A stretch of 36,505 nucleotides of DNA from Bacteroidota bacterium (GTDB taxonomy: Bacteria > Bacteroidota > Bacteroidia > Flavobacteriales > Flavobacteriaceae): assembly GCA_021793375.1 (NCBI GenBank), contig JAJYSY010000020.1, positions 1-36,505 of the forward strand. Direction: 5' to 3'. The notes below the pieces were generated by a model. It was not told the DNA's origin. It saw only the letters and a list, made by a program, of their open reading frames with translations, and did no database searches. The position numbers were made by a program, and so were the translations under genes. Positions 1 through 36,505 of this stretch are shown one piece after another (position 1 is the stretch's first letter; each line of letters begins with the position of its first letter).

Positions 1-468
1 TTCCAAAACCACTACCGGAATCCCATTGATGTAGATAATTCCATCCGGGATACGCTTTTCTGTGCCGACAATCTCTAACTGATTGACAAATTTATAGGTG
101 TTGTTTTTGCGGTTGGTATAATCAATGAGGTAAATCCAAATATCTTTCTGTTTTGGGTCTCCTGCCTGTGCATCGGCAGACAGGTCGCGTTTGAAAGAAA
201 AACCATCCGACAACCAACGCATAAAAGTTTTGTTGGTTTCATACAAATCAGAAGCTGGCAGCGTTTTTAGGCGAAGAATGATACTTTTGGCCTCTGAAAG
301 GGTTAAGCCTTCATTCTTGTATTTATTCAGTAAGAACTGCTCCAAATCTTCTTCAATCAAGACTTCATCTTCCTTCCGCTCAATCGTCTTACCTAAAACG
401 TGTGGATAGCCTTGTTCTGCCAAGAGCTGAACAAAGGTTTCTTCTAATTTATACTCGGTGAATTTCAT
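1..468 (-). CDS. hsdR: Type I restriction enzyme R subunit, N-terminal part (cut by window edge)
   Basis: The reverse strand from an ATG at 468 is open to the window edge (156 codons). It begins MKFTEYKLEETFVQLL and reaches PDGIIYINGIPVVVLE, the conserved nuclease-domain entry of HsdR (PD-(D/E)xK family; the following ExK lies outside the window). HsdR is the ATP-dependent translocase and nuclease that cuts DNA left unmodified by HsdM/HsdS. Its ATG overlaps the TGA stop of the AbiEii toxin gene (ATGA), so translation is probably coupled to the toxin-antitoxin operon rather than to hsdM-hsdS, whose hsdS lies 8.6 kb upstream. The assignment is secure from the N-terminus and the partner genes. 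Whether the rest of the gene is intact cannot be seen. Confidence 0.88.
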   Translation of the reverse strand, partial: MKFTEYKLEETFVQLLAEQGYPHVLGKTIERKEDEVLIEEDLEQFLLNKYKNEGLTLSEAKSIILRLKTLPASDLYETNKTFMRWLSDGFSFKRDLSADAQAGDPKQKDIWIYLIDYTNRKNNTYKFVNQLEIVGTEKRIPDGIIYINGIPVVVLE

Positions 469-1409
469 AGAATACGCTTTAATAAATTAGTAAACACTTC
501 TGCAACTTCTTCTTCCTTGGGAATTGGTCTATAAGCTAAAGCAGAAAGCTCACTCTGATATTTTTGTTTTAGTTGTTTCCAAACTGTAGAAAAATCCTTT
601 ACAAGAATCGATTCTTGCAAAGTATAATCTGCCCAACCTTTAGGCTCATCAAACATCTTTCTATCGTGATTTAATATTTCCTCAAACTTTGATTTAAAAC
701 TTTCTAAATTAAGAAACTGCTCTGTTTCTTTATCTGTTACTAAATAATACAAATCATAGAAGTGTCTTATTTTTTCAGAAATTGCTTGTATTTCATTTTC
801 ACCGAAAGAAACTCGAATGAGAGATACCATTTTCTCCATTAATGTTTGCTCCTTGTTCAAAACATTCAGCTTAAAAGGGACTAAATTATATTCAATTGCG
901 TATTTCTCATTTTCAGTCTGAGTTAGAAAATCATAAACCATTGGTTGAATCGTTAACTTCTGATATGGAAATGGATTGACAAATGAATTTATTTCAACTA
1001 TAATTTTATTGTTTGAGGTCTTTTTTTGAAGAGAAGGGTATTCAAAAATTGATTTTCTGAATCGTGATCCTTTACTGGTTACATTTTCAGTAATAATTTC
1101 TTTTAAACCTGCTGTAATTTCTTTTTCAATTGTACGTATTATCTTTTTCAGCTGGTTTCCACTATCAATTTCTTCATTAATTATAGCGATATCCACATCT
1201 TCTGAAAACCTTTCAATCAAATCAAAGCCTTTGGACAAAGAAGTCCCTCCTTTAAAAACAATTTTATCGGTATAATTACTTTTAAATAAACGAAACAGCA
1301 ATAGACTTATCCAATAGTCTTTTTCAACAAATTCTAACTTAATATGTAAGTGATCAGCAGTAGCTCTTAAAGTTTCGTGGAATAATTCTGGGTATTGGTG
1401 TAGTCTCAT
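465..1409 (-). CDS. abiEii: AbiEii-type nucleotidyltransferase toxin (type IV toxin-antitoxin)
   Basis: A 314-residue protein of the AbiEii/AbiGII family, nucleotidyltransferase toxins of abortive-infection systems that arrest growth and are countered by an AbiEi antitoxin. Counting from the chosen start, it has EKDYW at 29-33, the family motif KGGTSLSK at 53-60 and the metal-binding acidic motif SEDVD at 69-73. I chose the ATG at 1409 because it overlaps the antitoxin stop codon as ATGA and gives the usual MRLH start. An in-frame ATG at 1421 would add four residues and overlap the antitoxin by 16 bp. The stop codon overlaps the hsdR start, also as ATGA. Family assignment is strong. The actual target (tRNA or other) is not deducible. 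Confidence 0.88.
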   Translation of the reverse strand: MRLHQYPELFHETLRATADHLHIKLEFVEKDYWISLLLFRLFKSNYTDKIVFKGGTSLSKGFDLIERFSEDVDIAIINEEIDSGNQLKKIIRTIEKEITAGLKEIITENVTSKGSRFRKSIFEYPSLQKKTSNNKIIVEINSFVNPFPYQKLTIQPMVYDFLTQTENEKYAIEYNLVPFKLNVLNKEQTLMEKMVSLIRVSFGENEIQAISEKIRHFYDLYYLVTDKETEQFLNLESFKSKFEEILNHDRKMFDEPKGWADYTLQESILVKDFSTVWKQLKQKYQSELSALAYRPIPKEEEVAEVFTNLLKRIL

Positions 1410-2131
1410 TTTATATTCCATTTTTTAGTTGTTGACAACACTTTTTCTGCTTCCGTCAACTGATAGGTGGTAATAGGGTTTAGGGTTTCAAAGAGCGTTT
1501 CAGTTTCCCTTTCATAGCCCAATTCATCTAACAAAGCTCCTAATAAGGCTCTTGTTGAAGGCGGGTATTTTTTTGCTAAACGCATTAAGACTTCTCTTTC
1601 GTTTTGTTTGAAAGCTTTAAGAATAGCCAAGAAACGCTTACACAAAAACGCTATACCGGCATCCGGAATTTTTTTGATATAACGTAACGCATCCAACAAT
1701 TGCAAATAAGGAACATTCTCTTTGGTTATAGTATTCTTCTGCTTTACAAAGGAAATAATATACCTTCCTCTCTTCAATTTTGGACGAATTTGATTTCGTC
1801 CTATCTGAATTACATTGCTAACCTGAGTGGTCAATGCCATTTTGTTATAAATACTATAGCCGGTAAGATAACCAATAATCTTTCCGTCTTCTTCAAGCAA
1901 ATCTTTGACCACCTGCTCTTCTGAAGGTTGTAATTCTCCAAAAACTGTTTGTTTAGGCTTGTAAAACTTTCCCTTAGACAGCTTGGCGATTTCTCCGGCA
2001 TCTGCCATTCGGTTTAAAGCTTTAATAATTGCTTGTGCTTTATGCACCTTTGTTACAAAATCCAAATAAGTGAAAACGTATCCTTTTGGAAACCTATCGA
2101 TAGTAAACGCTATGTAATCAGTTGTTTTCAT
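1406..2131 (-). CDS. abiEi: AbiEi-type antitoxin / transcriptional repressor (DUF6088-like)
   Basis: A 241-residue protein upstream of and overlapping the AbiEii toxin gene. The first 60 residues form a winged-helix domain ending in AKLSKGKFYKP, the pattern of AbiEi/DUF6088 antitoxins, in which this domain binds operator DNA. The C-terminal part carries the antitoxin activity in characterised AbiEi proteins. Two strong inverted repeats and a TATATTTG box lie directly upstream, consistent with negative autoregulation of the operon. Order, overlap and size match known AbiE modules. There is no frameshift or truncation. It is predicted to control toxin expression and, through the overlapping reading frames, also hsdR. 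Confidence 0.85.
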   Translation of the reverse strand: MKTTDYIAFTIDRFPKGYVFTYLDFVTKVHKAQAIIKALNRMADAGEIAKLSKGKFYKPKQTVFGELQPSEEQVVKDLLEEDGKIIGYLTGYSIYNKMALTTQVSNVIQIGRNQIRPKLKRGRYIISFVKQKNTITKENVPYLQLLDALRYIKKIPDAGIAFLCKRFLAILKAFKQNEREVLMRLAKKYPPSTRALLGALLDELGYERETETLFETLNPITTYQLTEAEKVLSTTKKWNIK

Positions 2132-2145
2132 TTGTTATTAGAATA

Positions 2146-2153
2146 CAAATATA
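2146..2153 (-). promoter_or_regulatory. Bacteroidota -7 promoter box of the abiE operon
   Basis: The reverse strand reads TATATTTG, an exact match to the Bacteroidota sigma-A -7 element TAnnTTTG. It lies 14 bp before the AbiEi ATG and just downstream of the inverted repeats at 2161-2190. No clear -33 TTG was located at the usual spacing. Confidence 0.6.
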
Positions 2154-2160
2154 ACTTATT

Positions 2161-2190
2161 TGTCCAGTTTATTATGTAAAAAACTGGACA
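2161..2190. promoter_or_regulatory. Proximal operator of the abiE operon (inverted repeat)
   Basis: Perfect inverted repeat with 10-bp arms, tgtccagttt (2161-2170) and aaactggaca (2181-2190), separated by 10 bp. It lies immediately upstream of the -7 box. Its half-site TGTCCAGT resembles TGTCAAGT in the distal repeat, which suggests two sites for one repressor, most simply AbiEi. Confidence 0.6.
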
Positions 2191-2199
2191 TTTGTTGTT

Positions 2200-2241
2200 T
2201 ATAAATGTCAAGTAAATAAAACAGAGTACTTGACATTTATA
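2200..2241. promoter_or_regulatory. Distal operator of the abiE operon (15-bp inverted repeat)
   Basis: Perfect inverted repeat with arms tataaatgtcaagta (2200-2214) and tacttgacatttata (2227-2241) and a 12-bp centre. Paired with the 2161-2190 repeat it forms the double-operator layout expected for AbiEi-type autoregulation. It could also form an RNA hairpin, but no T-run follows, so a terminator is less likely. Confidence 0.55.
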
Positions 2242-2253
2242 GAAATTACATCC

Positions 2254-2273
2254 AATTTATATTCGGTGAATTT
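2254..2273 (-). repeat. hsdR-start scar, copy 2
   Basis: The forward strand reads aatttatattcggtgaattt, which matches the hsdR start region (446-465) at 19 of 20 positions. On the reverse strand it would encode KFTEYKL, as hsdR does, and it follows directly on the stop of the gene ending at 2272. A reading frame from an ATG at 2279 runs about 23 codons and stops. I read it as a fossil hsdR 5' end left when the abiE cassette was placed in front of the live hsdR. Confidence 0.6.
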
Positions 2274-2997
2274 ACTCATTGTAGGTAGCGAGATATAAAA
2301 AGGCTCTGCCTTTATTTGTTGTAAAATACTTTTGAAACCTACTTGTAGGTCTATCTTTTATCGTTCTTGTTACTAAACCTTTATCCAGCAAAGGTTCCAC
2401 ATTATTCCTAAAATTTTTAGTCTGATTGGATATTCCTAAACAGTCTTCAAGGATTTCTCTTCTGTTTTTCGGAGAAAGACAATAATCAAGTATCTTTATT
2501 TCGTTTTCTTCCAACTCCTTGGCTTGTTCATAATATTTTTCGAATGTCTTAGAAGAAATTCGTTTTTCTTTAAGTAGAAAGCCTTCTTCCAATATTTTTC
2601 GTGCCTTATCGGAGGCTAATATTTTTTCTATCATTGTGGAGTAAGGCGTAGCTTCTTGGTTACTTTCTTGGTTACCATCTTGGTTACTGTCTTGATTACC
2701 ATCTTGGTTACTGTCCCGGCTTTCAACTATATTTTTAGGAAACACCACTCTTAAAAAATTCTCAGAAAAATGGAAACTGTCTTTATCATAACTTTCTAAA
2801 ATCCTGGGAATTCCCGAACCTAATTGCTCTACCAAATCCAAATCTTTAAAGATTCGCATCAATTCTTTATTTCTAAGAATGGAAAAACCTTCAAAGAATT
2901 CTTCCTCGGATAAGCCTTGAGGCAAGCTACCATTAGAGATAAATTTAGAGGCGACTTTTTGTTCGTATTCAATATGTTGGTTTTCAACAAACTTCAT
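2272..2997 (-). pseudogene. AlbA_2-type ATP-binding regulator, internally deleted
   Basis: A 241-residue open frame. The first residues, MKFVENQHIEYE, look like the start of the AlbA_2 (AAA_4, divergent) ATP-binding domain. From about residue 20 the sequence matches the far C-terminal part of such proteins: SLPQGLSEEEFFEGFSILRN, then LGSGIPRILESY, then a winged-helix-like region. The roughly 200 residues expected between them are missing, so the frame is probably an in-frame deletion derivative with no ATP-binding domain. Residues 97-115 are a low-complexity run of NQD/NQE units encoded by a near-perfect 12-bp repeat. It starts 3 bp after the ATPase stop, so the two genes form an operon. It may still express a DNA-binding remnant. 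Confidence 0.55.
2652..2713 (-). repeat. In-gene 12-bp tandem repeat coding for NQ(D/E)(S/G)
   Basis: About five head-to-tail copies of a 12-bp unit (forward strand ttggttactgtc / ttggttaccatc), alternating in a 24-bp pattern. They encode the NQD-rich linker of the AlbA_2-type remnant. Because 12 is a multiple of three, copy-number change would preserve the frame. Confidence 0.6.
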
Positions 2998-3000
2998 AGG

Positions 3001-4446
3001 CTAAACAATATTTTGATCGTTCTTCATTCGAATTGTTTTTTCACCAATATTATAGGCATAAACCGAAGCCGGTAAATAGGTGAATTTTAAATCATCTATC
3101 TCTTTCACTCCTGCTTCATTTATCGAAGTAACTAAGGCCGAATGAAAATCATTGCTTTTACAAAACTTTATCAGACTTTTTAAATCTTGCGGTTTCTTAA
3201 AATATCTATCGCTATATTTTACCTCTACCGCCCATAAAGGTTTAAATTTTTTATCATCAAGTAATACCAAATCAACTTCTCCATCTCCCCATCGTGCATA
3301 GGTTAAATCTAAATTTTCACGGTGCATCCACTGCGATAAAATAGCCGTTTCTACCATATTTCCCATTTCATTATCGGTTTCCTGAATAGGAGAAAACAAG
3401 GCTGTTCGTAAAGACGGATTGGTCAAATAAACTTTAAAATTTGTAATTCGTTTAAAGCGTTTTGCATTTATATCCACTTTATGCAATACTTTTATAAGGA
3501 AAGCTGCTTCCAAATATTCCAAGTATTTTTTTAGCGTCGCCGTGCCAATTCCACTTTCCTTAGCCATCTGTGTATAAGAAAACTCGTTGCCTGAATTATA
3601 AGCGATATAGGTAAAAAACCGATTCAATTCTTGTACATCTTTAATTCCATATAAACTGGGCAAATCGCGCAACAAAACTTTATCTACAATATCACTCTTT
3701 ACGTAACGCCCCATATCCGATTGAATCGTCTCCGATAAAACAACTTCAGGGTACCCCCCATAATTCAAATAATTGACAAATTCTTTATTCAGAATTTTCA
3801 AATCACGGGCAAGGTATTGTGGAACTTTTACGTCATTATAAATGATGTTGTCCTCATATATTAAATTATTTAATTTCTTAAGGTGAATATATTCCTGAAA
3901 AGTGAGAGGTGGCAACATAAAATCGGTAAAACGACCGGCTCCGCTTTCTGAACTATACCAATTTAGAGCAGCAGCTGCTGAACCTGAAACTATAAACTTA
4001 ATCTCGGGAAAAGAATCGACCAAGACCTTTAAATGACGTTCCCAATCTTTTAGATATTGTATTTCATCAAAAAACACATAAGCCCCTGCCAGACTCTCTT
4101 TTTTCAAGGCTTCTTTGGCTAACTGAAGAATATCTTCCAATCCCAAATTAATATAGATAGGATTATCAATTCCTACAAAAATAAGGTTTTGCGGGGTTTC
4201 TCCTTCTTTGAGTAATTGATCTATGGTGTGAAACATCATCACTGTTTTCCCAACTCGTCTGGGCCCCATCAACACCACAGCCCGGCGCACATCTCTTTCT
4301 TGTACGTACGGGTAAAACAAATCAAAATAAAGTCGTCGATTCATCTTTTGATAAACTGAATCAATCTCTCCCGAAACCCACCAAGGGTTTTCATATTGAA
4401 GCCGATTGATAATTTTATCTCTTGGAATAGGACTTGTTATTGCCAT
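3001..4446 (-). CDS. AAA ATPase with C-terminal DUF4143 domain
   Basis: A 481-residue P-loop ATPase of the AAA_14 plus DUF4143 type. Walker A is GPRRVGKT at about 61-68 and Walker B is YVFFDEIQYL. A winged-helix-like middle is followed by DUF4143, ending near WAVEVKYS, an ExK-type nuclease-like motif. Such genes are common in accessory regions of Bacteroidota, and their function is mostly unproven. I chose the ATG at 4446. A longer frame could begin only at a TTG at 4467, but that TTG lies inside a promoter box (TATATTTG, 4465-4472). The stop is 3 bp from the truncated AlbA_2-type gene. A role in phage defence is inferred from location only. Confidence 0.75.
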   Translation of the reverse strand: MAITSPIPRDKIINRLQYENPWWVSGEIDSVYQKMNRRLYFDLFYPYVQERDVRRAVVLMGPRRVGKTVMMFHTIDQLLKEGETPQNLIFVGIDNPIYINLGLEDILQLAKEALKKESLAGAYVFFDEIQYLKDWERHLKVLVDSFPEIKFIVSGSAAAALNWYSSESGAGRFTDFMLPPLTFQEYIHLKKLNNLIYEDNIIYNDVKVPQYLARDLKILNKEFVNYLNYGGYPEVVLSETIQSDMGRYVKSDIVDKVLLRDLPSLYGIKDVQELNRFFTYIAYNSGNEFSYTQMAKESGIGTATLKKYLEYLEAAFLIKVLHKVDINAKRFKRITNFKVYLTNPSLRTALFSPIQETDNEMGNMVETAILSQWMHRENLDLTYARWGDGEVDLVLLDDKKFKPLWAVEVKYSDRYFKKPQDLKSLIKFCKSNDFHSALVTSINEAGVKEIDDLKFTYLPASVYAYNIGEKTIRMKNDQNIV

Positions 4447-4451
4447 TTCAA

Positions 4452-4524
4452 TTCTTATTTCATTCAAATATACAAAAATAAGAACATTGTAGCATGCTTA
4501 TTTTGTAGTTTATTTGAAAATAAG
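4452..4524. promoter_or_regulatory. Alternating inverted half-sites around the ATPase promoter
   Basis: Four copies of one short motif alternate in orientation: ttcttattt (4452-4460), aaataagaa (4476-4484), cttatttt (4497-4504) and aaaataag (4517-4524). They flank and overlap the -7 box, an arrangement typical of operators that bind a dimeric repressor, perhaps the product of the downstream regulator gene before it was truncated. The region is AT-rich, so chance similarity is possible. Confidence 0.35.
4465..4472 (-). promoter_or_regulatory. -7 promoter box of the DUF4143 ATPase gene
   Basis: The reverse strand reads TATATTTG, an exact TAnnTTTG match, 18 bp before the chosen ATG. It rules out the longer TTG start of the gene, which would lie inside the box. 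Confidence 0.55.
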
Positions 4525-4558
4525 AGGTTAATACAAATATTACATCTGTTATTTTGTG

Positions 4559-4583
4559 AATTTATATTAGGTGAATTTTATAG
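4559..4583 (-). repeat. hsdR-start scar, copy 3
   Basis: The forward-strand core aatttatattaggtgaattt (4559-4578) matches the hsdR start at 18 of 20 positions and scar copy 2 at 19 of 20. The match extends to 4583 with tatag against catag, so the former start codon ATG now reads ATA. It follows the remnant antitoxin gene exactly as the live hsdR follows the intact toxin gene. Confidence 0.55.
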
Positions 4584-4709
4584 GCTTCTTCTATCACAGA
4601 TTAAATAAATACCGTGCGCTATGCGCCGTAAAATACCTTTTTGTTCTAAGCGAGATAAAACTTGTCGAATATTTTCAGGTGTACTGTAACTATCTAAATA
4701 CTCATACAT
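4578..4709 (-). pseudogene. Remnant of an AbiEi/DUF6088-like antitoxin gene (winged-helix fragment)
   Basis: A 43-codon frame starting MYEYLDSYSTPENIRQVLSR and continuing through GILRRIAHGIYLI before stopping. This is the DNA-binding wing of AbiEi/DUF6088-type antitoxins (SP-x-x-IRQ-x-LSRL-x-x-KG-x-L-x-R-I-x-x-G-x-Y). The rest of the antitoxin and any toxin are missing. It sits between the end of the CRISPR array and an hsdR-start scar. It is not the same sequence as the intact AbiEi at 1406-2131, so it probably came from a different toxin-antitoxin module that once occupied this slot. A frame extending upstream through two CRISPR repeats is spurious. Confidence 0.5.
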
Positions 4710-4757
4710 AATAATCTTATTAAAAATAAATATAACAAGTGAGAAAAAATAAAAAAT

Positions 4758-5584
4758 GTTGTGTTCACCTTTCAAAACTAAGGCAGATACAACATAAGGA
4801 AATTTAATCTTAAACCGCCACCGGTTGTGTTCACCTTTCAAAACTAAGGCAGATACAACAACAAGCAACTAAATTAAGATTAGAGGGGTGTTGTGTTCAC
4901 CTTTCAAAACTAAGGCAGATACAACAAATAATAAATTAGATAGAATTGAATTGTTGTTGTGTTCACCTTTCAAAACTAAGGCAGATACAACAATGGAAGA
5001 AAACTTAGCAGGATTATGATTGTTGTGTTCACCTTTCAAAACTAAGGCAGATACAACAATGGATGATGCTCAAAGGAAGCAGATGGAGTTGTGTTCACCT
5101 TTCAAAACTAAGGCAGATACAACGAAAGGATAGAAATCTACTTGAGAAAAACTGTTGTGTTCATCTTTCAAAACTAAGGCAGATACAACATGGCAGAATT
5201 TGAACAAGAGCACGAACAGGTTGTGTTCACCTTTCAAAACTAAGGCAGATACAACCGGCACAGGATTAGCATTTGAAATACCGGAGTTGTGTTCACCTTT
5301 CAAAACTAAGGCAGATACAACCATTTCTAAATTATTTGGAATACAATCACATTGTGTTCACCTTTCAAAACTAAGGCAGATACAACTATGATTTACATAT
5401 ATATGAACCGTCTCCTGTTGTGTTCACCTTTCAAAACTAAGGCAGATACAACCAAGAAGTTTTAAATGCACCTAACTATGATGTTGTGTTCACCTTTCAA
5501 AACTAAGGCAGATACAACGAAGTCGGGTTAACTGCCACAATCGATGGCGTTGTGTTCACCTTTCAAAACTAAGGCAGATACAAC
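4758..5584 (-). CRISPR. Type VI-B CRISPR array, 13 repeats and 12 spacers
   Basis: Thirteen 36-bp repeats start at 4758, 4824, 4890, 4956, 5022, 5088, 5154, 5220, 5286, 5351, 5417, 5483 and 5549. Spacers are 30 bp (29 before the repeat at 5351), so the period is 66 bp, the length of a mature Cas13b crRNA. On the reverse strand the repeat begins GTTGTATCTGCC and ends GGTGAACACAAC, with complementary GTTGT/ACAAC ends and an inner CCTT/AAGG pairing. This resembles known Cas13b repeats and gives the same transcription direction as cas13b. Eleven repeats are identical. The one at 5154 has a C-to-T change in its forward-strand TTCACC, and the one at 5351 has A in place of its first G. No spacer was seen to match the rest of the window by eye. 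Confidence 0.97.
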
Positions 5585-5690
5585 ATAGAAACTGTAAAGT
5601 ATTGTTCTATAAAGATTAATATTAATTTGTCTTTACAAAAAGACAACAATACTATCAATTTAAATTGTCAAAGAACTTAATTTGTCTATT
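5585..5690 (-). promoter_or_regulatory. Presumed CRISPR leader between cas13b and the array
   Basis: About 106 bp of very AT-rich sequence between the cas13b stop and the first repeat on the transcription-proximal side. It contains a perfect 8-bp stem with a four-base loop (ttgtcttt 5627-5634, aaagacaa 5639-5646) and a 12-bp palindrome attaatattaat (5615-5626). No T-run follows the stem on the reverse strand, so it does not look like a strong terminator. It may be a leader element, a processing site or a weak attenuator. No convincing TAnnTTTG box was found. Confidence 0.5.
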
Positions 5691-8600
5691 CTAAAAAATA
5701 TCGAGTTTTTTTATATAATTAAGAATATTTTCTGCTACATTATTAGCGTTATTAGACTTCGAAAGCATTACATTATAATATTTTTTAATGGGTAGTTGAT
5801 TATGTGCAAATTTATTTCTGATATAAATAAGCAAGAAAGCATCTTGAACTTTCTTTGGCTTTTTCTGAAACAACTTAATGGTTTCTATGCTTTCAAAAGA
5901 ACTTTCTTTTAATCCCTCAATCCATTTAACATCTTCTTCTTTAACTGAACTATCTTTTGATAAAATTCCTTGTGTAATATATTTTTTAAAATTGACATTT
6001 CCTTTTAACATTAAAGATTCCGGATGATTTTCGTTATTAAAATTATGTTTCTCTAAAACCTTTTTTTCAATTTTTTGTATTAACTTAAATACTTCTTCCC
6101 GTCGAATTCTTTCATAATTTTCCAATTCGGTTTCTATTTCAGATTTTGTCCAAGTTTTTAAAGTGTCATATTCAAAAATCCTCTTTACTTTTTCATCTTT
6201 TATAAGTTGTATAAACTTTCCTATATCTTTCAATTGAATGGTTGGCTCATTAATTTGCCCAGATTTAAAAGAAACTATTTTGCTCCAGATAAAATCATCT
6301 TTAATAATATTCTCAGATTTATCTCCTTTTGCTCTTTCACTTTGTTTTTGAGCTTCTTTTTGCTTTTCTATTCGCTCCTCTTGCGTTAAATAATAATCAA
6401 CCAATTCTGTTTTTACTTTCTGATTATATAAATCTTTCAGAATTCTTTGTATCATAAGATTTAAAAAAAGATCTTGTCCTTTAATTTTCTTTATTTTATT
6501 GTCTTGCTTTCTTTTTAATAAATTAAGTTGCTCATTTTCAGATAAATCATATTTATTATTAGTAAAAATCGAGCTGTTTTTTTTACTTTCAAATAAATCT
6601 TTATAATCTCTTTCCCAAGAATAAAATTTTTGAAAATTATGATTCTCATTCAAAATAAATCGATACCAACAAGCATATAACTCTGAATCTTCTTTTAAAT
6701 TTTTACCTTTAATATAAGTTGGTTTTTCATTAAAAACACCTCTTGGAAAAACCAAAGGCTTAAGTAATAATTCATTTTTCTGCTGTTTTGTAGATGAAAT
6801 TTTAAACAATCGTTTATGAAAGATGGACCAAACAAAATATTGTTTAAAGAATTTCTTGAGAAGTTTCTTATTTTGCTTAAATCCATTAAGTTGAGTTTTC
6901 AAAGTTTTAAAATAATCTTTCCTTTGTTTTAAATACTCTATATAAAACTGATCAAAATATTTTTTCTGAAAAGTTTTATCTAACCATGTATTGAAAAAAT
7001 AAGTATTTTCTTTCCAATTCCACTGCTCCATTAAAAAATGCGCTGCTTCATCTTTTTTACTTTCATAAAATGCTAAAAATTGTTGTAACTGACTATGTTG
7101 GTATCCTTTCCAGTTGTTTTTAATCTCTTTGGGCATAAAACGTTTAATATCATCTGCAAGCCAAGTAGCTTCTTGTCCTAATTCTTTATTGGTAAATACA
7201 AACCTCCTTTTATTACTTCTATCTTTTAACTCTTTCCTATTTATTTCAATTAAAGATTGTTTTTCATTGGTAATAAAAAGTTCATTTTCGATAGCACGCA
7301 ACAATTTTTCAACATCTATTATTGTTTCCTTGCCTGACTTTCTTAATTTTTTAGTGATTTGTGAAGTTGGTAATGGGTCTTCAGGATTAAATTTTGTGAT
7401 AGTTTTATGTCTTTCAATTAGCTTCTCAATTAAAATATCTTCGATTTCTGCTCCTGTTTTCTTATTAATTAATACTTCATACAATAATGCCTGCATTTCA
7501 TTCATAGAAAACAAAACAGTAGGTTTACCAAAAACAATATTTCCTGAAAGTTTGTTTAATATATCTTTTTTTGAAGGCTTGTTTTCTTTTCGTGCAATTG
7601 TCTTTTGTTGAACTTCTAATTGTTTTAAAGACCCAAACAATTCACCTGCACCTTTGACTTTAGATTTTCGTAAATCGATGTAGATAGGTATGTTATTCCC
7701 TACAAAATTATAAGAAGGATTTGGAAACATTTCCCAAGCTGTTTCTTTGTCTAAAGATTTATAAAAATCAGCTTTAATACTGGAAATCTCAGAGAGCTTC
7801 CCAAAACCATTGATTTTTTCTTTAATAACCCTTTCTGTTTTATATTTTGTTCCTACAATCGTTTTCTTTCTGCTGTCGTGAATATAATTTCCGATATGAA
7901 TCTGAAACCTAAGTGTTGGAAAATCCACAAATTCATCTAAGAAGCGTAAAGCAAAATAATTAAACTTATCTTCATATCGTTTTCGAATAACAGGATGAAC
8001 CACCCGACTCCTTTCTAAACTTTTTGTTATTTCGCTATCTTTTAAATATTCATTTACATCTTCTATAAATTTATTTTTTTGTTTTTCTGTAAATGTTTGA
8101 TACAATTCATCTGGAACTTTACTTAATTCATCTGCAATCTGAGTTAATAAAGTTTCTTTATAAAAAGTAGTATTTAATCTATATTTAATTGTTTTAACTG
8201 ACAAATGATTAAACACCCAATGTGTTGCCATATATTTTAGGCTGTTATTTTTTCGGTCAATTGGTTTATCTGTATTCACAATTACCTTTGCTTTGTATCC
8301 TTTTATATTTGCTCTTAATTGTTCATTTTCTCTTCTTTGTAAGAAAATGCTTAATAAAAATATCAAACCCGATTCTGAAATATTTACTTTGTTTTCAATT
8401 TCATCTTGTGCATCTAATTTTGATTTATAATTATTATTGACAGATTCTTTGTAAAGCAAATGTTGAAAAGCATCATTAAAGACTGCATTTTCTATGGACT
8501 CAGGTTCTAAATTAACTCTTTTACCTTTTTTTCTTTGATTTTCTAAATAAGTAGTCTTTAGTTCAATAAGCTCCTTGATTTCAGAATTCAGTTGTTTTTT

Positions 8601-9110
8601 AAATAAATGTCGGCTTTGATCCCCTTTCATTTTTTGTTTTTTCACATCTGAAACTACAGCAAGAAACAACTTGTCTAACAACTCGAAAAGGTTTTTATCA
8701 AAATCAATAGGTTCATGATAATAGTGAGAATAATAGTTTCTTAAATATTTAATTCCATTAATCAAAAGCTTGAAGTTATCTCTAAAGTATTCTCGCTTAG
8801 CAATTTCTTTATCTTTTGTATCTTTAAATTCATCATTAGTAATTTCTAAGTCTAAATAAAAAGTAACAGGAAAATATTGTTTAAGAAAATCAAGTTTTCT
8901 TTGATATTCGGAATTTGCTAAATCATCTTTAAATTGATCGTTGATTATAGATAAAGCATTCGTTTTAGAAAGTCCAAATCTTTCACAAAACAATCCAAAA
9001 ACAGCTTCAATATTATTTTGAGCTAAATTTAAAAATCCTGCAAAATAATGCTTATCTTGAACTAAAGTATGATTGTATTCTATTCCTTTACCTAATTGAT
9101 TAGTTTCCAT
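5691..9110 (-). CDS. cas13b: Cas13b, RNA-guided RNase of type VI-B CRISPR systems
   Basis: A 1139-residue protein with one HEPN motif near each end: RNYYSH (R124-H129) and RNKFAH (R1098-H1103), the RxxxxH catalytic pairs. Terminal placement of both HEPN domains and the length are diagnostic of Cas13b. Cas13b processes its own crRNA, binds complementary RNA and then cuts RNA, including bystander RNA, in the cytoplasm. Both catalytic pairs are intact and there is no frameshift, so activity is expected. The start is 12 bp after the hsdS stop, with no promoter box visible between, suggesting co-transcription with hsdM-hsdS. The CRISPR array follows 106 bp downstream in the same direction. Neither csx27 nor csx28, the usual VI-B accessory genes, is adjacent, and no cas1 or cas2 is in the window. 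Confidence 0.97.
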   Translation of the reverse strand: METNQLGKGIEYNHTLVQDKHYFAGFLNLAQNNIEAVFGLFCERFGLSKTNALSIINDQFKDDLANSEYQRKLDFLKQYFPVTFYLDLEITNDEFKDTKDKEIAKREYFRDNFKLLINGIKYLRNYYSHYYHEPIDFDKNLFELLDKLFLAVVSDVKKQKMKGDQSRHLFKKQLNSEIKELIELKTTYLENQRKKGKRVNLEPESIENAVFNDAFQHLLYKESVNNNYKSKLDAQDEIENKVNISESGLIFLLSIFLQRRENEQLRANIKGYKAKVIVNTDKPIDRKNNSLKYMATHWVFNHLSVKTIKYRLNTTFYKETLLTQIADELSKVPDELYQTFTEKQKNKFIEDVNEYLKDSEITKSLERSRVVHPVIRKRYEDKFNYFALRFLDEFVDFPTLRFQIHIGNYIHDSRKKTIVGTKYKTERVIKEKINGFGKLSEISSIKADFYKSLDKETAWEMFPNPSYNFVGNNIPIYIDLRKSKVKGAGELFGSLKQLEVQQKTIARKENKPSKKDILNKLSGNIVFGKPTVLFSMNEMQALLYEVLINKKTGAEIEDILIEKLIERHKTITKFNPEDPLPTSQITKKLRKSGKETIIDVEKLLRAIENELFITNEKQSLIEINRKELKDRSNKRRFVFTNKELGQEATWLADDIKRFMPKEIKNNWKGYQHSQLQQFLAFYESKKDEAAHFLMEQWNWKENTYFFNTWLDKTFQKKYFDQFYIEYLKQRKDYFKTLKTQLNGFKQNKKLLKKFFKQYFVWSIFHKRLFKISSTKQQKNELLLKPLVFPRGVFNEKPTYIKGKNLKEDSELYACWYRFILNENHNFQKFYSWERDYKDLFESKKNSSIFTNNKYDLSENEQLNLLKRKQDNKIKKIKGQDLFLNLMIQRILKDLYNQKVKTELVDYYLTQEERIEKQKEAQKQSERAKGDKSENIIKDDFIWSKIVSFKSGQINEPTIQLKDIGKFIQLIKDEKVKRIFEYDTLKTWTKSEIETELENYERIRREEVFKLIQKIEKKVLEKHNFNNENHPESLMLKGNVNFKKYITQGILSKDSSVKEEDVKWIEGLKESSFESIETIKLFQKKPKKVQDAFLLIYIRNKFAHNQLPIKKYYNVMLSKSNNANNVAENILNYIKKLDIF

Positions 9111-9122
9111 GATTTTAATTTT

Positions 9123-10250
9123 TTATTCTTTTGTCATCCGCCCCAACAACAAAGACTGAAGCTGATGAAGTTTTTGATTTTCTCGTGTATACAATTCCTT
9201 ATTGTCAATTATAATTTTCAATTCCTTTAAATCGATGTCATTATCTGGATAAGGGATCTCAATATTTTCTATATAATTCTTACTCAGATTCTGTTGAGCT
9301 CCACCAATTGCCTGAGAAGCAATGTAATTTTGGTTATGAAGTAAATGGTAATATAAAAATGCAGCTTGCTCAGCATTTTTACAAATCATTCCACAACAAG
9401 CTTGATTTGTAGTTGCTTCAAATCTCAGAATTCCCAAATCGCCTGCATTTACACCATACATAGACATTAATACAGTCCCCACTGGGAGCAATTTAGCTGA
9501 ACTTTTTTCTAATCCTTTTTGAGAAATATATTCCTCTGCCTCAATAAGAATATTGTTTTTTATTTCTCCCGTTTTTAACCAAGGAATCTCTTTCTTATCC
9601 CAATATTCATTTTTTGTTCTTCTTGGCGTTCCGCCTGATTTCATTTCTACGCAAAAATCTTTTACATTTATATATTTAAGAGAATCATTTTCCTCAAACC
9701 ACCTTCTATAAATCGTCTGTGCGGTTTCTTCCAACTTCTCGCAAATTGCTTCGTTGGTTTTGATTTTATTTTCAACCGCTTGGTAATCGGCTACAATTTC
9801 ACGTTGTTTTTCGATGGGAGGAATGGGTAATTCCACCTCACACATTTCTTCCCAATCAAAAGTTTCTCTTGCACTCCCGTGACTTTTAAATCGGGCATAG
9901 CGGTCAAATTCGGGACGCGAAAACCACATCATTAAATATTTAGGTAGAAGTTTTTCTTTATCCTTAATTTTAAAGGGAATATAAGCTTGGGAAATTAAAG
10001 CTTTATCGTAATCATCAAATAAAGCGATTGTAATTTTATCACCATTTCTGGAGGTAACCGGACCATAAGCAAATTGATCTCGTTCTATAATTTTATATCG
10101 AGTCATATTCGTTCCAATCGTATTGGCTATGGAAGGAATAAAGCATTTCTGAATACTCAATCCCATCAATGGAATATTCAAGTTTTCCTTATTCCGAACA
10201 TTTACTTTCTTGATATAATCGCCTAAACGCTTGTAATTTGCTTTTTCCAA
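9123..10250 (-). CDS. hsdS: Type I restriction-modification specificity subunit S
   Basis: A 375-residue HsdS with two target-recognition domains (about 1-150 and 190-340). Each is followed by a helical conserved region: IPPIEKQREIVADYQAVENK with IYRRWFEE in the middle, and LHQLQSLLLGRMTKE at the end. HsdS sets the bipartite DNA target and bridges two HsdM and two HsdR subunits. The start is a TTG codon at 10250, directly after the TTAATGG repeat field. An in-frame stop lies in the repeats and there is no ATG between. The first residues (NYKRLGDYI) look like a normal HsdS beginning, so the gene is probably complete. Only one hsdS copy and no invertase are seen here. Confidence 0.93.
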   Translation of the reverse strand: MEKANYKRLGDYIKKVNVRNKENLNIPLMGLSIQKCFIPSIANTIGTNMTRYKIIERDQFAYGPVTSRNGDKITIALFDDYDKALISQAYIPFKIKDKEKLLPKYLMMWFSRPEFDRYARFKSHGSARETFDWEEMCEVELPIPPIEKQREIVADYQAVENKIKTNEAICEKLEETAQTIYRRWFEENDSLKYINVKDFCVEMKSGGTPRRTKNEYWDKKEIPWLKTGEIKNNILIEAEEYISQKGLEKSSAKLLPVGTVLMSMYGVNAGDLGILRFEATTNQACCGMICKNAEQAAFLYYHLLHNQNYIASQAIGGAQQNLSKNYIENIEIPYPDNDIDLKELKIIIDNKELYTRENQKLHQLQSLLLGRMTKE

Positions 10251-10263
10251 TGAATAGTTTTTT

Positions 10264-10541
10264 TTAATTGTTAATGGTTAATTTTTAATGGTTAATTTTT
10301 AATGGTTGATTGTTAATGGTTAATTGTTAATGGTTAATTGTTAATGGTTAATGGTTAATTTTTAATGGTTAATGGTTAATTTTTAATGGTTAATTACTAA
10401 TGGTTAATTTTTAATGGTTAATGGTTGATTTTTAATGGTTGATTTTTAATGGTTAATGGTTAATTTTTAATGGTTAATGGTTAATGGTTAATGGTTAATT
10501 TTTAATGGTTAATTACTAATGGTTAATTTTTAATGGTTAAT
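10264..10541. repeat. TTAATGGTTAA-type repeat field, downstream of the four-helix-bundle gene
   Basis: About 280 bp made almost entirely of 12-20 bp imperfect units of the form TTAATGGTTAATTTT and close variants, with some TTGATT and TTACTAATGG versions. It fills the gap between hsdS and the four-helix-bundle gene and supplies that gene's last codons (INH and stop). Length variation by slippage is likely and could alter hsdM-hsdS spacing. Confidence 0.85.
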
Positions 10542-10889
10542 TCTCGATTTGGCTGTTTTTAGAATGGCAGTGATTAATTTGATTAGTTCAATGGCATCTT
10601 TATGCATGCTCTTAAATTCTTTATCACTTATATAGTCCGTTTCCTTCAGTAATTCCAACCAGTAAATGGTTTCATTCATTTCTTTTTGAGCGATAGCCAT
10701 TTTATGAATAAAATCTTTTTTTGTTTCAGCGTGCTCCGCCTCCCTTATCATCGCTCCTACACTCGTTCCACTTCGCATCATTTGCTTAGATAGTATAAAT
10801 TCCCCCTTTTCATCACATAGAAATTTATAAAGCTCAACTATTCGCACAGCGAATAAAAAACTTTTGTCTTTAACTACATTTTCTCTCAT
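10530..10889 (-). CDS. Four-helix-bundle protein (S23/intervening-sequence protein family)
   Basis: A 119-residue all-helical protein of the four-helix-bundle (TIGR02436, S23 or 23S rRNA intervening-sequence protein) family. Family signals are the FILSKQMMRSGTSVGAMIREA region, then KDFIHKMAIAQKEMNETIYWLELL, then a terminal helix LIKLITAILKTAKSRI. Relatives occur in 23S rRNA insertions and as accessory proteins of diversity-generating retroelements, and are often seen beside type I RM genes. A biochemical role is unproven. The gene lies between hsdM and hsdS and is bracketed by repeat fields of opposite orientation. Its last codons are themselves repeat sequence, which suggests that gene and repeats travel as one unit. 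Confidence 0.85.
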   Translation of the reverse strand: MRENVVKDKSFLFAVRIVELYKFLCDEKGEFILSKQMMRSGTSVGAMIREAEHAETKKDFIHKMAIAQKEMNETIYWLELLKETDYISDKEFKSMHKDAIELIKLITAILKTAKSRINH

Positions 10890-10898
10890 AATATTCTA

Positions 10899-11087
10899 TC
10901 ATTAACCATTCATCATTAACCCTTCATCATTAATCCTTCATCATTAATCCTTCATCATTAACCATTTATCATTAACCCTTTATCATTAACCCTTTATCAT
11001 TAACCCTTTATCATTAACCCTTTATCATTCACCCTTTATCATTAACCATTCATCATTAATCATTAATCCTTTATCATTAATCATTTA
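10899..11087. repeat. CATTAACC-type repeat field, upstream of the four-helix-bundle gene
   Basis: About 190 bp of imperfect 12-13 bp units of the form TCATTAACCCTT / TCATTAACCATT / TCATTAATCCTT. It is the reverse-complement type of the field at 10264-10541, so the two fields form a pair of inverted arrays around the four-helix-bundle gene. It fills the whole gap between that gene and the hsdM stop. Confidence 0.85.
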
Positions 11088-11090
11088 CCA

Positions 11091-12764
11091 CTAAATCCCA
11101 TATCCCAACTTTTCAAAAACGCCTTTCACTTCTTCTTTCAATCTTTCTTCTTCTGCAAATAATTCTTTTAATTCACCTTGCAGTTTTTCCATCTGATCTT
11201 CATAATCCAAGTATTCATCACGGTTAACAAACTCAATATATTTACTCGGTACTAAGGAAAAATCTTTCTTTTCAATTTCCTCAAAGTCGGCTGAGTAACA
11301 ATATTCCGGCACATCTTTATAAGGATTAATTGTTAATGGTAAATTGTTAATGTCCTTTGTTTCGCCTTCATTAACCATTGACAATTCATCATTAACCATT
11401 GGCCTCGACTGCCATTGATGATAGGTTTCTGTTACCTTTTCAATATCTGTATCGGCCAACTGGATGTATTTCTTTTCAAAGGGTTCACCCATTTGGCGTA
11501 AGTCCATAAATAAGACTTCGCCTTTTCGGTTTCGTAGTTGGCGTTGTTCATCTCCTGTATCTTTTATACCTCCCAACTTATTTTTATTAAGAATCCAAAG
11601 CGTTACAGAGATATCGGTGGTATAAAACATATTTCTCGGCAAAATCAAAATAGCTTCCACCAAATCGTTTTCAATCAGTTTTTTACGAATTTTATATTCA
11701 TCGCCTCCTCCGGACAAAGCGCCATTCGCCAAAATAAATCCGGCTACGCCATTTTCAGAAAGTTTGGAAACCATATTGAGAATCCATCCGTAATTGGCAT
11801 TACTTTTTGGCGGCACTTCATAACCTCGCCATCTTGGGTCATCAATGAGTTCATCTGCTCCGCGCCAATCCTTTTGATTAAATGGCGGATTAGCCATAAT
11901 AAAGTCGGCTTTTAAATCTTTGTGTTGGTCTTGTGCAAAAGTATCAGCTGCTTTCTCTCCCAGATTGGCAGAAATTCCACGAATGGCCAAATTCATTTTT
12001 GCCAGCTTATAGGTCGTATTGGTGTATTCTTGTCCATAAATGGAAACCTCTTTTTTATCGCCGTGATGAGCTTCGATAAACTTAACAGACTGCACAAACA
12101 TTCCACCTGAACCACAAGCCGGGTCATAAATGATTCCCTTGTAGGGCTCAATCATTTCGGCAATAAGGTTCACAATGGTTTTAGGTGTATAGAATTCTCC
12201 CTTCCCTTTTCCTTCTTTTAAAGCAAATTTGGATAGGAAATATTCATAAACCCGACCCACAATATCGGTTGAGCCGTCTTTAATCGTATCGATTTCACTG
12301 ATTTTATCAATCAATGAAGCCAGTTTGGTTTTATCCAACCCTAAACGAGAGAAGTAATTGTCCGGCAACGCGCCTTTCAATGAAGGATTATTCTTTTCTA
12401 TGGTGTGTAAAGCCGTATCGATAATCAGTGCCAGGTCATTTTGCTTGGCATTCTTCTGAATATAAGACCAGCGCGAAGTCTCTTTCAAATAGAAAACATT
12501 TTCCATTGCATAGAAATCTTTCATTTCTATATACTTCTCTTTCCCTTCTTCAATAAGTTCTTCTCGACGTTGCTCAAATTTATCACTGGCAAATTTCAGG
12601 AAGATCAGTCCTAAAACAATGTGTTTATATTCTGAAGATTCAACAGATCCTCTTAATTTATCACAAGCCTGCCATAAGCTTTCTTCTATTGATTTCCCGC
12701 CTGCCTTCTTCTTGCCTTTACTGGGGCGGGCAGGTTCTTTCTTTGTAGTTTTCTTTTTTGTCAT
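11091..12764 (-). CDS. hsdM: Type I restriction-modification DNA methyltransferase subunit M
   Basis: A 557-residue N6-adenine methyltransferase. It has a lysine-rich N-terminus, the HsdM N-terminal helical domain (about 25-165), KGEFYTPKTIV leading into the SAM-binding motif DPACGSG at 214-220, and the catalytic NPPF at 292-295. A coiled C-terminal tail (EEERLKEEVKGVFEKLGYGI) contacts HsdS. The start codon follows the control-protein stop with no gap. Residues about 455-481 (PMVNDELSMVNEGETKDINN and the next few) are encoded by the same TTAATGG/CATTAACC repeat that fills the next intergenic regions. They break the usual TYHQWQ...YKDVPEYC stretch without breaking the frame. The enzyme is probably still active because the insertion lies outside the catalytic core. 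Confidence 0.95.
   Translation of the reverse strand: MTKKKTTKKEPARPSKGKKKAGGKSIEESLWQACDKLRGSVESSEYKHIVLGLIFLKFASDKFEQRREELIEEGKEKYIEMKDFYAMENVFYLKETSRWSYIQKNAKQNDLALIIDTALHTIEKNNPSLKGALPDNYFSRLGLDKTKLASLIDKISEIDTIKDGSTDIVGRVYEYFLSKFALKEGKGKGEFYTPKTIVNLIAEMIEPYKGIIYDPACGSGGMFVQSVKFIEAHHGDKKEVSIYGQEYTNTTYKLAKMNLAIRGISANLGEKAADTFAQDQHKDLKADFIMANPPFNQKDWRGADELIDDPRWRGYEVPPKSNANYGWILNMVSKLSENGVAGFILANGALSGGGDEYKIRKKLIENDLVEAILILPRNMFYTTDISVTLWILNKNKLGGIKDTGDEQRQLRNRKGEVLFMDLRQMGEPFEKKYIQLADTDIEKVTETYHQWQSRPMVNDELSMVNEGETKDINNLPLTINPYKDVPEYCYSADFEEIEKKDFSLVPSKYIEFVNRDEYLDYEDQMEKLQGELKELFAEEERLKEEVKGVFEKLGYGI
11325..11400. repeat. Repeat pair inserted in frame inside hsdM
   Basis: A left arm of TTAATTGTTAATGG-type units (11325-11352) and a right arm of CATTAACCATT-type units (11369-11400) flank about 16 bp. 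Arm types and orientation are the same as in the two fields around the four-helix-bundle gene, but the gene is absent. It looks like a miniature, gene-less copy of that element that entered hsdM without shifting its frame. Confidence 0.6.
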
Positions 12765-12968
12765 TTATTTTTCAGTATTAGATTCAAGTAATTCACTTAC
12801 ATCGACCTTCAATGCTTCTGCTGCTTTGTATAAATCTTCTAACGAAGGTTGTTGCACATTGCTGCACCATCTGGAAATAGTTACTTGGCTTTTGTTGAGC
12901 TTTTTGGCCAGCCATTTGTTTGGCCTTTGTTTTTCTTTCAAAACAGCTTTGATTCGGTTAAATTTCAT
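12765..12968 (-). CDS. XRE-family helix-turn-helix control protein
   Basis: A 67-residue Cro/C1-type protein. Its helix-turn-helix is KWLAKKLNKSQVTISRWCSN, followed by QQPSLEDLYKAAEALKVDVSELL, typical of single-domain XRE regulators. It is the first gene of the RM operon and its stop abuts the hsdM start codon. Small XRE proteins in this position (C proteins) usually time methylase and nuclease expression. That role is inferred from position and size. Confidence 0.85.
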   Translation of the reverse strand: MKFNRIKAVLKEKQRPNKWLAKKLNKSQVTISRWCSNVQQPSLEDLYKAAEALKVDVSELLESNTEK

Positions 12969-13233
12969 TAAAATAAATTGGATAGCGTTAGACGATAAAC
13001 TTAACCTTATTTTTCTTCTCTACAAATTATAAATACATTATATTCTGCTACAGAAAGAAAAATATTAATTAACGCGAAAGCTATTTTTTTAGGTAAAGAA
13101 AAACATCCTACACCAAAATTTACCCTACCAAACAACAAAATCAATGAGATTCTTTTCTTCAAGAACCTCACCTCTACGCATTCAAATGATATTCAAAAGA
13201 CCTTAATAAATCAATAATAATCAATTAATTACC
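12969..13233. other. Gene-free junction between the defence island and mnmE
   Basis: About 265 bp of AT-rich sequence between the control-protein start and the mnmE stop. It must carry the RM operon promoter, but no exact TAnnTTTG box was found (TATAATTTG at about 13021-13029 on the reverse strand is close but has one extra base). No strong terminator, tRNA or attachment-site repeat was recognised. Confidence 0.5.
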
Positions 13234-14643
13234 TTACTTCCCAATACAGAAATTAGCAAAAATATTCCCCAACAAATCGTCTGTGGTGATCTCTCCGGTG
13301 ATCTCTCCGAAGTAATATAAAGCTTGACGGATATCTATGGCTAATAAATCTCCGGAAAGTTCCATGTTTAAACCTTCTTGCACTTGATTGATTTCTGCTT
13401 GGGCTTTTAACAAGGCGTCATAATGACGTGAATTAGTGACGATGGTGTCGTTGTTGCGAAGTGCTCCGGTATCTACATAGTTTTTTAATTTGTCTTTTAA
13501 TTCTTCGATTCCGATTTTCTTTTTTGCGGAGATAAATTGTAAATCTGTTCCGGCGATGTGCCCTAAAGTTTCTTCTAAATCAGCGATTTCTTCTGCTTTT
13601 AATAAATCTATTTTATTGACAACAATCAAAAACGGCTTATCGGGAAAACGATTTTTTATCCGGTTGATTTCTACAATCATTTTTTGTTTATCCGTTTTGC
13701 TTATCGCTTGAATACTGGGAATCATCAAAAGAGCAATAGAGGCTTTTTGAATTTTTTCAAAAGTTTTCTGAATTCCCAATTCTTCAATCTGATCTGTAGT
13801 TTCACGAATTCCGGCGGTATCTATAAATCTAAATCCTACGCCGTCTATGGAAATTTCATCTTCTATGGTGTCTCTTGTGGTTCCGGCAATATCACTAACA
13901 ATGGCTCTTTCTTCGTTTAGCAAAGCATTGAGCAAAGTAGATTTTCCGGCGTTGGGTTCGCCCACAATGGCTACCGGGATTCCTTTTTTCAACACATTTC
14001 CTACTGCAAAAGAATCTATTAATCGGTTCAAAGTTTTTTGAATTCTAAAAACCAATTCTTGAAATTCTTCTCTATTGGCGAACTCTACATCTTCTTCAGA
14101 AAAATCTAATTCCAATTCAATTAAAGAAGCAAAGTTGAGAAGTTCTTCTCTTAGTTTTTGAATTTCATTTGCAAATCCGCCTCTCATTTGGTTCATTGCC
14201 AACTGGTGTGCAGCAGCATTATCGCTGGCTATTAAATCTGCTACGGCTTCTGCTTGGCTTAAATCCATTTTTCCGTTGAGAAAAGCACGCATGGTAAATT
14301 CTCCGGGGTTAGCTGCTCTACAGCCTTGACGCAATAATAAATTGATGATTTCCTGTTGAATAAACGGACTTCCATGGCAAGAAATTTCTACAGTTGTTTC
14401 TCCGGTATAAGAGCGTTTTCCTCTAAAAACAGAAACTAAACTTTCGTCTATAATTCTTTCTCCGTCTTTGATAAATCCCAATTGCAGAGTATGAGATTTC
14501 TGCTCTTGTAAACTTATTTTACTTCGGGCTTGAAAAACAGGAGCAGTAAAATTAATGGCATCCGGTCCGGAAATTCTGATAACAGCTATTCCTCCACTTC
14601 CGGGAGGTGTTGCTAAAGCGACAATGGTTTCATTTAAAAGCAT
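13234..14643 (-). CDS. mnmE: tRNA modification GTPase MnmE
   Basis: A complete 469-residue MnmE. The N-terminal tetrahydrofolate-binding domain begins NETIVALATPPGSGGIA. A central helical domain follows, then the inserted G domain with GEPNAGKS (228-235), the switch region GTTRDT and DTAG (275-278), and the C-terminal FCIGK whose cysteine is conserved in the family. With MnmG it makes the 5-carboxymethylaminomethyl modification of wobble uridine in tRNA. The first residues align with the usual family start. A TATCTTTG promoter box ends only 4 bp before the ATG, so the mRNA is probably leaderless or nearly so. Confidence 0.97.
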   Translation of the reverse strand: MLLNETIVALATPPGSGGIAVIRISGPDAINFTAPVFQARSKISLQEQKSHTLQLGFIKDGERIIDESLVSVFRGKRSYTGETTVEISCHGSPFIQQEIINLLLRQGCRAANPGEFTMRAFLNGKMDLSQAEAVADLIASDNAAAHQLAMNQMRGGFANEIQKLREELLNFASLIELELDFSEEDVEFANREEFQELVFRIQKTLNRLIDSFAVGNVLKKGIPVAIVGEPNAGKSTLLNALLNEERAIVSDIAGTTRDTIEDEISIDGVGFRFIDTAGIRETTDQIEELGIQKTFEKIQKASIALLMIPSIQAISKTDKQKMIVEINRIKNRFPDKPFLIVVNKIDLLKAEEIADLEETLGHIAGTDLQFISAKKKIGIEELKDKLKNYVDTGALRNNDTIVTNSRHYDALLKAQAEINQVQEGLNMELSGDLLAIDIRQALYYFGEITGEITTDDLLGNIFANFCIGK

Positions 14644-14647
14644 GTTG

Positions 14648-14655
14648 CAAAGATA
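14648..14655 (-). promoter_or_regulatory. -7 promoter box of mnmE
   Basis: The reverse strand reads TATCTTTG, an exact TAnnTTTG match, 4 bp before the mnmE ATG. Transcription is expected to start about 5-7 bp past the box, on or beside the start codon. Confidence 0.6.
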
Positions 14656-14727
14656 AACAACATAAATTAGATTTTATTTCGACTGCATTTATTATCTTGT
14701 GAGTATATTTATAAATATTTAACAAAA

Positions 14728-15093
14728 ATGGAAACTAACTATCAAGAAATGAATTTAAAAGAAGATCGTCAAATGTTGATGCTTATGCATTTGAGTCAGT
14801 TGCTGAATCTGGTAACAGCTATTGGCGGAATTGTGGTTCCGATTGTATTATGGCAAATGAAAAAAGATGAAATTAAATATATGGATGAACAAGGAAAAGC
14901 GGTGGTGAATTTTCAAATCAGCTTATTTCTTTATTATATCATTTCCGGAATGTTGGCTTTTATCTTAATCGGAATTCCGCTGCTCATTATTTTAGCTTTG
15001 ACTAATATTGTTTTGCCTATTATTTATGGTATAAAAGCTAATAATGGCGAGCAAGTCATCAAATATCCTTTGACGATAACTTTTATCAAATAA
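14728..15093 (+). CDS. DUF4870 (Tic20-like) small membrane protein
   Basis: A 121-residue protein with the DUF4870 pattern. A short polar N-terminus is followed by a first hydrophobic segment (LMHLSQLLNLVTAIGGIVVP), then the conserved DEQGKAVVNFQISLFLY, and two further membrane segments (YYIISGMLAFILIGIPLLII and LTNIVLPIIYGIKANNG). Function is unknown. It is transcribed divergently from mnmE, and a clear terminator follows the stop. Confidence 0.8.
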   Translation: METNYQEMNLKEDRQMLMLMHLSQLLNLVTAIGGIVVPIVLWQMKKDEIKYMDEQGKAVVNFQISLFLYYIISGMLAFILIGIPLLIILALTNIVLPIIYGIKANNGEQVIKYPLTITFIK

Positions 15094-15102
15094 TTTTTCA
15101 TA

Positions 15103-15142
15103 AAAAAAGAGATAGTAAATTTAAATCTACAATCTCTTTTTT
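15103..15142. terminator. Bidirectional stem-loop terminator
   Basis: Perfect 11-bp stem aaaaaagagat (15103-15113) / atctctttttt (15132-15142) with A and T runs on both sides. It sits between the convergent DUF4870 and susD genes and can serve both. Confidence 0.85.
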
Positions 15143-15164
15143 AAGTTTAATTATCTCGGTTTAA

Positions 15165-16724
15165 TTAATAGCCGGGATTTTGTTCAATATTTGGATTTGC
15201 CATTAATTCTGAACTTGGCAACGGCCAAATAAAGCGATAATCTTCATAAGAAATGGAAGGGATTCCCAAATCATAGCTTTCATTATCAGATGCAGCATCA
15301 TAATTACTTGCTGAAGGATATCCATTATCAATTTTTGCCGGAATTCCATCGATAGGAGCAATATCATCTTGCTGTAATCTATGGATATCTCCCCATCGGT
15401 GTCCTTCTGCCAAGAATTCTATTCTTCTTTCTAATAAGATTGCTTTCACCAATTCTTCTGCTGATGCGAAATCACTTCCGGTGTAAGATTGACTTTCCGG
15501 ATTGGCCAAAGAACGATCTCTAACTTCATTTAAATTATCTATCGCAGTTTGTTCTACAGCATTAGCAAGTCTGGTTTGTGCTTCTGCTAAATTCAGTTTC
15601 ACCTCAGCATAACGCATAACCGGAGAAACATCGCTGTTGTTTTGGGTATCTCGATATTTTAAAGTGTAAAGCACATCATCGCTTTTTTTGATTAAATGAT
15701 GTTCTTCTATTTCTTCTCCTTCATCTGTATCTGCAATTTCACGACGTTTATCGTCGATCAACCAATTTGAATTATTCCAAATAATAGGACTGATTGCCAA
15801 GAGCTCTCTTCTGTTGTAAGTTGCTGCCAAAGCTCCGTTGGTTCCGGGATTAGAATTGGCATCCATATCAAAACCGAAGATGTACTCACTGTTTCCTCTA
15901 TTGTCTAAAAAAGGTTGAGAAGGCTCTGATTCCATAGCGTATTTCCCTTCAATCTTAGTGGCTTCTTCAATTACTTTATTCCATTCTCTCATATGTAAAT
16001 ACACCCGAGTTTTAAAAGCTACTGCTGCATCACTTCCGGCACGAGTGATGATATTATCAGCGATATTTTCTTCTGCAAAATCCAGGTCTTCCAATACGCC
16101 TTCATATACTTCACGGATTGTTTTTTTACCGCCATCTGCTAAGGCTTCATCCAATCCATCTTCTGTATTTACTGCAGTAACTCTGTAAGGAATTCCCGGT
16201 GCATCCGGATCATCGCTATAAGGACGAGCAAATTGAATCAATAATTCAAAATGAGTAATTCCTCTTAAAAAACGTGCTTGTCCGATATAATCTAAAGCTT
16301 CTTCTTCTGTGATAATTCCTTCTTCTGCTGCTTTTTCTAATCCTTCGATTACCACATTTGCTTTGTTGATGGCTTTATATCCATCTTCCCAATAATATCG
16401 GTTGTTTGCTGTTGTGGGATCATAAACAGAAGTATAGGTTTTTTTGTAGAAAGTTGCCGTGCTGACCACGTCTTCTCCACGGGCATCATTTTGCTGAAAG
16501 AAAGCTGATCCCCAAACATATCCTCGAGAAGAACCATTGTATTTTCCCATGGCAAAACCTTGATATAATCCGTTCATGGTAAGCTCAATACTTTCCGGAC
16601 TATCAAAAGCTACGTTTTCTGAAACGCTGTTGTATGGTTCTTTATTCAGCAAATCATCGTCTGAACAGCTGATAGCAGAAACCATCAAAACTAATATAAT
16701 AACTTTATAATATATACTTTTCAT
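15165..16724 (-). CDS. SusD/RagB-family outer-membrane lipoprotein
   Basis: A 519-residue SusD-like nutrient-binding lipoprotein. The N-terminal signal ends in the lipobox SAISC, followed by SDDDLLNKEPYNSVSE, typical of the family. TPR-like helices follow, and the C-terminal domain has RRIEFLAEGHRWGDIHRL and ends YRFIWPLPSSELMANPNIEQNPGY, the standard SusD ending. It caps the SusC-type channel encoded 11 bp upstream and captures substrate at the cell surface. The substrate (glycan or peptide) is not indicated, as no degradative enzyme genes are adjacent. Confidence 0.95.
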   Translation of the reverse strand: MKSIYYKVIILVLMVSAISCSDDDLLNKEPYNSVSENVAFDSPESIELTMNGLYQGFAMGKYNGSSRGYVWGSAFFQQNDARGEDVVSTATFYKKTYTSVYDPTTANNRYYWEDGYKAINKANVVIEGLEKAAEEGIITEEEALDYIGQARFLRGITHFELLIQFARPYSDDPDAPGIPYRVTAVNTEDGLDEALADGGKKTIREVYEGVLEDLDFAEENIADNIITRAGSDAAVAFKTRVYLHMREWNKVIEEATKIEGKYAMESEPSQPFLDNRGNSEYIFGFDMDANSNPGTNGALAATYNRRELLAISPIIWNNSNWLIDDKRREIADTDEGEEIEEHHLIKKSDDVLYTLKYRDTQNNSDVSPVMRYAEVKLNLAEAQTRLANAVEQTAIDNLNEVRDRSLANPESQSYTGSDFASAEELVKAILLERRIEFLAEGHRWGDIHRLQQDDIAPIDGIPAKIDNGYPSASNYDAASDNESYDLGIPSISYEDYRFIWPLPSSELMANPNIEQNPGY

Positions 16725-16735
16725 AATATTTTGAT

Positions 16736-19700
16736 TTATAGACTAAGATTAATTCCTACTGAAAAAATTCGTGTTTTAGGAGTTGCAAATTCATCAACAC
16801 CATACGCCATAATACCTTCAGGGTTTGGTCCTTTATAAGGAGAAATCATAAATAAATTTTGCCCGGAAACGTAAACGCGTAAAGATTTGATATTGATGTT
16901 ATCCAACAAATCTTTATCAAAGTTGTATCCTAAAGTAACATTGTCTAAAGAGATATAATCTCCGTTTTCTACAAAACGTGAAGTCAATCCTGATCCATTT
17001 ACATAGCTGTCTTTACCTCCCATTAATTTTGGTGTTTGACCATCTCCCGGGTTTTCCGGACTTTGCCATCTTCCTTTTATTTCGGTTAGGTTATTTTTAA
17101 ACTCTTGGTCTAATAGTTTTTTACGAGTGTAGTTATACACTTTATTTCCTCCGCTGAATCTAAAGATAAAAGATAAATCAAAGTTTTTATACTGCACGGT
17201 GTTATGCCATCCTCCAAAATAAGTTGGTGTGGTGCGTCCTAAAACTTTACGATCTTCTTCTCCTAACGAGCTTGCTACTGAAGTGTTTTCCGGATCATTC
17301 GGATCAAATTCATAATAACTTCCGTCGTTTAAATCTGTTTGTACTAAACTTCCGTCAGATTTTACATAAACCGGAGCTCCATTTGCAGGGTTTACACCCC
17401 AATATTCATATCCGTATAAAGAGTTGATAGATTCTCCTTCTCTTAATATTATACTTCCGTCTATTGCAGAGTTTGAAGAAACGCTCGGGAAAATATCTTC
17501 TCCGTTTGGTAAACTGTGAATTGTATTCTTACTAAAGCTTACATTCACTCCGGAATTCCAATACCAATCTTTTGTGTCAATTACCGTAGCGGCTAAATCA
17601 AATTCCAATCCTCTGTTTTTCATATTTCCTGCGTTGATTTTGATATAATTATTAGGCACACCCAAAGAAGGAGCTGTAGCTTTATTCATAATCATATCCT
17701 TGGTTTCATTTTGGAAATATTCTGCTGAGAAAGTAATTCTGTTTCTTAAAAATCCTAAATCTAATCCGGCATTCATCTTATTGGTAGTTTCCCAAACCAA
17801 TTGGTCATTTCCGAATTGATCATATCCATATCCGGTTTCATTTCCATATTTATTTAAACCATATAATCCTAAATAAGGATAATATCCGATGTCTGTATTT
17901 CCGGTTTCAGCATAAGAAAGACGAACTTTAAAATCATTTACTGTTCCTTTGATTTCTTCCCAGAAATCTTCATTTGCGATTGTCCATCCTAAAGATCCTC
18001 CCCAGAAAGTTTGCCAACGATTATCTTTGTTTAGGTTTGACATTCCGTCTTTACGCACAGAAGCTTGTGCAAAATAACGGCTGTCAAAATTGTAAGTAGC
18101 TCTACCGATATAAGATTTTAAACCTTGTTCATATCTTGAACCTCCAATAGATTGCTCTCCGAAAGCATCAGAAATAATCTGTTGGTTGAAAAAATCGCTC
18201 GCGATATCTTTTCCTGTTGCAGATACTCTGGATCGTGTTTTTTCTTGAAATTCAGCAACTGCTGTCAATCCTAAATTATGAACCTCATCAAAGGTTTTAT
18301 TATAAGTAAGAATATTTTGAATATTCCATAACTGATCTTCATAAATTCGTTCTCTCAATGCTCCATTTGAACCTACTCCCGAACCGTGAACCGGATTCCA
18401 GAATACACGTTCGTGGTTATTGCTTTGGTCATATCCTATTTGCAATCTGTATTTTAATCCATCTACGATAGAAGCTTCTGCAAATCCGTTTAATATATTA
18501 CGACTACGGTTAGAATTGTAGAAGTTATTTTTTAAAATATACATGATATTCGGCAAGCTTGATCCTACCGGCTGATTGTTATCCCACTGTCCTACTGCAT
18601 CTCCTCCTGAATTGAAATTATAACCGGTCTCAGAATCCGGGTCGAGATAAGGAACGTTGGGTAAGTTTTGCAGTGCATTAAATAAGTACCCCGAAAGTGA
18701 GCTTGAACCTTTACTCATTGCAGTAATTTTATCTTTGGTATAAGCCATTGTGGCTCCGGCTTTTAACCAATCGGTGAATTCTTGTTCTACCGAAGTTCTA
18801 AAATTGTATTTTTCAGATTTATTGTCTATAGAAATTCCTTCTAAGTTTCCATATCCTAAAGAAAGATAGTAGGTTCCTTTTTCTGTTCCTCCTGACAAGC
18901 TGATATTTTCATTAACTTGTAAAGCACGTTTTCTCAACACTTCTTTTTGCCAATCAGTATGGTATTCATTTCCTACTGCCCAATCATCTTCTCCGTTATT
19001 GGCTGCTTTTTCGTTCATGATTTCTATAAAATCATCTACTCCCAAGATGGAATAATCTTTCATCACACTTCCAAAACCGGTTAAAGAAGAGAAATTCACT
19101 TCAAAATGATTTTTCTTTCCGCGTTTGGTAGTAATTAAAACGACTCCGTTGGCTGCTCGCGAACCATAAATTGCTGAAGCTGCTCCGTCTTTTAAAACTT
19201 CAAAAGATTCGATGTCATTAGGATTTAAATCTGCCAAAGGGTTAACATCTACATCATTTCCTCCCGGTGTAGTGTTGTAAGGCACCCCATCTACAATATA
19301 AAGCGGTTGTGTTCCGGAGTTTATAGAGGCAATTCCTCTAATATTTACCGTAGGTGCTTCTCCGATGATTCCTGAGGAAGAAATATCTACTCCTGCTGCC
19401 CTACCCGCTAATTGCGATTCAAAAGAAGAGGTGATTTTTCCTTGGATATCAGAACCTTTAATTTGTGATATGGCTCCGGTAACTTCGGATTTTTTCTGTG
19501 TTCCATATCCCACTACCACTACTTCATCAAGAAGATCTCCACTTACCAAAACTATATCGATTACATTCTCATCTGCAACAGTAATAGTTTGGTCTTGAAA
19601 TCCTATTGCGGAATAACGCAAAACATCGCCTTCTTCAACTTCCAACTCGTATTTTCCGTCAAAGTCGGTGTAGGTTCCTGCGTCTGTTCCTTCAATAATT

Positions 19701-19834
19701 ACATTGACTTGTGGAACAGGCATCCCATCCTCGTCTGAAACTGTTCCTGAAATTTCTTTCTGATTTTGGGCCCAAATACTCCCATGCATCAGCATCAAAA
19801 AACAAGCTAAAAAATAGCCAAGATATCTTTTCAT
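16736..19834 (-). CDS. SusC/RagA-family TonB-dependent outer-membrane transporter
   Basis: A 1032-residue TonB-dependent receptor. It has a signal peptide ending near SIWAQ, a carboxypeptidase-regulatory-like domain (about 25-105, ISGTVSDEDGMPVPQVNV), a TonB-box-like stretch DEVVVVGYGTQKK, the plug domain (VNIRGIASINSGTQPLYIVD and SIYGSRAANGVVLITTKRG-like core), and a C-terminal beta-barrel ending TRIFSVGINLSL with a terminal aromatic/aliphatic pattern. It imports substrate across the outer membrane using TonB energy and pairs with the downstream SusD protein. There is no dedicated FecR/ECF pair directly upstream, though an ECF operon lies about 1 kb beyond the intervening terminator. Confidence 0.96.
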   Translation of the reverse strand: MKRYLGYFLACFLMLMHGSIWAQNQKEISGTVSDEDGMPVPQVNVIIEGTDAGTYTDFDGKYELEVEEGDVLRYSAIGFQDQTITVADENVIDIVLVSGDLLDEVVVVGYGTQKKSEVTGAISQIKGSDIQGKITSSFESQLAGRAAGVDISSSGIIGEAPTVNIRGIASINSGTQPLYIVDGVPYNTTPGGNDVDVNPLADLNPNDIESFEVLKDGAASAIYGSRAANGVVLITTKRGKKNHFEVNFSSLTGFGSVMKDYSILGVDDFIEIMNEKAANNGEDDWAVGNEYHTDWQKEVLRKRALQVNENISLSGGTEKGTYYLSLGYGNLEGISIDNKSEKYNFRTSVEQEFTDWLKAGATMAYTKDKITAMSKGSSSLSGYLFNALQNLPNVPYLDPDSETGYNFNSGGDAVGQWDNNQPVGSSLPNIMYILKNNFYNSNRSRNILNGFAEASIVDGLKYRLQIGYDQSNNHERVFWNPVHGSGVGSNGALRERIYEDQLWNIQNILTYNKTFDEVHNLGLTAVAEFQEKTRSRVSATGKDIASDFFNQQIISDAFGEQSIGGSRYEQGLKSYIGRATYNFDSRYFAQASVRKDGMSNLNKDNRWQTFWGGSLGWTIANEDFWEEIKGTVNDFKVRLSYAETGNTDIGYYPYLGLYGLNKYGNETGYGYDQFGNDQLVWETTNKMNAGLDLGFLRNRITFSAEYFQNETKDMIMNKATAPSLGVPNNYIKINAGNMKNRGLEFDLAATVIDTKDWYWNSGVNVSFSKNTIHSLPNGEDIFPSVSSNSAIDGSIILREGESINSLYGYEYWGVNPANGAPVYVKSDGSLVQTDLNDGSYYEFDPNDPENTSVASSLGEEDRKVLGRTTPTYFGGWHNTVQYKNFDLSFIFRFSGGNKVYNYTRKKLLDQEFKNNLTEIKGRWQSPENPGDGQTPKLMGGKDSYVNGSGLTSRFVENGDYISLDNVTLGYNFDKDLLDNINIKSLRVYVSGQNLFMISPYKGPNPEGIMAYGVDEFATPKTRIFSVGINLSL

Positions 19835-20071
19835 ATAACTAACAAAGTTTTGATTAGATTTACTAAAGTAGTTTATTTTTTTTAAAGCTTAACTCTAAAA
19901 AACTAATGCACTCCTTCCTCTTAAACTATCATTTATCAGTTAATTTCAATTAACATTAATTGATTTTTTAATTTTATTATGTTAATTTCAATGAGAACAC
20001 ACAACAATATTATCAATAAAAAGAATTTAAATTAATGCAAAAAAATAATTATTTAAGAATATTTTATATGA
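19835..20071. other. Upstream region of the susCD operon
   Basis: About 237 bp of AT-rich sequence between the susC start and the terminator of the DUF4252 operon. It must contain the susCD promoter. The nearest -7-like sequence on the reverse strand is TACTTTAG (one mismatch from TAnnTTTG) about 30 bp before the ATG. No coding frame or strong operator was recognised. Confidence 0.4.
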
Positions 20072-20110
20072 AAAAAGCTGATAATTCTTAAATAGAACTA
20101 TCAGCTTTTT
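20072..20110. terminator. Stem-loop terminator of the sigma/DUF4252 operon
   Basis: Perfect 12-bp stem aaaaagctgata (20072-20083) / tatcagcttttt (20099-20110), 15-base loop. It lies just after the last gene of the minus-strand ECF operon and reads as A-run plus stem plus T-run in both directions. Confidence 0.85.
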
Positions 20111-20130
20111 CGCTTTAATCCAAATTTATA

Positions 20131-20673
20131 TTACTCTAATTCTTCTGCGAAATCTTCAAAAATCTCTAAGTTTAACTTCAGATCTTCTTCTTTAGCCAGT
20201 GTTAAAATTTCTGCTATTAAGTTTGCATTTAAATCCTTGCCGATAAGTCTTACTAAAGTAAAACCTTTCTCTTTTGCATAAGTCATCAAAACGACTTCTT
20301 TTATAGCTTCGGGTTCTCCGGTATAATACAGCAAAAGTTTGGCTCCGGAATATTTTAATCCCAACAGTTTTTTGTATTCACTTCGCTCAAGTATGCTTAA
20401 AACCTTTTCTTTTTCTTCTTGATAAAACTTTTGATTTCCGCCATCAATCGGCAATGTGAGTACATTTATCTTTTTAAAAGACTTGAGTTTTTCTCTTTTT
20501 TCAGCAGAAATTTCTCCCAAATTATCAAATATCATATTGGTAGAAATATCCATGTGCATAAAGCTCTCCTCCCTCTGACTATCTACATAATATTTTTGTA
20601 AAGTCTGCTCTTTTTGACAACTGATCATTAGCAAAAACAAACTCAAAAAAAGAAGTTTTAAACTATTTCTCAT
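20131..20673 (-). CDS. DUF4252 domain lipoprotein
   Basis: A 180-residue lipoprotein with the signal MRNSLKLLFLSLFLLMISC (Cys in the lipobox) and a DUF4252-type body. Family function is unknown. Such genes usually occur in pairs behind an ECF sigma/anti-sigma pair in Flavobacteriia, as here. It overlaps the preceding DUF4252 gene by 11 bp, so it is the last gene of a four-gene operon that ends at the terminator 20 bp downstream. Confidence 0.8.
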   Translation of the reverse strand: MRNSLKLLFLSLFLLMISCQKEQTLQKYYVDSQREESFMHMDISTNMIFDNLGEISAEKREKLKSFKKINVLTLPIDGGNQKFYQEEKEKVLSILERSEYKKLLGLKYSGAKLLLYYTGEPEAIKEVVLMTYAKEKGFTLVRLIGKDLNANLIAEILTLAKEEDLKLNLEIFEDFAEELE

Positions 20674-21193
20674 CTTTAATATTTTTTAATTCTTCTGCTC
20701 CGGGAACTCCTTTCAATTCTCCTGCCATTTGCCCGATTTCACTCAAATCAATATCCCCGATAATCGATAATACCACAAAGCGTTTTTCTGAAGTATCTTC
20801 ATCTATCATAAACATAAACAGTTGACTCACTTTTTGATCTGTACTCCCGGGTTTAGAATAGAATTTCAAAAATTTTCCTTCTTTTTTCACCCGCATTAAT
20901 TCTGATAAATTTTCTGATGAAACATAAGAATTCACATCTGTTTTCATCTGCGATCCTACTTCTACATTTGTAGTGGTCAAAACTTTTATTCCTTTTAGGT
21001 TTTTTATTAATTCCACAAAATTTTGTTCTTCCGGATCATCGCTTTCCACATCTATTTTCGATAATAATTCAAACATATTTTGGGTGATGTAAACCCCATC
21101 TACTTCCGGCATTTCTTCGTATTTCTCTAAGTTTTGAGCATTTAAAACCAGAGAAAATAGCAAAGCCAACAAACTTGTTATATATATTTTCAT
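20663..21193 (-). CDS. DUF4252 domain protein, secreted
   Basis: A 176-residue protein with a cleavable signal peptide (MKIYITSLLALLFSLVLNAQ) and a DUF4252 body containing EMPEVDGVYITQNMFELL and SEIGQMAGELKGVPGAEEL. It shares domain architecture with the next gene but lacks a lipobox cysteine. Function is unknown. It is third in the ECF operon, 12 bp after the putative anti-sigma gene. Confidence 0.8.
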   Translation of the reverse strand: MKIYITSLLALLFSLVLNAQNLEKYEEMPEVDGVYITQNMFELLSKIDVESDDPEEQNFVELIKNLKGIKVLTTTNVEVGSQMKTDVNSYVSSENLSELMRVKKEGKFLKFYSKPGSTDQKVSQLFMFMIDEDTSEKRFVVLSIIGDIDLSEIGQMAGELKGVPGAEELKNIKDEK

Positions 21194-21205
21194 AATATTA
21201 GTTTT

Positions 21206-21679
21206 TTAATTGTCTTCTGATTGTTGATTTTCTAAAGAATCTTTTTCTTTAGTTCCTTTAATTTTTAAAGCGTTTAATTCATTGAGATATTCTAAATTTT
21301 CTTTGCTTCCTTCCGGAAAACTTCCCATCATCATAAACAAAGATTTTGCATTTTCTGCCGCTTGAGAAGCATTTCCTTTAGGAGTATTTACTTCTTGATT
21401 TGCCGGAGGAAAAACCAGCAACAATGTTATTATAACTGCGGCTACCGCAGAAATAGAAATCACCCATTTATAATTTCTTTTTTTAGGCAAATAGATTTCT
21501 CCTTCATATTTTGTTTCTTTTTCTGAATCAAAATAAGCAAACAATATCTTGTATTCCTCCCACTCCGGAGGAAGATTTGTAGTGTTTTTAAAATACGTTC
21601 TCAGGTTTTTCTCTTCTGCTAAACTCGTCTCTCCTGCAAAGTATTTCTCCAACAAATTATTAATCTGTTGTCGTTCCAT
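21206..21679 (-). CDS. Putative anti-sigma factor (single-pass membrane protein)
   Basis: A 157-residue protein. The cytoplasmic N-terminus (NNLLEKYFAGETSLAEEKNL) has the helical pattern of the N-terminal anti-sigma region of Bacteroidota ECF operons. One membrane helix follows (about 70-90, VISISAVAAVIITLLLVF), then a short outer part. The gene overlaps the ECF sigma gene by 20 bp. The anti-sigma role is inferred from topology and position. No FecR domain is present, so it is not a classical SusCD-linked regulator. Confidence 0.7.
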   Translation of the reverse strand: MERQQINNLLEKYFAGETSLAEEKNLRTYFKNTTNLPPEWEEYKILFAYFDSEKETKYEGEIYLPKKRNYKWVISISAVAAVIITLLLVFPPANQEVNTPKGNASQAAENAKSLFMMMGSFPEGSKENLEYLNELNALKIKGTKEKDSLENQQSEDN

Positions 21680-22175
21680 AGCGTTGTATGCTTAAAAATT
21701 TTTTTCTAATCTTTTTTCTTGCTCTGGATAAAGCTACGCGAATCGCAGTTTCTTTCATGTCCAAAATCTTGGCGATTTCTTTATATTCCAACTGCTCTAC
21801 TTCTCTTAATTGAATTAATGTTTGTTCTTTTTCGCTTAATGTTTTAATGATTTTAGAAACTAATTTTAATTCATCTTTAGCTTCAATTTGTTTTTCCAGA
21901 GATTGTTCTCTACCCACAAAATTATTGTGAACAATTCGTAAATTGTTATTCCCTTTTAGCTTTAACTGATCTATACAATAATTCTTGGTAATCGTAATTG
22001 CAAAAGCTTCCGGACTATTATAGTTTTTTATCTTTTTCCTGTTTTTCCAAAGTCTGATAATCACTTCTTGCATAGCATCTTCTGCAGCTTCTTTAGATAT
22101 CAAATACCTCAAAGACAACCTGTAAATTCGGTCTTTTAAAGGATTGATAAAAACTAAAAAACTACGTTGATCCAT
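21660..22175 (-). CDS. ECF-type RNA polymerase sigma factor
   Basis: A 171-residue sigma-70-family ECF factor. Region 2 includes YRLSLRYLISKEAAEDAMQE and VIIRLWKNRK. Region 4 includes LREVEQLEYKEIAKILDMKE followed by TAIRVALSRARKKIRK, the helix-turn-helix for the -35 element. It heads an operon with a putative anti-sigma factor and two DUF4252 proteins. A sequence resembling an ECF promoter lies 23-48 bp upstream, consistent with autoregulation. Confidence 0.93.
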   Translation of the reverse strand: MDQRSFLVFINPLKDRIYRLSLRYLISKEAAEDAMQEVIIRLWKNRKKIKNYNSPEAFAITITKNYCIDQLKLKGNNNLRIVHNNFVGREQSLEKQIEAKDELKLVSKIIKTLSEKEQTLIQLREVEQLEYKEIAKILDMKETAIRVALSRARKKIRKKFLSIQRYGTTTD

Positions 22176-22197
22176 TGCTTTTGGTTTACATCTTGAA

Positions 22198-22223
22198 GAC
22201 GTATTACAACCTGTTTTGTTACA
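22198..22223 (-). promoter_or_regulatory. Possible ECF-type (autoregulated) promoter of the sigma operon
   Basis: The reverse strand reads TGTAAC (22223-22218), a 16-bp spacer, then CGTC (22201-22198). This is the general layout of ECF sigma promoters (TGAAAC- or TGTAAC-like -35, CGTC/CGTA -10, 16-17 bp apart). It lies 23 bp ahead of the sigma start codon. Direct repeats of TTACATCTTCAA (22186, 22219, 22240 on the forward strand) overlap it. Confidence 0.4.
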
Positions 22224-22299
22224 TCTTCAACAAGTTTTTTTATATCTTCAAATTCAGACTATAAATAATTTATTATTTTCAACTCATAATTTCAAACTT

Positions 22300-23697
22300 A
22301 TGAAAAGAAATACTCTCCTCTTACTCAGCATATTTTTATTTACTTTAATTTCTTGCTATGAAGATTTTGATGATAAAATCAGAAATGCTTCTTTAGCCGA
22401 TACACAGAACTTTGTTTATAAAGGTTTAAAACAATTTTATTTATATAAAGAAAACAAACAAGAATTAGCAGATGATTATTTTTCTGATCAAGAAGATTTA
22501 AATGCTTATTTAGCTGAATTTAATTCTCCTGAAAGCTTGTTTGAATCTTTAAAATATCATGAAGATAGATTTAGTATTATTGTTTCTGATTTTAGAGAAT
22601 TGGAAAAGCAATTGGATGGCATTTCCTTAAACAACGGAATGGCTTTTGGATTGGTAAAAATCTCTTCTTCAGGAAAAGTTTTTGGTTATGTAAGATATGT
22701 AATGCCCAATTCTTCTGCAGCAAATCAAGGTGTAGAAAGAGGAATGATTTTTCATAAAATAGATGGTACAACCTTAACAGAAAACAATTATTCTCAACTT
22801 TTATCCGGAGAAAATTACACCATACATTTAGCAGAATTAGTAGAAGACGATTTGATTTCTTTAGAAGAAAGCATTCATTTGACAAAGGAAGAGTTTTCAG
22901 AAAATCCCATTCATATTTCCACAGTTTTATCTGTTGATGAATACAAAGTCGGATATTTAATGTACAATAGTTTTACGCGAACTTTTGATGAAGACCTCAA
23001 CGCTGTTTTTGGAGATTTTAAAGCAGAAGGAATCACAGATTTAGTATTGGATTTAAGATACAACAGCGGAGGAAGTATTGAAACAAGCAGAACTTTAGCC
23101 GGAATGATCACCGGGCAATTCAACGGAGAACTCTTTGCCAAAGAAGTTTATAATGAAAATTTCCCGGATAAAGATTTACTATTTAAAAACAAAACAAGAA
23201 ATGGCTCAAGTTTAAACAGTTTAAATTTAGACAAAGTTTATATTCTTACTTCCAACAGCACTGCTTCTGCCAGCGAATTATTAATCAATGGACTAAATCC
23301 TTATATTAATGTAGTGCAAATCGGCGATTACAGCACAGGAAAATTCCAAGGTTCTGTTACTTTATATGATTCTCCTGATTTTACGCGTTCCGCTGTTCAG
23401 CCCGGACATTATTATGCTATGCAACCTTTGATTTTAAAAACCATAAATGCAGAAGGTTTTACAGATTTTCACGATGGATTAGCTCCGGATATTCAGCAAA
23501 AAGAAGATTTAAACAACTTAGGAAATTTGGGAAATCCGGAAGAAAAATTACTACAATTAGCTTTACAACATCTCACCGGAAATACTACAACAGCAAAAAA
23601 ACCTGAAAAAGAAAGCTTTTTCAACTACTCTCAAATAAGTGAAAACCAAGATAATAAGCATCTTTTTCAACAAATGCATACAGAATTGGATTTATGA
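22300..23697 (+). CDS. S41-family (C-terminal processing) peptidase lipoprotein
   Basis: A 465-residue protein. The start is placed at the ATG at 22300 because it opens a lipoprotein signal, MKRNTLLLLSIFLFTLISC. An earlier in-frame start at 22216 would put 28 unlikely residues ahead of it. A PDZ-like region (MPNSSAANQGVERGMIFHKIDG) is followed by the S41 catalytic domain with LDLRYNSGGS, then TASASE around residues 321-326 (S323 as nucleophile) and the likely general base K348 in STGKFQG. Such enzymes cut secreted or envelope proteins. The substrate is unknown. Confidence 0.9.
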   Translation: MKRNTLLLLSIFLFTLISCYEDFDDKIRNASLADTQNFVYKGLKQFYLYKENKQELADDYFSDQEDLNAYLAEFNSPESLFESLKYHEDRFSIIVSDFRELEKQLDGISLNNGMAFGLVKISSSGKVFGYVRYVMPNSSAANQGVERGMIFHKIDGTTLTENNYSQLLSGENYTIHLAELVEDDLISLEESIHLTKEEFSENPIHISTVLSVDEYKVGYLMYNSFTRTFDEDLNAVFGDFKAEGITDLVLDLRYNSGGSIETSRTLAGMITGQFNGELFAKEVYNENFPDKDLLFKNKTRNGSSLNSLNLDKVYILTSNSTASASELLINGLNPYINVVQIGDYSTGKFQGSVTLYDSPDFTRSAVQPGHYYAMQPLILKTINAEGFTDFHDGLAPDIQQKEDLNNLGNLGNPEEKLLQLALQHLTGNTTTAKKPEKESFFNYSQISENQDNKHLFQQMHTELDL

Positions 23698-23756
23698 TTT
23701 TATAAATTGGCATACCAATTGCTTTTACTCTCAGCAATAATCAATATTTATAAAAT

Positions 23757-24455
23757 ATGAGACTAATTTTAATTGTATTTACTTTTATGATTTCAGCAGG
23801 AACTTTATCAGCACAAAACACACAACCCACAGGAATAACCGTTAGCGGAGAAGGAATTGTCAAGGTCACTCCCGATCGCGTAAAAATTAAAGCTCGTGTA
23901 GAAAACAAAGCACAAACTGCTCAAGAAGCTAAAACCAAAACCGATAAAGCCGTAAATAAAGTTTTGGATTTTTTGAAAAAAGAAAAAATTGATGAAAAAG
24001 ATTTTCAAACTGATTACATCAACTTAGATCAAAAAACAGATTATAATACCAAAGAAACACATTATAATGCAGAGCAATCCATTTCTATTACCTTGCATAA
24101 TGTAGAAGATTATTCCAAAATTATCGGTGGATTGATGAATTCGGGAATCAACAGAATTGACGGAGTTACTTTTGAAAATTCTCAAGTAAAAAAACACCAA
24201 AAAGAAGCCCGCATAAAAGCGATTGAAAACGCTAAAGAAAAAGCAGAAGATTATGCAAAAACTTTAAATCTTAAAGTTGGAATTGCCCAAATGATTACAG
24301 AATCCGGCAGTAATAATCCTTCTCCTCGTCCGATGTTGATGAGAGCTGCAAGCTATGATTCAACAAATGCGAATGCTCAAGAATCACCTTTAGCTGTTGG
24401 ACAAATAGAAATTACAGAAAAAGTTGAAGTCAGATTTAAAATTGATTTAGAATAA
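23757..24455 (+). CDS. SIMPL (DUF541) domain periplasmic protein
   Basis: A 232-residue protein with a signal peptide ending SAGTLSAQ and a SIMPL/DUF541 body. Family signals are ITVSGEGIVKVTPDRVKIKA, AVNKVLDFLKKEKIDEKDFQ and KAEDYAKTLNLKVG. Relatives form oligomeric rings in the periplasm. Physiological function is unclear. It is 59 bp downstream of the S41 peptidase gene in the same direction and is followed by a stem-loop terminator. Confidence 0.88.
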   Translation: MRLILIVFTFMISAGTLSAQNTQPTGITVSGEGIVKVTPDRVKIKARVENKAQTAQEAKTKTDKAVNKVLDFLKKEKIDEKDFQTDYINLDQKTDYNTKETHYNAEQSISITLHNVEDYSKIIGGLMNSGINRIDGVTFENSQVKKHQKEARIKAIENAKEKAEDYAKTLNLKVGIAQMITESGSNNPSPRPMLMRAASYDSTNANAQESPLAVGQIEITEKVEVRFKIDLE

Positions 24456-24477
24456 AACATTTATCAAAATCCGTTTC

Positions 24478-24520
24478 AAAAGTCAATACGAAATAACAAA
24501 AAGTAGTATTGGCTTTTTTT
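24478..24520 (+). terminator. Stem-loop terminator after the SIMPL gene
   Basis: A 12-bp stem aaaagtcaatac (24478-24489) / gtattggctttt (24506-24517) with one G-U pair, followed by a T-run. Confidence 0.8.
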
Positions 24521-24542
24521 ATTTCGCTGTGGTCAAAAAGTT

Positions 24543-24550
24543 TATCTTTG
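24543..24550 (+). promoter_or_regulatory. -7 promoter box of the lipoprotein gene at 24565
   Basis: Sequence TATCTTTG, an exact TAnnTTTG match, 14 bp before the chosen ATG. It argues against an upstream in-frame start at 24529, which would lie before the box. Confidence 0.6.
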
Positions 24551-24564
24551 TCAAAAAACCAAAA

Positions 24565-25347
24565 ATGAAAAAAACAGCGTTATTTTTATTGCTCATCACT
24601 TGTTTTATCGCTTGTAAAAACAAAGAAAATAATTCCATCACTGATCAATCTGAAAAAGAAGAACAAGTTCAAAAAAACAATAAAGCTGAAGAATATTTAA
24701 AAGAAGTAAGTATAACCCATCAAACTGAGGAATATAATTCTCACAAAGCTATTCGTTTTCAAACTGTATCAACCCTTGATAAACCTGCATTACGCGTCAG
24801 TTTAAGCACAAATCTCAACGGTTTTAAAATCCAAACAGAAGATTCTAAGTTTTTATATTTCGATGGAAACAAGCTGTATTCTTCTGAAAAAAAATTACCG
24901 GAAGATTTATTGAATTATATGCTTTCCACAGTTTATTATTTTTCCCTTCCTTATCACTTAGAAAATCTGACTGCTGAAGTTCTCAATCATAAATCAACAG
25001 ACCGTTTGCTCAATTCCGAATTTTCTTCTTTAACGCTGAAATTAAAAGAAAATATTTTACAGCAAACAACGGAAGAAATCAAAGTTTTTTCTGCTCCAAA
25101 AACCAGTTTTTTAACTGCGGTAGAATTTTCGCAGTCTTCTAAAAATCCACCGATTTTAGTTTACCAAAATTATTTTTCCATCGGCAAAATTATCATCGCT
25201 AAATATTGGGAATTTTACGACGCTGCAGAAGAAGAAAATCCGGTTTTAACAGAAAAAATAACCCTTTCCGGTGTAAATTTCTTTACCCCACAAAAAGATT
25301 TCTTTAAAATTCCGGAGAACACCTATAAAATAAATTTTTCTCATTGA
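24565..25347 (+). CDS. Lipoprotein of unknown function
   Basis: A 260-residue lipoprotein with the signal MKKTALFLLLITCFIAC (lipobox cysteine). The body is charged and beta-rich with no family motif that I recognise. The start was set by the signal peptide and by a promoter box between this ATG and an earlier GTG. It is monocistronic, between a terminator and the thrS promoter. Outer-membrane or periplasmic location is likely. Confidence 0.75.
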   Translation: MKKTALFLLLITCFIACKNKENNSITDQSEKEEQVQKNNKAEEYLKEVSITHQTEEYNSHKAIRFQTVSTLDKPALRVSLSTNLNGFKIQTEDSKFLYFDGNKLYSSEKKLPEDLLNYMLSTVYYFSLPYHLENLTAEVLNHKSTDRLLNSEFSSLTLKLKENILQQTTEEIKVFSAPKTSFLTAVEFSQSSKNPPILVYQNYFSIGKIIIAKYWEFYDAAEEENPVLTEKITLSGVNFFTPQKDFFKIPENTYKINFSH

Positions 25348-25414
25348 TTTTTACTTTTCAATATTAAGAAATCACAATTCTCTATAGAAAAAGAAAAACT
25401 TATAAAATCTAATA

Positions 25415-25444
25415 TTGCGCAAACAAATTAACCTCTTATCTTTG
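25415..25444 (+). promoter_or_regulatory. Promoter of the thrS-infC-rpmI-rplT operon
   Basis: TTG (25415-25417), a 19-bp spacer, then TATCTTTG (25437-25444). Both elements and the spacing fit the Bacteroidota sigma-A consensus TTG-N19-TAnnTTTG. The thrS ATG is 19 bp downstream. Confidence 0.75.
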
Positions 25445-25463
25445 CACTTCAATTTATAAACTT

Positions 25464-27404
25464 ATGATTGAAATCATTTTGCCGGATGGCAGCATAAAAA
25501 AAGTAGAAAACGGAACCACTCCATTTCAAATTGCACAAAGCATCAGTAGCGGATTAGCGCGAAATGTACTTTCTGCAAAATTCAACAACAACACTGTTGA
25601 GGTTTCTGAAGCTTTAACTGAAGATGGAAGTTTAGTGCTCTACACTTGGAATGATGATGAAGGGAAACAAGCTTTTTGGCACAGCTCTGCTCACGTGATG
25701 GCACAAGCTTTACAAGAACTTTACCCCAATATAAAATTAACTATTGGTCCGGCCGTGGAAAACGGTTTTTATTATGACTTGGATCCCAATGGGGAAAAAA
25801 TATCAGAAAACGATTTCCCGAAAATCGAAAAACGCATGCTGGAAATTGCACGCGGAAAACACGATTTTAAGAAATATGCTATTTCTAAAGAAAAAGCTTT
25901 GGATTTTTATCAAGGAAATGAATATAAACTCGAGCTTCTTGAAAATTTAGAAGATGGAGAAATCACTTTCTGCGATCAAGATACTTTTACAGATTTATGC
26001 CGAGGCGGACATATTCCCAATACAAAATTCATCAAAGCCGTAAAACTGATGAATATTGCCGGCGCTTATTGGCGTGGTGACGAAAACAATCCGCAGCTTT
26101 CTCGTATTTATGGAATTTCTTTTCCTAAACAGAAAGAATTAAAGGAATATTTAAAACTTTTAGAAGAAGCAAAAGAACGCGATCACCGAAAATTAGGTCG
26201 TGAATTAAAACTTTTTACTTTTTCTCAAAAAGTAGGACAAGGTTTACCTTTATGGTTGCCAAAAGGAACAGCTTTAAGAGAGAGATTACAAAATTTCTTA
26301 AAAAAAGCACAGCAAAAAGCAGGATATGATATGGTTATTTCTCCGCATATCGGTCATAAAGAACTTTATGAAACTTCCGGACATTATGAAAAATATGGAG
26401 AAGATAGCTTCAGACCTATAAATACTCCACACGAAGGTGAGGAATTTTTACTCAAACCGATGAACTGTCCGCACCATTGTGAAATTTATAAATCCGATTC
26501 TTGGAGTTATAGAGATTTACCGATTCGCTATGCAGAATTTGGAACAGTTTACAGGTATGAACAAAGTGGAGAATTACACGGATTAACAAGAGTTAGAGGT
26601 TTTACGCAAGATGATGCTCATATTTTTTGTACGCCCGATCAATTAGATGAGGAATTTAAAAAAGTAATCGATTTAACTTTATATGTTTTTCAAAGTTTAG
26701 GATTTGAAGATTTCACTGCACAAGTTTCTCTACGCGACCCGGAGAACAAACAAAAATATATCGGTAGCGATGAAAACTGGGAAAAAGCAGAAAATGCTAT
26801 CATTAATGCTGCAAAAGAAAAAGGGTTAAACTATAAAGTTGAAGAAGGAGAAGCCGCTTTTTATGGCCCTAAATTAGATTTTATGGTAAAAGATGCTTTG
26901 GGCAGAAGCTGGCAATTAGGAACTATTCAGGTGGATTATAACTTACCGGAGCGTTTTGACTTAACCTACACCGGAAGCGATAACAACGCCCACCGCCCGG
27001 TGATGATTCATCGTGCGCCATTTGGAAGTATGGAAAGATTTATTGCTATTTTATTAGAAAACACCAAAGGAAATTTCCCTTTATGGCTGATGCCAGAGCA
27101 AGCAATAATTTTGCCATTAAGCGAAAAATATGAGAATTACACAAAAAAAGTTTTAAAATTACTTGAAAATGACGAAATTCGCGGTCTATTAGATAACAGA
27201 AATGAAACTATCGGCAAAAAAATTAGAGAAGCTGAGGTTTCTAAGATACCATATATGCTGATTGTTGGTGAACAAGAAGAAAAAAATGGTACGGTTTCTG
27301 TTCGTAAACATGGTGGCGAAGATTTAGGTTCGATGAGTATTGAAGAATTTTCTAAAATACTTCAAGATGAAATTAAATCTTCTGTCAAAGAATTTGAAGT
27401 TTAA
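25464..27404 (+). CDS. thrS: Threonine-tRNA ligase
   Basis: A 646-residue complete ThrRS. It has an N-terminal TGS domain ([18 protein letters not shown]), an editing domain with the [11 protein letters not shown] motif (HxxxH), and a class II catalytic core with [14 protein letters not shown] supplying zinc ligands, the [14 protein letters not shown] motif and [17 protein letters not shown]-terminal anticodon-binding domain follows. It charges tRNA-Thr in the cytoplasm. It heads the conserved thrS-infC-rpmI-rplT operon and has its own promoter directly upstream. Confidence 0.98.
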
Positions 27405-27423
27405 TTTTTAAAAATTTAGAACA

Positions 27424-27978
27424 ATCCGAAGAAGAAGAAGAAGATCAAGAGATCATTCAAGAAAGAAAGAAGACGCTCACCGTATTAACCGTAAAATTAG
27501 AGCGAAGAAAGTCCGCTTGGTAGGCGACAATGTAGAGATGGATATTTATCCAATCGAGAAAGCTTTGGCTATTGCTGAAGAATTAGGTTTGGATTTGGTT
27601 GAAATTTCTCCTGACGCTAAGCCTCCCGTAGTTAAAGCGATGGACTATAAAAAATTCTTGTTTGAACAAAAGAAACGCGAAAAAGCCAGAAAAGCTAAAG
27701 CGTCAAAAGTCATCAATAAAGAAATCCGTTTTGGACCCAATACTGATGACCACGATTATGAGTTCAAGAAAAACCACGCCATCCGATTTTTGAAAGATGG
27801 AGCAAAAGTAAAAGCTTATGTGTTTTTTAAAGGCCGTTCTATTGTCTTTAAAGATCAAGGAGAAATCTTATTGCTTCGTTTAGCACAAGATTTGGAAGAG
27901 TATGGAAAAGTTGAACAATTACCAAAATTAGAAGGGAAACGCATGACTATGTTTATCTCTCCTAAAAAACAAAAGTAA
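27424..27978 (+). CDS. infC: Translation initiation factor IF-3 (probable AUC start)
   Basis: IF-3 binds the 30S subunit and checks start-codon pairing. The body is typical: [37 protein letters not shown], the [15 protein letters not shown] linker and a C-domain ending [11 protein letters not shown]. No ATG precedes the conserved N-terminal sequence. The first usable codon in frame is ATC at 27424, followed by an arginine-rich run typical of Flavobacteriia, giving 184 residues. A TTG start at 27517 would remove conserved sequence. Rare AUU/AUC/AUA starts in infC underlie IF-3 autoregulation in other bacteria. The gene is 19 bp after thrS. Confidence 0.9.
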
Positions 27979-28060
27979 AATAACTTTTCTTGCATTTAGA
28001 AAACAATATAATTGCAAGGAATTTTATGATAAATAAATAGAGCATTTAAAAACATACGAT

Positions 28061-28258
28061 ATGCCAAAAATGAAAACAAATTCCAGTGCTAAAAAACGTT
28101 TTAAAGTTACGGCATCTGGTAAGATCAAGAGAAAACATGCTTTTAAGAGTCATATTTTGACAAAAAAATCTAAAAAGCGCAAAAAACGATTAACAAAACC
28201 TGGATTAGTTCACAAAGCTGATGAGAATAACATCAAGCATTGTTTAAGACTGAAATAG
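28061..28258 (+). CDS. rpmI: 50S ribosomal protein L35
   Basis: A 65-residue basic protein beginning [20 protein letters not shown] and containing [20 protein letters not shown], the standard bL35 signature. It sits between infC and rplT in the conserved order and ends with the family-typical KHCLRLK region. Confidence 0.98.
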
Positions 28259-28295
28259 GAATTGTTCGGTTTAAATTAAAATAAATTATTAACCC

Positions 28296-28328
28296 TGGAG
28301 TGGGCTCCAAAGATTCCGTTTAGACGGA
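28296..28328 (+). promoter_or_regulatory. Two small hairpins in the rplT leader
   Basis: Stem tggag/ctcca with loop tggg (28296-28309) and stem tccgt/acgga with loop ttag (28315-28328), both in the 97-bp gap between rpmI and rplT. L20 represses this operon by binding its own mRNA in several bacteria, so these may be the binding structure. Stems are short, so support is limited. Confidence 0.35.
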
Positions 28329-28355
28329 GCGCCTACTACAAAAAAACAGTAAATT

Positions 28356-28700
28356 ATGCCAAGATCAGTAAACTCAGTTGCTTCTCGCAGAAGAAGAAAA
28401 AAAGTGATGAAGCAAGCAAAAGGATATTTTGGAACACGTAAAAACGTGTGGACAGTATCTAAAAACGCAGTAGATAAAGCGATGCTATATTCGTATCGTG
28501 ACCGTAAAACCAAGAAACGTAATTTTCGTTCTCTTTGGATTATGAGAATTAATGCTGCTGCAAGATTAAACGGAATGTCGTATTCCAAATTTATGGGAAA
28601 ACTCAAAGCTGCTAATATAGATCTGAATAGAAAAGTATTAGCTGATTTAGCGATGAATCATCCCGATGCTTTTAAAGCAATTGTTGAAAAAGTAAAATAA
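28356..28700 (+). CDS. rplT: 50S ribosomal protein L20
   Basis: A 114-residue bL20. It begins [20 protein letters not shown] and continues [40 protein letters not shown] and [21 protein letters not shown], all family signatures. It is last in the translation operon, followed by a terminator. Confidence 0.98.
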
Positions 28701-28727
28701 ATTAAAAATATTTGCTCTATTTTAAGG

Positions 28728-28760
28728 AAATCCTTCTCGATTTGAGAGGGATTTTCTATT
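28728..28760 (+). terminator. Terminator of the thrS-infC-rpmI-rplT operon
   Basis: Stem aaatccttctc (28728-28738) / gagagggattt (28744-28754) with a five-base loop and a following T-rich tract. Confidence 0.8.
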
Positions 28761-28770
28761 TTTAAGCCCA

Positions 28771-29742
28771 ATGAAAAAAATATTTTTACTGCTATTTTCT
28801 TTATTACTTCAGTTTTCGGTCTTCGCCCAAATAAAACCGGATACTACCCTGTTTCAAAAGTTCTACAAATTTGAAGATCGAGATGAGGTTTTTGTTCCTT
28901 TAGGAAAAATCGCTTTTGCAGATACTGTGGTGGAATTTAAAAGAGGAAATCCGCCCGCAAAAGAACCTTTTAATAATCCTGATAACGGACTTGGAGAACC
29001 TGATTTTACTACTTACGCAACAGATGAACCCAAATATGTTTCCATAGGTTGCGGTGGACAATACACCGTCAAATTTAAAGAAGTGGGTTTTATAGATATC
29101 GAAGGTCCCGATTTGGTTTTCTTTGAAGTCGGTCCGTCTATCGAACCTTTTAAAGTCGAAATCTCTACAGACGGAAAAAAATGGCTTCAATTAGGCCGAC
29201 AAGTAAATGGCGGGCAAACTACTGTGGATATCGGTAGATTTGTGAGAAAAACAGATCCTCCTCAGATTTTTCATTATATCAGAATTACAGATCTAAAAAG
29301 ATTTTGTGGAGGCGTAACTCCCGGAGCTGATATAGATGCGGTCGGGGCAATTGGCGCAGTTATCAAGCTGAGTTTAGATGCTAAAGTGCTTTTTGATTAT
29401 GATAAGTTTGTCATTAGAAAAAGTGCACAAAAACCCCTTGATAAATTAGTTAGACAACTTCAAGAAATTCCTAAAGCAAAAATTCAAATTCACGGACACA
29501 CTGACGGAGATGGTTCTGAAGAATACAATCAAATTTTAGGACAAAACAGAGCTGAAAGTGTACGTACTTATCTACAACAAAAATTAAAAAACACCGGAGA
29601 TTTTACTTATGAAATAGAATCTTTTGGAAAAAGCAAGCCGGTAAAAGACAACGAAACAGACGAAGGAAAACAACAAAACAGAAGAGTTGAAATCATTGTT
29701 TTTCCGGATAAGGATTTTTACAAACCTCCAAAAAAGGATTAA
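28771..29742 (+). CDS. OmpA-family peptidoglycan-associated protein
   Basis: A 323-residue secreted protein with a signal peptide (MKKIFLLLFSLLLQFSVFAQ). The N-terminal 190 residues are beta-rich and of a kind seen in Flavobacteriia next to OmpA domains. The C-terminal OmpA domain (about 205-315) contains KVLFDYDKFVIRKSAQKPLD and IQIHGHTDGDGSEEYNQILG followed by QNRAESVRTYL, the peptidoglycan-binding motif. It is predicted to anchor the outer envelope to the cell wall. The stop overlaps the convergent gene at 29739 by 4 bp, with no terminator between them. Confidence 0.88.
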   Translation: MKKIFLLLFSLLLQFSVFAQIKPDTTLFQKFYKFEDRDEVFVPLGKIAFADTVVEFKRGNPPAKEPFNNPDNGLGEPDFTTYATDEPKYVSIGCGGQYTVKFKEVGFIDIEGPDLVFFEVGPSIEPFKVEISTDGKKWLQLGRQVNGGQTTVDIGRFVRKTDPPQIFHYIRITDLKRFCGGVTPGADIDAVGAIGAVIKLSLDAKVLFDYDKFVIRKSAQKPLDKLVRQLQEIPKAKIQIHGHTDGDGSEEYNQILGQNRAESVRTYLQQKLKNTGDFTYEIESFGKSKPVKDNETDEGKQQNRRVEIIVFPDKDFYKPPKKD

Positions 29743-30998
29743 GTCTTATGTTTTTTAGGTTCTGCTGCCGGAAAAAGTAAATTGTTTAATATCAATCTGT
29801 ATCCGGGAGAATTAGGATGTAAAGATAATTCTGTGTGCGGATCTCCCACTCGATGTGCATAATCTTCCGGATCGTGTCCGCCATAAAAAGTAAAAAATCC
29901 TTTTCCTTTATTTCCATGGATATAACGCGCTTCTCCATTTTTTTTGTTTTCTCCCATGGTAATCACCGTAGATTTTATTTCATTGGGGTCAAAAGCTGTG
30001 GTTTGTCCCATAAATCCTTTTACCAAAGAAGTATGATTCTGATTAAGCATAGTAGGAACAGGATCCCATTTTGCTGAAAAAGTTTTTAAACTAAAATAAT
30101 CTTCTTCTCTGGGGATTTTTCTTTTGTTGGTCATATCTATAGAAGAAAGCTCATAAACAGTAGGATCTTTTTCCAAAGTAAAATCAGTAAAAGCAAATGT
30201 TTTGCTGTAATCCAACTTATTTTGATAACCCGGTTCGCTCGGATCTCCATCAAACATAGGTTCACAAATATCTGTGTTTTCTGCAGCCAAAGCAATATCA
30301 AAAGAATCGGTTGCGCTACACATTGCAAACATAAATCCTCCTCCGATGACATAATCTCTTATTTTTTTTGCCACAGCAAGTTTAGAATCCGATACTTTAT
30401 CAAATCCTAATTTAGCTGCTCTGGCTTCTGCTTCTTTCTTTTCTTTGATATACCAAGGAGTTGAACGATAAGCTCCATAAAATTTTCCGTATTGCCCGGT
30501 GAAATCTTCATGATGTAAATGCAGCCAATCGTAAAGCACTAATTTATCGTCTAAAACTTCTTCATCATAGACTTTATCATAAGGAATTTCTGCATAAGTT
30601 AACGCTAATGTAACCGCATCATCCCAAGGTAAATTTCCTGGGGGCGTATAAACCGCAATTTTAGGTGCTTTTTCTAAAACTACTGCGGCTTGATTTTTAG
30701 ACGGACTTTCTATTTCTTGTAAGATAGCTTCTGTTTTGCTATCGCTTAAAACTTCATAAGAAACTCCTCTGATTTTACATTCTTGACGAAATTCTTCTGT
30801 GTCGGGCAATAAAAAAGCCCCTCCTCTATAATTGAGCAACCAATTTACTTTTTTCTTTTTCGTTAACACCCAATAAGTGATACCATAAGCTTTTAAGTGA
30901 TTTTCTTGGGCTTCTGCATCCATTGGAATTAAGATATAAGAAGCAAAAGAAGAAATAGGAATTATAAATATAATAAGTAATAAGACTATTTTTTTCAT
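29739..30998 (-). CDS. Secreted protein of the group often labelled asparagine synthetase B
   Basis: A 419-residue protein with a signal peptide (MKKIVLLLIIFIIPISSFAS). It resembles a Bacteroidota protein group that databases often name asparagine synthetase B. It contains WVLTKKKKVNWLLNYRGGAF, IGGGFMFAMCSATDSFDIAL and a late TFYGGHDPEDYAHRVGDP, but no N-terminal catalytic Cys and no PP-loop motif of true AsnB. The GGGFMFAMCSATD stretch is reminiscent of a class-I glutamine-amidotransferase-like nucleophile elbow. An exported protein is unlikely to make asparagine, so I treat the usual name as doubtful. Function is unknown. Confidence 0.6.
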   Translation of the reverse strand: MKKIVLLLIIFIIPISSFASYILIPMDAEAQENHLKAYGITYWVLTKKKKVNWLLNYRGGAFLLPDTEEFRQECKIRGVSYEVLSDSKTEAILQEIESPSKNQAAVVLEKAPKIAVYTPPGNLPWDDAVTLALTYAEIPYDKVYDEEVLDDKLVLYDWLHLHHEDFTGQYGKFYGAYRSTPWYIKEKKEAEARAAKLGFDKVSDSKLAVAKKIRDYVIGGGFMFAMCSATDSFDIALAAENTDICEPMFDGDPSEPGYQNKLDYSKTFAFTDFTLEKDPTVYELSSIDMTNKRKIPREEDYFSLKTFSAKWDPVPTMLNQNHTSLVKGFMGQTTAFDPNEIKSTVITMGENKKNGEARYIHGNKGKGFFTFYGGHDPEDYAHRVGDPHTELSLHPNSPGYRLILNNLLFPAAEPKKHKT

Positions 30999-31046
30999 AT
31001 TGCTTAATATAATAAATCCGTGATAATTTGGTTGTTAAATTTCCTT

Positions 31047-32609
31047 TTAGAAAGGAACATCATCAAAAGGATCTCCTCCACTTTTATCTTCTCCTTTATT
31101 CATCGAACTTCCAAAAGCTTCTTCTGCTGAAGGAAAATTAGAAGTCAGTTCATTTATATCATCTCCTTCATTGAGTTTAGAATGAAATTCATTGGGAACA
31201 CCACCAAAATCGTCTAAATTTTCAAATCTTCCTAAATGTCCGATAAACTTCAATCTGATGGTATCTGTAGCTCCGTTTCTATGTTTTGCCACAATAAACT
31301 CTGCTTGCCCTTGTGTGGGGGTTCTTTCTTCGTCATCCCACTCATCAATTCCGTAATATTCCGGACGATAAATAAATGATACAATATCGGCATCTTGCTC
31401 AATTGCTCCAGATTCACGAAGGTCTGAGAGCAATGGTCTTTTGCTTCCTGTTCTTGTTTCTACGGCACGAGAAAGCTGCGACAACGCAATTACCGGAATA
31501 TCCAATTCTTTAGCCAAAGCTTTTAGGTTTCTTGAAATTGTAGAAATTTCCTGCTCTCTATTTCCTGATTTGGTGTTTACACTTGCAGTCATCAGCTGTA
31601 AATAATCAATCATGATTAATTTGATTCCATGTTGAGAAGCCAATCTTCTGGCTTTTGCTCTCAAATCAAAAATAGAAAGAGAAGGGGTGTCATCTATAAA
31701 AAGTGGTGCTTTTTCTAAAGACTTTACTTTTACGTTTAACTGTTCCCATTCGTGGGTTTCTAAGTTTCCTGTTCTTAATTTCTCTGAAGACAATCCTGTT
31801 TCTGAAGAAATTAAACGAGTAATCAGCTGAACAGAAGACATTTCCAAAGAGAAAAACGCTACCGGAACACCTTGTCCTACTGCAATATTTCTTGCCATAG
31901 ACAGGGTAAGTGCGGTTTTTCCCATCCCCGGTCGTGCGGCCACAATAACCAAATCACTGGGTTGCCAACCGGAAGTTAGTTTATCCAAATCTTCAAACCC
32001 GGAAGGAACCCCGCTCAATCCTTCTTTGTTTGAAATTTCTTCAATACGTTTTTTGGCCTGCATTACCAAGGTTTGCGCAGATTCTGTACTGGTTTTTATA
32101 TTTCCTTGCGTAACATCGTAAAGTTTAGATTCCGCAGAATCCAGCAAATCGAAAACATCGGTAGATTCATCAAAAGCTTCTTTGATGATTTCATTAGAAA
32201 TTCTAATCAAACTCCTTTGAATAAATTTCTGAAGAATTATTCTGGCGTGAAATTCAATATGCGCAGAAGAAGACACTTTATTGGCCAATTGAGCCAAATA
32301 AAAATCGCCTCCTACAGTTTCTAATCTTTTTTGTTTTTTAAGTTCACTGGAAACTGTTAATAAATCTATAGGCTCTCCTTGTTCAAACAATGAAAATATA
32401 GCTTCAAAGATATAGCCGTGAGATTCTTTATAAAAAGCTTCCGGAGTCAACATATCTACAACCTCATCCACTCCTTTTTTATCAATCAGCATAGCACCAA
32501 GTGTAGCTTCTTCCAAATCAACTGCTTGCGGAGGAATTCTTCCCTTTTCAAGGTTTACCAAATCTCCTCTTCCCGAACTGTAACTATATTTTTTACTCAA
32601 TGTTTTCAT
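31047..32609 (-). CDS. dnaB: Replicative DNA helicase DnaB
   Basis: A 520-residue hexameric helicase. The N-terminal DnaB domain (PPQAVDLEEATLGAMLIDKK) is followed by the RecA-like ATPase core with Walker A ARPGMGKT (about 225-232), SLEMSSVQLITRLISSETGL, KLIMIDYLQLM (Walker B) and GATDTIRLKF. It unwinds DNA at the replication fork. The ATG at 32609 is preferred over one at 32669 because a TATTTTTG box lies between them and the usual N-terminus begins here. The acidic serine-rich tail is typical of Bacteroidota. There are no signs of an intein. Confidence 0.95.
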   Translation of the reverse strand: MKTLSKKYSYSSGRGDLVNLEKGRIPPQAVDLEEATLGAMLIDKKGVDEVVDMLTPEAFYKESHGYIFEAIFSLFEQGEPIDLLTVSSELKKQKRLETVGGDFYLAQLANKVSSSAHIEFHARIILQKFIQRSLIRISNEIIKEAFDESTDVFDLLDSAESKLYDVTQGNIKTSTESAQTLVMQAKKRIEEISNKEGLSGVPSGFEDLDKLTSGWQPSDLVIVAARPGMGKTALTLSMARNIAVGQGVPVAFFSLEMSSVQLITRLISSETGLSSEKLRTGNLETHEWEQLNVKVKSLEKAPLFIDDTPSLSIFDLRAKARRLASQHGIKLIMIDYLQLMTASVNTKSGNREQEISTISRNLKALAKELDIPVIALSQLSRAVETRTGSKRPLLSDLRESGAIEQDADIVSFIYRPEYYGIDEWDDEERTPTQGQAEFIVAKHRNGATDTIRLKFIGHLGRFENLDDFGGVPNEFHSKLNEGDDINELTSNFPSAEEAFGSSMNKGEDKSGGDPFDDVPF

Positions 32610-32613
32610 ACCA

Positions 32614-32621
32614 CAAAAATA
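32614..32621 (-). promoter_or_regulatory. -7 promoter box of dnaB
   Basis: The reverse strand reads TATTTTTG, matching TAnnTTTG, 4 bp before the chosen dnaB ATG. As with mnmE, this implies a very short or absent 5' leader. Confidence 0.45.
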
Positions 32622-32820
32622 ACCAATTTGAATCGCTAAAAAAGAAAAACGTCGGATTTGATAATCCACAGTCCATCAACATTTGAACTGTTGATAACTT
32701 TTTTGAAGTTAGTGTATAGTATTTTTTTTATAGAAAAAATTATTAATACCAAAAATAAGTGTTTTGCATATATTTTTCAATAGGTTTTAAGAAATTGTTT
32801 TTATTGACAGATAAGCATAA

Positions 32821-32848
32821 AAAAACCGAAGACTTAGCTTCGGTTTTT
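32821..32848. terminator. Stem-loop terminator of accA
   Basis: Perfect 11-bp stem aaaaaccgaag (32821-32831) / cttcggttttt (32838-32848) with a six-base loop and runs on both sides, just past the accA stop. It separates accA from dnaB. Confidence 0.85.
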
Positions 32849-32879
32849 GTGATTTTTATAAGGCATACTGTTTATAGAT

Positions 32880-33833
32880 TTACCCCTTATAAACTCCCAT
32901 ATTAGAATATTTTTCTATCCTATTTTCAATCAATTCTTCTACTGAAAAATCTTTTAAATTTTTATAAGCTTTTAATACTTCTTTTTCTAAGATTTTACAC
33001 ATTTCATTTTTGTCATAATGTGCTCCTCCAATGGGTTCTGTGATAATAGAATCTATTACTTTTAAGCTTTTTGCATCTTTTGCTGTTAATTTTAATGCAG
33101 AAGCAGCTTCTTCTTTATGGTCCCAGCTTCTCCAAAGAATAGAAGAACAGTTTTCCGGAGAAATTACGGAATACCAAGAGTTTTCTAACATCATTACTTT
33201 ATCTCCCAATCCGATTCCCAAAGCTCCTCCGCTTGCGCCTTCTCCTATAACGACTACAATCACCGGAACTTTCAGCCTGCTCATTTCCATAATATTTTGC
33301 GCAATAGCTTGTCCCTGACCTCTTTCTTCTGCTTCCAATCCGGGATAAGCTCCGGGCGTATCGATTAAAGTTAAGATAGGCAGATTAAATTTCTCTGCTT
33401 GTTTCATCAATCTTAAAGCTTTTCTATAGCCTTCAGGATTTGCCATTCCAAAGTTTCGGTATTGGCGTTCTTTGGTGTTTCTTCCTTTTTGTTGGCCGAT
33501 AATCATAAAGCTTTGATCGCCGATTCTTCCTACGCCTCCCACCATTGCTTTATCATCTGAAACATTTCGATCTCCGTGAAGCTCTATAAAGTTTTCTCCG
33601 CAAATTCCTTTAATGTAATCTAATGTATAAGGACGATTGGGGTGTCGAGAAAGTTGAACTCTTTGCCAAGGCGTTAAATTTTTATAAAGGTCTTTTTTTA
33701 TGCTCTCCATTTTCTTTTCGATTTGCCTACAAGTCTCACTTACATCTACATCACTGTCCTCTCCAATTTTGCAAGCTTTGGCATATTGCTCTTCCAGCTC
33801 TTGAATCGGTTTCTCAAAATCTAAATATTCCAT
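32880..33833 (-). CDS. accA: Acetyl-CoA carboxylase carboxyltransferase subunit alpha
   Basis: A 317-residue AccA. The N-terminal helical part ([20 protein letters not shown]) is followed by [40 protein letters not shown] and [20 protein letters not shown], the crotonase-fold core binding carboxybiotin and acetyl-CoA. With AccD it makes malonyl-CoA for fatty-acid synthesis. Length is normal for the family. It is transcribed alone, with a TATCTTTG box upstream and a terminator after. Confidence 0.97.
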
Positions 33834-33868
33834 ATCCTAAAAATGAGGTTTGAAAATTTTTCAATGTA

Positions 33869-33876
33869 CAAAGATA
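33869..33876 (-). promoter_or_regulatory. -7 promoter box of accA
   Basis: The reverse strand reads TATCTTTG (exact TAnnTTTG), 35 bp before the accA ATG. No clear -33 TTG at 19 bp. Confidence 0.55.
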
Positions 33877-33987
33877 GAAAACTTATGATTAGTAACTTAA
33901 AGCTTTTAAGGTTTGTTTTTGAAAAAGACAGTGTTTTCTGAAGGTTATTCGTCTCTTAAAGATTCTTCTAAGCTGATTTCAAATCAA

Positions 33988-35064
33988 TTAACGCTTAGCT
34001 CTTTGCAGTAAAAACACTGCTAAAATTCCAAATCCGATATTGGGAATCCACACTGCCAACCAAGGAGAAAAAGTGGATTGCTCTGCGATGGTTCCAAAAA
34101 TCTTATCTAAAAACACATATAAGAAAGCAATGGAAATTCCGATGGCTAAGTTGACTCCCATTCCTCCTCTTCTTTTCATTGCAGAAACGGAAACTGCGAT
34201 TATCGTTAAAATAAAAGCAGAAATCGGAACACTCCATCTTTTATAGCTTTCTACTTTATAACGATTGATATTTCCGGCTCCGTGTTTTTTTTGTTGTTCG
34301 ATAAACTCTTTTAACTCAAAATAGTTTAAGGTTTCTGCCATATAAGAAGCCGGGGCGAGGGCATCAAAATCAAATGGTAAAATAGTGTCTAATCGCGATC
34401 CGCCTTCCAGTTTATCCTCTTCTTCTGTGATGTGTCTTTTTTTATAATTCACCAAAGTATAATTCTCTTCTTCCGGATTATACTTTAAAGTAGAAGCGGT
34501 TAATTTCATCGTCATCTTTCCATCATCATCAAACTGTTCCAACACAAAATCATTGGCACGATTTGCCTCCGGTCGGAAATAAGAAGTATAAATAAATTCG
34601 TAGTCGTTTATTTGCCTATAAACATCTTCTGTTTCTTTGACTTGTGTTCTTTTGAGGTATTTATATTTGAATTCATTATAGCCTTTGCTGGCTTCCGGAG
34701 CTAAGTAAGAACTCATCAGTAAAGCTCCCAAACAAACTATTGTTGCTCCGATGACATAAGGTCTTAAGAATCGCCAAAAACTCACTCCAGAACTCAGAAA
34801 AGCTACAATTTCTGTATTGCTTGCCAATTTTGAAGTAAACCATATTATGGATAGAAATAATAAAATAGGAAAAAGAAGATTGGCAAAAAATACCGTAAAA
34901 TCTACATAATAAATCAGTACTTCTTGCAGAGGTACTTCGTGATCCCTGATTTTTCCGATTTTCTCCGCAAGATCTACTGTTATTCCGATGGGTACAAACA
35001 ACAACATCATCACCCCGAAAGTGGCTAAATATCGTTTTAATATGTACCAATCTAAGATTTTCAC
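33988..35064 (-). CDS. LptF/LptG-family lipopolysaccharide export permease
   Basis: A 358-residue YjgP/YjgQ-family inner-membrane protein: ILDWYILKRYLATFGVMMLL at the start, three N-terminal membrane helices, a periplasmic beta-jellyroll-like middle (about 120-260), then three C-terminal helices (ISAFILTIIAVSVSAMKRRG onward). With LptB it drives LPS from the inner membrane to the Lpt bridge. The start is GTG at 35064, overlapping the tgt stop as GTGA, so translation is coupled. LptF and LptG are hard to separate by eye, so no symbol is given. Confidence 0.9.
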   Translation of the reverse strand: MKILDWYILKRYLATFGVMMLLFVPIGITVDLAEKIGKIRDHEVPLQEVLIYYVDFTVFFANLLFPILLFLSIIWFTSKLASNTEIVAFLSSGVSFWRFLRPYVIGATIVCLGALLMSSYLAPEASKGYNEFKYKYLKRTQVKETEDVYRQINDYEFIYTSYFRPEANRANDFVLEQFDDDGKMTMKLTASTLKYNPEEENYTLVNYKKRHITEEEDKLEGGSRLDTILPFDFDALAPASYMAETLNYFELKEFIEQQKKHGAGNINRYKVESYKRWSVPISAFILTIIAVSVSAMKRRGGMGVNLAIGISIAFLYVFLDKIFGTIAEQSTFSPWLAVWIPNIGFGILAVFLLQRAKR

Positions 35065-36191
35065 AGTTTACGTTCCAATTTTGTCATCATTTGATTTTTC
35101 CAGGTTTTAAAATCTCCTGCAATAATATGTTTTCTCGCTTCGCGAACCAACCACAAATAAAATCCTAAGTTATGGATACTGGCAATTTGACGACCCAACA
35201 TTTCGTTGACAGAAAATAAATGCCTTAAATAAGCTTTGGAATATTCTGTATCTACCCAGGTGTGGTTCATTTCATCTATAGGAGAAAAATCTTCTCGCCA
35301 TTTTCTGTTTTTTATGTTGATGATTCCCTCTGAAGTGAAAAGCATTCCATTTCTTCCATTTCTGGTGGGCATCACACAATCAAACATATCAACACCAAGA
35401 GAAATATTTTCTAAAATATTTGCCGGAGTTCCTACTCCCATTAAATATCTGGGTTTATCTTTGGGTAAAACATCGGTTACCACATCGGTTAATTCATACA
35501 TTTTTTCGGTAGGCTCCCCTACTGATAATCCTCCAATTGCATTTCCTTCTGCTTCTTTTTCGGCAATATATTCTGCAGATTGAATTCTCAAATCTTTATA
35601 AACTCCGCCTTGAACAATAGGAAACAGATGCTGTTGATGTCCGTAATGTGGCTTTGTTTTGTTCAATCTGGAAAAACATCTGTCTAACCAGCGATGCGTG
35701 CGGGCTGTAGATTTTTTGGCGTAAGTATAATCTGCGGGATAAGGAATACATTCATCAAAAGCCATAATAATATCCGCACCTATTGTGCGTTGAATATCCA
35801 TCACACTTTCTGGAGTAAACACATGTTTTGATCCATCTATATGAGACCTGAAATGTACTCCTTCTTCTTTGATTTTTCGATTATCAGAGAGAGAAAAAAC
35901 TTGAAATCCACCGCTGTCTGTTAAGATAGGACGATTCCAATTCATAAATTGATGCAATCCTCCTGCTGCTTTCATCACATCCATCTGCGGACGTAAATAT
36001 AAGTGATAGGTATTTCCCAATATAATATCGGGATTGATATCTTCTCTTAATTCTCTTTGGTGAATTCCCTTTACATTGGCAATAGTTCCCACCGGCATAA
36101 AAATCGGGGTTTCGATTTTTCCGTGGTCTGTGGTAAAAACGCCTGCTCTTGCTTTGGTTTCTGTGTCTTGTTTTTTTAATTCAAACGCCAT
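35061..36191 (-). CDS. tgt: tRNA-guanine transglycosylase (queuosine pathway), zinc ligands substituted
   Basis: A 376-residue Tgt that exchanges guanine 34 of GUN-anticodon tRNAs for preQ1. Catalytic features are intact: TDSGGFQ with D92, IVQGG, GLSVGEP, and the nucleophile D271 in DCVMPTRNGRNG. The C-terminal zinc site usually has CxCxxC plus a later His. At the aligned positions this protein has N309, T311 and D314 (EMNHTWVDTEYSKAYLRHL), while H340 in SIHNLGFY is kept, so zinc binding through the usual cysteines is lost without change in length. I believe related Flavobacteriia share this but could not check. Confidence 0.95.
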   Translation of the reverse strand: MAFELKKQDTETKARAGVFTTDHGKIETPIFMPVGTIANVKGIHQRELREDINPDIILGNTYHLYLRPQMDVMKAAGGLHQFMNWNRPILTDSGGFQVFSLSDNRKIKEEGVHFRSHIDGSKHVFTPESVMDIQRTIGADIIMAFDECIPYPADYTYAKKSTARTHRWLDRCFSRLNKTKPHYGHQQHLFPIVQGGVYKDLRIQSAEYIAEKEAEGNAIGGLSVGEPTEKMYELTDVVTDVLPKDKPRYLMGVGTPANILENISLGVDMFDCVMPTRNGRNGMLFTSEGIINIKNRKWREDFSPIDEMNHTWVDTEYSKAYLRHLFSVNEMLGRQIASIHNLGFYLWLVREARKHIIAGDFKTWKNQMMTKLERKL

Positions 36192-36505
36192 ATTTGCATT
36201 TTATCAACGGCAAAGATAAGGAAAGGAGAGAACTTGAATTTAAAATTGAACCTAAATTTCAGTTTGTCATAAAATCCGAATTAAAGTGAAAAATAAAAAA
36301 GACGAAAAAATGACTTCTCCGCCTTTTTACTTTATATATAAGTTTTCAGAAGTTATCTGCAATATAATTGGGAACAATATATCCGAAAACTAGATAGTGT
36401 CCCTTATAGTGTGTCTGTTTCATCTCTAATTATAAAATTTGAAGTTCATTATTTTGATTAAAGCTAAACTAATTCATTCAATTTTTCATCAAATTTAAAA
36501 TTATA
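36192..36505. other. Gene-free right end with the tgt promoter
   Basis: A 314-bp AT-rich stretch. It holds a TATCTTTG box on the reverse strand (36211-36218), 19 bp before the tgt ATG. It also has a weak imperfect stem (around 36296-36341, aaaaaagacg with cgccttttt) that might end transcription from a gene beyond the window. Nothing else was recognised. Confidence 0.5.

Follow-up and report, generated by a model that had tools for sequence, protein, structure and literature searches.

A type VI-B CRISPR-Cas13b system as cargo between hsdS and hsdR of a type I restriction-modification operon

We analysed a stretch of 36,505 nucleotides from a Flavobacteriaceae genome (contig JAJYSY010000020.1, hereafter the window), in which the interval between hsdS and hsdR of a type I restriction-modification (RM) operon holds a type VI-B CRISPR-Cas13b system alongside further defence genes. 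It is highly probable, in our judgement, that this interval is a swappable defence bay, here loaded with a horizontally acquired type VI-B system. The gene order and boundaries, the intact Cas13b motifs, the array orientation given by comparison and the different contents of the same bay in relatives are direct observations.

Gene order of the operon and its cargo

All genes of the operon lie on the minus strand, in the order putative HTH regulator, hsdM, four-helix-bundle gene, hsdS, cas13b and CRISPR array, followed by an AAA/DUF4143 gene, a truncated gene, abiEi, abiEii and hsdR. A first-pass annotation of this DNA had already placed hsdM (11091–12764), hsdS (9123–10250), cas13b (5691–9110), the array and the hsdR start at 468 on one strand, with cas13b beginning 12 bp after hsdS; we confirm these coordinates and the gap. 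The hsdM product (557 aa) matches HsdM_N and N6_Mtase, and that of hsdS (375 aa) matches Methylase_S in two stretches. The genes that it named are correct; its list omitted the HTH gene, the insert between hsdM and hsdS, and an AbiEi remnant at 4578–4709. The HTH_3 gene (12765–12968, 67 aa), directly 5' of hsdM, is a possible operon regulator. The insert is a gene of the four-helix-bundle (23S rRNA-IVP) family (10530–10889, PF05635 and TIGR02436), flanked by arrays of a 14-bp tandem repeat at 10264–10542 and 10897–11089. In eight of the nine relatives measured hsdM and hsdS overlap, whereas the window has this gene between them, and its insertion might weaken downstream expression. The hsdS gene can be aligned with its relatives over nearly its entire length. 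The contig ends 156 codons into hsdR (1–468, HSDR_N); a 97-nt exact overlap suggests that the remainder lies on contig C93 (L053) of the same genome, a draft assembly of 101 contigs that is 88.9% complete. With this putative join, hsdM, hsdS and hsdR form a single type I RM operon, with methylation and restriction as the predicted activities of its products.

The 1139-aa cas13b product is a type VI-B effector, scoring 874 bits against the VI_Cas13b profile NF038190 (cut-off 150) and matching PADLOC Cas13b. Its length is ordinary (1046–1224 aa in 15 others) and both HEPN motifs (RX4H) are intact near the protein ends, RNYYSH at residue 124 and RNKFAH at residue 1098; a third RX4H match, at residue 367, falls outside the HEPN positions. 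The adjoining array (4758–5584, minus strand) comprises 13 repeats of 36 nt and 12 spacers of 29–30 nt, with 11 repeats identical and the remaining two each off by one base. The repeat resembles those of other VI-B systems, its sense orientation scoring above the antisense for all 12 other arrays found, by a narrow margin for those of L057, L071 and L082; we found no array in L054, L081 or L086. By this comparison, the array appears to be read in the direction of cas13b. RNA folding opposes this orientation (−10.9 kcal/mol for the antisense repeat versus −7.5 for the sense), so the assignment rests on the comparison with the 12 other VI-B arrays. The window Cas13b is predicted to cleave RNA under crRNA guidance.

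The whole cargo slot measures 8654 bp (469–9122, minus strand). After the array lie the 43-aa AbiEi remnant (4578–4709; PDLC02226, E = 4.9e-9), the AAA_14/DUF4143 gene (3001–4467), which matches the PADLOC candidate PDC-S01, and a 241-aa, apparently truncated HATPase_c_4/Fic-like_C gene (2272–2997). An abiEi gene (DUF6088; 1406–2131) and abiEii (465–1421), which overlaps hsdR by 4 bp, complete the set. As expected of embedded cargo, defence genes lie between hsdS and hsdR on one strand and with tight junctions, a 12-bp gap at one end and a 4-bp overlap at the other. In the reading that we favour, the bay holds cas13b with its array, the PDC-S01 ATPase gene, relics of earlier cargo and the AbiE pair. 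Fuller relatives of the truncated gene are present in L093, L094 and L100, and its alignment to the AlbA protein of L060 is weak (28% over 57 residues).

The same slot in relatives and the origin of cas13b

Orthologous operons, with HsdM identities of 60–85%, could be evaluated at 20 loci besides the window; the tally leaves out L092, whose contig ends in hsdS, and L067 and L068, whose HsdM proteins are 42–44% identical and which both have open reading frames in the interval. Cargo lies between hsdS and hsdR in 18 of these 20 loci, encompassing Kiwa, CBASS, Gabija, SIR2-HerA, TIR/SLOG sets, GmrSD, AbiE and Drt4 with AbiU. Of the 18 cargo-bearing loci, 17 encode one or more proteins from known or candidate defence families, the sole such protein in L059 and L094 being an AAA_15/OLD-type ATPase. 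Some slot proteins are unassigned, for example one of 254 aa in L090, one of 343 aa in L063 and one of 169 aa in L060. In one cargo-free locus, L058, hsdS and hsdR overlap by 4 bp. In 16 of the 18 loci the first cargo gene starts 20 bp or less from hsdS, making the tight junction the rule of the slot, and in 12 of the 18 the last one ends at most that far from hsdR; as gene starts were mechanical first-start-codon calls, small gaps and overlaps are approximate. Turnover has left scars in L099, which retains a 105-aa GmrSD fragment 95% identical to a full-length gene in L063, and in L100, which has a second hsdR start. The AbiEi remnant and the truncated gene of the window are scars of the same kind, relics of earlier cargo. 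In one locus, L060 (genome G1109, HsdM 75% identical), hsdS is followed directly by the gene for an RloC-type anticodon nuclease, which supports the earlier suggestion that the position taken by Cas13b matches that of other cargo that cuts RNA.

While the slot is common, its combination with Cas13b is rare. We found cas13b in the slot at one of 21 orthologous RM loci, and adjoining hsd genes in one of 15 cas13b-bearing genomes checked, which do not include those hosting L004, L006 and L007. Because the cas13b contigs of genomes G1339 and G740 are short, their RM loci were also inspected, and no cas13b was found there. HsdM_N matches occur in 10 of the 15 cas13b genomes. The first-pass annotation had proposed such a survey, naming uniqueness to this genome as an outcome that would count against its view, and the linkage count points that way.

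The G+C content of cas13b is 0.262, compared with 0.34–0.40 for hsdM, hsdS and hsdR. In a Cas13b tree of 16 rows, which left out L006 and L007 (short or broken), the decayed G1118, a 334-aa second match in G1401 and matches below the cut-off, the nearest relative comes from a Chitinophagaceae genome (58% identical, support 100/99). The threonyl-tRNA synthetase of the window is 48% identical to that of the same Chitinophagaceae genome, versus 71–79% for six genomes of its own family. This discordance and the low G+C content suggest, as part of the explanation that we favour, that the type VI-B system was gained horizontally. A search of plasmid and phage collections for Cas13b gave no match.

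Expression, cooperation and alternative explanations

In the swappable bay, cas13b would be transcribed together with hsdM and hsdS, and the type VI-B system is probably expressed with the RM operon. Promoter-like sites of the sigma-70 type were found at chance frequency (56, with 58.7 expected), and terminator-like sites were not far above it (10, with 6.9 expected, s.d. 2.5); the same scan found no terminator-like site between hsdM and cas13b, a finding that carries little weight given these counts. Within abiEii, just 5' of hsdR, is an 11-pair terminator-like stem (622–597). A scan for Bacteroidota-type promoters, using a consensus with at most one mismatch and no shuffle control, detected nothing on the minus strand from 12343 to 6597, matches upstream of the HTH gene (13003–13219) and a weak match in the array leader (5651). 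The array may thus be expressed independently. Comparing 8 of the 12 spacer cores with viral_contigs yielded no matches, and two weak matches of the array to a phage collection (82% over 45 nt and 86% over 42 nt) were rejected as targets. No Cas1 match was found in the genome (88.9% complete).

In such a cell, HsdR would cut incoming unmodified DNA, while Cas13b, on meeting spacer-matching phage transcripts, would cut RNA and arrest growth. The two would act as complementary layers side by side, with no need for physical contact, and cooperation between them is plausible. It is doubtful that selection has shaped them into a dedicated unit, in which the infected cell would be arrested by Cas13b and recover once HsdR has destroyed the phage DNA that feeds Cas13b activation, and the shared operon would keep both in step. 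The shared strand and 12-bp junction would fit such a unit, as would a 2023 study by Williams, which, to go by its title, reportedly finds that cells can recover from Cas13-induced dormancy through restriction of phage DNA. The order described in the excerpted text on Listeria, where CRISPR acts first and RM next (PMC10535081), also agrees with it. However, the linkage was seen in one of 15 cas13b genomes and one of 21 RM loci, unrelated cargo is commonly joined as tightly, and the HsdM_N matches in 10 of 15 cas13b genomes imply that cooperation could occur in trans without linkage. Of the two options that the first-pass annotation had offered, Cas13b simply using the RM transcript is likelier than a second layer behind restriction.

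That annotation had also drawn a parallel with PrrC. In a guard of that kind, the RM enzyme would keep Cas13b inactive until phage anti-restriction releases it. According to the excerpted text of PMC12707154, PrrC is embedded in an RM locus of type IC and becomes active when the RM enzyme is inhibited, and the RloC-type nuclease of L060 occupies the very slot of Cas13b. Type VI effectors, however, are described in the excerpts of PMC8730458 as acting upon target recognition, not upon loss of restriction, and the window Cas13b is ordinary in length with both HEPN motifs. A recurrent pairing, our own yardstick for a guard, was not seen at these frequencies (1 of 15 and 1 of 21), and unrelated cargo is equally tight (16 of 18). 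We consider a guard extremely unlikely and set this model aside. It is very improbable that the arrangement is a mis-assembly, or that a silent cas13b only happens to lie here. The draft state of the genome (101 contigs), the contig end inside hsdR, the lack of a spacer target among the 8 of 12 spacers scanned and the lack of Cas1 in the 88.9% complete genome could all be read that way. Against this, hsdS, cas13b, the array, abiE and the hsdR start share one contig, both junctions fall where the cargo junctions of relatives fall, and cas13b is full length beside an array with 11 of 13 repeats identical and two off by one base.

Going beyond the swappable bay, we raise tentatively, as a rather unlikely extension, that the operons of this RM lineage serve as a modular immune chassis, with a port at the hsdS–hsdR junction for entire defence systems, an adaptive RNA-targeting CRISPR among them, and that here one transcript would encode a two-step programme, with arrest by Cas13b followed by HsdR clearance of phage DNA and recovery.

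Significance and comparison with known systems

With this locus, the cargo seen in the hsdS–hsdR interval comes to include a CRISPR effector guided by RNA. In this one RM lineage the interval behaves as a general port, filled in 18 of 20 other loci with many combinations. This port offers a simple route to new defence genes, namely reading the genes between hsdS and hsdR, and the locus provides a natural construct in which to test cooperation between DNA restriction and Cas13-induced dormancy within a single operon. In the open-licence literature searched, we came across no account that places a CRISPR system in this slot. The earlier statement that no described system is built this way therefore stands for Cas13b within the open-licence literature searched, and fails for the architecture, which has printed precedents. 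As far as that literature reaches, what is new is the CRISPR system as cargo; the slot itself is known from PrrC, the Campylobacter rlo genes, TgvAB and DarTG2.

In the E. coli prr locus (EcoprrI), as in the window, a type I RM locus encloses a defence gene whose product cuts RNA. PrrC, embedded in a type IC locus and activated upon inhibition of the RM enzyme in the excerpted account of PMC12707154, is a tRNA nuclease silenced by that enzyme, whereas Cas13b follows an RNA guide, has a trigger of its own and comes with an array. In Campylobacter jejuni, RloC-type nuclease genes are described as inserts in type I loci (excerpt of PMC2610378) and the GmrSD-like RloF lies between hsdR and hsdS (excerpt of PMC11411939); unlike the window, these rlo loci are mentioned in the excerpts with no CRISPR cargo. 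The RptR-RMS-DarTG2-M48 island of EPEC, whose site its authors call a potential recombination hotspot (excerpt of PMC12255303), shares the order small regulator, hsdM, hsdS, cargo and hsdR, but its cargo, DarTG2, is there a toxin-antitoxin pair. In Vibrio cholerae VPI-2, TgvAB is embedded between hsdS and hsdR of a type I RM cluster and proposed to be complementary to it (excerpt of PMC11411939); it is likewise a second defence system in an RM cluster, but a type IV restriction system. The type VI-B system of Bergeyella zoohelcum shares a Cas13b with two HEPN motifs and repeats that are alike in the same sense; if contig C1 is the record of that organism, its cas13b and the sole HsdM_N match are some 0.32 Mb apart, whereas the cas13b of the window abuts hsdS.

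Layout of the operon and its CRISPR array

Gene calls and family searches confirmed that cas13b is nested in a type I restriction-modification (RM) operon, as the first-pass annotation had claimed, and its coordinates were exact. All genes lie on the minus strand, in the order HTH_3 (67 aa), hsdM, a four-helix-bundle gene, hsdS, cas13b, the CRISPR array, an AAA_14/DUF4143 gene, a truncated HATPase_c_4 gene, abiEi, abiEii and hsdR, with 12 bp separating hsdS from cas13b and a 4 bp overlap between abiEii and the start of hsdR. The window, contig C16 of a 2.34 Mb draft genome (101 contigs, 88.9% complete), includes no more than 156 codons of hsdR. Within the genome, the best candidate for the rest of the gene is contig C93, which scores 1154 bits with the type I REase model; there, nucleotides 4-100 (L053:4-100) exactly match the final 97 nt of the window's minus strand (window 1-97) and the hsdR frame continues for 930 codons, carrying GATGSGKS and a DEAH box. 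Because the bases preceding the overlap differ between the two contigs, we infer this join; the contig break inside hsdR and these differing bases may reflect strain variants near the cargo/hsdR boundary.

The four-helix-bundle (23S rRNA-IVP) gene, with 14-bp tandem repeats on both sides, parts hsdM from hsdS (window 10264-11089), genes that overlap in 8/9 relatives measured; a 53% identical copy immediately follows an hsdR-like gene on contig C9 of this genome. The start of the operon adjoins mnmE (window 13234-14643), as do the starts of type I RM operons in genomes G1087 (mnmE at L066:2431-3840) and G740 (mnmE at L103:9741-11132), the latter with an HsdM only 43% identical, and this location is a possible island hotspot.

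Against NCBIfam NF038190, whose cut-off is 150, Cas13b scores 874 bits, and its RX4H motifs (residues 124 and 1098) lie near the protein ends, as in its relatives, the seven named ones all being Bacteroidota. In the minus-strand array, 12 spacers (29-30 nt) separate 13 repeats, each 36 nt long; 11 of the repeats are identical and each of the other two carries one change. Read in the cas13b sense, the repeat outscored its antisense against each of the other 12 arrays detected close to cas13b genes, by a clear margin for B. zoohelcum (17 vs 3) and narrowly for loci L057, L071 and L082; a simple fold of the repeat favours the opposite strand. Csx27 and Csx28 were absent among the matches listed for ten operon proteins, Cas1 had no match in the genome at its 88.9% completeness, and 8 of the 12 spacer cores, scanned in viral_contigs, gave no exact match.

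Cargo of the hsdS-hsdR slot

Cas13b is rare: including this genome, it passed the cut-off in 4/395 genomes of the order, 4/395 of the class, 3/395 of the phylum and 6/397 of the family (overlapping samples), with one of the six family cases decayed. A second, partial cas13b (L082:5500-6312) lies ~8 kb from the intact copy in G1401. The first-pass annotation had proposed looking for cas13b near hsd genes elsewhere; among the cas13b genomes checked, the pairing did not recur. HsdM_N matched in 10 of 15 cas13b genomes (this one and 14 others), and adjacency was found in the window only, with adjacency possible beyond the ends of four short contigs (G1339, 5.2 kb; G740, 10.8 kb; G1090, 15.3 kb; G617, 24.6 kb). 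In the L002 host the match is ~92 kb from cas13b, assuming that contig C1 is the L002 record. A blastp comparison of flanking ORFs with the window Hsd proteins found no hsd homologue adjoining any other cas13b, and the RM loci of G1339 and G740, read separately, lack cas13b.

The window HsdM, searched against 99 relatives and an overlapping set of 289 family members, had a close orthologue in 21 other genomes, 60-85% identical over the matched part, with the complete hsdS-hsdR interval visible in 20. Cargo is present in 18; the two without a cargo ORF are L058, in which hsdS runs 4 bp into hsdR, and L061, with an interval of 335 bp. Of the 18, 17 include one or more known or candidate defence families (L059 and L094 by AAA_15/OLD-type ATPases alone), several identities coming from blastp to annotated neighbours. 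These loci hold Kiwa (L062; KwaA, E 3.1e-13; KwaB, E 5.3e-18), Gabija (L095) or a Gabija-type system (L097), a CBASS set of patatin, cyclase, E2/ThiF and JAB (L066), AbiU with Drt4 (L098), TIR, SLOG and ThsB-TIR (L065), TIR/SLOG/TIR/TIR with SLFN_AlbA_2/HATPase_c_4 (L093), and SIR2 and HerA with a Fic-like_C-type protein (L089). GmrSD-type cargo accompanies OLD (GmrSD_N, L063), a KAP NTPase (GmrSD_N, L064), an OLD-like protein and reverse transcriptase (L091), AAA_15 (L096), or, as a fragment, an ATPase and AbiE (L099). The remainder comprise AAA_15 ATPase pieces and a Fic-like_C protein (L059), an OLD-like ATPase, Bro-N and a relative of the window HATPase_c_4 gene (L094), a PHP protein, HATPase_c_4 relative, hsdR-start fragment and AbiE (L100), an RloC-type nuclease, PDC-S26-type protein and SLFN_AlbA_2/HATPase_c_4 (L060), and a single 254-aa gene with no family assigned (L090:4067-4831). 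The latter, together with the no-family proteins L063:7860-8891 and L060:11671-12180, relatives of which recur in L091 (79%) and L097 (86%), are candidates for new defence genes. Across the 20 loci, blastp found no cas13b and the interval contained no array-like repeat. Since no more than 20 bp separate the hsdS stop from the first cargo gene in 16/18 loci (and the last cargo gene from hsdR in 12/18), the 12-bp hsdS-cas13b junction is the slot's usual build.

Probable transfer and turnover

The G+C content of cas13b is 26%, vs 34-40% for hsdM, hsdS and both parts of hsdR. In a 16-row tree, several deep branches of which are long and unsure, the sister of the window Cas13b is a Chitinophagaceae protein (58% identical; support 100/99) rather than any of those from the same-family genomes G148, G1339, G1401, G1246 and G1090. 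As a control, the window threonyl-tRNA synthetase shares 48% identity with the one from this Chitinophagaceae genome and 71-79% with those of six same-family genomes, a disagreement between trees that fits the prediction of horizontal transfer.

The slot also carries debris. A 43-aa AbiEi remnant follows the array, and farther on lies the truncated HATPase_c_4 gene, with fuller relatives in the slots of L093, L094 and L100; its 12-nt tandem repeats (window 2654-2715) encode an N-Q-D-G/S-rich stretch. The 105-aa GmrSD fragment L099:6046-6369 is 95% identical to full-length L063:8895-10685 in the same slot, suggesting recent transfer and replacement of cargo. In L100, an ORF of 72 aa that matches the start of hsdR (L100:8784-9002) sits between two cargo modules upstream of full hsdR, possibly a scar of cargo exchange. 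These remnants and fragments fit repeated exchange of cargo, perhaps through recombination at hsdS and the hsdR start.

Proposed function and known precedents

The gene order, boundaries, intact frames and slot conservation are directly observed. We propose that a single transcript would start upstream of the HTH gene. HsdM-HsdS would modify host DNA and, with HsdR, cut unmodified DNA; a spacer match to a phage transcript would lead Cas13b to cut RNA and arrest the cell, with AbiE and the AAA gene as putative additional layers. By its title, Williams 2023 reportedly concerns restriction of phage DNA aiding recovery from Cas13 arrest. The same point draws on one sentence in PMC10535081, which places CRISPR before RM in Listeria.

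The first-pass annotation had likened the slot to that of the RNase PrrC. The first cargo gene of L060 codes for an AAA_13 protein of 794 aa (PADLOC PDC-S06; its C-terminal part matches PrrC), which has a P-loop at 41, CAFC at 299 and R702-x3-E706...H746. Excerpts of PMC2610378 describe RloC by a zinc hook and an R-x3-E-x36-52-H triad, and as seldom linked to type I RM. Because L060 holds this RloC-type nuclease in an orthologous operon, the analogy is borne out in position; it fails in regulation, type VI effectors acting once target recognition activates them (an excerpt of PMC8730458).

We found no report of Cas13b in an RM operon in the openly licensed literature searched. A 2024 preprint by Payne, cited in two of the precedent papers, is said to treat embedded defences. 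Excerpts of those precedents place PrrC inside the EcoprrI type I RM locus (PMC12707154), rlo genes between hsdR and hsdS in C. jejuni (PMC5183652), TgvAB and RloF inside type I RM loci (PMC11411939), and DarTG2 in a type I RM locus with a regulator upstream, a site its authors call a "potential recombination hotspot" (PMC12255303). The slot is far more active than the sequence alone could reveal, and the earlier reading is partly right: Cas13b is a new cargo, seen once, in a known kind of slot.
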